Of a stretch of DNA of 64,000 nt, positions 1 to 64,000 are shown one piece after another; within the stretch, counting starts at the first letter, position 1, and each line of letters opens with the position of its first letter. The DNA is from Streptococcus oralis. Its GTDB lineage: Bacteria > Bacillota > Bacilli > Lactobacillales > Streptococcaceae. The stretch covers positions 62,001 to 126,000 of the forward strand of contig NZ_CP029257.1 of the NCBI RefSeq assembly GCF_024399415.1, read 5' to 3'. Made by a program: the position numbers and the translations under genes. Below the pieces are notes generated by a model. That model did no database searches. It saw only the letters and a program-made list of their open reading frames with translations, and had not been told where the DNA came from.

Positions 1-8680: not shown

Positions 8681-9535
8681 ATGACTTATGCATACCAAAG
8701 CCACATTTACCTAGCAGAGGCGGTTTTAAATGTCAAGGATTTGACGAATCAAACGGCTTTTTATCACCAGATTATTGGCTTGGAGATTTTATCCCAAACA
8801 GAGACAGAAGCGATTTTGGGACTTGATCGAAAAGCCTTGGTTCACTTGATTCAGGCAGAAAAGGCTGGCGAAGTAAGGGAGCATTATGGGCTCTACCATC
8901 TGGCGATTTTGTTGCCGACACGAAAAGCCTTGGCAGATGTCTTGAAACACCTAAGTGATTTGCGGATTCCTCTGGTCGGGGGTGCAGATCATGGATACAG
9001 TGAGGCTATTTATCTAGAGGATTTGGAAGGAAATGGCATTGAACTTTACCGTGATAAGCCAGTTTCGTCATGGGATATTCGAGAAGACGGCCGCATTATC
9101 GGTGTGACCGAAGCCCTTGCGGCACAGGACATCTATGAGTTAGGAGAAAAGGTGGATCCCTTTATCCTAGCTGAAGGGACGAGAATGGGGCATATCCATC
9201 TATCGGTGAAGGATAGTCACGCAGCAAGTCAGTTCTATCAAAAGGTGTTAGGGCTAGAGGATAAATTTAGCATTCCTAGTGCTAGTTGGATAGCGGCTGG
9301 TCAGTACCATCACCACCTGGCTGTCAACGAATGGGCTGGAAAAGGGCTAGCTCCGCGTGAGCAAGGCTTGCCAGGCTTGGCCTACTATGTCCTTGAGGTC
9401 GAAAGCAAGGAAGAGCTCCTAGACATCGTTCAGCAAGCACGAGAGCTAGAAGCACCGATCAAATGGCTAAATTCGAGTGAGTTGGATCTTGTAGACCCAG
9501 ACGGGATTGTGACCCGTATTCGCTTGGAACGATGA
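8681..9535 (+). CDS. VOC (glyoxalase/extradiol dioxygenase superfamily) protein, two domains
   Basis: 284-residue cytoplasmic protein with two vicinal-oxygen-chelate modules. The first starts at about residue 8 (IYLAEAVLNVKDLTNQTAFY) and ends in GNGIELYRDKP; the second starts at about residue 170 (MGHIHLSVKDSHAASQFYQ) and ends in DLVDPDGIVTRIR. It resembles the CatE/YwbC-type catechol-2,3-dioxygenase-like proteins common in Firmicutes and the pneumococcal SP_0073 group. Candidate metal ligands H171 and H173 are present in the second module. The substrate cannot be read from the sequence. It is a single-gene unit with its own promoter. Confidence 0.82.
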   Translation: MTYAYQSHIYLAEAVLNVKDLTNQTAFYHQIIGLEILSQTETEAILGLDRKALVHLIQAEKAGEVREHYGLYHLAILLPTRKALADVLKHLSDLRIPLVGGADHGYSEAIYLEDLEGNGIELYRDKPVSSWDIREDGRIIGVTEALAAQDIYELGEKVDPFILAEGTRMGHIHLSVKDSHAASQFYQKVLGLEDKFSIPSASWIAAGQYHHHLAVNEWAGKGLAPREQGLPGLAYYVLEVESKEELLDIVQQARELEAPIKWLNSSELDLVDPDGIVTRIRLER

Positions 9536-9838
9536 GATGAGGAAAACGCATCATATACATAGAAAAAGGCGGATAAGTTCACATTCTGTTTTTAGAATGC
9601 GGACTTGTTCGCTTTTTTATGGAATGACGAAAGCTTTCTTGGCTCTGGCAAAGGCATCTGCTGGGGATATTTTCCCTTTTCTGGGGGTTCATGCTATAAT
9701 ACTAATAAACTTTTCTTTCTCTAGGAAGGCAAACGCCGAAAATCGGCTAGAATGCTGGCAATCGTTGTCACGATGCTTTTAAGAGAAAGTAGAACTTTGT
9801 TTGAACATCCGTATTGAGTTTAGGAGACGAGAAATAAG
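9536..9838. other. Intergenic stretch with terminator and a possible promoter
   Basis: The 303-base gap holds a long terminator at 9562-9617, in which ACATTCT pairs with AGAATG and the outer parts pair imperfectly before TTTTTT. An extended -10 (TGCTATAAT, 9692-9700) may serve the membrane-protein genes downstream. An 81-codon open frame at 9537-9782 begins inside the terminator, lacks a ribosome site and is probably not a gene. Confidence 0.55.
9562..9617 (+). terminator. Terminator after the VOC gene
   Basis: A long imperfect stem: the ACATTCT side (to 9587) and AGAATGCGGACTTGTTCGC (9594-9612) fold back around a T-rich loop, followed by T6. Confidence 0.7.
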
Positions 9839-10411
9839 ATGGACACAAGTGTAAAAAATTTAATCAGTATGGGCCCTCTGGAGGACTATTTTATCTATTA
9901 TGATCTGAAGAATCAAGTATTCTACGGTGTAAAACAAGGCATGAATTATTTAGCCATTGCAGCCCCTATTGCAATCCATTCCTTGCAACGGCTGTCAAAG
10001 TTGCTCAACCAAACCTTTGGAGATGTCTCCTCCCCTTTCAATCTGATTTTCTTTATCCTGATGTCTCTGTTTTTAGTTTTCGGGACCATTCTCCTTGCCA
10101 AATCTACCCGACGCAACATGAAGACAGATAGATTTAAAAAAGTCCGGTTGACAAAAGCTAATATCAAAACACTTAGGAGAAAATCTAGATGGACTGTCCT
10201 AGTTGAGATTTTTTGTTTCCTCATGATTGTGTTTTCCATCTATCGCTATTTTAGCTACTCCGATTTTCAGTTCTTGATTATTTATATGTTAGGGATATTT
10301 TCGCTTGTTTATATGATCTATGAATTTCGGATGAAAACACGCAAACGACTGTTCAAGGAGCTGATGGAGACATTACAGGACGGTAGCCGAGGGAAAGAGG
10401 GAGAAATGTAA
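9839..10411 (+). CDS. Small polytopic membrane protein, unknown function
   Basis: 190 residues with four predicted membrane segments, at about 36-52, 68-89, 122-139 and 142-162, and basic linkers (KSTRRNMKTDRFKK, KTRKRLFKE). The N-terminus contains IYYDLKNQVFYGVKQG, which resembles the VYYNTKTREAL motif at the start of the next two proteins. The ribosome site TAGGAGA precedes ATG 9839. The next gene starts one base after its stop, so they are co-transcribed. I do not recognise a named family. Confidence 0.75.
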   Translation: MDTSVKNLISMGPLEDYFIYYDLKNQVFYGVKQGMNYLAIAAPIAIHSLQRLSKLLNQTFGDVSSPFNLIFFILMSLFLVFGTILLAKSTRRNMKTDRFKKVRLTKANIKTLRRKSRWTVLVEIFCFLMIVFSIYRYFSYSDFQFLIIYMLGIFSLVYMIYEFRMKTRKRLFKELMETLQDGSRGKEGEM

Positions 10412-10412
10412 G

Positions 10413-11081
10413 ATGAGAAAAATCATTTATATAGGCCAAGGAAACCAGCAATCCGTCTACTACAATACAAAGACGAGAGAGGCTTTAGCGACAGAATATA
10501 GCAACTTGCCAGATAGTGAAGGCGCCATCAGTTCAAAGAAATCCAAGTGGCCTTGGGTTCTCTTCTTTGCTTTCTTGCTAGTTGCTATCATCAGTATTTG
10601 GATTCGTTCCTTGATAGCGCCCTTTAGATTGAGTGAGTGGATGATTCCGATCCATCTAGCCGCAATCCTTTTCGTTTTTATCGGAAGTGTTTATGGATTT
10701 GAAAAACTGTTCTACAGTGGGGCCAAGTCGCTTGTCCCAGCAAGTGAAGAGCAGTTTAAAGAAGCAGTTGAAAGTAGTAAATTTTGGAAAAAGTCTCCAG
10801 ATAAGGAACCAACAGTCGATAAAATCATCTTGTATCTATTTGTTATCCTCGTTCTTCTATTTGTTTTTGTTATTGTTGTGTTCTTTGCCATACCTGGGAC
10901 CTTCATTCCCTACTATGAACATGAATGGTTTGAACCGTCGATGTTCATGGTGCCAATCGGAGCAACGATCGTCCCAATTAGCGTGGTTCTTCTACTATTT
11001 CAAAACAATCCAATCCGCTGGCTCTTAGCCGTACGAAAATACAAGCAGGGGAAAGTATTATTTAGGGAAGAGAAGAACTAG
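10413..11081 (+). CDS. Membrane protein, paralogue 1 of a tandem pair
   Basis: 222 residues. It starts MRKIIYIGQGNQQSVYYNT, then has about four membrane segments (about 45-65, 75-95, 132-155 and 172-192) and ends with LFQNNPIRWLLAVRKYKQGK. The N- and C-terminal blocks are almost the same in the protein at 11197, while the middle differs, so the two are duplicates with a diverged core. ATG 10413 follows the upstream stop by one base. Function unknown; a membrane complex built from the co-encoded proteins is possible but unproven. Confidence 0.75.
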   Translation: MRKIIYIGQGNQQSVYYNTKTREALATEYSNLPDSEGAISSKKSKWPWVLFFAFLLVAIISIWIRSLIAPFRLSEWMIPIHLAAILFVFIGSVYGFEKLFYSGAKSLVPASEEQFKEAVESSKFWKKSPDKEPTVDKIILYLFVILVLLFVFVIVVFFAIPGTFIPYYEHEWFEPSMFMVPIGATIVPISVVLLLFQNNPIRWLLAVRKYKQGKVLFREEKN

Positions 11082-11196
11082 AAACACGAGAGAAACGCTA
11101 TTACCATTACCAGTGGTTGGCGATGTTTTATCAACAACCTATGATAAAATTGAAGTTTCTGATTATAGTGATTAGTGAAAACTGTGGTGATTTTAT
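11082..11196 (+). other. Gap holding a possible gene fragment
   Basis: Between the two paralogues, one frame reads about 27 codons (TRETLLPLPVVGDVLSTTYD and on) to a stop at about 11176, with no start or ribosome site. It looks like the 3' end of a lost gene and may mark the duplication joint. Confidence is low. Confidence 0.25.
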
Positions 11197-11868
11197 ATGA
11201 GAAAAATAATTTTTATTGGACAGAGCGGTGATAAGGCCGTTTACTATAATACGCGAACAAAAGAGGCTCTTGTAGCAGATAAGAGTGCCTTGTTAAATAC
11301 AGAAGGGGCTAGGAGATCGAATAGGGGGATTGCTCCTTTAATTGCTATATTCTCTTTGTTAGGTTTACTCGGAGGATTTGTTGCAATACCAATTTTCTCA
11401 GGCCTTCGTTATAATAGTGGGATGGTTCCTATTTTTATTCTTTGTCTTTCCTTTATCCTATTTGGATTTATATGGATGATGGAAGTCGCCTTATATAAAG
11501 GAGTGAAACGAGTCCAAGGAGCAACAAAGAAAGAGTTTAAAGAAGCAGTTTATTCAAATTTGTTCTGGGAAAATTTTAGTGAGAAAAAAGCGACGTTTGC
11601 GAAAATGTTGGCTTTTATGATTGTCATGCTACTAGTTTTTATGACTACTATAGTAATATTTGCTGCTGCAATTCCGGGCACTATTGACTCATTCAATAAG
11701 CAAGAGGCATTTGATATACAAATCTTTTTCTCGCCTTTAGCAGGTCTCTTTCCTGCCTTGTTGTACCTTTTCTTATTCCAAAACAACCCAATCCGCTGGC
11801 TCTTAGCTGTGCGAAAGTATGAACAGGGGAAAGTAATATTTAGGGAAGAAATAGAAAAGAGGGAATGA
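11197..11868 (+). CDS. Membrane protein, paralogue 2 of a tandem pair
   Basis: 223 residues. The start (MRKIIFIGQSGDKAVYYNTR) and the end (LFQNNPIRWLLAVRKYEQGK) match paralogue 1 closely, but the four hydrophobic segments between are divergent. The next gene begins at its stop (ATGA, 11865-11868, or ATG 11871). No ribosome site as strong as those of its neighbours is visible before ATG 11197. The shared N-terminal YYNT[KR]T motif suggests a small cytosolic head of common function. Family not recognised. Confidence 0.75.
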   Translation: MRKIIFIGQSGDKAVYYNTRTKEALVADKSALLNTEGARRSNRGIAPLIAIFSLLGLLGGFVAIPIFSGLRYNSGMVPIFILCLSFILFGFIWMMEVALYKGVKRVQGATKKEFKEAVYSNLFWENFSEKKATFAKMLAFMIVMLLVFMTTIVIFAAAIPGTIDSFNKQEAFDIQIFFSPLAGLFPALLYLFLFQNNPIRWLLAVRKYEQGKVIFREEIEKRE

Positions 11869-11870
11869 TA

Positions 11871-12533
11871 ATGTCACAAGAGAGATATTTGCAAATCAAA
11901 AAAGAGCATCAAGTTCGTAAGTTTGTGGGGCGTTTCCTCTTCATTCTTCTCGCTATACTCGATGTTCTACTGGTATCAAGTCATTCCAATTATGTCCCGC
12001 TTGTAACGGTGGCTATGGTAACGATTGTGCCTTTTAATCATTTTCTACTTGGTCCTCTTAGGAGGCAGAAAAAAGCTATAGAAAAAGAGCATCCAGAATG
12101 GAAAAAACTCAGTACAAAGGGAGTAAAGGTTCCCTCGGCTGAAGCCAATAAAAGAACCTTGGCTGGTATTGGGATCTTGATAGCCTTGCTGTTGTCTTTT
12201 GGGATATTCTATAAACCTGTGAAACAGCCGAACAACCAAGTAAACAAGCCACCTAAGGTTGATTCTAAAACGTCTGAAACGTCCAAGCCTTCTGAGTCTG
12301 AGTCGTCCAGTTCCTCTAAGACCAAAGAATCCAGTTCCTCAGAGTCGAAATCCTCGTCTTCGACTGAACAAAGTTCTAAAACCGAAAGTTCAGGAACAAA
12401 GCCGTCAAAAAGCGAGTCCAATAATCCCTATTACCAGATTCCAGGACTTACTGACGAACAGGTGAGAGATATCATATCAAAATCTGTGAAAGATTTGAGA
12501 GAAAAACAGTCAAAAGAAAAATCCGAAGAGTAG
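11871..12533 (+). CDS. Membrane protein with Ser/Lys-rich low-complexity linker
   Basis: 220 residues. Two N-terminal membrane helices (about 20-58) are followed by a third at about 98-115, then a long serine-, lysine- and glutamate-rich stretch (about 125-190: SESESSSSSKTKESSSSESK and on), and a C-terminal helix-forming tail (GLTDEQVRDIISKSVKDLRE). The linker is probably extracellular and flexible. ATG 11871 is preferred over 11865 because AGAGGGA then lies at a normal distance. It is coupled to the upstream paralogue. No family assigned. Confidence 0.75.
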   Translation: MSQERYLQIKKEHQVRKFVGRFLFILLAILDVLLVSSHSNYVPLVTVAMVTIVPFNHFLLGPLRRQKKAIEKEHPEWKKLSTKGVKVPSAEANKRTLAGIGILIALLLSFGIFYKPVKQPNNQVNKPPKVDSKTSETSKPSESESSSSSKTKESSSSESKSSSSTEQSSKTESSGTKPSKSESNNPYYQIPGLTDEQVRDIISKSVKDLREKQSKEKSEE

Positions 12534-12609
12534 ACTCAAGGGCTTCGATGTCCTTGCTGGAGGAGCTAGTTTTGGGACTTTACTGTATAAAATAACAGGA
12601 GGAGTTCAT

Positions 12610-13167
12610 ATGAATAAAGAAGTGATTGGTTTGATAGTTGGGACAATCGTCATCTTCCTATCTTTTGTGTTTGTATGTGGGACCTTTCTCTATCTCTATC
12701 TTCGGGATCAGAAGTTGGTCCGCCTTGCCAAGTCATCCGTACAGGGAACGGTTATCGGCTATAGCCGTTTTCGTGAGGGGTATCCACCTATCGTCGAATA
12801 CACGGTGGATGGGATTTCTTATAAGAAAACTTTGCAGTATTTTATGTTCAAAACGGTCACGACTCCATGGGGGACTACTAAATTTTTAAAGGACTATACA
12901 AGAGAAGATATGCTAGCGCCTTCGATCACTCGCTACAGCAACTCCTTTGTTTCCTTCAAACGCTTGATGCAGACCCATTTCCCCCTTCATTCGGAGCTGA
13001 CGGTCTGGTATGATCCAGACAAGCCGACCAGGGCCTATGTCGAACGTTACAGCGGAATGGACAAGTTTTACAAGTGGTTTGGTATCGGATTTGGGCTGGC
13101 TCTAGTTATAGTCTATGGGATAGTGATCCTAGCCTTTTTGTCCAATTTGTCCAAGATATACGCATAA
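12610..13167 (+). CDS. DUF3592-like membrane protein
   Basis: 185 residues with a membrane helix at each end (about 6-30 and 155-178) and an extracytoplasmic beta-rich middle. The VQGTVIGYSRFREGYPPIVEYTVDG part, ending in VWYDPDKPTRAYVE, is typical of DUF3592 proteins, whose role is unknown. The ribosome site AGGAGG lies upstream of ATG 12610. The 76-base gap from the previous gene has no terminator, so it may belong to the same operon. Confidence 0.75.
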   Translation: MNKEVIGLIVGTIVIFLSFVFVCGTFLYLYLRDQKLVRLAKSSVQGTVIGYSRFREGYPPIVEYTVDGISYKKTLQYFMFKTVTTPWGTTKFLKDYTREDMLAPSITRYSNSFVSFKRLMQTHFPLHSELTVWYDPDKPTRAYVERYSGMDKFYKWFGIGFGLALVIVYGIVILAFLSNLSKIYA

Positions 13168-13181
13168 AGGTCAGTTGGTTA

Positions 13182-13202
13182 ATGGGAAACTTTATTTCCC
13201 AT
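13182..13202. promoter_or_regulatory. Perfect 8-bp hairpin after the DUF3592 gene
   Basis: ATGGGAAA (13182-13189) and TTTCCCAT (13195-13202) flank CTTTA. There is no T run, so it is a weak terminator at most. It could cap the 3' end of the membrane-protein operon. Confidence 0.4.
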
Positions 13203-13310
13203 CGAGCTTCAAGGAGGACAGAGTTTCTTTTCCATTTTCATGCTCACCAATCTTTTCTTTCTGATACAGAGAAAAGGTTGCCTCCCACAAATACAGACAG
13301 GAAGTGAATT

Positions 13311-13339
13311 TTGACAAAGCCCCTTATTCGAGATATAAT
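13311..13339 (+). promoter_or_regulatory. Promoter of cstR-like gene
   Basis: TTGACA (13311-13316), a 17-base spacer, and TATAAT (13334-13339) are perfect consensus boxes. They rule out the upstream in-frame GTG at 13304 as the start codon. Confidence 0.85.
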
Positions 13340-13366
13340 GAAGAAAAAGTGACCAAGGATAAATCA

Positions 13367-13624
13367 ATGACAAACTCAAAGTACATAACACGCCTGAAAC
13401 GTTCAGAGGGCCAGTTGCGTGGGATTCAAAAGATGATTGAAGAAGATCGTGACTGCGCAGATATTGTTACGCAGTTGACAGCAGTGAAATCTAGCGTTGA
13501 GCGCGTGATTGAGATGATCATTACTGAAAATCTCACAGGCTGTATCAACCAACCACTAGACGATCCCGAAGCTCAAAAGAAACGCCTAGAAAAGGCCATC
13601 CGATACCTGATTAAACGGAAATAA
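13367..13624 (+). CDS. cstR: CsoR/FrmR-family repressor, CstR (persulfide-sensing) type
   Basis: 85-residue all-helical regulator. CsoR copper sensors use Cys-His-Cys, but here the cysteines are C30 (DRDCADI) and C59 (NLTGCI), and the position four residues before the second cysteine, normally His, is N55 (ITENLTGC). That cysteine pair without the histidine is the signature of CstR, which forms di- or tetrasulfide bridges with persulfides and derepresses rhodanese genes. Two rhodaneses lie just downstream on the other strand behind a CsoR/CstR-type operator, which fits. Start at ATG 13367 with AAGGA upstream. Confidence 0.85.
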   Translation: MTNSKYITRLKRSEGQLRGIQKMIEEDRDCADIVTQLTAVKSSVERVIEMIITENLTGCINQPLDDPEAQKKRLEKAIRYLIKRK

Positions 13625-13847
13625 ACTAATTTGCTATTGATAAACAACGCAGACAAAGGTATTTAAGTCTATTTCGATAAAGAAATCATGACGGACGAAC
13701 GGATGAGTTCCCCCAAATACCAATGAGAAAACCTCTTTTTAGATACTATCAATTTGCTTTGTTTTATTGAAGCGACGGGCTACGAGCTCTATATCAGCGG
13801 GTTGCAGAAATGAAAAAACCGATTAAGTTTCTTAATCGGTTTTTTCA
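13625..13847. other. Convergent intergenic region, no gene recognised
   Basis: It lies between the cstR end and the rhodanese end. Short open stretches look like decayed coding sequence (for example CFIEATGYELYISGLQK before a stop near 13812), but nothing can be assigned. The last part is the bidirectional terminator at 13813-13845. Confidence 0.4.
13813..13845. terminator. Bidirectional terminator
   Basis: AAAAAACCGATTAAG and CTTAATCGGTTTTTT form a perfect 15-bp stem with a TTT loop; A and T runs on the two sides serve both strands (cstR side and rhodanese side). Confidence 0.9.
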
Positions 13848-14144
13848 TTATTCTACTTGACCGGGCCAAGCATTCATACCACCTTCTACATTGATAACGG
13901 TGAGGCCTTGGGCGCTTAGAAATTCACAAGCAGATGCAGAGCGTACTCCACCTTGACAGATGACATGGTATTCCTGGTCGGGTTTGAGTTCTTTGTAACC
14001 TTGCTCCAAGGTACTTAACGGAAGATTTTTGGCACCTGGTGCATGTCCTGCTTGAAATTCATGCACTTCACGTACATCGATAAGGTTTAGATTTTCATTT
14101 AGGTATTTTTCATAAAAGTCAGCCATGCTGATACTCGTTTCCAT
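13848..14144 (-). CDS. Rhodanese-like sulfurtransferase
   Basis: 98-residue single-domain rhodanese. LIDVREVHEFQAGHAPGA is the conserved first half, and the active loop CQGGVRSAS carries the persulfide cysteine C63. Start ATG 14144 has a strong ribosome site (GAAGGAG), which lies within the decayed tail of the upstream pseudogene. It would carry sulfane sulfur in the CstR regulon. It is the last gene of the minus-strand cluster, before the bidirectional terminator. Confidence 0.9.
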   Translation of the reverse strand: METSISMADFYEKYLNENLNLIDVREVHEFQAGHAPGAKNLPLSTLEQGYKELKPDQEYHVICQGGVRSASACEFLSAQGLTVINVEGGMNAWPGQVE

Positions 14145-14483
14145 ATTTGACTCCTTCTGGATTAGCTATTTTATATTGTGAATAAGCGCCATCAAGGTTT
14201 TGGACGGTAAATCCTGCCACTAGAGGATACGCTCTGTAATATAGCTGCGCAAACCACTGTGGCAGCTAACGATGTAAGCTTGGTTCTTGTCTAGTTCATC
14301 CAAGCGTTCCCGTAGTTCGTTTAGAGGAATGTGGGTGGTGTCGACTTTGAGTCGGCCACTTTGGAATTCGGCACTTGTCCGTACGTCTAGGAATTTCTTT
14401 CCTTTAGCTAGTTCGTCTTCGAGCTGGTACCATTGGATATTGTCGCTCAGACCCTCGATAAGGTTCAAGGCTGCGTAGCCCAT
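14119..14483 (-). pseudogene. Remnant of a CoA-disulfide-reductase-type flavoprotein: rhodanese tail with frameshift
   Basis: The open part (14220-14483) reads MGYAALNLIEGLSDNIQWYQ, then FLDVRTSAEFQSGRL and CHSGLRS, and stops within ITERIL. The following bases, read in another frame (14220 down to 14119), continue the expected rhodanese ending (VAGFTVQNLDGAYSQYKIAN). One missing base (or two extra) explains the break. The beginning resembles the joint between the FAD/NAD domains and the C-terminal rhodanese of CoADR-Rhd proteins, and only nine bases separate it from the upstream rhodanese, so the whole flavin part appears deleted. It may still yield an 87-residue partial rhodanese lacking its last strand and helix. 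Confidence 0.75.
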
Positions 14484-14492
14484 TTGATACTT

Positions 14493-14801
14493 CTAGATGA
14501 CCTTGCCTGTCCAAGCGCTCATACCGCCTCGTACATTGATGACATCATAGCCTTTTTTCTTAAGCTTTTTCGCAGCAAGTTTACTTCGCACACCAGAGTG
14601 ACAAATGACATAAAGTGTTTCTTTTGTCGCAGGTGTGTAAGATCCGATTTCCGTTAAAGGAACATTTTTTGCATTTTTGATATGGCCTCTACGGAATTCC
14701 ATAGGCGTCCGAACATCTAGTAGCTGAATTGGTTCTCTGAGTTTGGCTTCTAACTCGCTGGTAGAAATACTGTCAATCTTTGTAAATAATAAGTGAAACA
14801 T
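14493..14801 (-). CDS. Rhodanese-like sulfurtransferase, first gene of the cluster
   Basis: 102-residue rhodanese. LLDVRTPMEFRRGHIKNAKN is followed by the active loop CHSGVRSK with C67. I chose ATG 14801, with GGAGG six to seven bases upstream, over an in-frame GTG at 14813 that overlaps that ribosome site. The gene lies directly behind a promoter whose -10 is overlapped by a CsoR/CstR-type palindrome, so it is probably induced by persulfide or sulfide stress. It may supply or scavenge sulfane sulfur. Confidence 0.9.
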   Translation of the reverse strand: MFHLLFTKIDSISTSELEAKLREPIQLLDVRTPMEFRRGHIKNAKNVPLTEIGSYTPATKETLYVICHSGVRSKLAAKKLKKKGYDVINVRGGMSAWTGKVI

Positions 14802-14813
14802 AGGCACCTCCAC

Positions 14814-14861
14814 ATATACCCTTATGGGGTATATTAAACCATGAAGTCAAGCTTTTGTCAA
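14814..14861 (-). promoter_or_regulatory. Rhodanese promoter with CsoR/CstR-type operator
   Basis: On the minus strand, -35 TTGACA (14861-14856) and -10 TTTAAT (14838-14833) are 17 bases apart. The palindrome ATATACCC (14814-14821) / GGGTATAT (14827-14834), with a five-base centre, overlaps the -10 edge. TACCC-N5-GGGTA is the known operator form of CsoR/CstR repressors, matching the CstR-like gene at 13367. Confidence 0.8.
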
Positions 14862-14919
14862 GCAAGTTGTTTTGACTTGGGAGGGGATTGGTTTTGAGAG
14901 TTTAGAAAGTAGGCTATTC

Positions 14920-14948
14920 TTGACCTTTCAAAGGCTTTTTGATATGAT
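14920..14948 (+). promoter_or_regulatory. Promoter of the acetyltransferase gene
   Basis: TTGACC (14920-14925), a 17-base spacer, TATGAT (14943-14948); a GTGAGGTG-type ribosome site precedes ATG 14977. Confidence 0.7.
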
Positions 14949-14976
14949 GAGTCCAAAGTAAGTGTGAGGTGATAAG

Positions 14977-15540
14977 ATGGCTAGCGAATACCAGAAAATG
15001 ATAGCAGGGGAGCCTTACCGTCCGTCGGACCCTGAATTACGGACCTTGGCGCAGGCTTCTCGCCAAAAACAAGCTGCCTTTAACAAGGAAGAAGATCCCT
15101 TGAAGGGATCCGAAATCATCAAGACTTGGTTTGGCTCAACTGGGCAAAATCTTTATATCAATCCACGCTTGGTGGTGGACTACGGTGTCAATATCCATCT
15201 AGGGGAAAATTTTTATTCTAATTGGAACTTGACCATGCTGGATGTTTGTCCGATTCGCATCGGAGACAACGCCATGCTTGGCCCCAACTGTCAGTTTTTA
15301 ACCCCACTCCATCCACTGGATCCACATGAACGCAATTCAGGGGTTGAATACGGGAAGCCCATCACCATTGGAGATAATTTCTGGGCTGGAGGTGGCGTCA
15401 TTGTCCTTCCTGGAGTGACACTGGGAAATAATGTCGTTGCTGGAGCAGGGGCCGTGATCACCAAGTCCTTCGGAGACAATGTTGTTCTAGCTGGCAATCC
15501 TGCGCGTGTCATCAAGGAAATCCCAGTAAAAGAAAACTAA
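14977..15540 (+). CDS. Maltose/galactoside O-acetyltransferase family protein
   Basis: 187-residue hexapeptide-repeat acetyltransferase using acetyl-CoA to acetylate sugars. The N-terminal Mac domain (MASEYQKMIAGEPYRPSDPE) is followed by the left-handed beta-helix with hexapeptide turns (VNIHLGENFYSNWNLTMLD, IRIGDNAMLGPN, ITIGDNFWAGGGVIVLPGVT). The catalytic histidine is in FLTPLHPLDP (about H112). The length and layout match Maa/LacA. It is a single gene between its own promoter and a terminator. The acceptor sugar is not known. Confidence 0.9.
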   Translation: MASEYQKMIAGEPYRPSDPELRTLAQASRQKQAAFNKEEDPLKGSEIIKTWFGSTGQNLYINPRLVVDYGVNIHLGENFYSNWNLTMLDVCPIRIGDNAMLGPNCQFLTPLHPLDPHERNSGVEYGKPITIGDNFWAGGGVIVLPGVTLGNNVVAGAGAVITKSFGDNVVLAGNPARVIKEIPVKEN

Positions 15541-15566
15541 AAAGAACAGCTTGGGCTGTTCTTTTT
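15541..15566 (+). terminator. Terminator after the acetyltransferase
   Basis: AAAGAACAGC and GCTGTTCTTT form a stem with a TTGG loop, followed by T residues. Confidence 0.88.
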
Positions 15567-15584
15567 ATAATCTTTATCTTAGTC

Positions 15585-16268
15585 TTATAGATTTTTCTTC
15601 TTTTTGGCTTTCTTGGTCAAGGAAACATCGCACTGAGATATCTTGCTTGTCAGGTAACTTGTCAGTTGGAAGTCGTCTACTTGAGGATGGAGGTCGACTT
15701 CGTAGACGGTTTGCAAGGATTCACCAGCATTGCTAGTATCTACTGAGATAAGGTCAGACTCAGTGCAAAATTGATCCAGCGCAACCTGGATAGTATCCAG
15801 GCGGTCTTCTTTATTGGGAAGGGTGATGGTCAAGAGTCTACGACGTTGGTGATTGCTCTTGCTTTGTTGTTTTTCCAAAAGGAGCCAAATACCTAGGATA
15901 AAGCCCGTGAAGAGTACGGCTAAGAAAAGGTAGCCTGTCCCTGCCGCCAGACCGATGATCATGGCTAGAAAGATAGCGATTAGCTCACGAGAGCCACTCG
16001 TTGCAGAACGGAAACGAATGAGACTAAAGGTCCCTGCTACTGCAATCGACGTTCCGAGACTGCCATTGACGAGGAAGATAACCAGCGTCATCAAACAAGG
16101 TAAAAGGGTCAAACTGATGACAAATTCCCGTGTGTAAAGAGTCCGTTGCTTGTAGGCCCAGCTGAGTGCTAGTCCTAGAAAAAGGCTGACAACAAGGGCG
16201 AGTAGGAGTTGGAGTGGGTCAGCAGTGGCGGTTGCGTCGTTGAAAATAGAGTTAAAAAGGTTAGACAT
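15585..16268 (-). CDS. DUF4956 membrane protein
   Basis: 227 residues. Three to four membrane helices (about 20-130) include the conserved GTSIAVAGTFSLIRFRSATSGSRE segment typical of DUF4956, followed by a soluble C-terminal domain and a lysine-rich tail (TKKAKKKKNL). Start ATG 16268 overlaps the stop of the VTC gene by eight bases, so the pair is translationally coupled. DUF4956 and VTC-domain genes often travel together in Firmicutes; the joint function is not established. Confidence 0.85.
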   Translation of the reverse strand: MSNLFNSIFNDATATADPLQLLLALVVSLFLGLALSWAYKQRTLYTREFVISLTLLPCLMTLVIFLVNGSLGTSIAVAGTFSLIRFRSATSGSRELIAIFLAMIIGLAAGTGYLFLAVLFTGFILGIWLLLEKQQSKSNHQRRRLLTITLPNKEDRLDTIQVALDQFCTESDLISVDTSNAGESLQTVYEVDLHPQVDDFQLTSYLTSKISQCDVSLTKKAKKKKNL

Positions 16269-17037
16269 AAGCGTTACCTGCACTTTCTCCGATGGGTTGT
16301 GGGGCATAGGCCAGTCCTTGTGATTTATGGTAGGCGCAGGAGTATTTTGAGAATTTTTGCTCTACCAGCCCATATTTATCAAGGATATCCTGTAGCCATT
16401 GCGGTTTGTCACCAGGTGCCTTGATTTCCATGATGACCAGGTCGTCTTCTAAGAGAGGCAGGCCATTTTTGTCAGCAAATAGGCAGACCTGTTTATCACG
16501 ATAGATCAGGTTTTGGTCAAGAGTGACACGAATTTTCTGGTAGGGGAATCCTTGAATTTTCTTTTTTTCTTTTAGTGAAAAACGGTCATAAGAGATATAG
16601 ATACATGGTTTGAGAACCTCACTGTAGCGTTGGCGTAGCTTTTGTACCTCTGCTACCAGAAAGCTATCTTTGATCAGGCTTCCTCCCCACCCCTTAGTGA
16701 TGAGCTGGGTGATGGTATCTGACTGAGCTAGGACGCGGTGCTTATGACCGACACCGGTATCATCTTTGGACTTGATTTCTAGAAAGACGGGGCTGTCAGC
16801 GCTTGGTTGCGCGAGATAGGTCCGCATACGGATTTTTTCCTTCTTATGCTGATCCTGCAAGGATTCTTGGATGAGCTGAAAATCTTCTGTATCAAAGTAG
16901 ATATTGGAAATGGTCGAAGTCGGATAGTCGTCCTCGACGAGGTAGTCTTTCAAATCTTCTATTAAATCCTGTAGGTCTGTTTTAGAGACCAGGTACTTGG
17001 TTTCGATCCGTTCAAAGCTTGTTTCTAGGGGTTTCAT
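16261..17037 (-). CDS. VTC-domain (polyphosphate-polymerase-like) protein
   Basis: 258 residues of the triphosphate-tunnel fold that makes polyphosphate in yeast VTC. Basic and acidic tunnel residues are visible: FERIETKYLV (about 6-15), ISNIYFDTEDFQLI, KIRMRTY, VFLEIKSKDDTGVGHKHR, YISYDRFSL and a closing VIMEIKAPG. No membrane segment is present, so activity at the membrane would need the coupled DUF4956 protein. Start ATG 17037 with AAAGGAG upstream. Bacterial members are mostly unproven as polymerases. It is divergent from the beta-helix lipoprotein at 17239. Confidence 0.87.
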   Translation of the reverse strand: MKPLETSFERIETKYLVSKTDLQDLIEDLKDYLVEDDYPTSTISNIYFDTEDFQLIQESLQDQHKKEKIRMRTYLAQPSADSPVFLEIKSKDDTGVGHKHRVLAQSDTITQLITKGWGGSLIKDSFLVAEVQKLRQRYSEVLKPCIYISYDRFSLKEKKKIQGFPYQKIRVTLDQNLIYRDKQVCLFADKNGLPLLEDDLVIMEIKAPGDKPQWLQDILDKYGLVEQKFSKYSCAYHKSQGLAYAPQPIGESAGNAYV

Positions 17038-17148
17038 AAGCAATTTCTCCTTTAGATAAATCATAGATTAAACAAGGTAAACTTGCTTGGAACAAGTCTA
17101 GAGGACATTTCTAAAAGTTTTATTAAGCGAAACTTAACTGAAACTGAA

Positions 17149-17165
17149 TTTAAGGAAACTTTCAG
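17149..17165 (+). promoter_or_regulatory. CiaR-box-like direct repeat
   Basis: TTTAAG-GAAAC-TTTCAG has the TTTAAG-N5-TTTAAG layout of the streptococcal CiaR site with one mismatch. It lies in the 201-base divergent region between the VTC gene and the lipoprotein, which also has several GAAACT repeats (17129-17165). Confidence 0.35.
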
Positions 17166-17238
17166 AAAAGTTTTAGTTTTGTTTCAGGAATCTTCTGTAG
17201 ACTGTCTAGCTATATCATACGAAGGAGAGGAAAAAGGC

Positions 17239-18474
17239 ATGAAATCAAAAAAATGGACCCTACTCGTAACGAGTTTAACGGCAATGGTGCTGATGGCAGC
17301 ATGTGCCCAGTCAACAACTACATCCAATACCAATGCAACGACAAATAGTGCCACAACAACTGCAACAAAGACAAACCAATCATCCTATTTTACAGAGAAG
17401 GACTATGATACTTCTTATGATGAAAGCACAGCTTCTAAGATTGAGTTATCTGGCTCATCTGCAAACGTCTCTGGAGATGGGGTGACAGTCTCTGAATCAA
17501 CAGTGACCATCACAAACTCTGGAACCTATGTGATTTCAGGTCAGTCTGACGGAGTGCAGATCAAGGTCGAGGCAGATAAGTCGGCAGATGTTCACCTAGT
17601 CTTAAAAGGTGCGACTATGACCAATACTAATGCAGCGATATCTGCGACATCAGCTGGCCATGTCTACTTGACTCTAGCAGAGGGAACCACCAACAGTCTC
17701 TCTGACTCAAGCTCTAACAGCGACGAAAAAGCAGACGCAGCTCTCTTTTCTAAGGTGGATTTGACCATCAACGGGAAAGGAACTCTCAATGTAGATGGCA
17801 AGAAGAACAACGGGATCAAGGCTAATGACACTCTCCACATCACGGGTGGCACCTATAACATCACAGCAGTTGGCGATGCCTTTAATGTCAATGATGAACT
17901 CAACATCACTGGTACGACCATGACCATCGATGTCAAGGAAGATGGTGTCAAAGTTGATAATGATGAGGATACTTCAGTCGGGACCATGTACCTATCCAAC
18001 AACAACATCACCGTCACAGCAGGAGATGATGGCATCCACGCTTCTGGAGACCTGGTTATCGATAGTGGTACCTACACCGTCAAGAATTCGACAGAAGGAC
18101 TTGAAGGTAAGTCCATCACTATCAACGGTGGGGACATTAGCATCTATTCGACAGATGATGGAGTCAACGCAGCTAATAAAAACGCCCAACAGAGTGAAAT
18201 CTTCTTCACCATGAACGGTGGGAGCCTGACAGTAGAAGTCGGCCAAGGAGACACAGATCCAATCGACTCGAACGGTAATATCACAGTTACAGGCGGAACC
18301 ATTAAAATGACTGGTCAAACAGGTTTTGACTTTGATGGAACTGCGACCTACACAGGTGGAGATATCTATCTCAACGGCGAAAAACAAACGGAAATCGTCA
18401 ACTCTATGCCTGGAGGCGGAGGACCAAATGGAGGCCCTCAAGGTGGTGGTCCAGCCCCTGGCGGACAAGGATAA
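17239..18474 (+). CDS. Cthe_2159-type (DUF4353) beta-helix carbohydrate-binding lipoprotein
   Basis: 411 residues. A lipoprotein signal peptide with lipobox LMAAC (cysteine about 24) and a Ser/Thr-rich linker precede a long right-handed beta-helix with repeated ING/ITGGT turns. Examples are LTINGKGTLNVDGKKNNGIK, TLHITGGTYNITAVGDAFNV and SITINGGDISIYSTDDGVNA. The C-terminus is Gly/Pro-rich (PGGGGPNGGPQGGGPAPGGQ). DUF4353/Cthe_2159 domains bind calcium and acidic polysaccharides. Start ATG 17239 follows GAAGGAGAGG. Its divergence from the VTC/DUF4956 pair repeats a combination seen in other Firmicutes and suggests a shared envelope function. Confidence 0.85.
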   Translation: MKSKKWTLLVTSLTAMVLMAACAQSTTTSNTNATTNSATTTATKTNQSSYFTEKDYDTSYDESTASKIELSGSSANVSGDGVTVSESTVTITNSGTYVISGQSDGVQIKVEADKSADVHLVLKGATMTNTNAAISATSAGHVYLTLAEGTTNSLSDSSSNSDEKADAALFSKVDLTINGKGTLNVDGKKNNGIKANDTLHITGGTYNITAVGDAFNVNDELNITGTTMTIDVKEDGVKVDNDEDTSVGTMYLSNNNITVTAGDDGIHASGDLVIDSGTYTVKNSTEGLEGKSITINGGDISIYSTDDGVNAANKNAQQSEIFFTMNGGSLTVEVGQGDTDPIDSNGNITVTGGTIKMTGQTGFDFDGTATYTGGDIYLNGEKQTEIVNSMPGGGGPNGGPQGGGPAPGGQG

Positions 18475-18475
18475 A

Positions 18476-18514
18476 AAAGAATCTCCTTTCTCGAAAGAGA
18501 AGGGAGAGTTTTTG
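18476..18514 (+). terminator. Terminator after the lipoprotein
   Basis: TCTCCTTTCTC and GAGAAGGGAGA pair around GAAA, followed by GTTTTTG. Confidence 0.85.
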
Positions 18515-18535
18515 TGTTTGAGAGATGGATTGTAG

Positions 18536-18685
18536 CTAAAACAACTCCCAATTAGGTCTTGAAAATTTCTTAGTCTGTTTCATATAAAAATGAGTAAAAT
18601 GAATTTCCATCGCCAAGGTCATTAGAGTTGCGATAGCAATGACGATGGTTGGATTGGCTGAGAAGAGTAGAGGAAGAATAGGCCT
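18536..18685 (-). pseudogene. Possible C-terminal remnant of a membrane protein
   Basis: An open frame of 49 codons without a start reads a hydrophobic segment (LFSANPTIVIAIATLMTLAM) and a plausible tail (KQTKKFSRPNWELF) before its stop. It looks like the surviving end of an inner-membrane protein. The family is not recognised and chance cannot be excluded. Confidence 0.3.
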
Positions 18686-18767
18686 TTAAAAAGTGGACAG
18701 GAAAGACCATTTCGGAGTATCGAGAAGAGATTTAGAAACAGCTCTAAAAGCAATAGCTATCCATTAT

Positions 18768-18802
18768 AAGCATCAGATAATAATGTCTGGTGCTTTATTT
18801 TT
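18768..18802 (+). terminator. Terminator upstream of the ABC exporter operon
   Basis: AAGCATCAGA (18768-18777) pairs with TCTGGTGCTT (18786-18795), followed by TATTTTTT. No intact gene precedes it on this strand nearby, which supports loss of an upstream gene. Confidence 0.75.
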
Positions 18803-18823
18803 TAAAGAATTCAGATTTTTCTC

Positions 18824-18885
18824 TTGACAAGTGAGTAAGCACTCACTATAATAGGTTTATATTTAGTAAGTGAGCAATCACTCAC
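18824..18885 (+). promoter_or_regulatory. Exporter promoter with twin TetR-type operators
   Basis: TTGACA (18824-18829) and TATAAT (18847-18852) have a 17-base spacer that is itself a palindrome, GTGAGTAAGCACTCAC (18831-18846). A second near-identical copy, GTGAGCAATCACTCAC, lies at 18870-18885, 39 bases downstream. The TetR-family gene at the operon end is the obvious ligand, giving tight autoregulation. Confidence 0.88.
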
Positions 18886-18899
18886 CAAGGAGGAAGTAA

Positions 18900-19616
18900 A
18901 TGAAAACATTACTACATTTACAAGATTTAGATAAGTCTTTTGGTCGTCAAATGGTTTTGAATCATATCAGCTTTGAATTGCAGCCGGGAGAAATTATAGG
19001 TTTAATTGGTCCGTCTGGTGCTGGTAAATCAACTATGATTAAGACCATGTTAGGGATGGAAAAAGCTGACGGAGGGGTTGCTTTGGTATTGGGTCATACT
19101 ATGCCCAATCGCCATATTTTAGGAGATATTGGCTATATGGCCCAATCAGATGCTTTATACGAGACCTTGTCAGGCCAAGAAAATCTGGAATTTTTTGGTC
19201 AGCTAAAGGGGCTTTCTAAAAAAGACCTAAAGGCGGAAATTGCTTATATAGCTCAAGTAGTAGATCTGACAGACTACTTAAACAAGGCGGTATCTGGTTA
19301 TTCTGGAGGAATGAAACGGCGTTTGTCACTGGCTATCGCGCTTTTAGGAAATCCTCAACTCTTGATTTTGGACGAACCGACAGTTGGAATTGACCCTTCT
19401 CTTCGAAAGAAAATCTGGAAAGAATTATTCGCGCTTAGAGACAATGGGGTAGGGATATTAGTTACTACCCATGTTATGGATGAAGCAGAGTTGGCGGATA
19501 AGGTCGGCTTATTATTAGGCGGAAAAATCATTGCTTTTGATACACCGCAACACTTAAAAGAAAGTTATCAAGTTTCAAGTATTGAAGAAGTATTTTTAAA
19601 AGCAGAAGGTGAGTAA
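18900..19616 (+). CDS. ABC transporter ATP-binding protein (drug/antimicrobial exporter type)
   Basis: 238-residue ATPase energising the permease that follows. Walker A GPSGAGKST (about 39-47), Q-loop at MAQSD, signature YSGGMKRR, Walker B LLILDEPTVGID and H-loop VTTHVMDEAE are all intact. The sequence is of the ABC-2/DrrA type. The end overlaps the permease start by eight bases (19609-19616). AAGGAGG precedes ATG 18900. Expression is presumably repressed by the TetR protein encoded third in the operon. Confidence 0.93.
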   Translation: MKTLLHLQDLDKSFGRQMVLNHISFELQPGEIIGLIGPSGAGKSTMIKTMLGMEKADGGVALVLGHTMPNRHILGDIGYMAQSDALYETLSGQENLEFFGQLKGLSKKDLKAEIAYIAQVVDLTDYLNKAVSGYSGGMKRRLSLAIALLGNPQLLILDEPTVGIDPSLRKKIWKELFALRDNGVGILVTTHVMDEAELADKVGLLLGGKIIAFDTPQHLKESYQVSSIEEVFLKAEGE

Positions 19617-20700
19617 AATGAGAACAATAGCGATTGCAAAAAAAGTCATCAAAGAATTACTTCGTGACAAACGAACTCTAGCCCTGATGTTTATAGCACC
19701 TGTTTTTATCATGTGGTTGATGAACCTCATGTTTTCAGCTAGTACAACCGTGAATGTCAAGTTAGCAACACAGGATCTACCAACTGGTTTGGTAACGAAA
19801 ATGGATGAGCTCGATCATGTGGACGTCGAGACTTATCAAGGCTTAGATCAAGCCAAAGAAGCGCTAGCAAATGAAAAAGTCGATGCTGTGATTTCTTATA
19901 AAGACGGTGAGTACCAGGTCGACTACGCAAACACAGACGCCTCCAAAACATCTATGATACGACAAGTGTTACGAACGAGTATCGCCAGTGAAGGCACCGA
20001 TCAGTTAGTATCTCGTGTTAAACAAGCTCTTCCACAATTGGACTCGGACGCAAAAACACCAGAAATCAAGGAGTCTTACCAGTATGGAGATGAAAATACA
20101 AGCTTCTTTACCAGTATGATTCCGGTTTTGATAGGTTTTGTAGTTTTCTTCTTTGTCTTTTTGATTTCAGGTATGGCGCTTTTGAAAGAGCGCACCAGTG
20201 GAACACTAGAACGTTTGTTAGCAACACCAGTGAAACGATCTGAAATCGTCTATGGCTATATGTTGTCTTACGGTATTATTGCGATTTTTCAAACGGCAGT
20301 TGTCGTTTTAGCAGCAATTTGGCTACTAGATGTAGAAGTTGTAGGAAGTATTTTAAATGTTATAATAGTTAATGTGGTACTGGCTCTTGTAGCACTAGCT
20401 TTTGGAATTCTCTTGTCTACTCTAGCAAAATCAGAATTCCAAATGATGCAATTTATTCCTCTCGTGATTATGCCCCAACTTTTTTTCTCAGGAATTATTC
20501 CATTGTCATCCATGGGAGAATGGGCTCTAACTGTGGGGAAATTTTTGCCATTAACCTATTCTGGTGATGCAATAAGCCAGATTATTCTTTACGGGCACAA
20601 TCTTGGTGATATTTTGTCAAATCTTGGTGTTTTAATGATTTTCTTGATCATTTTAACAATTCTCAATATTGTTGGATTGCGTCGTTATCGTAAAGTTTAG
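19609..20700 (+). CDS. ABC-2 type permease
   Basis: 363 residues. One N-terminal membrane helix (about 22-40), a large extracytoplasmic loop (about 41-165) and five C-terminal helices follow the ABC2_membrane_3/YhgE-like layout. The ERTSGTLERLLATPVKRSEI segment after the second helix is the family hallmark that couples to the ATPase. With the upstream ATPase it forms a complete exporter. The substrate is unknown; TetR control suggests a toxic compound. Confidence 0.92.
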   Translation: MSKMRTIAIAKKVIKELLRDKRTLALMFIAPVFIMWLMNLMFSASTTVNVKLATQDLPTGLVTKMDELDHVDVETYQGLDQAKEALANEKVDAVISYKDGEYQVDYANTDASKTSMIRQVLRTSIASEGTDQLVSRVKQALPQLDSDAKTPEIKESYQYGDENTSFFTSMIPVLIGFVVFFFVFLISGMALLKERTSGTLERLLATPVKRSEIVYGYMLSYGIIAIFQTAVVVLAAIWLLDVEVVGSILNVIIVNVVLALVALAFGILLSTLAKSEFQMMQFIPLVIMPQLFFSGIIPLSSMGEWALTVGKFLPLTYSGDAISQIILYGHNLGDILSNLGVLMIFLIILTILNIVGLRRYRKV

Positions 20701-20739
20701 AAATCAACATAAATAATGCTAAAAAGGTGTGAAGATTAG

Positions 20740-21363
20740 ATGGATAAGACTGTTTTTGAATCGTTTGAAGATTACTTAGAAGAAGCGAATTACCCTCAAG
20801 GAAAGAAAAAAATCATGCAGGCAGCAGTGGATCTCATATCAACCAGGAGTTACCATGGGACCTCAACTCTTCACATAGCTGAGCGTGCTGGACTAAGCCA
20901 GGCAACTTTGTTTAAGTATTTTAAGACGAAGGATGATCTACTGACGGCTATTTTACATCCTGTAGTCCCAAGCATTTTCGGTAGTTTTTTTGAGGAACTC
21001 TTAGCTTTTGAAACGACAGAAGAGAGGGTTCGTTATCTCGTCCACGATCGTATGAGCTATCTCAAAAAAAATCGTGCTTTGATGAAAATCATTCTGCAGG
21101 AGAGTTTTTCAAATAAGAAACTAAAAAATGAACAGATTTTTATCTGGAATGCTATTCAAGATAAACTTCGAGTGCTTCATAAGGAATTGCTAGCAGATCC
21201 ACGTGTAAATCCAGAGATAACGATTCCTCAAATGGTTCGTATTTGTGTTGGTCCATTGTTGGCTTACTTCGCTCAACTTTATATCGTTAGCGACAACGGA
21301 GAAATAAAGGAAGAGGACCTAGACTTATTAGAAAAACAGATTTTGGGTGCTTTGTGGAAATAG
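20740..21363 (+). CDS. TetR/AcrR-family repressor
   Basis: 207 residues. The N-terminal helix-turn-helix covers about 20-66 (IMQAAVDLISTRSYHGTSTL, then AERAGLSQATLFKYFKTKDD), followed by a helical ligand-binding domain. It is the third gene of the exporter operon, 39 bases after the permease. The two GTGAG...CTCAC palindromes at the operon promoter are its likely sites, so it would repress itself and the exporter until a ligand binds. Confidence 0.92.
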   Translation: MDKTVFESFEDYLEEANYPQGKKKIMQAAVDLISTRSYHGTSTLHIAERAGLSQATLFKYFKTKDDLLTAILHPVVPSIFGSFFEELLAFETTEERVRYLVHDRMSYLKKNRALMKIILQESFSNKKLKNEQIFIWNAIQDKLRVLHKELLADPRVNPEITIPQMVRICVGPLLAYFAQLYIVSDNGEIKEEDLDLLEKQILGALWK

Positions 21364-21594
21364 AGTAGGCCTAGACAAAATGGAGGCTAGATTCTATTGG
21401 TTTGGCTTCTTGCACAAGATAATATAAAAGGGTATATATTGCCTGATGCAGATTCGTGCTTTTTTATTGTTGAATTTGCTATTTTGGTGATAGTTCTCAA
21501 TCACTTTACTAAAACAGAAACCGACCTCTCCAGCAGAGCAACGATTTCTTAAATGTATGGAAGAGGAGTTTTCTGGCTTGCTAAAGACAACTCC

Positions 21595-21622
21595 TTGACA
21601 CTTCGTCAGCTTTTGATACAAT
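21595..21622 (+). promoter_or_regulatory. Promoter of the nucleoside phosphorylase gene
   Basis: TTGACA (21595-21600), 16-base spacer, TACAAT (21617-21622). The ribosome site GAGGAGGTG lies directly before ATG 21648. The preceding 230 bases hold no recognisable gene. Confidence 0.8.
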
Positions 21623-21647
21623 AGTACAAAATTAGAGGAGGTGGGCT

Positions 21648-22412
21648 ATGATTCAGAAACATGCGATTCCCATTTTGGAGTTTGATGACAATCCCCAGGC
21701 GGTCCTTATGCCAACACATGAGGGATTGGACTTAAAGTTGCCAAAAAAGTGCATCTATGCATTTTTGGAGGAAGAGATTGACCGCTACGCTCAGGAAGCA
21801 GGAGCGGACTGTGTTGGTGAGTTCGTTTCTGCCACCAAGGCTTATCCAGTCTATGTCATCAACTACAAGGGTGAGACGATTTGTCTAACCCAGGCGCCCG
21901 TGGGTTCTGCCCCAGCTGCCCAGTTTATGGATTGGTTGATTGGCTATGGTGTGGAGCAAATCATTTCCACTGGAACCTGTGGCGTCCTAGCCGATATAGA
22001 GGAAAATGCCTTTCTCGTCCCTGTTCGCGCTCTGCGAGATGAGGGGACCAGCTACCATTATGTAGCGCCTTCTCGTTATATGGAGATGCAGATTGAGGCT
22101 GTCTCTGCCATTGAGCAAGTTTTGGAGCAAAGAGGCATTCCTTATGAGGAAGTTATGACCTGGACGACAGATGGTTTTTACCGAGAGACGGCTGAAAAGG
22201 TTGCCTATCGCAAGGAAGAAGGCTGCGCTGTTGTGGAAATGGAGTGCTCGGCTCTTGCGGCAGTGGCTCAGCTACGTGGTGTTGTCTGGGGAGAATTGCT
22301 CTTTACTGCAGATTCCTTAGCGGATCTGGACAACTACGACAGTCGTGACTGGGGCTCAGAAGCTTTTGATAAGGCACTCGAACTCTGTCTTGCCATTGTG
22401 CACCACATGTGA
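21648..22412 (+). CDS. Nucleoside phosphorylase (PNP/UDP family)
   Basis: 254 residues. It should split nucleosides (uridine or a purine nucleoside) with phosphate, for salvage. Visible family parts: ICLTQAPVGSAPAAQFMDWL (about 83-102), IISTGTCGVL with the phosphate-binding loop, and VVEMECSALAAVAQLRG, the ribose-binding MEC motif. The strong ribosome site and promoter make it the first gene; the K+ transporter gene begins 33 bases after its stop. Substrate specificity is not resolved. Confidence 0.87.
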   Translation: MIQKHAIPILEFDDNPQAVLMPTHEGLDLKLPKKCIYAFLEEEIDRYAQEAGADCVGEFVSATKAYPVYVINYKGETICLTQAPVGSAPAAQFMDWLIGYGVEQIISTGTCGVLADIEENAFLVPVRALRDEGTSYHYVAPSRYMEMQIEAVSAIEQVLEQRGIPYEEVMTWTTDGFYRETAEKVAYRKEEGCAVVEMECSALAAVAQLRGVVWGELLFTADSLADLDNYDSRDWGSEAFDKALELCLAIVHHM

Positions 22413-22445
22413 GTGTTCTGACTGTTTTTATGGTAGAATGTAGTT

Positions 22446-23825
22446 ATGTTATTCAAATCTTTTTTGGAAAAAATCAAGACGATACTGGGACGCTTGTCGC
22501 CAGCCCGTCGCATCTTTTTAAGTTTTGCCCTAGTAATCTTCTTGGGTTCTCTCCTTTTAAGTCTCCCCTTTGTGCAAGCAGAAACGTCACAAGCGACCTA
22601 CTTTGACCATCTCTTTACGACCGTGTCCATGGTCTGTGTGACAGGGCTTTTCACTCTGCCAGTGGCTTCGACTTATAATATCTGGGGCCAGTTGATCTGT
22701 ATGCTCTTGATCCAGATTGGCGGTTTGGGTCTCATGACCTTTATCGGAATCTTTTATATCCAAGGCAAGCAAAAGCTCAGTCTTCGTGGTCGTGAGACTA
22801 TTCAAGAAAGTTTCAGTTATGGAGAAACCCAGTCTCTAAAGGATTTCATCCGTTCAATCTTTCTGACGACGTTTCTAGTGGAAGGGCTCGGAGCCTTTCT
22901 CTTGAGTTTCCGCTTTATTCCTGAATTTGGCTGGGGACGAGGGATTTTAACCTCTATCTTTTTGGCTGTTTCAGCTTTTTGCAATGCTGGATTTGATAAT
23001 TTTGGGAGTACGAGTTTGGTAGCCTTTCAAACGGACCCCTTGATCAATCTAGTGATTGCAGGTTTGATTATCACGGGTGGTCTAGGATTTATGGTCTGGT
23101 TTGACCTAGCGACCCAGTTTGGGAAGAAGAAAAAACGCCGTCTTCGCTTTCATACCAAGCTGGTTCTCTTTTTAACGGCGGGAATTTTGCTCTTTGGAAC
23201 CGTATCGACTTTGTTCATCGAGTGGAACAATCCTGGAACGATTGGAAATCTCAGCGCTCCAGAGAAATTGCTGGTTAGTTTCTTTCAGACCGTCAGCATG
23301 AGAACGGCAGGTTTTGCTTCCATTGACTACACTCAGGCTCGACCAGTTACCTTGCTGATCTACATCTTGCAGATGTTTCTGGGCGGGGCACCTGGAGGGA
23401 CAGCAGGGGGGCTCAAGATTACGACCTTCTTTGTTTTGTTGGTCTTTGCCCGTAGCGAACTATTGGGCTTGCCTCATGCCAATGTGGCTCGGAGGACTAT
23501 TGAACCCCGAACCGTGCAAAAATCTTTCAGTGTCTTTATTATCTTCTTGCTGACCTTCTTGCTGGGCTTGATCCTGCTAGGGATAACAGCAGAGGGAAAT
23601 CCGCGTTTTATTTACCTCATGTTTGAGACCATTTCAGCCCTTGCGACAGTTGGGGTGACGGCAAATTTAACACCAGATCTAGGCAAGATAGCCCTCAGCA
23701 TCGTTATGTTGTTGATGTTTATCGGCCGTATTGGTCCCTTGACACTACTGGTCAGTGTAGCGGAATATCAGCCAGACAAGAAAGATACGATTCACTATAT
23801 GAAAGCAGATATCACTATCGGATAA
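22446..23825 (+). CDS. trkH: Potassium uptake membrane subunit (TrkH/KtrB family)
   Basis: 459 residues, about ten membrane helices with the four P-loop repeats of Trk/Ktr K+ channels; filter motifs include TVSMVCVTGLF (about 61-71), NAGFDNFGS, TVSMRTAGFASID and TVGVTANLTPD. With the RCK protein that follows it forms the low-affinity K+ system (SP_0078/SP_0079 in pneumococcus). No ribosome site precedes ATG 22446, and an extended -10, TGGTAGAAT, ends seven bases upstream, so a leaderless transcript is possible besides read-through from the phosphorylase. Confidence 0.93.
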   Translation: MLFKSFLEKIKTILGRLSPARRIFLSFALVIFLGSLLLSLPFVQAETSQATYFDHLFTTVSMVCVTGLFTLPVASTYNIWGQLICMLLIQIGGLGLMTFIGIFYIQGKQKLSLRGRETIQESFSYGETQSLKDFIRSIFLTTFLVEGLGAFLLSFRFIPEFGWGRGILTSIFLAVSAFCNAGFDNFGSTSLVAFQTDPLINLVIAGLIITGGLGFMVWFDLATQFGKKKKRRLRFHTKLVLFLTAGILLFGTVSTLFIEWNNPGTIGNLSAPEKLLVSFFQTVSMRTAGFASIDYTQARPVTLLIYILQMFLGGAPGGTAGGLKITTFFVLLVFARSELLGLPHANVARRTIEPRTVQKSFSVFIIFLLTFLLGLILLGITAEGNPRFIYLMFETISALATVGVTANLTPDLGKIALSIVMLLMFIGRIGPLTLLVSVAEYQPDKKDTIHYMKADITIG

Positions 23826-23838
23826 GAAAGGAAGAACG

Positions 23839-24504
23839 ATGTCAGATCGGACAATTGGAATTTTAGGCTTGGGAATTTTTGGGAGCAGTGTTTTGGCTGC
23901 CCTAGCCAAGCATGACATGAATATAATTGCTATTGATGACCACGAGGAACGCATTAATCAATTTGAACCTGTGCTGGCGCGTGGGGTAGTTGGAGATATC
24001 ACGGATGAAGAACTCCTTCTATCAGCGGGGATTGACACCTGTGATACCGTAGTTGTCGCAACGGGTGAAAATCTGGAGTCCAGTGTTCTCGCGGTTATGC
24101 ACTGCAAGAGTCTAGGAGTGCCGACTGTTATTGCCAAGGTCAAAAGTCATACAGCTAAAAAGGTTCTAGAAAAAATTGGCGCAGACGCAGTCATCTCACC
24201 AGAGTTTGAAATGGGACGCTCATTGGCACAGACCATCCTCTTTCATAACAGCGTAGACGTCTTTCAGCTGGACAAGAATGTATCGATTGTCGAGATGAAA
24301 ATCCCCCAATCATGGGTAGGTAAAAGCCTCAGTCAGTTGGATTTGCGTGGGCGATACAACCTCAACATACTTGGTTTTCGTGCCTACGAAAATGCTCCTC
24401 TGGATGTCCAATTCGGACCCAATGACCTCTTGCAGGCAGATGCCTACATCATGGCCGTCATTAATAACCAACATTTGGATACCTTGGCAGAGCTGACTGA
24501 GTAG
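23839..24504 (+). CDS. cabP: Potassium uptake regulatory subunit (TrkA/KtrA, CabP-like)
   Basis: 221 residues. RCK_N Rossmann domain (about 5-125) with the nucleotide-binding GLGIFGSSVL and the acidic AIDDHEERINQF, then an RCK_C domain (about 140-221). It gates TrkH according to NAD(H)/ATP. The pneumococcal orthologue, CabP, binds cyclic di-AMP and then releases TrkH, blocking K+ uptake; the same is expected here by homology. ATG 23839 with AAAGGAAG upstream, 13 bases after trkH. Confidence 0.92.
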   Translation: MSDRTIGILGLGIFGSSVLAALAKHDMNIIAIDDHEERINQFEPVLARGVVGDITDEELLLSAGIDTCDTVVVATGENLESSVLAVMHCKSLGVPTVIAKVKSHTAKKVLEKIGADAVISPEFEMGRSLAQTILFHNSVDVFQLDKNVSIVEMKIPQSWVGKSLSQLDLRGRYNLNILGFRAYENAPLDVQFGPNDLLQADAYIMAVINNQHLDTLAELTE

Positions 24505-24565
24505 AAGAGGAAGGGATACTCTCTTTCCAATAATTAACGAGTCAATATAAGTATTTTATAAGAGG

Positions 24566-24622
24566 GATTTAAGAAAAATTTTAACTTTTTCTTAATCCTT
24601 TTTAATTTTAGGAGATTATACT
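24566..24622 (+). promoter_or_regulatory. Adhesin promoter with phased TTAA repeats
   Basis: TTAA occurs at 24569, 24581, 24592 and 24602, that is every 10-12 bases. A -10 (TATACT, 24617-24622) follows. SaeR of Staphylococcus binds GTTAA-N6-GTTAA with an 11-base period, and the SaeR-like regulator of TCS08 is encoded just downstream at 26828. The region is also a diffuse inverted repeat (GATTTAAGAAAAA / TTTTTCTTAATC), so a trkA terminator is an alternative reading. Confidence 0.45.
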
Positions 24623-24659
24623 AGAGTCATCAAAAAAAGAAAACTCTAAGGAGAATCCT

Positions 24660-26747
24660 ATGAAATTCAATCCAAATCAGAGATATACTCGTTGGTCTAT
24701 TCGCCGTCTCAGTGTCGGTGTTGCTTCAGTTGTTGTGGCTAGTGGCTTCTTTGTCCTAGTCGGTCAACCAAGTTCTGCACGCGCTGATGTCGTCAATCCG
24801 ACTCCTGCCCAAGTCGTGCCAGACGCTGCTTCGGTGAGTGAAAAAAGCGACTTACCAGCAGAGGTTCTCAAAAAAGCAGTCGATGTAGCTCTTCCTTCAG
24901 AACAAGCAGACTCAGCACCTAAAGCAAGCTTGGATACTACAAGCTCTTCAGAAAAAGAGGATGCAACTGCTAAAGAGCCTGCAGTAGCGCCAAAAGAAGA
25001 AGTACAAGCACAACCTGACTCTAAGAAACAAACAGAAGATGCAGTTAAACCTGTGGAAAGTCCTGCGTCTACAGTTTCTGGACAAGACCGTGAAGCCAGT
25101 GAAGCGCAACCAGCGACCACCCCAGCTGAAGTGCAAAAAGGCGTGGCTGACAACACCAAAGATACAGTAGATGTTCCGGCTAGCTACCTTGACAAAGCCA
25201 ATTTCCCAGGTCCATTTACAGCTGGTGTCAACCAAGTCATTCCATACGAATTCTTCGCTGGTGACGGCATGTTGACTCGTCTTATCTTGAAAGCATCCGA
25301 CAAGGCTCCATGGTCAGACAACGGAACAGCTAAAAATCCCGCTCTCCCACCGGTAGAGAAATTGGGCAAAGGCCTTTACTTCTACGAAGTAGACTTGGCC
25401 GGAACCCAAGGCAAATCTGACAAAGAGTTGCTTGATCTCTTGAAACAAAATGGTACTCAAAGCTATAAAGCTACTATCAAGGTGTACGGTGCGAAAGACG
25501 GCAAGCCTGACTTAACTAACCTCGTAGCAACTAAAGATTTGACTGTTAATTTGAATGGCTTGACCACTCCAGCTGAAGTCCAAAAAGGTGTGGCTGACAA
25601 TACCAAAGATACAGTAGATGTCCCAGCCACTTACTTGGACAAGGCTAACTTCCCAGGACCATTTACAGCTGGTGTCAATCAAGTCATTCCATATGAATTC
25701 TTCGCTGGAGACGGCATGTTAACTCGTCTTATCTTGAAAGCATCCGATAAGGCTCCATGGTCAGACAACGGAACAGCTAAAAATCCTGCTCTCCCACCAG
25801 TAGAGAAATTGGGCAAAGGTCTTTACTTCTATGAAGTAGACTTGGCAGGCACCCAAGGAAAATCAGATAAAGAGCTGCTTGACCTCTTGAAACAAAATGG
25901 TACTCAAAGCTATAAAGCTACTATCAAGGTGTACGGTGCGAAAGACGGCAAGCCTGACTTGACTAATCTGGTAGCGACTAAAGATTTGACTGTTAATTTG
26001 AATGGTTTGACCACACCAAATCAGGTTAAAGAGTCTGTTGTTAACAATGTCAAAGACATGATTGATGTTCCAGCTAGCTACCTTGATAAGGCTAAGGTTC
26101 CTGGACCTTTCTTGGCTGGTGTCAACCAAGTTATTCCGTACGAAGCTTTTGGTGGAGATGGTATGTTGACTCGCCTCTTGTTAAAAGCCTCAGACAAAGC
26201 CCCATGGTCCGACAACGGAACAGCTAAAAATCCTGCCCTATTGCCACTTGAAGGCTTGGCTAAAGGCCAATATTTCTACGAAGTGGATTTGAATGGCAAT
26301 ACGGTTGGCAAAGAAGGACAAGCTCTTCTAGATCAACTTCGAGCTAACGGAACACATACATACCTAGCTACTGTTAAAGTCTATGGATCTAAAGATGGCA
26401 AACCTGATTTGACCAATCTGATTGCTACTCGTCAAGTAATGATTCGACTTCGTGGAAAAGAAATGGCGACAATACCATCTCAACAAGGTCAGATGAATAC
26501 GAAGCCTTCTGAAACAGGCTCTACAGGTACGACTGAGGGTATGATGGGTACAAATCACCATATGTCAGATATGAAAGTAGATCAACCAGCTTCTAGCCCA
26601 ATGGCTAATATGATGAAAAAAGATGATAAAGCGATGTTACCAAATACTGGGGAAGCTAAAACAGCTACAGCTGGGCTTGGTATCTTTGGTCTAGCCTTGG
26701 CAGGTCTTGTTGGACTTTTGGGTTTGACAACCAAACGGGAAGATTAA
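24660..26747 (+). CDS. pavB: PavB-like SSURE-repeat surface adhesin, LPXTG-anchored
   Basis: 695 residues. The YSIRK-type signal (RWSIRRLSVGVASVVVASGF, about 12-31) is followed by an acidic, Pro/Ala-rich linker (about 45-152). Three SSURE repeats of 149 residues begin at 154, 303 and 452. Then comes a Met/His-rich linker (about 600-659), the sortase motif LPNTG (660-664), a membrane helix and the tail KRED. SSURE domains bind fibronectin, plasminogen and thrombospondin in the pneumococcal orthologue (SP_0082). Repeats 1 and 2 differ by a single residue; repeat 3 is diverged. TCS08, which controls pavB in pneumococcus, is adjacent downstream. Confidence 0.93.
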   Translation: MKFNPNQRYTRWSIRRLSVGVASVVVASGFFVLVGQPSSARADVVNPTPAQVVPDAASVSEKSDLPAEVLKKAVDVALPSEQADSAPKASLDTTSSSEKEDATAKEPAVAPKEEVQAQPDSKKQTEDAVKPVESPASTVSGQDREASEAQPATTPAEVQKGVADNTKDTVDVPASYLDKANFPGPFTAGVNQVIPYEFFAGDGMLTRLILKASDKAPWSDNGTAKNPALPPVEKLGKGLYFYEVDLAGTQGKSDKELLDLLKQNGTQSYKATIKVYGAKDGKPDLTNLVATKDLTVNLNGLTTPAEVQKGVADNTKDTVDVPATYLDKANFPGPFTAGVNQVIPYEFFAGDGMLTRLILKASDKAPWSDNGTAKNPALPPVEKLGKGLYFYEVDLAGTQGKSDKELLDLLKQNGTQSYKATIKVYGAKDGKPDLTNLVATKDLTVNLNGLTTPNQVKESVVNNVKDMIDVPASYLDKAKVPGPFLAGVNQVIPYEAFGGDGMLTRLLLKASDKAPWSDNGTAKNPALLPLEGLAKGQYFYEVDLNGNTVGKEGQALLDQLRANGTHTYLATVKVYGSKDGKPDLTNLIATRQVMIRLRGKEMATIPSQQGQMNTKPSETGSTGTTEGMMGTNHHMSDMKVDQPASSPMANMMKKDDKAMLPNTGEAKTATAGLGIFGLALAGLVGLLGLTTKRED
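25119..25565 (+). repeat. SSURE repeat 1 (447 bp)
   Basis: First of three in-frame 149-codon repeats, beginning TPAEVQKGVADNTKDTVDVP. It is nearly identical to repeat 2, with only one amino-acid difference (ASYLD versus ATYLD), while some third positions differ. Confidence 0.92.
25566..26012 (+). repeat. SSURE repeat 2 (447 bp)
   Basis: Exactly 447 bases after repeat 1. Protein sequence matches repeat 1 at all but one position; the differences are mainly silent. Confidence 0.92.
26013..26456 (+). repeat. SSURE repeat 3 (about 444 bp, diverged)
   Basis: It begins TPNQVKESVVNNVKDMIDVP and differs from repeats 1 and 2 at many positions (KVPGPFLAG, YEAFGGDG, NGNTVGKEGQALLDQL), though the core APWSDNGTAKNPAL is kept. 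Confidence 0.9.
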
Positions 26748-26777
26748 GATTCAAATCACTTAAACATTAGAGAAAAT

Positions 26778-26810
26778 AGTGTTATACTAAAGCAAGTATA
26801 ACACTGTTTT
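26778..26810 (+). terminator. Terminator/attenuator between adhesin and TCS08
   Basis: AGTGTTATACT (26778-26788) pairs with AGTATAACACT (26795-26805), then GTTTTTAT. It is only 17 bases before the response-regulator start, so it may also attenuate read-through into the two-component system. Confidence 0.8.
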
Positions 26811-26827
26811 TATCGAAGGAGTGTCAG

Positions 26828-27526
26828 ATGAAAAAGACAATTTTGCTGGTTGATGATGAGATAGATATTCTAGATATTCAAAACCGCTATCTTATACAGG
26901 CAGGTTACGATGTTTTGGTCGCCCATGATGGTAAGGAGGGATTAGAGCTTTTCAGAAAAAAATCTATCGACCTCATTATCACAGATATTATGATGCCCAA
27001 TATGGACGGTTATGATTTTATCAGTGAAGTTCAGTATATCGCTCCTGATCAACCTTTCCTCTTTACAACTGCTAAGACAAGCGAACAGGATAAAATTTAT
27101 GGCTTAAGCTTGGGGGCAGATGATTTTATAGTCAAACCCTTTAGCCCACGCGAATTGGTTTTAAGAGTGAATAATATCTTGCGTCGCCTTAGCCGTGGAG
27201 GAGAGACAGAACAGATCGAGTTTGGTGACTTGGTAATCAACCATGTGACTCATGAGGTTCGCATTGGGGATCAACCTTTGGAATTGACAGTAAAATCCTT
27301 TGAACTTCTATGGATATTAGCCAGCAATCCTGAGAGAGTCTTTTCAAAGACGGAACTTTACGAGAAGGTATGGCAAGAGGACTATGTGGATGATACCAAT
27401 ACACTCAATGTTCATATCCATGCTTTGAGGCAAGAGTTGACCAAGTATACAAATTCAAATGCTCCTGCTATCAAAACTGTCTGGGGTTTGGGCTATAAGA
27501 TGGAAAGACCAAGAGGTAGAAAATGA
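26828..27526 (+). CDS. Response regulator, OmpR/PhoB family (TCS08, SaeR-like)
   Basis: 232 residues. Receiver domain (1-120) with acidic pocket VDDEID, phospho-acceptor aspartate in ITDIMMPNMDGY (about D53) and lysine in VKPFSPRE; then a winged-helix DNA-binding domain (about 130-228) with TLNVHIHALRQEL and the ending VWGLGYKME. The histidine kinase start overlaps its stop (27523-27526). Position next to pavB matches pneumococcal RR08, which acts on pavB and pilus genes. Confidence 0.93.
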   Translation: MKKTILLVDDEIDILDIQNRYLIQAGYDVLVAHDGKEGLELFRKKSIDLIITDIMMPNMDGYDFISEVQYIAPDQPFLFTTAKTSEQDKIYGLSLGADDFIVKPFSPRELVLRVNNILRRLSRGGETEQIEFGDLVINHVTHEVRIGDQPLELTVKSFELLWILASNPERVFSKTELYEKVWQEDYVDDTNTLNVHIHALRQELTKYTNSNAPAIKTVWGLGYKMERPRGRK

Positions 27527-28557
27527 AATTAAAAAACTATATTTTAGTGGGGTATCTAGTGTCGACTCTACTAACGATTTTGGTCGTTTTCTGGGCAGTC
27601 CAACGAATGTTGATCGAGAAAAGTGAAGTTTACTTTCTAGTTGGAATGACCATGATTGCTAGTTTCATTGGCGCTGCAGTGAGCATCTTTCTTTTGTCGC
27701 CTGTGTTCTCTTCTCTGAAACATTTGAAAAAACAAGCTCAGGATATAGCCAGCAAAGATTTCAGCACAGAAATTGAAACCAAAGGCCCATTAGAATTTCA
27801 AGAGCTAGGTCAGGCTTTTAATGACATGTCCCACAATTTGCAGGCTACCTTTCAATCACTTGATGAGAGCGAGCAAGAAAAGAGAATGATGATTGCGCAG
27901 CTCTCTCACGATATTAAAACTCCCATTACCTCCATTCAGGTTACTGTGGAGGGAATTCTAGATGGAGTGATTAAGGAAGAGGAACGGCTCCACTACTTAA
28001 CCACGATTGGTCGGCAAACCGAGCGTCTAAACAAGCTAGTGGAGGAATTGGATGTTCTGACTCTTAACACCCAACCTCAAGATACTGCTGATGAAGAAGT
28101 CGAAGAGGTCTTTTTAGATCAGCTGTTGATTGAGTCAATGAGTGAATTTCAACTCCAGATTGAACAAGAGGAGCGAGATGTTTACATTCAAGTATCACCT
28201 GAGTCGGCGAAAATCAAGAGCCATTCTGACAAACTTTCTCGCATTTTGGTTAATTTGTTAAACAATGCCTTTAAATATTCAGAACCAGGAACCAGAATCG
28301 AGGTTCTTGCCCAATTAACAGAACAAGAGCTGACAATCAGTGTGAAAGACGAGGGTCAGGGGATCCTTCCTGAGGATTTGGAAAAGATCTTTAAACGACT
28401 TTATCGTGTGGAAACTTCGCGCAATATGAAGACAGGTGGGCATGGATTAGGACTTGCGATTGCACGCGAACTAGCCCATCAGCTTGGTGGCGAAATCACA
28501 GCAGAAAGTCAATATGGCTTAGGAAGCAAGTTTACATTCAGCCTCAATTTGAAATAA
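27523..28557 (+). CDS. Sensor histidine kinase (TCS08, SaeS-like)
   Basis: 344 residues. Two N-terminal membrane helices (about 5-25 and 38-60) with almost no extracellular loop, that is an intramembrane-sensing kinase, then a HAMP domain (about 60-115), H-box LSHDIKTPITSIQ (H about 130), N-box ILVNLLNNAFKYS, G1 VKDEGQGI and G2 GGHGLGLAIAREL. All catalytic motifs are intact. It is coupled to the response regulator by a four-base overlap. The short sensor loop fits detection of membrane stress or peptides, as in SaeS. Confidence 0.93.
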   Translation: MKLKNYILVGYLVSTLLTILVVFWAVQRMLIEKSEVYFLVGMTMIASFIGAAVSIFLLSPVFSSLKHLKKQAQDIASKDFSTEIETKGPLEFQELGQAFNDMSHNLQATFQSLDESEQEKRMMIAQLSHDIKTPITSIQVTVEGILDGVIKEEERLHYLTTIGRQTERLNKLVEELDVLTLNTQPQDTADEEVEEVFLDQLLIESMSEFQLQIEQEERDVYIQVSPESAKIKSHSDKLSRILVNLLNNAFKYSEPGTRIEVLAQLTEQELTISVKDEGQGILPEDLEKIFKRLYRVETSRNMKTGGHGLGLAIARELAHQLGGEITAESQYGLGSKFTFSLNLK

Positions 28558-28571
28558 AGCCGTAAAATCCC

Positions 28572-28758
28572 TTTACAAATCTAGCTTTTCATGGTACAAT
28601 AGCCTTTGTGTGAAATAGCAGCAGGAAAGCATGAAGCTCGTCAACAGGTGTCTTATGACAAGTAACCTTGGCTGTTTAGGCGAAGGGCATCTGCACGAAT
28701 CAGGGCTTTCTAAGTGACTATTTCCGCCAAATATTATTTATATCAGGAGGACATACAT
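28572..28758 (+). promoter_or_regulatory. rpsD promoter and structured 5' leader (S4 autoregulation candidate)
   Basis: TTTACA (28572-28577), 17-base spacer, TACAAT (28595-28600). The leader of about 150 bases is closed by GAAATAG (28612-28618) pairing with CTATTTC (28718-28724) and contains smaller hairpins. Ribosomal protein S4 represses its own mRNA in many Firmicutes through such a leader. The ribosome site AGGAGGA at 28745-28751 lies just outside the closing stem. Confidence 0.65.
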
Positions 28759-29370
28759 ATGTCACGTTATACAGGACCATCTTGGAAACAAGCTCGTCGC
28801 CTTGGCCTTTCACTTACAGGTACAGGTAAAGAATTGGCACGTCGTAACTACGTACCAGGACAACACGGACCAAACAACCGTTCTAAATTGTCAGAATACG
28901 GTTTGCAATTGGCTGAAAAACAAAAACTTCGTTTCACTTACGGTGTAGGTGAAAAACAATTCCGTAACTTGTTCGTACAAGCTACTAAGATCAAAGGCGG
29001 AATCCTAGGTTTCAACTTCATGCTTCTTTTGGAACGTCGTTTGGATAACGTTGTTTACCGTCTTGGCCTTGCGACTACTCGTCGTCAAGCTCGTCAATTC
29101 GTAAACCACGGTCACATCCTTGTGGACGGAAAACGCGTTGATATCCCATCATACCGTGTAACTCCAGGTCAAGTGATCTCAGTTCGTGAAAAATCATTGA
29201 AAGTTCCAGCAATCCTTGAAGCAGTAGAAGCTACTCTTGGACGTCCAGCATTCGTATCATTCGATGCTGAGAAATTGGAAGGTTCATTGACTCGCTTGCC
29301 AGAACGCGACGAAATCAACCCAGAAATCAACGAAGCACTTGTCGTTGAATTCTACAACAAAATGCTTTAA
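28759..29370 (+). CDS. rpsD: 30S ribosomal protein S4
   Basis: 203 residues, the usual streptococcal length. It binds 16S rRNA early in small-subunit assembly. The start [20 protein letters not shown] is characteristic, and the S4 RNA-binding domain (about 93-155) contains [20 protein letters not shown] and [20 protein letters not shown] 28759 with AGGAGGA upstream is correct; an in-frame upstream ATG at 28714 lies in the regulatory leader. A single-gene unit with a terminator behind it. Confidence 0.98.
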
Positions 29371-29390
29371 TTTTAAGAAATATCTTACAG

Positions 29391-29415
29391 AAAGCCTACA
29401 ACAGTGGGCTTTTTG
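29391..29415 (+). terminator. rpsD terminator
   Basis: AAAGCCTAC and GTGGGCTTT form a short stem followed by TTG; ends rpsD. Confidence 0.75.
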
Positions 29416-29589
29416 CTTTGTCTTAAAATGTTGATTTCTGGGTTTGGGCAATGTCAAAAGGAGTGCTTTTATTCACTGAGAATCTTTCTAGCTATAGTGT
29501 AAAGAAATCCGTGTTTTAGTTGACTTTTCCGCCCTCATTTTCAGCTTTTGTGCTAAAATAGATTTATAAACTTAAGATAAGGAATGTTT

Positions 29590-30396
29590 ATGAAATCGGG
29601 TAATGTATTATTGAAAGGATGCCTTTATTTCTGGGGTGGCTTGTTTTTGCTGGGTCTCTTGGTTCAGGTAGCTCTGCCTTTGGCAATTTGTGGTTTGATA
29701 GGTTTCGGGGCTTATCTAGCCTATAAGCGTTGGCGTTATCCTCTTTTGAAGGATCGTTCTTTGGAAGATCAGATTGAGCTTTTAAAAGCGCGGATTCGTC
29801 AGGCTGATAAAGATATCCAGCAGTTAGAAGAGACCTTGTCTGAGAAAGGCTCAGCAGCCTATAAAAGCCTAGCTAACCAGGTCTTGATTGAACTTCAAGA
29901 AATTCATCAAGAGGCTAATCGTTTAAAATCTTATATTGACGAAGCTGTTTATAGTCGCATTGATAAAAAGGTTCGCTCAGTAAGGGCGACCATAGACGTC
30001 CAGCTAGAGCGACTAGAAAGAGAGAGTCTGGTAGACATCGAAAACAAGGAGCCCGAAGAATTGGCGCCTGAATTGTCTCAGACCTTGGCAAATATTGCTG
30101 CGGACCATCAAGCGATTCTTGACAAAATCGAGTCATCGGATGTTGGAGCCAAAGAAGAGCTGACAGCCATCCATAGTTTAAAAATGGAGAAATTCCAAAC
30201 AATTTTAGAGGGCTATTTAAAGATTAAGGCAAATCCAAAAAATTATAATCGGGCGGAAGAACGCTTGGAACAAGCTAAAGCAGCTATCGAACAATTTGAC
30301 CTTGAACTAGACCAAGTTTTGAGAGAGCTCAATGAAACAGATATGCGCGATTTTGATATTAGCCTGCGTATCTTAGGAAAAGATCGCAAAGAATAG
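29590..30396 (+). CDS. XpaC-like protein (partner of TelA)
   Basis: 268 residues. Two N-terminal membrane helices (about 8-45) are followed by long coiled-coil-like helices (about 55-260) rich in Lys, Glu and Gln. This is the 5-bromo-4-chloroindolyl-phosphate hydrolysis (XpaC) family, an old name without proven enzymatic meaning. ATG 29590 is chosen since AAGGA lies at a good distance; ATG 29584 would touch it. The TelA gene follows after 21 bases, an arrangement widespread in Firmicutes and linked to envelope stress. Confidence 0.82.
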   Translation: MKSGNVLLKGCLYFWGGLFLLGLLVQVALPLAICGLIGFGAYLAYKRWRYPLLKDRSLEDQIELLKARIRQADKDIQQLEETLSEKGSAAYKSLANQVLIELQEIHQEANRLKSYIDEAVYSRIDKKVRSVRATIDVQLERLERESLVDIENKEPEELAPELSQTLANIAADHQAILDKIESSDVGAKEELTAIHSLKMEKFQTILEGYLKIKANPKNYNRAEERLEQAKAAIEQFDLELDQVLRELNETDMRDFDISLRILGKDRKE

Positions 30397-30417
30397 GGTA
30401 GACACAAAGGAGTAACC

Positions 30418-31665
30418 ATGACAGAATTTAATTTTGATATTGATCAGATTGCTAATAATACAGTGGCCAAAGTGGACAAGACAACCGAAATCATCGAGAC
30501 CAATACAGGCTCAGCCCAGACGATCACCTTTCTTGAAAAGCTAAGTCCTGAGCAACAAGAGCAAATCAAGGCGCGCGTCCCTCAGTTGGTGGATCAGTTT
30601 GTCACAGACCAAAATGCTCTCTTGGACTTTGGTCAATCAGCGGTGGAAGGTGTCAATGGTACGGTTAACCGTATTTTGACCGAGCAGAAGAAACTGCAAA
30701 TTCCTCAGGTGGATGACCTGCTGAAAAATACCAACCGTGAGCTCCAAGGTTTTGTAGCCAAATATAAGAATGCTGAAATTGCAGAGTTGGAAGAAAAGCC
30801 AAACTTTTTGCAAAAATTGTTTAAAAAGAGCCAGAACAGTCTGCAAGAATTTTATTTTGACTCAAAAACAGTTGAGCAAAAGCTAGATGGCATGGCTGCT
30901 GCTGTGGTCAAGCAAGAAGATGTGCTGGCGCGAAATATTGTTTCTGCTGAAATGCTGATTGAGGACAATACCAAATCCATTGAAAATCTAGTGGGAGTTA
31001 TTTCCTTTATAGAAGCAAGCCAGACAGAAGCTGGCAATCGTGCTGCAGAACTGAAGGCTCAAGTTGACCAACTAGATTCAAGTACGGTAGAATATCAAAC
31101 CAAGTCCCAAGAATTAGCTCGTATGGCTGAAGTGGTCAATACACTGGAACAACAACATACAGAGTATGTTAGTCGCCTTTACGTAGCTTGGACGACGACT
31201 CCACAAATGCGTAATCTCGTCAAAGTTTCATCGGACATGCGCCAAAAATTGGGCATGCTTCGTCGCAATACCATTCCAACCATGAAGCTTTCGATTGCTC
31301 AACTTGGTATTTTGCAACAATCGATGAAATCAGGTGTCGTGGCAGATGCCATTGTCAATGCCAACAATGCCGCCCTTCAGATGCTAGCTGAAACCAGCAA
31401 GGAAGTGATTCCGCAGATGGAACGAATTGCCCAAAGTCCAACAGTAGCTGTTGAATCCGTCACCAAACTTGCTGAAAGTCTAGTCGCTCAAAACCAAGGT
31501 ATCGTTGCTGCCATTGAGTTGGGACGTCAGAAACGTGCTCAACTAGAAACAACCATCGTCAAATCCGCAGAAATGATCAACGATTCTGTTAAACTCCGCG
31601 ATGAGAAAATCGTCCAAGCCCTTCTAGACCAAGGAAAGGCTGCTCAGAAAGAAGTACAAGAATAA
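30418..31665 (+). CDS. telA: Toxic anion resistance protein TelA
   Basis: 415 residues, soluble, almost entirely helical and coiled-coil rich. Family landmarks: LSPEQQEQIKARVPQLVDQF, the middle LARNIVSAEMLIEDN and YVAWTTTPQMRNLVKVSSDM, and the C-terminal QNQGIVAAIELGRQKRAQLE. TelA proteins were named for tellurite resistance and now are tied to resistance to cell-envelope agents including lantibiotics; the mechanism is not settled. AAAGGAG precedes ATG 30418. It forms an operon with the XpaC-like gene and ends at a shared terminator. Confidence 0.92.
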   Translation: MTEFNFDIDQIANNTVAKVDKTTEIIETNTGSAQTITFLEKLSPEQQEQIKARVPQLVDQFVTDQNALLDFGQSAVEGVNGTVNRILTEQKKLQIPQVDDLLKNTNRELQGFVAKYKNAEIAELEEKPNFLQKLFKKSQNSLQEFYFDSKTVEQKLDGMAAAVVKQEDVLARNIVSAEMLIEDNTKSIENLVGVISFIEASQTEAGNRAAELKAQVDQLDSSTVEYQTKSQELARMAEVVNTLEQQHTEYVSRLYVAWTTTPQMRNLVKVSSDMRQKLGMLRRNTIPTMKLSIAQLGILQQSMKSGVVADAIVNANNAALQMLAETSKEVIPQMERIAQSPTVAVESVTKLAESLVAQNQGIVAAIELGRQKRAQLETTIVKSAEMINDSVKLRDEKIVQALLDQGKAAQKEVQE

Positions 31666-31670
31666 AAATA

Positions 31671-31700
31671 AATCCTCTGCAATGTAGATTTGCAGGGGAT
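31671..31700. terminator. Bidirectional terminator between telA and the HXXEE gene
   Basis: AATCCTCTGCAA and TTTGCAGGGGATT pair with a short loop and have A/T runs on both sides. Confidence 0.85.
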
Positions 31701-31701
31701 T

Positions 31702-32223
31702 TTATTCGTTTTTGTGAACAAGCCAGGTGGAATACTTTCTCCCAAGCCAGAGAGCAAAGAGGAGATTGATGACGACGATGCCTGAACCGACCAGTGAAAA
31801 TAGGAAAAATTCGCTGGTCGAAACTCGCCATAAATGTACAATGTCTGTAATCAAATAAGCACTGACAGGAAAACAAATGGTAGAAGTAATCAGAGCAGGG
31901 ATATACTTGCGAAGAAGGATTGATTGTCCGATATGGAGCAAGAGATGAAGTGCAAAGGCCACAAATCCCCCTAGCCAAACTAGTTCAAGAACTCTAGATT
32001 GAGTAAAATACGCTAATAAAGTGATGGATAAGACAAGGAAAAATTCTTCAAAAACAGCAAGGGCAAATCCCTCTGTTGTCATTTCCTTGTGGATTTTGAG
32101 AATAGTTGGCGCCTTTTGGGCAAGCAAGGTTTCGTTGAGACGGATCCAAGGGACAAGACCGATAATTTCTTCCATATCGTGAAAGATAAAAAGTAGAGGA
32201 AACATCCAAAGATAATACGCCAT
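31702..32223 (-). CDS. HXXEE-domain membrane protein
   Basis: 173 residues, about five membrane helices. The motif HDMEE lies near the N-terminus (residues 15-19, FIFHDMEEIIG), and further conserved histidines follow (ALHLLLHIGQ). This gives the family its name; a metal-site or quinone-linked role is guessed for the family but unproven. Ribosome site CAGGAGAG precedes ATG 32223. It is convergent with telA and is the last core gene before the accessory island. Confidence 0.82.
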   Translation of the reverse strand: MAYYLWMFPLLFIFHDMEEIIGLVPWIRLNETLLAQKAPTILKIHKEMTTEGFALAVFEEFFLVLSITLLAYFTQSRVLELVWLGGFVAFALHLLLHIGQSILLRKYIPALITSTICFPVSAYLITDIVHLWRVSTSEFFLFSLVGSGIVVINLLFALWLGRKYSTWLVHKNE

Positions 32224-32266
32224 AAATCTCTCCTGAAAAGCTAAAGACTGCCAGTAAATAAAGCAA

Positions 32267-32288
32267 AAAACGCCCAGTAAGGCGTTTT
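32267..32288. terminator. Terminator (original rpmG terminator?)
   Basis: AAAACGCC and GGCGTTTT pair around CAGTAA. It lies 10 bases from a duplicated rpmG end, the same order as at rpmG itself (terminator 38369-38394, gene end 38421), so it is probably the terminator rpmG had before the island inserted. Works for both strands. Confidence 0.75.
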
Positions 32289-32297
32289 GAGTTAGGT

Positions 32298-32319
32298 ATG
32301 CTTACTTCACTTCTGTAAA
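32298..32319. repeat. Candidate attachment site, distal copy (rpmG 3'-end duplicate)
   Basis: This 22-base sequence matches 38417-38438 at all but one position. On the minus strand it encodes the last residues of ribosomal protein L33 (FTEVK and stop), with a silent GTG for GTT change. No other part of rpmG is present here. Together the two copies bound a 6.1-kb AT-rich block in direct orientation, as left by a tyrosine integrase acting on the rpmG 3' end. Confidence 0.75.
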
Positions 32320-32697
32320 AATTAACTTCTACTCTTACAAAGCTTATTCTGACATACTTTATAACAGTCTAAAAAAGGTAGAGATTCATACATTATCTAG
32401 ATTTTCTAAAAGTACTCTATTAAACTTAAAACCTGGTTTGGAAAGTATGGGTTTCAGTTGGATTAAAAACAGCGTAATATCAAGGATTTTCAGAACGATA
32501 TCTACTTTTTAATTTCATAAAATTTGAATCAATATTTTTTAAATAGGGGAATAGTTCGGTTCTGTAAGTATTAATATAATGCACCACAAAGCTTATTATA
32601 TCAGTTTTTCCCCAGTTTTAGAAAAATAATTAGAGTAGAAAACAACATCTAGATTTTCCACAAAATCTTTTGTCAAACATTAATGGAAATGAGAATG

Positions 32698-32757
32698 TTG
32701 ATATAATCGTATTGATTAACATTTTTAGGTAACTGCCCCTGTCAGTTTGTAGCCATA
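32698..32757. repeat. Island-internal direct repeat, copy 1
   Basis: It starts TTGATATAATCGTATTGATT and contains the small hairpin AACTG...CAGTT. The related copy 2 is at 35692-35750 in the same orientation; the pair brackets the ApeA gene and its partner. Confidence 0.65.
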
Positions 32758-32808
32758 TTTATAAGCGACCAAAGTCGCAAAAACTGTGTCAATTGTTCCA
32801 ATTTTCAT
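32725..32808 (-). CDS. Possible 27-residue peptide downstream of apeA-like gene
   Basis: ATG 32808 is preceded by AGGATG at a normal distance and opens a 27-codon frame, starting MKIGTIDTVFATLVAYKYGY and ending TGAVT. It follows the ApeA gene by 96 bases on the same strand. Its 3' end lies inside repeat copy 1; the matching segment at copy 2 has no open frame. It could be a real small peptide or a chance reading frame. Confidence 0.3.
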   Translation of the reverse strand: MKIGTIDTVFATLVAYKYGYKLTGAVT

Positions 32809-32904
32809 TAAAACATCCTAAAAGTTAGATGAATATCTTCTCCAAGGATTTTAGTTTTGTATTTATAATTAAAAACAGAAAACATTGAGCTAATGGCTTG
32901 GCTT

Positions 32905-34347
32905 TTAGAAATTTTTATATTTATATTTCATATCCAATTCTTGATAAATATAGTATCTCAAAACTTCTTGAAGAAGCAACTTTGTTTCATACATCTCACT
33001 GATATCTGTTATCATTTCTGGATAGTTATCTTTCGAATTCCCATGAGTATAGTAATTCCGTGTTTGAATTAATTTTATTATTAGTTGTTCTCTCTCACGA
33101 TTCGAAAAAATTTTAGACAGATTAAGCTCATCAATTGAATCGAATAAATTTTTTAAACGTTCGGAAAGATTAGGCTCTTTTTGATTAAATTTCAATTTAT
33201 TTCTAAATTTTCTTCTCACTTCTTCTAAAAGATGTGTGTTTATAAAGTCAAACAAAGATTGTCTAGCTTTTTCTTCAACATCAGATAAACATTTCGGAAT
33301 TTTAAAATTCTTAAAATTCCTAGAGTAAACTTCTAAATTTCTAATAGCATCAACCAACTGATCTTCCAAGTATAAATCACCATGAAGATTTTTTGAAAAT
33401 TGTCTCACTATAAATTCAAGTTCCTCAGATTTATCAAACCAATGATTTAAAATATGTTCAAAATTATCTTCTAATGTCCTCAAAGAAATATCTTGCTGAG
33501 AATACGATTTCCATTTTTGGGATTTTCTAGAATGCTGAACAAAGAATTTACCTTTTATAAGTGGCATACGCTTACCATCTATCATTTTATAAAGAACAAG
33601 AAATTCAATATTAGTAAAAGACAATGGTATACTTGATAAAATCTCAATAAATTCCTTAAACTTATGTGAAGCTTGATAAAATTCATCAAAATATCTTATA
33701 TTCAAATCAGCTGAAGTAAGTTTAATAAAATAATCACTGGTAAATGACGTAGTTGTATATGAAGAATGGAGTATTGCCACATCTTCAAAGTTCATTCTTA
33801 GTGATCTTATTAACACTTTTGTTGGTTGATATTCACTTACTGCACTTTCAAAAATAGTTTGATTTTCTCTATATTTAACAGTTACCAATGATTTTTCAAT
33901 CCATTCCTCAATATGTTCAAAGCTAAATTTATATTCCTTGATTTTTTCAGAATCTAATTCATTAATTAAATCTTTAAAGGCCTCAGAACTATAATCAAAA
34001 TTTCCGAGCTCATTATAAAATACACTGTAAATTTTAAAATTTTTTACTCTATATCTAGTTATCGGAAATCCAGGAGATGAGGAATGTACCATTGGTTCAC
34101 CATAAGTATTTAAAATTAAAATATTACCATTACTGGAGAAGCCATATATCTTTTCCAAACTCTTACCAAAACCGAATGAAATGCCTGATTCCTCCTCAAA
34201 TCCACCAAATAATTCTAATACAATTTCACTAGGAGAATAATGTAAAATACCGCTCAAGTTATCCTTTCTAACTATATCATCGGAACGTTCTGAAAAATAT
34301 CCTTTTATTTCAAACTCTTTATCCCAAGTGTAATCTTTAAATTTCAT
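32905..34347 (-). CDS. apeA: ApeA-like anti-phage HEPN protein
   Basis: 480 residues. The N-terminal ApeA domain (about 1-330) contains GYFSERSDD, LSGILHYSPSEIVLELFGGF and many beta strands. The C-terminal helical domain (about 335-480) is HEPN-like and carries the RX4H motif in TRNYYTHGNS (R430, H435), the usual RNase site. ApeA proteins provide single-gene abortive-infection defence in which the HEPN domain is needed. ATG 34347 with AAAGGA upstream. Composition is strongly AT-rich compared with core genes, indicating transfer. An unknown zinc-ribbon gene lies 82 bases upstream on the same strand. Confidence 0.85.
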   Translation of the reverse strand: MKFKDYTWDKEFEIKGYFSERSDDIVRKDNLSGILHYSPSEIVLELFGGFEEESGISFGFGKSLEKIYGFSSNGNILILNTYGEPMVHSSSPGFPITRYRVKNFKIYSVFYNELGNFDYSSEAFKDLINELDSEKIKEYKFSFEHIEEWIEKSLVTVKYRENQTIFESAVSEYQPTKVLIRSLRMNFEDVAILHSSYTTTSFTSDYFIKLTSADLNIRYFDEFYQASHKFKEFIEILSSIPLSFTNIEFLVLYKMIDGKRMPLIKGKFFVQHSRKSQKWKSYSQQDISLRTLEDNFEHILNHWFDKSEELEFIVRQFSKNLHGDLYLEDQLVDAIRNLEVYSRNFKNFKIPKCLSDVEEKARQSLFDFINTHLLEEVRRKFRNKLKFNQKEPNLSERLKNLFDSIDELNLSKIFSNREREQLIIKLIQTRNYYTHGNSKDNYPEMITDISEMYETKLLLQEVLRYYIYQELDMKYKYKNF

Positions 34348-34429
34348 ATTATCCTTTCTGATTGCTTTTCAAAAATCTTCACAACTTTCTAAACTATGAT
34401 TTTTATGTCGGCACTACCTTTTAATTGTA

Positions 34430-35545
34430 TTAGACCAGCTTCCAATTCTCATCATTCGAGTTATCAATCAGAATCTTTCTTTTATTACTCAGTAATTCAT
34501 CACTCACAAAATATTGGCCTAATCGCTCTATCAAGCCACAGTTTTGGCAAGTATACAGATAGTCTTCTTTTAATTCCTCTACTAAAATAGTATTGAACTC
34601 ATATGGTTTTCTACACTCTTCACAAAACATGCTAAGATTATCACTACTAAATAGTAAATCAAAAATACTTTCTAATTCTTTATTTTCTTCTCCAGATAAA
34701 GCAAAAATTATCTTTAAATTTCTAATATACCGGTTAAGGATAACTATTTCGGAATCAATATCAAAATATTTCTCGAATATAGCAATAGCTACTTCTACTA
34801 AATAAATTAGAATGTAGGGTGTTTTCTCATAGAACAAATGCCAAAAATCATCCCAAATCTTATCATCGGAAAATATAAAATTAAGATTTCGCTTTTCTGT
34901 AGGATAATTTTTATTCTTTGTCACCAAATGAATAGATTGATCAAATACACTTGTTAAACTATTTTCTCCCTTTCGATTATATATAATGTCATATAGTAAT
35001 TCAGGATCAAGTAATTCTTTACTAAAATCCAAAAAATCATTTTCAGACTGAATCGATTCTTTTGCTTTTAAAAATAGGTCAATAACAAATTCTTTTTTAC
35101 CCTTCAAATTACTTACGTCATATTCCCTAGGGGATCCATATTGTATTTTTTCTAAAAAATCATGTGGTTGAACCAATATCCAACTTAAATAAAATAAATT
35201 ATCTTGAAAAGGTTTCCTAGCGAGAGAAAATGCAACAGTAACTTTTCCTCTCTCTATACAACTCAGAGATTCAAATAGATAGTAATTTAAATCACGTAAA
35301 ATTGAAAAAAAGATGTGAGGTATATATACATATTCAGAAATATCTAAATCTTTTTGCCTATCTAGTTCATCAAATAAGTCAATTTCACCATCTATCTCTT
35401 TAGTAAATCTAAAAGATAGGCTTGATAATTGATATTTATCAGCTTTAACCAACATATCAACTAGTATATCATACAAATATAGCATTAATTGATGACGTTT
35501 TCTATACTTAGTTGGTAATAATTCTGATATGTGAGATTTAGCCAA
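34430..35545 (-). CDS. Unknown protein with C-terminal zinc ribbon, upstream of apeA
   Basis: 371 residues from a TTG start at 35545, chosen because GAGGAAAG lies five bases before it; no ATG is well placed. The first 300 residues look alpha-helical. About residues 75-125 (FFSILRDLNYYLFESLSCIE and the LARKPFQDNLFYLSWIL part) faintly resemble the helical DUF5677/HEPN-like class, but no RX4H motif is evident. The C-terminus has a clear zinc-ribbon pair, CEEC (308-311) and CQNC (333-336). It and ApeA are probably one operon. Function unknown; an accessory or sensor in phage defence is inferred only from position. Confidence 0.7.
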   Translation of the reverse strand: MAKSHISELLPTKYRKRHQLMLYLYDILVDMLVKADKYQLSSLSFRFTKEIDGEIDLFDELDRQKDLDISEYVYIPHIFFSILRDLNYYLFESLSCIERGKVTVAFSLARKPFQDNLFYLSWILVQPHDFLEKIQYGSPREYDVSNLKGKKEFVIDLFLKAKESIQSENDFLDFSKELLDPELLYDIIYNRKGENSLTSVFDQSIHLVTKNKNYPTEKRNLNFIFSDDKIWDDFWHLFYEKTPYILIYLVEVAIAIFEKYFDIDSEIVILNRYIRNLKIIFALSGEENKELESIFDLLFSSDNLSMFCEECRKPYEFNTILVEELKEDYLYTCQNCGLIERLGQYFVSDELLSNKRKILIDNSNDENWKLV

Positions 35546-36009
35546 TATTACTTTCCTCAATTCTTTTTAACTCTACATAACTATATTATACTCTAAAAGC
35601 ACTCAGTCTTTATCTAAAAGGTTTCTATATAACTCAACAATTATTTTAAGTGTAAACCTATAAAAAGTACTTTGCAAAAAGATTTGAAATATTGATATAA
35701 TCGTATCAATTATCGTTTTAAAGCAACTGATTTTGGCAGTTTCCAGTCATATTATAGTGTTCTTAGTTCAAGTCCAAAAATTTTATTAACTTTCCGAACA
35801 ATACTTATTTTTCGGAAACCTAAGAATAATAGTTACAGTTTTATGAGTTTGTAGATTTAATGCAAAAAATATATGTTTGTTATGATATAATAAAGGTGCT
35901 TGTTTCTCAGACTTATAAGACTTATAAATAGTAGTTTTTGTTTTTTTAAGAATGCTCATTTAATATTAATGGCAAATATAATAGTTCTTTAGGGGGATAG
36001 TAAAGTAAG
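35546..36009. other. Divergent promoter region of the island
   Basis: This AT-rich region serves the zinc-ribbon/apeA pair (minus-strand -10 TATAAT, complement of 35585-35590) and the 661-codon gene (extended -10 TGATATAAT, 35883-35891). It also holds repeat copy 2 (35692-35750) and the hairpin TTTCCGAA (35791-35798) / TTCGGAAA (35811-35818). No ORF longer than a few codons is supported. Confidence 0.55.
35692..35750. repeat. Island-internal direct repeat, copy 2
   Basis: It shares TTGATATAATCGTAT and the AACTG...CAGTT hairpin with copy 1 (32698-32757), while the hairpin loop and flanks have drifted. The first 18 bases also form an inverted repeat, TTGATA-TAATCG-TATCAA. Confidence 0.65.
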
Positions 36010-37995
36010 ATGGATATTTTAATTGATAAATTATTAGTTGTACTAAAATTTTGTTTAAGAAAAATTTTAGAGTTATTTTTCTTTATTATTGAAATTGTAA
36101 TACATCCAATAAAAAATATTTCGATTTGGATGATAGTGTTATTTTCGAGCTTAATAATGGGAAATATTTCGATTCAATTAACTGGCAAAGACATGTTTTT
36201 GATGTCAGCTGGTTTAGTATCAATAATGATATTTATATCAAATTTTCTAGAGAAACAGACAGTTGATATAGATAATAAAGATAATTTCTATTTAGGTTAT
36301 AATATTAAAAAATTAAAATTCCATGATAATTTCTGGTTAAAAAGATTTAATGAACTTCCTGTTAGCCTTCTATTTTGGCTAATAGCTGGTTTTCCAATAA
36401 TTGTTATCTGTTCAAAGTTAGAATTCAATATCGGAATATTTAATAATGTATTTAAGAGTATGAATGAAAATATCGAATATATCAAAGTGATTTGGATTTC
36501 TGGCTTTGTAGTCGTTTCAACTTATTGTACAGCGCTTTTGATAGAATCAGTAGCATTATCTAGTAAAGCCTTTTCACAAAGTTATTTATATAAGACTACT
36601 GATTTATATGAAAAAATAAAAATAGGAAAAGAAATTGAACAGTCTTTTAAAAAACTATTCAATAACATTTTTAGCTTTAAAACTATAGTAGGATTAGAGG
36701 ATGATTTACAATTTAAAATTGAAAGAGGAATTGATTACATTATAAATAGAGGTGCAGAAGTTAGTTCAGATGAGGAAGAATTACATCAGTTCTATAATCT
36801 GGCATTTAATTGTGAATCAAAAAAAATAGACGTTTTAATAAAAAGAATAAAGAAGTATTATAAAACTGAAGAAAATAAAAAAATAAGATATATAATTCAT
36901 GCTATTTTTCATGAAAGAAATCTAAACATTATTTACTGGTATTATATATACAAGTGGAATACCTTGAATCATTTAAAGGTAATGCCTACAGAAATTCTAA
37001 ATCTTGCAATAACAGATTTCTGGAAATTGCTTGATATAGAAAATGACTTTTATGAGAACGAAGATTATCAAGAGATATTTTGGAAAATCTGTAATGAAGA
37101 TACAAAAGGTGTTCGATTGCCGTCTCGAGTTCATAAATCAGATCAAGATAATATAAAAAGAAATTATTGTATTTATAGAATATATTTAGTAATGATAGAA
37201 AAAGTAGAAGATATTAACTTTTTAAATCAGTTGAAAGATCTTAAAGATTTGAAAAATTTATTGAATGTTTTGGAGAAAATTGATAAAAAAGGAAAAAACA
37301 GCAAGTATTTTTCATCTATTTTTTCAATTCTATTCACACGGACTATTGATAGGAAGTATAAAGATAGCGATTTTATTAATTCATTCTCAAAAATGATGAG
37401 TGATAAGTACATGCCAGAATATCTCAAGAATGAACGAATTAATCGTAGTAAAAATATTTTATTGAGTGGAGAATCTACCGAATATTTGATGGATAATAAT
37501 GCTTTAGACTATCTTTTGATGTTTATGAAATTTGAGGATATTATTTTAGTATTGACTTTCTGTTTAGCTTATTCAGAACGATCGGGTAAAGAAGTAATGA
37601 AGATTGAAGAATTTAAAATATGGAAAAAATCTATTAATAGACAATATTTGGAAGAAAACATCGAAGATTTAAGACAATCAGAATTTTTGTGTGAGTTATC
37701 TAAAGATTCAAAGGTGTCCCATTTTATTTCTGAAGAATTTATTAAATGGATGTGGGACTCAATATTTAAACCGTTTGATGAAAACATGTATGAAGAATTT
37801 ATGAAGCTTGGAGAAGATGGAACTAGAAGTAATTTCAGCTTGGATAGATATTTTGTTGTCAGATTGCTATTATGTAGTTATGTGAATAGATCAGTATCGC
37901 TTTATGATTTTAAAGAAGATAGTAAATATAAAATTGAAAAAGAATTAAGTAGTATTAAAGTGATATTAGAAAATGAAAATATCTATTTATTCTAA
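36010..37995 (+). CDS. Large membrane-anchored protein of unknown function
   Basis: 661 residues. An N-terminal hydrophobic stretch (about 10-35) and four membrane helices (about 38-56, 62-82, 116-138 and 158-182) are followed by about 480 mostly helical, charged residues in the cytosol with no motif I recognise. The region is very AT-rich (the 60 bases at 36841-36900 hold only 8 G or C). It is divergent from the apeA pair. An AGGGGGAT ribosome site lies rather far (about 12 bases) from ATG 36010. A membrane effector of a defence system is a reasonable but unproven guess. Confidence 0.7.
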   Translation: MDILIDKLLVVLKFCLRKILELFFFIIEIVIHPIKNISIWMIVLFSSLIMGNISIQLTGKDMFLMSAGLVSIMIFISNFLEKQTVDIDNKDNFYLGYNIKKLKFHDNFWLKRFNELPVSLLFWLIAGFPIIVICSKLEFNIGIFNNVFKSMNENIEYIKVIWISGFVVVSTYCTALLIESVALSSKAFSQSYLYKTTDLYEKIKIGKEIEQSFKKLFNNIFSFKTIVGLEDDLQFKIERGIDYIINRGAEVSSDEEELHQFYNLAFNCESKKIDVLIKRIKKYYKTEENKKIRYIIHAIFHERNLNIIYWYYIYKWNTLNHLKVMPTEILNLAITDFWKLLDIENDFYENEDYQEIFWKICNEDTKGVRLPSRVHKSDQDNIKRNYCIYRIYLVMIEKVEDINFLNQLKDLKDLKNLLNVLEKIDKKGKNSKYFSSIFSILFTRTIDRKYKDSDFINSFSKMMSDKYMPEYLKNERINRSKNILLSGESTEYLMDNNALDYLLMFMKFEDIILVLTFCLAYSERSGKEVMKIEEFKIWKKSINRQYLEENIEDLRQSEFLCELSKDSKVSHFISEEFIKWMWDSIFKPFDENMYEEFMKLGEDGTRSNFSLDRYFVVRLLLCSYVNRSVSLYDFKEDSKYKIEKELSSIKVILENENIYLF

Positions 37996-38237
37996 GGAAA
38001 TATTGAAGTGAAGTAAACTGATGAAGAATAGATAATTAGAGGGCAGATTTGTTATTTGAGATTAATTAATGTATGATAGGATGTATATTTCCCTTTTTCA
38101 ATTAATCATAGTAAAAAAATTTCAAATTTTTAAGGTATAGTAGTCTTACAAAATCCTTTAATAAAATGATTTTAATATATAGTGAAATACTTCTCTCTCA
38201 AACCAGGTCATACGATTTATAAGTAAAAGAACAAATA

Positions 38238-38273
38238 AAAAAGAGGAGCTTCACACTAAAGTTCCTCTTTTTT
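38238..38273 (+). terminator. Terminator of the 661-codon gene
   Basis: AAAGAGGA and TCCTCTTT pair around a loop of about 17 bases, followed by TTTTAAAT. Confidence 0.7.
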
Positions 38274-38301
38274 AAATATCCGAATCATTATTCTTATTTC
38301 T

Positions 38302-38325
38302 AAAAAGGTAGTGAAAAAGGTAGTG
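38302..38325. repeat. Tandem 12-base repeat near the island end
   Basis: AAAAAGGTAGTG occurs twice without a gap (38302-38313, 38314-38325), about 90 bases inside the proximal attachment-site copy. Short direct repeats at this distance are typical arm-type sites for tyrosine integrases; that role is inferred. Confidence 0.6.
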
Positions 38326-38368
38326 ATTCGAATGATTTATATTGCAATGTACTGAAATTAACAAAAAG

Positions 38369-38394
38369 AAAAAACGCTTGAAATCAGCGTTTTT
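38369..38394. terminator. rpmG terminator (island-derived)
   Basis: AAAAACGC and GCGTTTTT pair around TTGAAATCA. It serves rpmG on the minus strand and may replace the older terminator now at 32267-32288. Confidence 0.8.
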
Positions 38395-38416
38395 CTTATG
38401 TATTGATTCGTATTGA

Positions 38417-38438
38417 ATGCTTACTTAACTTCTGTAAA
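38417..38438. repeat. Candidate attachment site, proximal copy (rpmG 3' end)
   Basis: Contains the final codons and stop of rpmG; matched by 32298-32319 with one mismatch. The integration keeps the L33 reading frame intact. Confidence 0.75.
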
Positions 38439-38570
38439 CACAACGTGTTTGCGAAGTTTTGGTGAGTATTTCTTCAATTGAAGACGGTCTGGAGTGTTAC
38501 GTTTGTTTTTAGAAGTAAGGTACAAGCGTTCACCAGATTCTTTGTGTTCAAGTGTAATATTTACGCGCAT
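38421..38570 (-). CDS. rpmG: 50S ribosomal protein L33
   Basis: 49 residues, starting [20 protein letters not shown] and ending KHVVFTEVK. This is the zinc-free type (no CxxC pair), implying a second, zinc-binding paralogue may exist elsewhere. It is 15 bases downstream of rpmF and co-transcribed with it. Its 3' end is the likely integration target of the neighbouring island. Confidence 0.96.
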
Positions 38571-38585
38571 GGTATCTCCCTTCTA

Positions 38586-38768
38586 TTATTCAGCTGATGC
38601 AGCTTTAGCGATTTTACGTCCTTTGTAGTATCCTTTAAGTGATACACGGTGAGAACGTGAGTAATCTCCAGTAGTTTCGTCAAAGTTTACAGATGGAGCT
38701 GTTACTTTGTAGTGTGTACGACGTTTGTTTTTCTTCGCTTTTGACGTGCGACGTGCAGGTACTGCCAT
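38586..38768 (-). CDS. rpmF: 50S ribosomal protein L32
   Basis: 60 residues, starting [20 protein letters not shown], the classic basic L32 N-terminus. No zinc-binding cysteines are present, so it is the zinc-independent form. AAAGGAG lies before ATG 38768. It heads the rpmF-rpmG operon. Confidence 0.97.
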
Positions 38769-38824
38769 TTTCTTTTCTCCTTTAGGTATTTAAATTCGAT
38801 TCAATCTACTGATTTTCATCAACC

Positions 38825-38853
38825 ATACTAGGATAACACATTTTTTTTGTAAA
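38825..38853 (-). promoter_or_regulatory. rpmF-rpmG promoter
   Basis: On the minus strand, TTTACA (38853-38848), 17-base spacer, TAGTAT (38830-38825). Confidence 0.75.
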
Positions 38854-38952
38854 GTAAAGTTACTTGACAAAAAAAGATGAAAAAATTAGAAGCTAGTAAT
38901 CGAAATTTTCTGAAAATTCAAGAATTTCCTTCTGTTCATTGCCTTTAAAATG

Positions 38953-38961
38953 TGCTATAAT
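38953..38961 (+). promoter_or_regulatory. ilvD extended -10 promoter
   Basis: TGCTATAAT is an extended -10; the -35 is weak (TGTTCA at 38933-38938, 17-base spacer). Ribosome site GGGAGGG precedes ATG 38989. Confidence 0.7.
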
Positions 38962-38988
38962 AGTAAAAACTGAAACGGGAGGGAACAA

Positions 38989-40692
38989 ATGACTGAATTA
39001 GATAAACGTCACCGCAGTAGCATTTATGACAGCATGGTTAAATCACCAAACCGTGCCATGCTTCGTGCCACTGGTATGACAGATAAGGACTTTGAAACAC
39101 CGATTGTGGGAGTGATTTCGACTTGGGCGGAAAATACACCATGTAACATTCACTTGCATGATTTTGGGAAATTGGCGAAAGAAGGTGTTAAATCGGCAGG
39201 TGCTTGGCCTGTTCAGTTTGGTACTATTACCGTAGCGGACGGGATTGCCATGGGAACGCCTGGTATGCGCTTCTCTTTGACATCTCGTGATATCATCGCG
39301 GACTCCATCGAGGCGGCGATGGGTGGTCACAATGTGGATGCCTTTGTTGCTATCGGTGGCTGTGATAAGAACATGCCTGGTTCTATGATTGCCATTGCTA
39401 ATATGGATATTCCAGCTATTTTCGCTTATGGTGGAACCATTGCACCCGGAAATCTTGATGGCAAAGACATTGACTTGGTTTCGGTATTTGAAGGAATCGG
39501 AAAATGGAACCACGGTGACATGACAGCTGAGGACGTGAAGCGTCTCGAATGCAATGCCTGCCCTGGCCCTGGTGGCTGTGGTGGTATGTACACGGCTAAT
39601 ACCATGGCGACTGCTATCGAAGTTCTAGGGATGAGTTTGCCAGGATCATCCTCTCACCCAGCTGAATCAGCTGACAAGAAAGAAGATATCGAAGCAGCAG
39701 GACGTGCTGTTGTTAAGATGCTGGAACTTGGTCTCAAACCATCAGATATCTTGACTCGTGAAGCCTTTGAAGATGCCATCACTGTAACTATGGCTCTCGG
39801 TGGTTCTACAAATGCCACTCTTCACTTGCTTGCCATTGCCCATGCTGCCAATGTTGACTTGTCACTTGAAGACTTCAATACAATCCAAGAACGTGTGCCT
39901 CACTTGGCCGACTTGAAACCTTCTGGTCAGTATGTCTTCCAAGACCTCTACGAAGTCGGTGGTGTCCCTGCGGTTATGAAATACCTCTTGGCGAATGGTT
40001 TCCTTCATGGCGACCGCATCACATGTACTGGTAAGACAGTCGCTGAAAACTTGGCTGACTTTGCAGACCTTACACCAGGCCAAAAAGTCATTATGCCACT
40101 TGAAAATCCAAAACGTGCAGACGGTCCGCTTATCATCTTGAACGGGAACCTTGCCCCTGACGGTGCGGTTGCTAAAGTATCAGGTGTGAAAGTGCGTCGC
40201 CACGTTGGACCAGCTAAGGTCTTTGACTCAGAAGAAGATGCTATCCAGGCTGTCTTGACAGATGAAATCGTTGATGGCGATGTTGTCGTTGTTCGTTTCG
40301 TTGGACCTAAGGGTGGTCCTGGTATGCCTGAGATGCTGTCGCTTTCATCCATGATCGTTGGTAAAGGCCAAGGAGACAAGGTTGCCCTCTTGACAGACGG
40401 ACGCTTCTCTGGTGGTACTTATGGTCTGGTTGTTGGACATATCGCTCCTGAAGCTCAGGATGGTGGACCGATTGCCTACCTTCGTACAGGTGACATCGTT
40501 ACGGTTGACCAAGATACCAAAGAAATTTCCATGGCCGTATCCGAAGAAGAACTTGAAAAACGCAAGGCAGAAACAACCTTACCACCACTTTACAGCCGTG
40601 GTGTCCTCGGTAAATATGCTCACATCGTATCATCTGCTTCACGCGGAGCCGTGACAGACTTCTGGAATATGGACAAGTCAGGTAAAAAGTAA
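38989..40692 (+). CDS. ilvD: Dihydroxy-acid dehydratase
   Basis: 567 residues. It dehydrates 2,3-dihydroxy-isovalerate and -methylvalerate to the keto acids of valine and isoleucine synthesis. The iron-sulfur cysteines are visible in [15 protein letters not shown] (about C52), [12 protein letters not shown] (about C125) and [20 protein letters not shown] (about 188-207). [17 protein letters not shown] is the conserved C-terminal signature. It stands alone, apart from the ilvBN-ilvC genes. A BOX element follows directly. Confidence 0.97.
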
Positions 40693-40696
40693 ACTC

Positions 40697-40800
40697 ATAC
40701 TCTTCGAAAATCTCTTCAAACCACGTCAACGTCGCCTTGCCGTACTCAAGTACAGCCTGCGGCTAGTTTCCTAGTTTGCTCTTTGATTTTCATTGAGTAT
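40697..40800. repeat. Short BOX element without boxB
   Basis: It has the same ends as the other two BOX copies (ATACTCTTCGAAAATC and GATTTTCATTGAGTAT) and a boxA-like GTCGCCTTGCCG core, but is 104 bases long because the boxB hairpin module is missing. Confidence 0.88.
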
Positions 40801-40802
40801 CA

Positions 40803-40834
40803 AAAAGCAAGCCATCTTCGGCTTGCTTCTTTTT
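40803..40834. terminator. Bidirectional terminator
   Basis: AAAGCAAGCC and GGCTTGCTT pair around ATCTTC, with A and T runs; ends ilvD and the convergent gene at 40858. Confidence 0.85.
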
Positions 40835-40857
40835 ATCTTCAAAAGTGATTTGCCTCA

Positions 40858-41199
40858 TTAACGAGGTGGCAGTCCAAGGGCAATACGGCCGTAGCGACTG
40901 ATTCGTGTGATCTTCCATGCAGGAGACCAGGTAACTTCAACCTTGACATCTTCGATACCCTCGATTTGTTTCAGACCTGCGACGATTTCGATAGGCAAGC
41001 TTTCGGCACAATCGCAGGCAGTATCAGTGAAAGTCATGACAATCTTGCAGAGACCCGTTTCATCTAGATTGATTTCATAAATCAGTCCTAGATTGTAAAC
41101 ATCCAATTCCACATCTGTATCAAAAACCTTCTCTAGTTTTTCGATAATTTGGTCTTGTAAGGCCAAAGCTCGGTCATTGATTTTGATATCGTCTCTCAT
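40858..41199 (-). CDS. Metal-sulfur cluster assembly factor (MIP18/SufT-like, DUF59)
   Basis: 113 residues. The conserved core DVYNLGLIYEINLDETG and the cysteine motif TFTDTACDCAESLPIEI match the PaaD/SufT/YitW family, which helps mature Fe-S proteins. The C-terminus (WKITRISRYGRIALGLPP) is the usual family ending. It is convergent with ilvD, an Fe-S enzyme; the link is suggestive only. AGGGAC before ATG 41199 acts as ribosome site. Confidence 0.9.
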   Translation of the reverse strand: MRDDIKINDRALALQDQIIEKLEKVFDTDVELDVYNLGLIYEINLDETGLCKIVMTFTDTACDCAESLPIEIVAGLKQIEGIEDVKVEVTWSPAWKITRISRYGRIALGLPPR

Positions 41200-41366
41200 A
41201 ACAGTCCCTCCACGTGATAAATATCCTCTATTTTCTCATAATTCTGACAATTTGGCAAGTTTTTGATGAATTTTCTGAAAAGACTCTCTTGCGATTTTCT
41301 CCTCTCACTGTTTTAATCCCTCTATTTATGGTAAAATAAGACTATTAAGTTTAAAGAGGATTCCCT

Positions 41367-42647
41367 ATGAAATTACAAAAACCAAAAGGAACGCAGGATA
41401 TCTTGCCTGCTGAATCTGCCAAATGGCAGTACGTTGAGGGCTTTGCCCGTGAAATTTTCAAGCGCTATAACTATGCAGAAGTGCGCACGCCTATTTTTGA
41501 GCATTACGAGGTTATCAGTCGCTCTGTCGGAGATACAACGGATATCGTAACCAAGGAAATGTACGATTTCTACGACAAGGGTGACCGCCATATTACCCTC
41601 CGTCCAGAAGGAACTGCGCCCGTTGTCCGCTCTTATGTGGAAAATAAACTCTTCGCACCAGAAGTGCAAAAGCCAAGTAAGTTCTATTACATGGGCCCTA
41701 TGTTCCGTTATGAGCGTCCACAGGCAGGGCGTTTACGCCAATTCCACCAGATTGGTGTTGAGTGTTTTGGCTCTAGCAATCCAGCTACCGATGTGGAAAC
41801 CATCGCTATGGCAGCTCATTTCTTGAAAGAAATCGGTATCCAAGGTGTCAAATTGCATCTTAACACTCTTGGAAATCCTGAGAGTCGTGCGGCTTACCGT
41901 CAGGCCTTGATCGATTATTTGACACCGCTCAAGGAGACCTTGTCTAAGGATAGCCAACGTCGCTTGGAGGAGAATCCTCTCCGTGTCTTGGACTCTAAGG
42001 AAAAAGAAGACAAGGTGGCAGTGGAGAATGCACCTTCTATCTTGGACTTCCTTGATGCAGAAAGCCAAGCTCATTTTGATGCTGTGCGTCAGATGTTGGA
42101 AAATCTGGGTGTAGACTATATCATCGATACCAATATGGTACGTGGTTTGGACTACTACAATCACACCATTTTCGAGTTTATCACTGAGATTGAGGGCAAT
42201 GACTTGACAGTCTGTGCGGGTGGTCGCTACGATGGTTTGGTTGCCTACTTTGGTGGTCCTGAGACTGCTGGATTTGGATTTGGTCTTGGTGTAGAACGTC
42301 TGCTTCTCATTCTTGAAAAGCAAGGAGTGTCTCTCCCTATCGAGAATGCCCTAGATGTCTATATCGCAGTCTTGGGTCAAGGGGCAAATGTCAAGGCTCT
42401 GGAGTTGGTACAGGCTCTTCGCCAACAAGGTTTCAAAGCAGAGCGTGATTACCTCAACCGTAAACTCAAAGCTCAGTTCAAGTCAGCCGATGTCTTTGCG
42501 GCTAAGACTCTCATCACGCTAGGAGAGAGCGAAGTCGAAAGCGGACAAGTGACAGTTAAGAACAACCAAACTCGAGAAGAAGTTCAAGTGTCACTTGATG
42601 CTATCAATCAAAATTTTTCAGAAATCTTTGAAAAACTAGGATTTTAA
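41367..42647 (+). CDS. hisS: Histidyl-tRNA synthetase
   Basis: 426 residues, class II synthetase charging tRNA-His. Motif 2 region [32 protein letters not shown], the histidine-A motif [11 protein letters not shown] and motif 3 [13 protein letters not shown] are all present, with an anticodon-binding domain after residue 330. Extended -10 TGGTAAAAT at 41329-41337. No T-box leader is visible. Confidence 0.98.
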
Positions 42648-42660
42648 TGACAGATAAACT

Positions 42661-42690
42661 GGTCAGGAAAACATTCCTGACCTTTTTCTT
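42661..42690 (+). terminator. hisS terminator
   Basis: GGTCAGGAA (42661-42669) and TTCCTGACC (42674-42682) with an AACA loop, then TTTTTCTTTT. Confidence 0.92.
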
Positions 42691-42717
42691 TTGCAAAATG
42701 ACAAAAATCATAAACTT

Positions 42718-42760
42718 TTTGACAAATATGCTTGTCAAAAATAAAAAGATATGTTACAAT
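42718..42760 (+). promoter_or_regulatory. Promoter and operator of the XRE-regulated membrane operon
   Basis: The inverted repeat TTTGACA (42718-42724) / TGTCAAA (42733-42739) overlaps the -35 TTGTCA (42732-42737); the -10 TACAAT (42755-42760) follows after 17 bases. The first operon gene encodes an XRE regulator, so autoregulation is likely. Confidence 0.72.
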
Positions 42761-42793
42761 GAAATCAAGATAAGAACAAAGGAGAAAAAAGAC

Positions 42794-42997
42794 ATGCTAA
42801 AAAATCGTCTAAAAGAGCTTCGGGCTCGCGATGGCCTGAATCAAACAGAGCTGGCCAAACTAGCTGGCGTGTCCAGGCAAACCATCAGCTTGCTTGAGCG
42901 GGATGAGTACACGCCATCCATCGTCATTGCCCTGAAGATTGCTCAGATATTCCATGAGCCGGTCGAGTCGGTCTTTCGTTTAGAGGAGGATGAGTGA
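42794..42997 (+). CDS. Small XRE-family transcriptional regulator
   Basis: 67 residues, a single helix-turn-helix (ELRARDGLNQTELAKLAGVS and SRQTISLLERDEYTPS) of the Cro/YdcN/YozG type. ATG 42794 has AAAGGAG upstream; an in-frame ATG at 42653 lies ahead of the terminator and promoter and is excluded. The next gene starts at its stop codon (TGATG). It heads an operon of membrane proteins, an arrangement common in streptococci where the regulator represses its own envelope genes. Confidence 0.9.
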   Translation: MLKNRLKELRARDGLNQTELAKLAGVSRQTISLLERDEYTPSIVIALKIAQIFHEPVESVFRLEEDE

Positions 42998-43200
42998 TGA
43001 ACAAGTATAAAGTGATTTATTATCTATCTATAGTTGTGTTTATCGTAAATCTTTTGGCTATGATTGGAAGCCTATTTGGTTGGTTTACGATCGTAGAAGG
43101 CAAGTACCTCTTCTGGAATAATATAGTGCTACTATTAGTCTTTAGATGGGTAGAGAAAAAAATAAAATTTAAAGAGCTCGTAAAAGGAGAAAAGTTATGA
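42997..43200 (+). CDS. Small two-helix membrane protein
   Basis: 67 residues with two hydrophobic helices (about 8-30 and 36-53) and a basic tail (WVEKKIKFKELVKGEKL). The start overlaps the XRE stop (TGATG), and its stop overlaps the PspC-gene start (ATGA, 43197-43200), so all three are coupled. Family not recognised. Confidence 0.8.
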   Translation: MNKYKVIYYLSIVVFIVNLLAMIGSLFGWFTIVEGKYLFWNNIVLLLVFRWVEKKIKFKELVKGEKL

Positions 43201-43547
43201 AAGAATTTTTAGCAGGTTTTCAAGTCGATACTGAGAACAAAGCACTTGCAGGTGTTTGTGCAGGTTTAGGAAACTATTTTAACATTCAAGCCAACATTGT
43301 TCGTTTGATGACAGTCTTGTTGTTTCTCTCTTCGACGGAGATTGGGATTATAACCGTGACTCTCTATGCTTATCTAGCAGGTTGGCTTGGGAATGAACCC
43401 TTGGGAGATGGAGCAAAAAAAGCAAGAAACCAAGCTATTCTCTTAGTAGTTGTGTGTTTGCTTTTGGTAACGCTTGGAGCAGAAGGTTTGACAGCTATTT
43501 TTGAATCAGGGAAAGACTTTGGTCAATGGTTGTCTGGCTTGTTTTAG
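43197..43547 (+). CDS. PspC-domain membrane protein
   Basis: 116 residues. The PspC domain (about 12-70) contains KALAGVCAGLGNYFNIQANI and a membrane helix, followed by a second helix (about 80-98). PspC proteins sense membrane stress in many bacteria. AAGGAGAAAAG before ATG 43197. Its place behind an XRE regulator and ahead of DUF3169 and CPBP proteins suggests an envelope-stress or bacteriocin-response operon. Confidence 0.88.
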   Translation: MKEFLAGFQVDTENKALAGVCAGLGNYFNIQANIVRLMTVLLFLSSTEIGIITVTLYAYLAGWLGNEPLGDGAKKARNQAILLVVVCLLLVTLGAEGLTAIFESGKDFGQWLSGLF

Positions 43548-43561
43548 AAAGAGGTTAAAAT

Positions 43562-44263
43562 ATGGAAAAGAATCACATAATTTTTGCACTGAAACTTTTT
43601 ATTATAGGAGCTTTATTAGGAATACTTGCCGGAGCTCTTGGAGTTAAACCTTTAGGTATTAGCCAAGAGCAAGTAATCCCTGTCTTGTTCTCAATCTTTT
43701 TTGGTCTAGGGCTGATTACGGCAATCCTAACATTTTATTTCACTAGAAAAAGTCATCAGGCTTATCAGAATTATCAACGAGAAGAAGAGGATGAAGGAAA
43801 TGAGCAAGACTATCTTGCTATGTATCGTTTCTTGGATTATGGTACGGTAGCTTGGAATGTTTCTCAAATTAGTATGCTATTCTGTATGCTTTTAGACTTA
43901 GGAAGATTTGGCATATCAGCAACATCCTTACTTTTGATAGTTGTAAGTATTTTGTCGGGTGTTTACTGCCTCAAAATCACTAGCAAGATTCGTAACTATA
44001 AACTTTCTGTTATGGCCACACCCAAGGAAGTTTTGGACTACCTTGACACTTATGATGAGGGAGAAAAACAGGCCGAGATGGAAGAAGCTTACTTGATCTT
44101 GTTCAAGGTCAATCAACTCCTCATTCCTGGTATCTATATTGTCTTAGTAATTCTATCTATGGTATTAGGACAAGTACAGTTGGTTGCTCTGCTGGTAGCA
44201 GTTGTCATCCATTTGTACACGAATGTTGCACAGTTGCGTAAAACAAAACGTTATTTCAAATAG
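43562..44263 (+). CDS. DUF3169-type membrane protein
   Basis: 233 residues, six hydrophobic segments in three pairs (about 8-28, 38-60, 98-116, 120-138, 180-200 and 203-222) with an acidic loop (REEEDEGNEQDY) after the second. The layout matches DUF3169, a family found next to XRE regulators in Firmicutes. AGAGG lies upstream of ATG 43562. Function unknown. Confidence 0.75.
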   Translation: MEKNHIIFALKLFIIGALLGILAGALGVKPLGISQEQVIPVLFSIFFGLGLITAILTFYFTRKSHQAYQNYQREEEDEGNEQDYLAMYRFLDYGTVAWNVSQISMLFCMLLDLGRFGISATSLLLIVVSILSGVYCLKITSKIRNYKLSVMATPKEVLDYLDTYDEGEKQAEMEEAYLILFKVNQLLIPGIYIVLVILSMVLGQVQLVALLVAVVIHLYTNVAQLRKTKRYFK

Positions 44264-44272
44264 GAGTCTTTT

Positions 44273-44914
44273 ATGAACTTACTTAAAAATCTTGGCTGGT
44301 TTTTGCTAGCTGTTCTATCCTTTTTCTTTGGCTATGGTCTGGTTCAGAGTATGGCTTTATCAGCGCTTGACCTAGGGGCTTCAATCTTTGGAGTCTTGCC
44401 ACTTTATGTCGCCCTGTCAGGGGCCTATGTTTATGGAGTTTACAGATGGTATCAGACAGAAAAGGTTAGCATCCAGACGACGGTTTTTAATAGTTATATT
44501 TGGTTGCCAACTCTGGTTTTGCTAGTGGCGATTATAGCCCAGTTCTTTTTGCCAGAAGATCCGTCAGTCAATCAACAAATCGTATCTCAACTGACAGTCG
44601 CACAGCCTGTATTTGGTTTCTTTATGGTGGTAGTCTTTGCTCCTCTGACGGAAGAACTCATCTTTAGAGGGATGTTAGCGCGCTATCTCTTTCCTAAGCA
44701 GAACAACGGCAAACAGACAGCTCTGTTTCTCCTCGTATCGAGTGTGCTTTTTGCCTTGATTCATTTTCCAGGGACTTTACAACAGTTTTTAGTTTATGCT
44801 AGTCTGGGATTGAGTTTGGGTCTGGCTTATGTGAGTCGAAAAGGTCTTCTTTACAGCATTTCTCTCCACGCTTTGAATAATTTAATCGGCTTTTTGATGA
44901 TACTCATGCTATAA
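44273..44914 (+). CDS. CPBP-family intramembrane glutamic endopeptidase
   Basis: 213 residues, about seven membrane helices. The family active-site motifs are present: APLTEELIFRGMLARYLF (EExxxR), ALIHFPG and the C-terminal SLHALNNLIG (HxxxN). CPBP (Abi) proteases process prenylated or other membrane proteins and in lactic acid bacteria are often linked to bacteriocin self-immunity. No bacteriocin gene was seen nearby. Ten bases after the DUF3169 gene; AGGAG before ATG 44273. Confidence 0.88.
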   Translation: MNLLKNLGWFLLAVLSFFFGYGLVQSMALSALDLGASIFGVLPLYVALSGAYVYGVYRWYQTEKVSIQTTVFNSYIWLPTLVLLVAIIAQFFLPEDPSVNQQIVSQLTVAQPVFGFFMVVVFAPLTEELIFRGMLARYLFPKQNNGKQTALFLLVSSVLFALIHFPGTLQQFLVYASLGLSLGLAYVSRKGLLYSISLHALNNLIGFLMILML

Positions 44915-44931
44915 TAGAGTCAGGAGGTCAC

Positions 44932-45150
44932 ATGAAACGAGTAATTTTATTAGCAGTGATACAGGCGGTCGTTCTCTTCTTTATCATCGGGGCACTTGCC
45001 TATGCCTTTAAAGGCGATTTCTTTTACAACTATCTAGCAATTGTCTTTGCGCCTATTGCAGGTGTTTTGCGTTTTGCTTCGGCTTATGCAACGGAGATTG
45101 TTCTACCTAAAAAGGCAGCTGAGATTGCTGAAAAGCGTAAAAAAGGTTAA
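44932..45150 (+). CDS. Small membrane protein, last gene of the XRE operon
   Basis: 72 residues with two hydrophobic helices (about 4-26 and 30-55) and a basic tail (PKKAAEIAEKRKKG). CAGGAGG precedes ATG 44932. Family not recognised. A terminator follows. Confidence 0.78.
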   Translation: MKRVILLAVIQAVVLFFIIGALAYAFKGDFFYNYLAIVFAPIAGVLRFASAYATEIVLPKKAAEIAEKRKKG

Positions 45151-45165
45151 GAATCATAATCAGAG

Positions 45166-45195
45166 AATCCGATGACGTTTTCATCGGATTTTTTG
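45166..45195 (+). terminator. Terminator of the XRE membrane operon
   Basis: AATCCGATGA and TCATCGGATT pair around CGTTT, followed by TTTTTG. Confidence 0.92.
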
Positions 45196-45301
45196 TCTGT
45201 TTGTTTTGATTCCTAAAGACAATCAAACTTTTCTGCTGATTTTCATGAAGAGCCTGCGCTTTTATGGTAAAATAGTAACAGAATAAAAGAGGAGAGAAAA
45301 C

Positions 45302-47065
45302 ATGAAACGTAGTATGTATGCTGGTCGTGTTCGTGAGGAGCACATCGGACAAGAAATTACTTTGAAAGGATGGGTTGGCCGTCGTCGTGACTTGGGTGGT
45401 TTAATCTTTATCGACCTTCGTGACCGTGAAGGAATCATGCAGTTGGTTATCAACCCTGAAAAAGTATCTGCAGAGGTCATGGCAACAGCTGAAAGTCTTC
45501 GCAGTGAGTTTGTCATCGAGGTGACTGGACAAGTCGCTGCGCGTGAGCAAGCTAATGATAAATTGCCGACTGGTGCAGTTGAGTTGAACGTGACAGCTTT
45601 GACGGTGCTTAATACAGCCAAAACAACACCTTTTGAGATTAAAGATGGGATTGAGGCCAATGACGATACACGTTTGCGTTACCGTTACCTTGACCTTCGT
45701 CGTCCAGAAATGCTAGAAAACCTTAAGCTTCGTGCCAAGGTGACCCACTCTATCCGTAACTACTTGGATGAGTTGGAGTTTATCGATGTGGAAACGCCAT
45801 TCCTTTCGAAGTCAACGCCAGAAGGGGCGCGTGACTATTTGGTGCCATCTCGTGTCAATAAAGGGCATTTCTACGCTCTTCCTCAAAGTCCACAAATCAC
45901 TAAGCAACTCTTGATGAATGCTGGGTTTGACCGTTACTACCAAATCGTTAAATGTTTCCGTGATGAGGACTTGCGTGGTGACCGTCAGCCTGAGTTTACT
46001 CAGGTCGACTTGGAAACGTCTTTCCTTACGGAGCAAGAGATCCAAGATATCACAGAAGGCTTGATTGCGCGCGTGATGAAAGAAACAAAAGGCATCGAAG
46101 TAACTCTTCCATTTCCTCGTATGAAGTATGATGACGCGATGGCTCTTTACGGTTCTGACAAACCTGATACTCGTTTTGAGATGTTGCTTCAGGACTTGAC
46201 AGAGGTTGTCAAGGGAGTAGACTTCAAAGTCTTTTCAGAAGCTCCGGCAGTAAAAGCAATCGTCGTTAAAGGGGCTGCAGACAACTATTCACGTAAAGAC
46301 ATTGACAAGATGACAGAAGTAGCCAAGCAGTATGGTGCCAAAGGTCTTGCTTGGGTCAAGGTAGTTGAGGGAGAATTAAACGGACCAGTTGCCAAATTCT
46401 TGACTGGTATCCAAGCAGAATTGACAGCAGCGCTTGGTCTTGAAGATAAGGATTTGGTTCTCTTTGTGGCGGATACGCTTGAAGTGGCCAATGCAACACT
46501 AGGCGCCCTTCGTGGCCGTATCGCCAAAGAGCTGGGCTTGATTGATAACGATAAATTTAACTTCCTTTGGGTGGTTGATTGGCCAATGTTTGAATGGTCT
46601 GAAGAAGAAGGCCGCTACATGAGCGCCCACCATCCGTTTACTCTTCCACAGGAAGAAACAGCTCACGAATTAGAAGGTGATTTGGCTAAAGTTCGTGCCA
46701 TTGCTTACGATATTGTCTTGAACGGTTATGAGCTTGGTGGTGGTAGTCTTCGTATCAACCAAAAAGACCTTCAAGAACGCATGTTCAAAGCACTTGGTTT
46801 TTCAACTGAAGAAGCAAATGACCAGTTTGGCTTCCTTCTTGAAGCCATGGACTATGGTTTCCCACCCCACGGTGGCTTGGCTATCGGTCTTGACCGTTTT
46901 GTGATGCTCTTAGCAGGAGAAGAAAATATTCGTGAAGTCATTGCCTTTCCTAAGAACAATAAGGCAACAGACCCAATGACTCAAGCTCCATCAACAGTCG
47001 CTCTCAAACAACTAGAGGAACTCAGCTTACAAGTAGAAGAAGATGAAACAAGCAAAACGAATTAA
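45302..47065 (+). CDS. aspS: Aspartyl-tRNA synthetase
   Basis: 587 residues, bacterial class IIb enzyme. OB-fold anticodon domain (about 1-110), then the catalytic core with [32 protein letters not shown] (motif 2), the bacterial GAD insertion (about 290-400) and motif 3 [16 protein letters not shown] -10 TAAAAT is at about 45269-45274 and the ribosome site is AGAGGAGAG. The next gene overlaps the end by 23 bases. Confidence 0.98.
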
Positions 47066-47984
47066 GCGGTGGCGCTATTATCTGCGCCGCTTTGCTTATC
47101 AGATAAAAATCTTACGAGTTTTACAAAGTATCTCTCGGGAAAAATATGATGAGAAAGTATCGGCTTCTCTGGTTTATGGCTTTCTGTCAGCAGTAGCAGT
47201 CAATTTCTTTTTTCAACCAGGGCACGTTTACTCCAGTGGTGCGACGGGTTTGGCACAGATTATCTCTGCTTTGAGTAATCACTGGTTTGGTTTTTATATT
47301 CCGATATCGCTGACCTTTTATGCCATCAATTTTCCGTTGATGATTTTGGCTTGGTATCAGATTGGGCATAAGTTTACAATCTTTACCTTTATCACAGTAT
47401 CCATGAGTTCCCTCTTTATCCAGCTTGTGCCAGTTGTGACCTTGACAGAGGATCCCATCATCAATGCTCTTTTTGGGGGTGTTGTCATGGGCTTGGGGAT
47501 TGGTTTTGCACTCCGTAACAATATTTCTAGCGGAGGTACAGATATCGTCAGTCTCACCATTCGAAAGAAAACGGGTAAGAATGTCGGCAGTATTTCTTTC
47601 TTGGTAAATGGAACCATCATGCTGATAGCAGGTCTGACCTTTGGTTGGAAATACGCCCTCTACTCTATGATCACCATTTTTGTATCGAGCCGTGTGACAG
47701 ATGCGGTCTTTACAAAGCAAAAACGCATGCAGGCCATGATTGTGACCAATAATCCTGACAAGGTAATCGCAAAAATCCATAAAAAATTGCACCGCGGAGC
47801 AACCATGATCCACGATGCAGAAGGAACCTATAATCATGAGAGAAAAGCAGTCTTGATTACGGTTATCACGCGAGCAGAGTTTAATGATTTTAAACACATC
47901 ATGAAACAGGTCGATCCGACAGCCTTTGTCTCTGTATCCGAAAATGTCCACATCCTAGGACGATTCGTAGAAACAGACAATTAA
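47043..47984 (+). CDS. YitT-family membrane protein (DUF2179)
   Basis: 313 residues. A basic N-terminal tail precedes five to six membrane helices (about 40-195, the YitT_membrane repeat, with [12 protein letters not shown] and [12 protein letters not shown]) and a soluble C-terminal DUF2179 domain (about 225-305, [14 protein letters not shown]). The start overlaps the aspS coding region by 23 bases, so it depends on aspS translation. The family is abundant but of unknown function. A shared terminator follows. Confidence 0.87.
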
Positions 47985-47993
47985 TAATACTCA

Positions 47994-48025
47994 AAAGACC
48001 AGCCTTGAGGCTGGTCTTTATTTTT
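47994..48025. terminator. Bidirectional terminator overlapping the malR stop
   Basis: AAAGACCAGCC and GGCTGGTCTTT form a perfect stem followed by ATTTTT. The malR stop codon (48018-48020) lies in its arm. Confidence 0.88.
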
Positions 48026-49004
48026 CGATAATTTTGTGTCCAATCAACTGGCGGTAACAAATCTGTTTATTGTTTTTGGCATCGTTAATAATCTGGAGAA
48101 TGGTTTCAAAGGAAACGCGCCCGAGTTCTAAGCTATTGATATCCACATAGGCTGCCAAGTTCAGTTTAGGGTTGACCGAGTCAAAGCTGAGGACAGGGAC
48201 ATCCAGTTGGTGTTTTGCGATGTAATCACAGACCCCTGCAGCAAGAAGGCTATCAATAGTAATAATAGCATCAATATTTGGATCATGCTCGAAGAGAAGT
48301 TTACTAAAGCGATAACCATTATCTTCAAGAAATTCGGTCGCAAAGTAGGTCAGATTTGGATCAATAGGAAGTTGGTATTGTTTAAGAGCTAACTCATAAC
48401 CCATTAGACGATCTTGTGTTACGAAAAGTTTTTTGGTTCCTCCGATGAAGGCAATTCGCTTGCATCCTTTTTTGATGAAATATTCTGTTGCATCAAAACC
48501 TGCCTGGACATTGTCATTATCGACGAGCGGAATGAAGGGAGATAGAGATTTACCTAAGATAAGGAAAGGAAATTGCTCATCTGCTACTAGCTTAACCAAA
48601 GGATCTTCTTCTTGGGCATAGAGGAAAATCAAACCATCTACACGCTTACCATAGACCATCTGGGAAATAGCTTTGAGCCGCTCTTTTGCATCTTTCCCCG
48701 TTGCAATCTGAATAGCATAGTGGTTCTCAGATGCCACTTGGGCGATCCCTCGTAGAACAGATGGGAAGAAAGGATTTTGGTAAAAGGCATCCGAGTCATC
48801 AGGAAGCACCAGGCCGATAACTTGAGTATAGCTACTTACCAAGCTACGAGCATTGAGATTGGGGTGGTAGTTGAGCTCCTTCATCGCCTTGCGAACTCGT
48901 TTTTTGGTTTCATCACTAATCGTTGATTTGTTTTGAATAACGCGGGTAACAGTTGAAGGTGAGACACCTGCTGCCTTGGCCACGTCTTTAATCGTAACGG
49001 GCAT
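48018..49004 (-). CDS. malR: Maltose operon repressor MalR (LacI family)
   Basis: 328 residues. The N-terminal LacI helix-turn-helix (VTIKDVAKAAGVSPSTVTRV) and hinge (NYHPNLNARSL) are followed by a periplasmic-binding-like domain with VIGLVLPDDSDAFY and IDAIITIDSLLAAGVCDY. It represses malXCD and malMP until maltodextrins are present. The CGCAAACG-type operators at 53686-53750, 53857-53871 and 54062-54075 are its expected sites. It is co-transcribed with malA, nine bases apart. Confidence 0.95.
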   Translation of the reverse strand: MPVTIKDVAKAAGVSPSTVTRVIQNKSTISDETKKRVRKAMKELNYHPNLNARSLVSSYTQVIGLVLPDDSDAFYQNPFFPSVLRGIAQVASENHYAIQIATGKDAKERLKAISQMVYGKRVDGLIFLYAQEEDPLVKLVADEQFPFLILGKSLSPFIPLVDNDNVQAGFDATEYFIKKGCKRIAFIGGTKKLFVTQDRLMGYELALKQYQLPIDPNLTYFATEFLEDNGYRFSKLLFEHDPNIDAIITIDSLLAAGVCDYIAKHQLDVPVLSFDSVNPKLNLAAYVDINSLELGRVSFETILQIINDAKNNKQICYRQLIGHKIIEK

Positions 49005-49013
49005 AAAAATCTC

Positions 49014-49814
49014 CTATTTATGATAATCTGGATCACGGAAGTGTGTCTTGTAAAAAATGGTGACCAGATAAAGAACAAAAAGAATGTTTTGTACAGTGAT
49101 AAGGGTTGCCATATTTTGGCCAAAAAGCCCCAAAATAAGCGTAATCAGAGTGGGTAATCCTAAACAGTTCAAGATAAAATGGTAGCACTCTTTAAAGGTC
49201 CTAAATGAAAAGAGGCGTGATTTTTTGGTGATATAAAGGAGAAAGCTAGCTCCAAGAGAGACAATGAAGAAATTCAATCCAAAGAGAAAGCTTGCACCAA
49301 GAACGAGAAAGAGACTGATATAGACCCGATTTTGTTGGTACCAATCTTTAGAAATGGCTTGGGTTAGATCTTCCTTACTCTGGAAACTCTCCGTTTGAAT
49401 CGCGTGGTAGCGAATGCGAGTTAGTTCCTTACTTTCCTTGCTGATGACGAGTTCTTCCGTATCAAAATGAAGTTGCAAGTCCTTTGGCAATTCTTTGTTT
49501 TGGCTTGGGCCAATTAAAAGAGAAGGCTGCTGATTTTTAGTTCCAGCATAGCTCAGTTTTCCATCTATTATCTGCGCATTCTCCGACAAATCCATGATCG
49601 CTTCATCTGTCAGGGGTGTGTAGACATTATCGATAAACGTATCCAGTGGATACGTTTCCTGTGAGCTGTTTTGAATGGCAATTGGAACCATAGACAAGCT
49701 GATGAGGAAAATGCTAGTAAAGAGGAGTTGAAACCAGTTGAGTCCAAAACGTTTTGACAGGGGCTTACGAAATCCCCAAATACTTGAAAAATATGAAAAT
49801 GGATATGGAAGCAT
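49014..49814 (-). CDS. malA: Maltodextrin utilisation protein MalA (DUF1189)
   Basis: 266 residues with four membrane helices (about 26-46, 170-200, 215-235 and 240-258) and an extracytoplasmic loop. The start [20 protein letters not shown] and general layout match DUF1189/MalA of streptococcal mal loci; its exact role is unknown. ATG 49814 gives GAAAG a normal distance; ATG 49820 is the alternative. A promoter of its own lies upstream on the minus strand: TTGAAA (49879-49874), 17 bases, TATAAT (49856-49851). Confidence 0.85.
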
Positions 49815-49932
49815 AGGCATCTTTCTAAAAGTGTTTTCTATATGAGTATTATTATATAGAGAAATGTGCTTTATTTCAAGTCTAGGAGACAAATTGCTTG
49901 CTTCAAGAATAGTTTTATAGTCACAAGCTCTA

Positions 49933-50085
49933 ATACTCAATGAAAATCAAAGAGCAAACTAGGAAGCTAGCCGCAGGTTGCTCAAAGCACTGCTTTGAGG
50001 TTGTAGATAAGACTGACGAAGTCAGTTACATATATCTACGGCAAGGCGAAGCTGACGTGGTTTGAAGAGATTTTCGAAGAGTATA
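49933..50085. repeat. BOX element between malD and malA
   Basis: Same element as 4947-5099 but in the opposite orientation. It starts ATACTCAATGAAAATC, has the boxB hairpins CAAAGCACTGCTTTG and ACTGACGAAGTCAGT, and ends TTTTCGAAGAGTATAA. It lies between the malXCD and malA-malR transcription units. Confidence 0.92.
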
Positions 50086-50111
50086 AAATGAAAAAGGGTG
50101 GCGGGGATAAA

Positions 50112-50954
50112 TTATCCCTTGTCGCCACCACTTGTAAGTCCTGAAACAAAGTTCTTTTGTAGGAAGAAGAAGAGAATACAGATTGGAAGGGCGATGAGGA
50201 TAGCACCTGCTGAGAAGTAGGCAATCTTCAAGTTTTTCACATTGCTGACAAAGGTCTGTAGACCAACGGCAACTGTAAAGTATTCTTTCTCACGAAGCAA
50301 GAAACTAGAGAGGATATAGTCTCCGAAAGGTCCCATGAAGGCCCAGAGCGCTTGTACTGCAACCATTGGGCGAACGAGTGGGAGAACAATTTGCCAGAAG
50401 CGACGGAAGTGTCCTGCACCATCTAGTTTTGCTGATTCATCAAGAGACATCGGTACTGTGTCGAAGTAGCCTTTCATCAACCAAGCATTCATCGGGATAC
50501 CACCACCGACATATAGGAAGATGAGGAACCAGCTTTGGTTAAGGGCATTCAACATAAGGGCCATAACGAAGAAGGCTGTCAAAGCGGCCATAGTTGGCAC
50601 CATTTGGATAATCAAGAAGAAGACCAAACTTTGTTTACGAGCCAAGAAGTTGTAACGGCTGTAGGCATAACCAGCAAGTACGATGATACTTGTTTGAACA
50701 GCCATTGTAATCAAGGCGATGATCAAAGTATTGAGGTACCAAGTGCCGTACAAGGTTTCAGTGAAGAGCCCTTGGAAGTTGGCAAAGCTAAAGTCGACGT
50801 TAGCATCTAGTTTAAAAGCTACGACGTTACCAGTCTTGAAGGCTGACATAATAGTAATCAAAAGTGGATAGATAATCACGATTGAAAGACCAATCAAGTA
50901 GAGGTAAGTGAGGGTTTGAGTCAGTCTACGTTTGAGTTTGATTGAGTTATTCAT
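50112..50954 (-). CDS. malD: Maltodextrin ABC transporter permease MalD
   Basis: 280 residues, six membrane helices, MalG class. The ATPase-coupling EAA loop reads [20 protein letters not shown] (about 175-195). ATG 50954 is used, with GGAGG about eight bases upstream and only one base from the malC stop; an in-frame upstream start at 50975 lies inside malC. It pairs with MalC and binding protein MalX. The ATPase is not encoded here; the shared ATPase MsmK usually serves this role. Confidence 0.95.
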
Positions 50955-50955
50955 C

Positions 50956-52248
50956 TTAGACGTCCTCCATATCAAATGCGTGTAGTTTCTTGAATGCGAT
51001 CATAGAGATAGAGATGACAATGATAGAGATGATCAAGGTAACAGCTGCCGCCATAGAGTATTGAGGAGATGTACCTGTTGTCAAGCGATAAATCCATGAG
51101 ATCAAGATATCAGTTGAACCGGCTCCACCACCAACGCTACCAGGACCTCCGCCGTTGAAGAGGTACATGATAGAGAAGTTGTTAAAGTTGAAGGTGTATT
51201 GGCTGATCAATGTTGGTGCTGCAACAGCCAAAATCATAGGGAAAGTGATGTTGCGGAATTTTTGCCAAGCATTGGCACCATCGATATAAGCCGCTTCGTA
51301 GAGGTCGTTAGGAATTGACTGCAAGATACCCAAAGTCAAAACGTAGATGTATGGGAATCCTAGCCAACCTTGCATCATAATCAAGGCAATCTTCGTCCAA
51401 GTTGGGTCTGTTTTCCAAGGGATAAGAGCACCGTCAAGGAAAGGAAGAACCTTAGCCAAGATAGGCAATACTTGAGTGTTGATCGCTCCGACACTATCGT
51501 TAAACATGTTTGAGAATGTCAAGATAGTGATGAAGGCTGGAACAGCCCAAGGAAGAAGGAAAATAACACCAAAGATACGTTTTCCTTTGATAAATGGTTG
51601 GTTAGCAATGATAGCAGTGAAGATACCAATCACAATCTGCAAAGTAGAAGCAGACAAGGCCCAGATGATGGTCCAAGAAAGAACCGCACCGAAGGCTGAA
51701 CGGAAGGTACTTAAGCTCCAGATGTTTGTAAAGTTAGTCAAACCAACCCAGTCCAACAATTTGTTTGGTGGCAAGTGTTGGAAGTCATAGTTGGTAAACG
51801 CAATCATCAAGGTTACGATAACTGGGAAGATAATCGCAAATGTCATAGCGACGTAAGATGGGATGATCAAGAGGTAAGGGAAACCATTCTCATAAATACC
51901 TTTGATCATATCTTTAAAAGTACGTGGGACAGGAATTCCATTGTTAATACGTTTTGCGATTGTATGTGCATCTTTAATATTTGAGAAATAAAAGAGCACA
52001 TAAACGACTACAAAGATTAAATGGAAGGCACCACGAATCAGCATAAAGAGGGAATTATCACGACCTGGCTTGTCACCAAGAGTGATCAAATTGTGCAATT
52101 CAGGGGCTGCAAGTGCTAGGAAATAAAGAACAAATACGATAGTTACACCAAGGAAGATAAAACCTTTGGCCTTTTGTTTATTGTAAATCTGTCCTAACCC
52201 AGGAATCACTGAAAGCAAGGCTGCTTTGCTAGGTTGTTGGTTTTCCAT
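50956..52248 (-). CDS. malC: Maltodextrin ABC transporter permease MalC
   Basis: 430 residues, eight membrane helices (MalF class). The EAA loop is [20 protein letters not shown]. The N-terminus ([20 protein letters not shown]) carries the extra segment typical of streptococcal MalC. ATG 52248 with AAAGGAG upstream. Forms the channel with MalD. Confidence 0.95.
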
Positions 52249-52334
52249 GAATACTCCTTTCATAGGATACGAGATTGAAGTTTGTCTCCAATCACTAGAT
52301 AGGCAACTGCAATCATTCGTAAATTTATAAAATC

Positions 52335-52361
52335 AAAGGGGGATTTGTATTCTCCCCCCTT
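52335..52361 (-). promoter_or_regulatory. malX-malC intercistronic stem-loop
   Basis: On the minus strand AAGGGGGGA pairs with TCCCCCTTT around AGATACAAA-like loop bases, followed by GATTTTAT. It would partly terminate or protect the malX mRNA, so that the binding protein is made in excess over the permeases, as in other maltose operons. Confidence 0.75.
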
Positions 52362-52374
52362 GTAACGAATTCAA

Positions 52375-53646
52375 TTATTCACCAAATTTTTGTTTGATTG
52401 TTTCTTTGATCAATGTTACAGCATCGTTAGCAGCTGTCTTAGCATCTTTTTTACCACTTACAGCGTCAAAGAGCATTGTTTTAGCTGGATCCCAAACAGC
52501 TGACATTTGAGAAATGTTTGGCATTGGTTGAGCGTTCTTGAACTGTTTGATAACAGCTGTTGTCAACTCATCGTTTTTACCTTCAGCGTATGAACGAGCT
52601 TCAGTGTTAGCTGGGATTTCGTTAGTTGCATCGTAGAATGCTTTTTGTTGTTCAGTTGAAACAAGGAAGTCTACAAATTTTTGTGCAGCTTCAAGGTTCT
52701 TAGTGCTTGATGGGATGATCCAAGCTTTACCACCACCGAATGGTGTGTATTCTTTACCATTTGGAAGAGTTGGAATAGTAGCAACACCGTAGTTTACTTT
52801 AGCATCTTTGAATGCTTGAGCTTTCCAAGGTCCATCGATGATAGCAGCTGTTTTACCTTCTTGGAATTGAGTTTGGATCAAGTTTGCAGCACCTTCAGTA
52901 TCTTGCATACCTTTAGGCCATTTTTCATACCAAGATTTAGCGTAGTTGACACCAGTGATAGAACCGTCGTTTGCAAGACCGATGTCTTTAGCGTCTTTAC
53001 CGTTTTGTCCGAATACGTAACCACCGTTACCAGCAAGGAGTCCGTATGCGTAGTAGAAGTTTGTCCAGTCAGCTAGGAATGCAGTAGTTTTGCCATCTTC
53101 ACCAGCGAAAGCGTATTTGCTGTCTTTAGCAAGTTCTTCTAATTCAGCAAAAGTTTTTGGAGCTTCTTTAAGCAAGTCTTTGTTGTAGTACATAACAAGT
53201 GACTCGATAACGGCAGGAGCACCGTAAACTTTACCGTCAGCAGCTGTTACAAGAGATTTAGTTTTATCATCTGTTTTAGCGCCGTCGCTCAAAGTAACTT
53301 CTGAAAGTTGTCCGTCAGTACCAAGGCTACCTACACGGTCGTATGGAGCCATCATAACGTCAGCAGCTTGACCTGATTGGTTGTCAAGTGAAAGTTTGTC
53401 AAGTCCACCAAGTTGGTCACCTGATTTGATGTTAACTTTTGTACCTGATTCTTTTTCATAAGCTGCAGCAACTTTTTCAGCGTAGGCTTTGTATTGGTCT
53501 TCAACGTAGAAAGTGATTTCTTTTGCTTCAGATGAGCTAGTATCAGCTGCTTTATCAGCAGTTTTGCTTCCGCAAGCTACCAAAAGTAAGCTAGCAAGAG
53601 TAGCAGTTCCGAGCACAGCAGCGCTCTTCATGAATTTAGATGACAT
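52375..53646 (-). CDS. malX: Maltodextrin-binding lipoprotein MalX
   Basis: 423 residues. Signal peptide with lipobox LLVACGSK (cysteine 25), then a type I extracellular binding protein: EITFYVEDQYKAYAEKVAAA, DVMMAPYDRVG, IDGPWKAQAFKD and VWDPAKTMLFDAV. It captures maltodextrins and glycogen-derived oligosaccharides for MalC/MalD. It is the first gene of malXCD. The promoter and two operators lie at 53686-53750. Confidence 0.97.
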   Translation of the reverse strand: MSSKFMKSAAVLGTATLASLLLVACGSKTADKAADTSSSEAKEITFYVEDQYKAYAEKVAAAYEKESGTKVNIKSGDQLGGLDKLSLDNQSGQAADVMMAPYDRVGSLGTDGQLSEVTLSDGAKTDDKTKSLVTAADGKVYGAPAVIESLVMYYNKDLLKEAPKTFAELEELAKDSKYAFAGEDGKTTAFLADWTNFYYAYGLLAGNGGYVFGQNGKDAKDIGLANDGSITGVNYAKSWYEKWPKGMQDTEGAANLIQTQFQEGKTAAIIDGPWKAQAFKDAKVNYGVATIPTLPNGKEYTPFGGGKAWIIPSSTKNLEAAQKFVDFLVSTEQQKAFYDATNEIPANTEARSYAEGKNDELTTAVIKQFKNAQPMPNISQMSAVWDPAKTMLFDAVSGKKDAKTAANDAVTLIKETIKQKFGE

Positions 53647-54119
53647 AGTGTATTCCTCCTAAAGAATAACAAAAATAATTTAATGAGAAAACGCAAACGT
53701 TTTCTTTTACGAACTTAGTATAGCACAAATAGAAAACGGTTGCAAGTTTTTTTAGCAAAAATTTTAAAAAAATTTTAAGGTTTCAAACATTTATTAAAGC
53801 CTATATATAGGAAAGAACTTAAAATGTTTGTTTTTTTGAATTGAAAATATATTAGGAAAACGATTGCGTAAATTCGGCTCGGTTTTTCAGAAAATAGAGC
53901 AGATATTGGGAATGAATTATCTTAAATCAGAAAATCTTTAAAATTTTTTCGCTTATTTCATAAAATATCAGTGGCAACAAGTTTTGTTTGATTAAAATAA
54001 TTCAAAAAAATTTTTTAAAAACGCTTGCATTTGTTTTTGAAATGCGTTATACTTAAATTAACGCAAACGTTTGCGCCTTGATTGCGCAACGTTTTATAAC
54101 AAACACATGAGGTGCTATT
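53647..54119. promoter_or_regulatory. malX / malM divergent control region
   Basis: 473 AT-rich bases. For malX (minus): -35 TTGCAA (53745-53740), 17 bases, -10 TATACT (53722-53717); operators AGAAAACG/CGTTTTCT (53686-53705) downstream and AAAACGGTTGCAAGTTTT (53733-53750) over the -35. For malM (plus): TTGCAT (54025-54030), 17 bases, TATACT (54048-54053), and the perfect palindrome CGCAAACGTTTGCG (54062-54075) at the start point. A further half-like site AAAACGATTGCGTAA lies at 53857-53871 between them. Confidence 0.88.
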
Positions 54120-55637
54120 ATGAAAAAACGTCAAAGTGGTGTGTTGATGCACATCTCTTCTCTACCAGGAGCATACGGGATTGGATCATTTGGCCAAACT
54201 GCCTATGATTTCGTCGATTTCTTGGTTCGTACGAAGCAACGTTACTGGCAAATTCTCCCTCTTGGGACAACAAGCTACGGAGATTCTCCATACCAATCAT
54301 TCTCGGCCTTTGCTGGAAATACGCATTTTATCGACCTTGATATCTTGGTAGAGCAAGGCTTGCTCGAAGCTAGTGACCTTGAAGGTGTTGACTTTGGTAG
54401 CGATGCATCTGAAGTTGATTATGCGAAGATTTATTATGCACGTCGTCCGCTTTTAGAAAAAGCAGTTAAACGTTTCTTGGAAGAGGGTGATGTCAAAGAT
54501 TTTGAGAAGTTTGCTAAAGACAACCAATCATGGCTTGAACTCTTCGCAGAATATATGGCGATTAAAGAGCATTTTGACAATCTTGCTTGGACAGAATGGC
54601 CAGATGCAGACGCTCGTGCTCGTAAAACTTCAGCGCTTGAAAGCTACCGTGAGGAATTGGCAGACAAGTTGGTTTACCACCGTGTGACTCAATACTTCTT
54701 CTTCCAACAATGGTTGAAATTGAAAGCTTACGCTAACGACAACCACATCGAAATCGTTGGGGACATGCCTATCTATGTAGCGGAAGATTCAAGCGACATG
54801 TGGGCAAATCCACATCTCTTCAAGACAGATGCCAATGGTAAAGCAACTTGCATCGCAGGATGCCCACCAGATGAGTTTTCTGCCACTGGTCAGCTTTGGG
54901 GCAACCCAATCTATGACTGGGAAGCAATGGACAAAGACGGTTACAAATGGTGGATTGAACGCTTGCGCGAAAGCTTCAAGATCTACGATATCGTTCGTAT
55001 CGACCACTTCCGCGGTTTCGAATCTTACTGGGAAATTCCTGCTGGTTCCGATACAGCAGCACCTGGTAAATGGGTGAAAGGTCCAGGGTACAAACTCTTC
55101 GCAGCCGTTAAGGAAGAGCTTGGTGAGCTAAACATCATCGCAGAAGACCTTGGTTTCATGACAGATGAAGTCATTGAGTTGCGTGAACGCACTGGCTTCC
55201 CAGGAATGAAGATTCTTCAATTCGCCTTCAACCCAGAAGATGAAAGTATCGATAGCCCACACTTGGCACCTGCCAACTCTGTTATGTACACAGGAACACA
55301 CGATAACAATACAGTCCTTGGTTGGTACCGTAATGAGATCGACGATCCAACTCGTGAATATATGGCTCGTTACACGAACCGTAAAGAGTACGAAACAGTG
55401 CCACACGCAATGCTTCGCACAGTATTTTCATCCGTTAGCTTCATGGCTATTGCAACCATGCAAGACTTGCTAGAACTAGATGAGTCAGCTCGTATGAACT
55501 TCCCATCTACTCTTGGTGGAAACTGGTCATGGCGTATGACAGCAGACCAACTCACACCAGCTGTTGAAGAAACTTTGCTTGACTTGACTACAATTTATCG
55601 CCGAATTAATGAAAATTTGGTAGAATTAAAGAAATAA
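54120..55637 (+). CDS. malM: 4-alpha-glucanotransferase (amylomaltase, GH77)
   Basis: 505 residues. Transfers glucan chains between maltodextrins, releasing glucose and lengthening chains for phosphorolysis. GH77 landmarks are MHISSLPGAYGIGSFG (about 10-25), WQILPLGTTSYGDSPYQSFS, the nucleophile region YDIVRIDHFRGFESYW (D about 291), the acid/base IIAEDLGFMTDEV (E about 340) and the stabiliser TGTHDNNTVLGW (D about 392). It is coupled with malP 24 bases downstream; together they degrade imported maltodextrins. Confidence 0.97.
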   Translation: MKKRQSGVLMHISSLPGAYGIGSFGQTAYDFVDFLVRTKQRYWQILPLGTTSYGDSPYQSFSAFAGNTHFIDLDILVEQGLLEASDLEGVDFGSDASEVDYAKIYYARRPLLEKAVKRFLEEGDVKDFEKFAKDNQSWLELFAEYMAIKEHFDNLAWTEWPDADARARKTSALESYREELADKLVYHRVTQYFFFQQWLKLKAYANDNHIEIVGDMPIYVAEDSSDMWANPHLFKTDANGKATCIAGCPPDEFSATGQLWGNPIYDWEAMDKDGYKWWIERLRESFKIYDIVRIDHFRGFESYWEIPAGSDTAAPGKWVKGPGYKLFAAVKEELGELNIIAEDLGFMTDEVIELRERTGFPGMKILQFAFNPEDESIDSPHLAPANSVMYTGTHDNNTVLGWYRNEIDDPTREYMARYTNRKEYETVPHAMLRTVFSSVSFMAIATMQDLLELDESARMNFPSTLGGNWSWRMTADQLTPAVEETLLDLTTIYRRINENLVELKK

Positions 55638-55661
55638 GACAATATCAGGAGACACATAAAC

Positions 55662-57920
55662 ATGTTACCATTAAACGAATTTGTACAAAAACGTTACAAT
55701 AAAACCATTGCAGAATGTAGCAATGAAGAGCTTTACCTTGCTCTTCTTAACTACAGCAAACTTGCTAGCAGTCAAAAACCAGTCAACACTGGTAAGAAAA
55801 AAGTTTACTACATCTCAGCTGAGTTCTTGATCGGTAAACTCTTGTCAAACAACTTGATTAACCTTGGACTTTATGACGATGTGAAAAAAGAACTTGCAGC
55901 TGCAGGTAAAGAGTTGATCGAAATCGAAGAAGTCGAATTGGAACCATCACTTGGTAACGGTGGTTTGGGACGTTTGGCAGCCTGCTTTATCGACTCAATC
56001 GCTACACTTGGTTTGAATGGTGATGGTGTTGGTTTGAACTACCACTTCGGTCTTTTCCAACAAGTTCTTAAAAACAACCAACAAGAAACAATTCCTAACG
56101 CTTGGTTGACAGAGCAAAACTGGTTGGTTCGCTCAAGCCGTAGCTACCAAGTGCCATTTGCACACTTCACATTGACATCAACTCTTTACGATATTGATGT
56201 ACCTGGCTACAAGACAGCTACTAAAAACCGCTTGCGTTTGTTTGACTTGGATTCAGTTGATTCTTCTATCATCGAAGATGGTATCAACTTTGACAAGACA
56301 GATATCGCTCGCAACTTGACTCTCTTCCTTTACCCAGACGATAGCGACAAGCAAGGTGAATTGCTCCGTATCTTCCAACAATACTTCATGGTTTCAAACG
56401 GTGCACAATTGATCATCGACGAAGCAATCGAAAAAGGAAGCAACTTGCATGACCTTGCGGACTATGCAGTTGTACAAATCAATGATACTCACCCATCAAT
56501 GGTGATTCCTGAATTGATTCGTCTCTTGACTGCACGTGGTATCGAACTTGATGAAGCAATCTCAATCGTCCGTAGCATGACTGCCTACACTAACCACACA
56601 ATCCTTGCTGAAGCCCTTGAAAAATGGCCTCTTGAATTCTTGGAAGAAGTGGTTCCTCACTTGGTACCAATCATCAAAGAATTGGACCGTCGTGTGAAGG
56701 CAGAATACAAAGACCCAGCTGTTCAAATCATCGATGAGAATGATCGTGTACACATGGCTCACATGGATATCCACTACGGATACAGCGTAAACGGGGTTGC
56801 AGCTCTTCACACTGAAATCTTGAAGAACTCAGAGTTGAAAGCTTTCTACGACATCTACCCAGAAAAATTCAACAACAAAACAAACGGTATCACATTCCGT
56901 CGTTGGCTCATGCATGCTAACCCAAGCTTGTCTCACTACTTGGATGAGATTCTTGGACATGGTTGGCACCATGAAGCAGATGAACTTGAAAAACTCTTGT
57001 CATACGAAGACAAGGCTGCTGTCAAAGAAAAATTGGAAAGCATCAAAGCTCACAACAAACGTAAATTGGCTCGTCACTTGAAAGAGCACCAAGGTGTGGA
57101 AATCAATACAAACTCTATCTTTGATATCCAGATCAAACGTCTTCACGAGTACAAACGCCAACAAATGAACGCTTTGTATGTGATCCACAAATACCTTGAT
57201 ATCAAGGCTGGTAACATCCCTGCTCGTCCAATCACAGTCTTCTTTGGTGGTAAAGCAGCTCCTGCCTACACAATCGCTCAAGACATCATTCACTTGATCC
57301 TTTGCTTGTCAGAAGTGATTGCTAACGACCCAGCTGTAGCTCCACACTTGCAAGTCGTAATGGTTGAAAACTACAACGTTACTGCAGCAAGCTTCTTGAT
57401 CCCAGCATGTGACATCTCAGAACAAATCTCACTTGCTTCTAAAGAAGCTTCAGGTACTGGTAACATGAAATTCATGTTGAACGGAGCTTTGACTCTTGGT
57501 ACTATGGACGGAGCTAACGTAGAAATCGCTGAATTGGTTGGCGACGAAAACATCTACATCTTCGGTGAAGATTCAGAAACTGTTATCGACCTTTACGCAA
57601 AAGCAGCATACAAATCAAGCGAATTCTATGCTCGTGAAGCCATCAAACCATTGGTTGACTTCATCGTCAGCGACGCTGTTCTTGCAGTAGGTAAGAAAGA
57701 ACGCTTGGAACGTCTTTACAACGAATTGATCAACAAAGACTGGTTCATGACTCTTCTTGACTTGGAAGACTACATTAAAGTCAAAGAGCAAATGCTTGCT
57801 GACTACGAAGACCGTGACGCATGGTTGGATAAAGTCATCGTTAACATTGCCAAAGCAGGATTCTTCTCATCTGACCGTACAATCGCCCAGTACAACAAAG
57901 ATATCTGGCACTTGAACTAA
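55662..57920 (+). CDS. malP: Maltodextrin/glycogen phosphorylase (GT35)
   Basis: 752 residues. Phosphorolyses alpha-1,4-glucans to glucose-1-phosphate. Landmarks: [19 protein letters not shown] (about 87-105), [31 protein letters not shown], and the pyridoxal-phosphate lysine in [20 protein letters not shown] (about K599). Short N-terminus as in MalP-type enzymes, without the allosteric extension. AGGAGA precedes ATG 55662. A terminator follows. Confidence 0.97.
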
Positions 57921-57940
57921 GATTTTTTGCAACAGATTAT

Positions 57941-57973
57941 AAAAAGCGCATCTAAAAAGATGCGCTTTTTTTA
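57941..57973 (+). terminator. malMP terminator
   Basis: AAAAGCGCATCT and AGATGCGCTTTT pair around AAAA, followed by TTTAT. Confidence 0.93.
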
Positions 57974-57986
57974 TCTTTAAAATATT

Positions 57987-58835
57987 TCACCCTACTTTCC
58001 CAATCAAAATCTCTGCCTCAATGGTAATCTCAGTCAACTGAGTCCAGTCAATCTTGGTATGATCAACGTGAAAGAGTAAGGGTGTCATGGTAAGCAGGGC
58101 TTGACGTTGCTCTGCTGTGATGGGTTTGGTTAGAGAAGCTATTTGGCTAGATTGGATGCTGAAATGTTCCTGGAAATGTTCTTTGATATCTTGGTTGGAA
58201 TAATCCTTCTTTGTCAGCTGGTCCTGCACCATTTGGCGGATTTCTTTGAGGTGGTTTTCAGTAGGGATGACCTTAATCAAGATACCGTCTTTGGATAAAA
58301 CGCGACGAAACTCCCCATAGTTGGCAGGCGAAAAGATGTCAAGCAGGATATCCATGCTGGCGTCTTTTATAGGAAGACGAGCCAGGTCACCAACAAACCA
58401 ATTGACCGCCCAGTTGGGTTCACTCTTGGCAGCGATTTGAACGGAATCTTTGGAAATATCAAAGGCATAGAAGGTTTTTTCAGAATGACTTTCTTGGAGT
58501 TTACGAGAGTAGAAACCTTCACCACAACCGATGTCCAAGACAGTTTTTGCAGATGATTTAGTCGCTAGTAGGTCTGAGATGGTTTCTAAGATAGTCTGAT
58601 AAAAACCAGCTTCCAGAATTTGCTGGCGGTTTTGAAAGTTTTCCTTGTCGTAGTTGGTGGATTGTTTGATTTGAGGTGCCAGATTGACATAGCCGAATTT
58701 TGCTAGATCAAAAGAATGGTGGTTGCTACACTTGAGGCTAGACTCTACCAAGGTGAGATTTTCTTGGCAGATGGGGCAGGCAAAGGCACTAGCAGAAGCA
58801 AAGCGCTGGAGTTTTGGTTTGAGGTTTGTATTCAT
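57987..58835 (-). CDS. rlmA: 23S rRNA (guanine-N1)-methyltransferase, RlmA family
   Basis: 282 residues. The N-terminal zinc finger (FACPICQENLTLVESSLKC and CSNHHSFD) and the SAM-binding core TVLDIGCGEGFYSRKL (about 94-109) are those of RrmA/RlmA. In streptococci RlmA-II modifies G748 of 23S rRNA, which affects telithromycin susceptibility. It is convergent with malP and downstream of tyrS on the same strand. Confidence 0.92.
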   Translation of the reverse strand: MNTNLKPKLQRFASASAFACPICQENLTLVESSLKCSNHHSFDLAKFGYVNLAPQIKQSTNYDKENFQNRQQILEAGFYQTILETISDLLATKSSAKTVLDIGCGEGFYSRKLQESHSEKTFYAFDISKDSVQIAAKSEPNWAVNWFVGDLARLPIKDASMDILLDIFSPANYGEFRRVLSKDGILIKVIPTENHLKEIRQMVQDQLTKKDYSNQDIKEHFQEHFSIQSSQIASLTKPITAEQRQALLTMTPLLFHVDHTKIDWTQLTEITIEAEILIGKVG

Positions 58836-58888
58836 AGTTTAAGTCTAGCAAAAAAAGAACTGGATGGCAAATGCCTCCAGTTTGCTTT

Positions 58889-60145
58889 TTAATATGTAAG
58901 GACGAAGTATTTTTTCTTACCACGTCGGATAACAGTGAGTTCGTTCTCTAACTTATCTGCATCTCCTAAGACATAGTCAAGGTCTTGGATACGGTCGCCG
59001 TTGACGTAGATAGCTCCGTTTTGAACGTCTTCACGGGCTTGGCGTTTGGAATTGACCACACCAGATGAGACGAGAAGTTCCACGATATTGTGGTTTTCGT
59101 CTGCTTGTACTTGGTAGTTTGGCACTCCACGAAGTCCTTGTTTGAGTTCTTTGACAGAAAGGTTTTTAATGTTTCCAGCAAAGAGTTGCTCAGTGATGTT
59201 AAGAGCTTCTTTGTAAGCTTCTTCTCCGTGGACAAGAGTCACGACTTCACGAGCCAGGACTTTTTGAGCCAAGCGTTCGTGTGGAGCAGCTTCAAATTGT
59301 TTACGGATGTCTTCGATCTCATCAAGTGACAAGAAGGTAAAGATTTTCAAGAAGCGAACAGCGTCAGCGTCCATGACGTTCATCCAGAATTGGTACATTT
59401 CGTATGGAGAAGTCTTTTCAGGGTTGAGCCAGACTGCGTTTCCTTCTGATTTACCAAATTTCTTACCAGTCGCATCAGTAATAAGGGGAACTGTGATAAC
59501 ATGACCTGTCTTGTCAGCCTTACGACGAAGCAATTCTGTCCCAGCTGTCATATTTCCCCACTGGTCAGAACCACCGATTTGTAGGGTGACGTTGTGCTCT
59601 TGGTTAAGGACGTAGAAGTCATAGCCTTGCATGATTTGGTAGGCAAACTCTGTGTAAGAAATCCCTGTTTCGATCCGTTTTTTCACAGACTCTTTGCTCA
59701 TCATGTAGTTGACAGTGAAGTATTTTCCGATATCACGGAGGAAGTCAATGAAGCTGATGCTGCCAAACCAGTCGTAGTTGTTGACCATGACAGCTTTATT
59801 TTCACCATTTTCAAAATCAAGAAAGCGAGAAAGTTGTCCTTGGATAGACTTGACCCAGCCATTTACTGTGTCTTTTGTTTGGAGACTACGTTCAGCATCT
59901 CTGAAGGACGGATCTCCGATGAGACCTGTAGCACCGCCAACGAGCGCATAAGGTTTGTGACCTGCTAGTTGCAAACGACGACTGGTCAAGATTGCGACAA
60001 GGTGGCCGAGGTGAAGGCTGTCAGCAGTTGGATCGTAGCCAGTATAATAAGAAACTTGACCTTCTTCTAGGGCTTTGCGCAACGCTTCTTCATCAGTCGT
60101 CTGAAAAATCAAACCACGCTCTTTTAGCTCATCAAAAATGTGCAT
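58889..60145 (-). CDS. tyrS: Tyrosyl-tRNA synthetase
   Basis: 418 residues, class [21 protein letters not shown] carries the HIGH-type motif, [12 protein letters not shown] and [13 protein letters not shown] the KMSKS-type motif (KFGKS), and the C-terminal S4 RNA-binding domain is at about 350-415 ([20 protein letters not shown]). AAAGGAGAAA precedes ATG 60145. No T-box leader is visible in the short upstream region. Confidence 0.98.
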
Positions 60146-60254
60146 GTGTCTTTTCTCCTTTATAAAATATTGTTTCTACCTATTGTATCACAAACTTGAT
60201 TAATAGCCTAGTGGAATAGGGAAGAAAGTGGCTATTTTATTGAAAGTTTCCCTT

Positions 60255-60268
60255 TTATGGTATAATAG
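60255..60268 (+). promoter_or_regulatory. pbp1b promoter (extended -10)
   Basis: TGGTATAAT (60258-60266) is an extended -10. TTGAAA at 60240-60245 is a possible -35 with a short, 15-base spacer. CGAGGA precedes ATG 60286. Confidence 0.7.
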
Positions 60269-60285
60269 AGAAAGCGAGGACATTC

Positions 60286-62805
60286 ATGAAAGAAAGAATT
60301 AATGAATTAAAAACAAAAATGCTGCATTTTTTCCAGCAGCTAATGCAACGAATTGTAAAATGGCAGAAAAGACTAGCAGAAAAACTAGCTAATAAGAAAA
60401 CCAGTAAAAAGGGGACCTCTCCTGATAAAGTTAGAAGGGCAGGGTCTATTTTTGCTAAGGTTTTGAGTGGGTTTAAAATAGTCTTTAATACTCTCTTTAT
60501 CTTAGGTTTTATCGGTGGACTGTTTGGCGCTGGTGTGGCTATGGGTTATGGAGTCGCTCTATTTGACAAGGCCCAGGTACCTCAAGCAGAAGAGTTGGTC
60601 AAGCAAGTGAAGGATATTGCCTCCATCTCAGAAATCACTTATTCTGACGGCAGTACCATTGCCTCGATCGAGGGCGATTTATTGCGCACTTCAGTCGCTT
60701 CAGATGCTATCTCAGATAACCTTAAGAAAGCTATTGTTGCGACAGAGGACGAGCATTTCAATGAGCACAAGGGAGTTGTGCCTAAGGCCGTTATTCGTGC
60801 GACCTTGGGAACCTTTGTCGGTCTGGGCTCGTCTAGTGGTGGTTCGACCTTGACCCAGCAGGTCATCAAGCAGCAAGTGGTGGGGGATGCTCCAACTCTA
60901 GCTCGTAAGGCTAAAGAGATTATTGATGCTCTAGCTTTAGAACGGGCCATGGGTAAGGATGAGATCTTGACAACCTACCTTAACATTGCTCCTTTTGGTC
61001 GCAATCATAAAGGTCAAAATATTGCAGGTGCCCAGCAGGCTGCAGAAGGAATCTTTGGAGTCAATGCTTCGGATTTAACGGTCCCTCAAGCTGCCTTTAT
61101 CGCAGGATTGCCACAGAGTCCGATTAGTTACTCTCCTTATGAATCTGATGGTAGTATGAAGAGTGATGAGGATATGGCTTTTGGGATTAAGCGTGCCAAG
61201 GATGTTCTCTACAACATGTACCGGACAGGGGCTCTAAGTCAGGAAGACTACGATAAGTACAAAGATTATGACTTCAAGAAAGACTTCCTACCATCTGGTA
61301 GCGTTAGTGGGACTTCGCGTGACTATCTCTACTATGCAACCTTGGCAGAAGCTACTGACCGCATGTACGACTACCTCATCCAACGAGATAATGTTTCTGC
61401 GCAAGAATTAAAGAATGAGTCCATTCAGAAATCCTATCGCGATCTAGCCGCTAAGGAAATTGAAAATGGTGGATATAAGATTACGACAACTATCAATAAA
61501 AATGTTCATGCTGCGATGCAAAATGCGGTTGCGACCTACGGCTACCTGCTAGATGATTCAACAGGCCAGCCTGAGGTGGGGAATGTCCTCATGGACAACC
61601 AAACGGGAGCTATCCTAGGATTTGTTGGTGGCCGTAATTATCAAGAAAATCAGAACAATCACGCTATCGATACCAAGCGTTCTCCAGCTTCAACCACAAA
61701 ACCTATATTGGCCTATGGTATCGCTATTGACCAAGGTTTGATGGGAAGTGCAAGTATCTTGTCAAACTATCCTACCAACTTCTCAAATGGGAATCCCATC
61801 ATGTATGTCAATAGTCCTGGTACGGGCATGATGACATTGGGAGAAGCCCTTAACTACTCATGGAATATCCCGGCCTACTGGACGTATCGTACGCTTCGAG
61901 AGAAGGGTGTGGATGTCAAAGGCTATATGGAAAAAATGGGTTACGAAATCCCAGAATATGGTATTGAAAGTTTACCGATGGGTGGGGGGATTGACGTTAC
62001 AGTTGCCCAGCATACCAACGGGTATCAAACTCTGGCCAACAATGGAGTTTACCATAAGAAACATATGATCGCGAAGATCGAGTCAACGGATGGCCGATTG
62101 GTGTACGAGCACAAGGATGAGCCTGTCCAAGTTTATTCAAAAGCGACAGCAACCATTATGCAAAGTCTCCTTCGGGATGTTATCTCATCTCGAATTACCT
62201 CAAGTTTCCAAACGGATTTGACGACTATCAATCCATCCCTAGCTCGTGCTGACTGGATTGGAAAAACTGGTACGACCAATGAAGATGAAAATATGTGGCT
62301 CATGCTTTCTACACCTCGCTTGACTTTGGGTGGCTGGTTAGGTCACGACGACAACCGACCACTAGCCAAAGGAGCAGGCCACTATCGTAATGCCAACTAT
62401 ATGGCCCACTTGGTCAATGCTATCCAACAAGCTGAACCTGGAATATGGGGGAATGAGCGCTTTAATCTGGATCCAAGTGTGACCAAGTCACAAGTTCTCC
62501 GATCTACAGGACAAAAACCAGGCAAGGTTTCCATCAATGGAAAAGAAATAGAAGTTTCTGGATCAACAGTAACGAGCTACTGGGCTACTAAAGAAGGTGC
62601 CCCAGTGACCACCTATCGCTTTGCTATTGGAGGAAGCGATGCAGATTATCTGAACGCATGGAAGAATATTCTAGGAAGCATTCCGGCAGTGACTCCTCCA
62701 AGCTCAAACAGTAGCTCAAGTTCAAGCAGTAGCTCTGGAAGTTCAAGTTCGAGTGGAAATACTCAAAGTGGTTCTTCAGGACGTTCACGTCTATTTAATC
62801 GTTAA
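60286..62805 (+). CDS. pbp1b: Penicillin-binding protein 1B (bifunctional class A PBP)
   Basis: 839 residues. Basic cytosolic N-terminus (about 1-60), one membrane helix (about 68-93), a glycosyltransferase domain GT51 (about 120-310) with the catalytic glutamate in [12 protein letters not shown], then [12 protein letters not shown] and [15 protein letters not shown], and a transpeptidase domain (about 430-740) with serine motif [11 protein letters not shown] and KTGTTNED. The tail is serine-rich ([19 protein letters not shown]). It polymerises and cross-links peptidoglycan. A terminator follows at 62810-62850. Confidence 0.97.
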
Positions 62806-62811
62806 GAAAGA

Positions 62812-62848
62812 GTAGTAGCAAGGTTAGTAATTTCTCCTTGTTGCTACT
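62812..62848 (+). terminator. pbp1b terminator
   Basis: AGTAGCAAGG and CCTTGTTGCTACT pair with one bulge across a 12-base loop, followed by TTTTTT. Confidence 0.8.
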
Positions 62849-62882
62849 TTTTTCTTTGTTGGTTTCGTGTTACAATAATAAT

Positions 62883-63794
62883 ATGAATCATTATCAGAAA
62901 AAGATTGTTAAGGGGACAGTATACTCGCTACTTTCAGGCCTAATCTGGGGGATTTGTGGGATTTTAGGAGAGTATTTTTTCACTCATTATCCAGTGTCTT
63001 CTGGATGGCTTACTTCTATGCGTTTACTAGTGGCGGGGAGTTTGGTTTTAGGTTTATCTGCTTTTCAGTTGCGTAGCCGCTTGTTGGACATCTGGCGTGA
63101 TAAGAAAAATTATCTACCTTTTTTAGCCTATGCTATTCTAGGTATTTTTTCTGTGCAGTTTTTCTTCTATCTCTGCGTTGAGTATTCCAATGCAACGACG
63201 GCGACCATTTTGCAATTTATCAGCCCAGTTTTTATCCTGTTTTATAATCGAATTATTTACCAGAAGAAGGCTTCAATTACAGCTGTTTTCTATGTTTTGA
63301 TTGCCATGCTAGGTGTTTTTTTGATGGCTACAAAAGGGGATTTGTCCCAGTTATCCATGACACCTTTGGCTCTAGTGACAGGTTTGCTTAGTGCAGTAGG
63401 GGTCATGTTTAATGTTATCCTTCCCCAACGCTTTGCACGGCGCTACGGATTTGTTCCGACTGTTGGTTGGGGGATGATTCTGGCAGGACTCTTTAGTAAT
63501 TTCCTCTACCCTATTTATCAGATAAGTTTTCAAGTGGATCTGGTAAGTGTGTTGATTTGTCTGACGATTGCCGTGTTTGGTACTGCTTTTGCCTTCTTCC
63601 TATCTATGAAGGCCGTGTCCCTCGTTTCCCCGCTGGTTGTATCGGTGGTGAGTGCTAGCGAACCGCTTTCTTCAGCTTTATTAAGTGTTCTTTTTCTGGG
63701 ATTGGTCATGGATGGTTTTTTGGCCTTGGCTATGGTGTTGATTATCGTTCCGATGATTTTCTTATCTGTAGAAGAAGCAAAACAAGCCAGGTAA
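62883..63794 (+). CDS. EamA/DMT-family transporter, possible leaderless mRNA
   Basis: 303 residues, ten membrane helices in two EamA halves (about 8-140 and 150-295). The start GTVYSLLSGLIWGICGILGE is typical of RhaT/YdcZ-like drug/metabolite exporters; the substrate is unknown. ATG 62883 has no ribosome site, and an extended -10 (TGTTACAAT, 62868-62876) ends only six bases before it, so transcription should start at or next to the A of the ATG. An in-frame TTG at 62838 lies inside the pbp1b terminator and is excluded. Confidence 0.85.
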   Translation: MNHYQKKIVKGTVYSLLSGLIWGICGILGEYFFTHYPVSSGWLTSMRLLVAGSLVLGLSAFQLRSRLLDIWRDKKNYLPFLAYAILGIFSVQFFFYLCVEYSNATTATILQFISPVFILFYNRIIYQKKASITAVFYVLIAMLGVFLMATKGDLSQLSMTPLALVTGLLSAVGVMFNVILPQRFARRYGFVPTVGWGMILAGLFSNFLYPIYQISFQVDLVSVLICLTIAVFGTAFAFFLSMKAVSLVSPLVVSVVSASEPLSSALLSVLFLGLVMDGFLALAMVLIIVPMIFLSVEEAKQAR

Positions 63795-63813
63795 AGATGA
63801 TTATTTGATAGTT

Positions 63814-63839
63814 GAGGCTTCAAATTTGAAGCCTTTTTT
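63814..63839 (+). terminator. Terminator after the EamA gene
   Basis: AGGCTTCAAA and TTTGAAGCCT form a perfect 20-base palindrome followed by TTTTTG. Confidence 0.85.
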
Positions 63840-63878
63840 GGTAGAATAGGTATCATTATAACGAACCAGGAGGCACCT

Positions 63879-64000
63879 ATGACTGCTACAAAAATGAACG
63901 CTCAAGAAATTATCCAATTTATCGCCAATGCTGAAAAGAAAACCAGTGTCAAAGTAACCTTTGAGGGGCAACTCGCATCTGCTGTGCCTAGCTCTGTTGT
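63879..64000 (+). CDS. dapD: Tetrahydrodipicolinate N-acetyltransferase, partial
   Basis: The first 40 codons are visible ([20 protein letters not shown], then [12 protein letters not shown]). This matches the N-terminal domain of DapD/DapH, which acetylates tetrahydrodipicolinate in lysine and diaminopimelate synthesis. CAGGAGG lies before ATG 63879. The gene runs off the window end, so the catalytic beta-helix is not seen. Confidence 0.85.

Follow-up and report, generated by a model that had tools for sequence, protein, structure and literature searches.

A probable cis-mobilizable element at the 3' end of rpmG in Streptococcus oralis, with candidate anti-phage cargo from at least two other contexts

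A 'cis-mobilizable element' (CIME) of S. salivarius carries attachment (att) sites at both ends along with cargo, and lacks functional genes for integrase, relaxase, or conjugation, as described in the available portion of a survey of that species (PMC7563491). Classical CIMEs there are 1.2 to 13 kb in length, with composite islands found at rpmG, rpsI, fda, and rplL, and, going by the same portion, CIMEs were detected only in tandem with other elements. The IMEs and ICEs which target rpmG, i.e., family Tyr_6, place their integrase at the end opposite rpmG (PMC5357655, PMC4701971, each as excerpted). A precedent for nesting exists as well, namely an rpsI IME in which a secondary site is occupied by a tandem (PMC5357655, in part).

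The stretch considered here, 6.1 kb within a 64-kb length of S. oralis DNA (the window; contig NZ_CP029257.1), very probably is a CIME inserted where rpmG ends, one presumably derived from an integrative element and holding cargo from at least two other contexts. It resembles the S. salivarius CIMEs, as excerpted, in having att sites at both ends, cargo, and no integrase, relaxase, or conjugation genes, but differs in that it stands alone and in that its cargo pair is flanked by core matches to another site, rpsI. With the rpmG IMEs and ICEs it shares the target as well as the placement of arm-type repeats (as in loci L082 and L071), though it lacks integrase, replication, and mobilisation genes; the Tyr_6 name is applied here by position only rather than by tree. 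A CIME at rpmG is an already described kind of element at a described site. It is the mosaic cargo that is new.

Table 1. Coordinates of the island, its cargo, and its neighbours within the window.
Feature	Position	Strand	Basis or remark
HXXEE-domain gene, rpmG neighbour at the empty site	31702..32223	-	PF13787, 90.8 bits; adjoins rpmG in L069, L070, L076
Native rpmG terminator, AAAACGCCCAGTAAGGCGTTTT, now separated from rpmG by the island	32267..32288	-	empty-site comparison
Distal attachment site (rpmG 3'-end copy)	32298..32319	.	21/22 match to 38417-38438
Single arm-type repeat AAAAAGGTAGAGA, distal end	32372..32384	+	sequence inspection
Dispersed non-coding repeat inside the island	32425..32585	.	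copies or parts elsewhere in same genome and in L104, L072, L073
rpsI-type attachment core match, left of ApeA-ZnR pair	32693..32725	-	30/33
ApeA-like protein, 480 aa	32905..34347	-	ApeA_NTD1 PF18862 61.2 bits; HEPN PF18739 69.5 bits
ZnR, 371 aa from likely start; listed ORF to 35560	34430..35545	-	immediately upstream of ApeA (gap of 82 nt)
Possible -10 box TATAAT of ZnR-ApeA unit	35585..35590	-	by eye
rpsI-type attachment core match, right of ApeA-ZnR pair	35687..35719	-	28/33
Segment carrying 661-aa gene	35805..38170	+	86.6% identity over 2384 columns to L115 8490-10859
661-aa protein	36010..37995	+	hydrophobic segments in first ~185 residues, one at 501-521
Two overlapping arm-type repeats AAAAAGGTAGTGA, rpmG-side end	38302..38326	+	sequence inspection
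Hairpin now following rpmG; element's right end	38373..38396	-	similar right ends at rpmG elsewhere
rpmG-side attachment site	38417..38438	.	repeat search and empty-site comparison
rpmG (ribosomal protein L33), target gene	38421..38570	-	PF00471, 68.4 bits

The island is bounded by a direct repeat of the rpmG 3' end (repeat family D10, 95%), with the sole mismatch among its 22 positions, GTT to GTG on the rpmG strand, leaving valine unchanged. The original prediction had proposed exactly this silent difference, and had allowed that the match might instead be due to chance. It is not: the attachment repeat exceeds chance, its 21 matches being the best 22-nt match within an 8.4-kb stretch, versus no more than 19 in any of 200 first-order Markov simulations. 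Both copies are accompanied by a terminator, also as proposed, one native and the other a hairpin belonging to the element. Between the copies lie only three genes, i.e., those for ApeA, ZnR, and a 661-aa protein (ORFs of at least 90 aa, overlaps removed), and scanning the window for tRNAs and Rfam families gave no matches.

An empty site, that is, rpmG joined directly to a terminator of the native type, had been predicted for relatives, and is found in three related genomes (L069, L070, and L076), or 3/38 of the rpmG sites examined (35 from relatives, L108, L113, and the window). In each the HXXEE gene is the neighbour, and it is because the same hairpin directly follows rpmG in these three that the left-hand terminator of the window may be identified as rpmG's own. 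At several other sites rpmG is followed by a plain terminator, and these may be empty as well. Elsewhere different elements occupy rpmG, with right-end sequences similar to that of the island recurring there. A pair of arm-type repeats like that of the island lies at the same place in 15/37 of the other sites, giving 16/38 with the window included for pairs within 260 bp of rpmG. This is a lower figure, as the pattern, which is loose, misses some occupied sites, e.g., L091, which has an integrase.

Occupation of rpmG by way of tyrosine integrases, presumed by the original prediction, is borne out by elements which were traced over 20 kb. Five of 56 loci searched (L071, L075, L082, L088, and L091) encode a full-length rpmG-type integrase at the end far from rpmG, and these same five have motifs like the distal arm-type repeat, by eye, between integrase and distal att. 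A sixth copy, in L112, is truncated where its contig stops, and L085, L091, and L092 have short pieces of the C-terminus; PF00589 is confirmed in both of the rpmG-type integrases that were scanned. Within the window, tblastn using seven integrases of related loci (E up to 1e-4) detected none from 26001 to 44000, consistent with the earlier suggestion of a decayed element without its own integrase, for which CIME is the fitting concept. The window's own genome has two PF00589 matches, neither located at rpmG. Nor do the three ORFs display a relaxase or conjugation domain (Pfam, PADLOC, NCBIfam). The ancestor would have been an integrative element whose integrase was at the far end relative to rpmG, and the island now would be movable only via recombination, at one end, with an incoming element that has a matching integrase. 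The ends of the island resemble those of other rpmG elements, and neither a direct parent nor an intact element carrying the same cargo was found.

From a different perspective, the island might be what is left of a PICI-like phage satellite, and not of an element linked to conjugation. Satellites indeed are frequent among streptococcal phage-collection records (at least 20 listed), and one of them, Javan305 of S. mitis, has a 62-bp stretch in common with the right end of the island (88.7%). Those 62 bp, however, lie after a toxic-anion gene and away from the integrase and primase genes of Javan305, so they look like part of a neighbouring rpmG element. In addition, a search of 50,697 phage records gave no match to ApeA, ZnR, or the 661-aa protein; for the rpmG-type integrase 1677 of the phage records match, but all at less than 60% identity (at most 36.0% among the 20 matches listed); neither the ZnR nor the 661-aa family was confirmed in viral contigs; and the three ORFs include no integrase, satellite replication, or packaging genes. 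A satellite origin is therefore considered improbable.

Turning to the cargo, ApeA is an HEPN defence protein of Gao et al. 2020, as named in the consulted part of PMC10952713, and Table 3 of PMC11514479 lists PADLOC candidate PDC-S58 for S. thermophilus ST55. The protein encoded by the island exhibits the same architecture, that is, ApeA_NTD1 (cut-off 25.5 bits) followed by an Apea-like HEPN domain (cut-off 24.4 bits), and matches the PDC-S58 model at 764 bits. Its HEPN motif, RNYYTH at residue 430, provides an Rx4H that is found at the same place in 11/11 aligned proteins. No solved-structure relative of ApeA was found by sequence search. ApeA, PDC, HEPN, and rpmG are absent from the main text of an S. 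thermophilus defence paper (PMC12322248), as they are from an S. suis paper (PMC12479173). A role of the island's ApeA in phage defence is suggested by the family to which it belongs.

ApeA is reportedly a single gene, whereas here a ZnR gene precedes it. ZnR likely begins at 35545, with a TTG that follows GAGGAAAG (by eye), which results in a length matching that of several relatives. Similarity of DNA to the window stops at 35598-35613 in L105, L106, L107, L091, and L113. A C-terminal four-cysteine ribbon (C313, C316, C338, and C341) is invariant in 22/22 aligned ZnR proteins. This region of the window's ZnR resembles A2L-like zinc ribbons or DUF7836 weakly and below cut-off, with DUF7836 matching 16/22 relatives at E up to 0.5 (best 6.6e-05), whereas for the first approximately 300 residues Pfam, NCBIfam, and PADLOC gave no family, even with E allowed up to 1. 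A solved-structure sequence search with ZnR returned nothing usable, the best being E = 0.032 for the ribbon part versus a 33 kDa chaperonin chain.

Among 284 genus genomes, ApeA matches are seen in 17, eight of which also have ZnR; the nine without it have mostly ApeA fragments or distant copies. That is, ten genomes have an ApeA stretch of at least 76% identity, of which eight have ZnR and the other two (G295 and G086) a truncated ApeA; three have full copies at 45-48% identity without ZnR; and four more have only fragmentary or weak matches. ZnR lies directly upstream in 7/7 of the full-length, uninterrupted ApeA copies of at least 76% identity, a count which omits G125, where ApeA is interrupted, and includes G153, where ZnR is truncated. 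It is upstream of ApeA in seven genomes other than the window's. ZnR itself is found in 14/284 genomes, eight times with ApeA, three with a 174-aa-family protein (shortened in G216), once alone, and twice as fragments. At the class level ZnR is found in 2/398 genomes, window included, and a plasmid search gave four weak matches, at less than 30% identity. Going by these arrangements, only ApeA-ZnR, among the three island genes, looks like one unit.

What might such a unit do? On balance, the most likely function is that of an anti-phage ribonuclease with a partner: ApeA would stop phage growth by HEPN-mediated RNA cutting, with ZnR serving either as infection sensor or as a restraint on ApeA. 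The pair might act instead in a toxin-antitoxin-like manner, stabilizing the element rather than defending the cell, as HEPN proteins act as toxins in many gene modules (PMC3710099, in the excerpt used) and as addiction presumably would benefit an element without an integrase. ZnR nonetheless occurs without ApeA, and ApeA without ZnR (G233, G245, and G160), and this alternative is viewed as rather unlikely.

The original prediction had also entertained a composite defence system involving all three genes. These are adjacent, and ApeA is a defence candidate, but the 661-aa gene points in the opposite direction from the pair, occurs without it in L115, and is lacking in the other seven genomes that have both ApeA and ZnR. 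It is found in just 2/284 genus genomes, the sole relative among the 283 others being S. oralis L115, and it meets ApeA and ZnR only in the window's own genome. The contexts differ as well: in L115 the gene is within a 3.5-kb stretch bounded by 37-bp fda repeats (36/37), versus rpsI and ebfC for the pair. As the pair and the 661-aa gene do not travel together, a single three-gene system is unlikely, indeed very much so, and this portion of the prediction is unsupported in its original form. The 661-aa membrane protein probably is independent cargo, perhaps also defence-related. It has no match above a cut-off in Pfam, NCBIfam, or PADLOC, solved-structure sequence searches gave nothing usable, and its family is not found on plasmids. 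A candidate fda site within the island's 661-aa segment was rejected, scoring 9 versus shuffles up to 11 and 12.

The pair has its own history of contexts. Matches of at least 24/33 to the rpsI core number only two in the 64-kb window, both flanking ZnR-ApeA, and no rpsI-type integrase lies between them. Such matches were not found at L102's own rpsI end, at either flank of the pair in L104, or in L105-L107. Those beside the pair could be carried-along flanks. The pair is 589 bp from rpsI in L101, 305 bp in L102, and 4.0 kb in L104, with L103 having the same left flank of the pair, while in S. minor (L105) exact 18-bp repeats of ebfC enclose it; a search of L117 gave no ebfC repeat. Genome G029, whose rpmG site (L070) is empty, has a pair near rpsI instead (L102). 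This pair is 95.9% identical to the window's, as against 80-89% for the longer stretches of G029 that match the window to the left of rpmG (short repeat-like matches excluded). Conserved genes, though, reach comparable identities (rpsI-rplM 94.1-97.0%, rpmG end 97-99%). Given the pair at rpsI and ebfC, and the 661-aa gene at fda elsewhere, cargo probably moved between elements with different targets. One source of the island's cargo thus would be a ZnR-ApeA pair with rpsI-core matches on both flanks, and the other a segment lying between fda repeats in S. oralis.

Was this cargo, though, delivered as part of one element? The outer repeat might instead mark an old integration, with homologous recombination or transformation bringing in the cargo at a later time. 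The natural competence of Mitis streptococci favours such later arrival, as does the 94.5-96.1% identity of the pair to copies in other genomes. The dispersed repeat, present also where ZnR is shortened in L104, could seed recombination. Later arrival is plausible, if less probable than not; it concerns mosaic assembly, however, and does not conflict with the att-site evidence for the outer ends.

A further, tentative reading is that ZnR-ApeA is a two-protein defence system, with ZnR a sensor or adaptor having exchangeable partners (ApeA or the 174-aa protein, the latter in S. suis-type elements), which travels as a 2.7-kb cassette among rpmG, rpsI, and ebfC elements. This is possible but on the unlikely side. 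If true, then defence cargo would pass between site-specific element families, leaving the cores of one family inside of another.

With the rpmG CIME as the preferred reading, the locus presents a two-gene form of ApeA that is directly testable, and also two protein families, ZnR and that of the 661-aa protein. It demonstrates as well that a lone CIME, beyond the method of the S. salivarius survey as excerpted (PMC7563491), is detectable via empty sites. The island, that is, clearly exemplifies a change of carrier by cargo that is a candidate for defence, with the 661-aa gene at fda in S. oralis and the pair at rpmG here, near rpsI in other Mitis-type streptococci, and at ebfC in S. minor.

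The 3' end of rpmG is duplicated at the island's far side with one silent mismatch, just as the original prediction had proposed, and this 21/22 match is better than the best (19) that 200 simulations under a first-order Markov model gave for the 8.4-kb stretch in which it occurs. The hairpin to the left of the distal copy directly follows intact rpmG in three loci from related genomes, L069, L070 and L076, with the HXXEE gene beyond, and thus is the native rpmG terminator. Those loci, among 38 rpmG sites (i.e., 35 relatives, L108, L113 and the window), are empty sites of the sort that the same prediction looked for in relatives as support for an inserted island, and several further rpmG sites, lacking a known neighbour, may also be empty.

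rpmG indeed is a busy integration target. Two arm-type repeats lie ~97 bp beyond the gene in 16 of the 38 sites, the window counted in, as found with a pattern that overlooks some occupied sites. A tyrosine integrase of 421-426 aa is present at the element's far end, adjoining the distal attachment site, in L071, L075, L082, L088 and L091 (5/56 loci searched), with PF00589 present in both rpmG-type integrases scanned. The island itself was held to be without an integrase, and none was found in the window across 26001-44000, though the island's ends resemble those of integrase-bearing rpmG elements. The window's whole genome has two tyrosine-recombinase matches, neither at the rpmG island, these being ORFs of 361 and 248 aa which we take, judging by size, to be host Xer proteins. 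An rpmG-type integrase as query, in a search run without a positive control, had no match in that genome.

Features at the ends of the rpmG island and around the ApeA-ZnR pair (window coordinates)
Feature	Coordinates	Copies or match	Remark
Left hairpin	32267-32288		
rpmG-end repeat, distal	32298-32319		
rpmG 3' end	38417-38438		
Arm-type repeat, distal island end	32372-32384	one copy	resembling ends of other rpmG elements
Arm-type repeats, rpmG-side island end	38302-38326	two copies	resembling ends of other rpmG elements
rpsI-core match within 66-bp repeat	32693-32725	30/33	
rpsI-core match within 66-bp repeat	35687-35719	28/33	

In L069 (5984-7150) and L076 (8006-9175) a 388/389-aa integrase is seen just past a stretch matching the window to ~29.4 kb (~29446), with a gene taken by eye for rpsD; rpsD may be another integration target. 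The satellite record Javan305 begins with an integrase that is similar to these in length, the only property compared. A dispersed non-coding repeat occupies 32425-32585 of the window, with same-genome copies or parts at L137 (9387-9547, 14196-14322 and 4244-4309).

All of the island genes that had been named are found in the window, their functions being ones that we infer from sequence. ApeA possesses both defining Pfam domains, an Rx4H motif that is present in 11/11 aligned ApeA proteins, and a match along its length to a PADLOC PDC-S58 model, PDC-S58 being listed for S. thermophilus ST55 (PMC11514479). The zinc-ribbon protein, ZnR, has four cysteines which are invariant across 22/22 aligned relatives, with 137 relatives found by sequence search and at least 181 by profile search; those named among the matches listed are from Streptococcus, Gemella, Bacillus and Oceanobacillus, along with Diplocloster and B. 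subtilis loci. Seventeen genomes of the genus have an ApeA match, eight of these have ZnR, and each of the eight has the two genes adjacent and co-oriented. What comes after ZnR in L112 (S. orisratti), and in L091 (S. suis) and L113, the latter two adjoining rpmG, is instead a protein from a 174-aa family that has no Pfam match. Because this protein takes ApeA's place, ZnR is suggested to be an adaptor with exchangeable partners. No description of the pair was found, among the matches listed, in literature on ApeA, PDC-S58 or CIMEs (cis-mobilizable elements) with defence, ZnR being without a searchable name.

More distant ApeA copies (45-48%), without ZnR, occur in L109, L110 and L111 at seemingly one conserved spot, with prmA and rarA as neighbours by eye. 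The S. iniae ApeA (L107, 8374-11037) is split by an inserted stretch, probably an IS, containing a 284-aa ORF whose family is repeated in the same locus. In a B. subtilis strain (L130, 2812-7073) a ZnR relative, broken by a transposase-like ORF, begins 7 bp past an ATPase-like gene (neighbours by eye), and a distant relative (28.7%) on a Pontibacter plasmid (L140, 1833-7940) has AbiEii and RES/Xre toxin-antitoxin genes around it.

To each side of the ApeA-ZnR pair there is a 66-bp repeat, the two being 76% alike, and within each is a match to the rpsI core, the 33 bp that rpsI alleles carry at their 3' end when occupied. At ≥24/33, on both strands, these are the only matches in the 64-kb window. 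L101 as well has the pair flanked by two cores (33/33, 28/33), a third at rpsI itself (31/33) and an integrase fragment near rpsI, while L102 and L103 have rpsI-type cores on both sides (30/33, 29/33), L103 sharing its left flank with L101. The pair is 589 bp from rpsI in L101, 305 bp in L102 and 4.0 kb in L104. Counting against an rpsI-core reading, at the same ≥24/33, are the rpsI end of L102, which has no core, L104, which has one at rpsI only and none beside the pair, and L105-L107, which have none. In L104 a copy or part of the window's dispersed repeat (32425-32585) abuts the point at which ZnR is cut off. ZnR fragments of ~130 bp near an rpsI-type core (L119, 9416-9722; L120, 9456-9765) probably are leftovers of the cassette in two more genomes.

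One genome, G029, combines an empty rpmG (L070) with a pair near rpsI (L102) that is 95.9% identical to the window's, while identity is 80-89% over the longer stretches of G029 that match the window to the left of rpmG. The pair is read as having been exchanged between sites, with the caveat that conserved genes of G029 are similarly close to the window's (rpsI-rplM 94.4%, rpmG end 98.6%). In S. minor L105 the pair sits between exact 18-bp copies of the 5' end of ebfC (identified by PF02575). L114, from S. caviae, has ZnR unaccompanied by ApeA inside an ebfC-site element (ebfC by clustering) that encodes a 383-aa integrase and is bounded by 62-bp repeats differing at two positions.

The 661-aa gene, present in 2/284 genus genomes, the window's own counted, lies in a segment (35805-38170) that is 86.6% identical to S. 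oralis L115. There, a 37-bp repeat (36/37) that copies the 3' end of a gene, by eye fda, marks both limits of the 3.5 kb enclosing the segment, and within these 3.5 kb there is also, by eye, a transposase-like ORF; no fda repeat was found in the window. Hydrophobic segments lie within the first ~185 residues of the protein, with a further one at 501-521; it has at least 98 database matches, itself counted, and no family match above cut-off in domain and defence-model scans.

rpmG and rpsI have been described as integration targets (PMC4701971), with one rpmG integrase family positioned at the element end opposite rpmG (PMC5357655). The island agrees with what PMC7563491 sets out on CIMEs, these being of 1.2-13 kb, and on composite islands at rpmG, rpsI, fda and rplL. 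It is, that is, a member of an already described kind, at an already described site, and what is new is its mosaic structure, along with a candidate two-gene unit, the pair of ApeA and ZnR.
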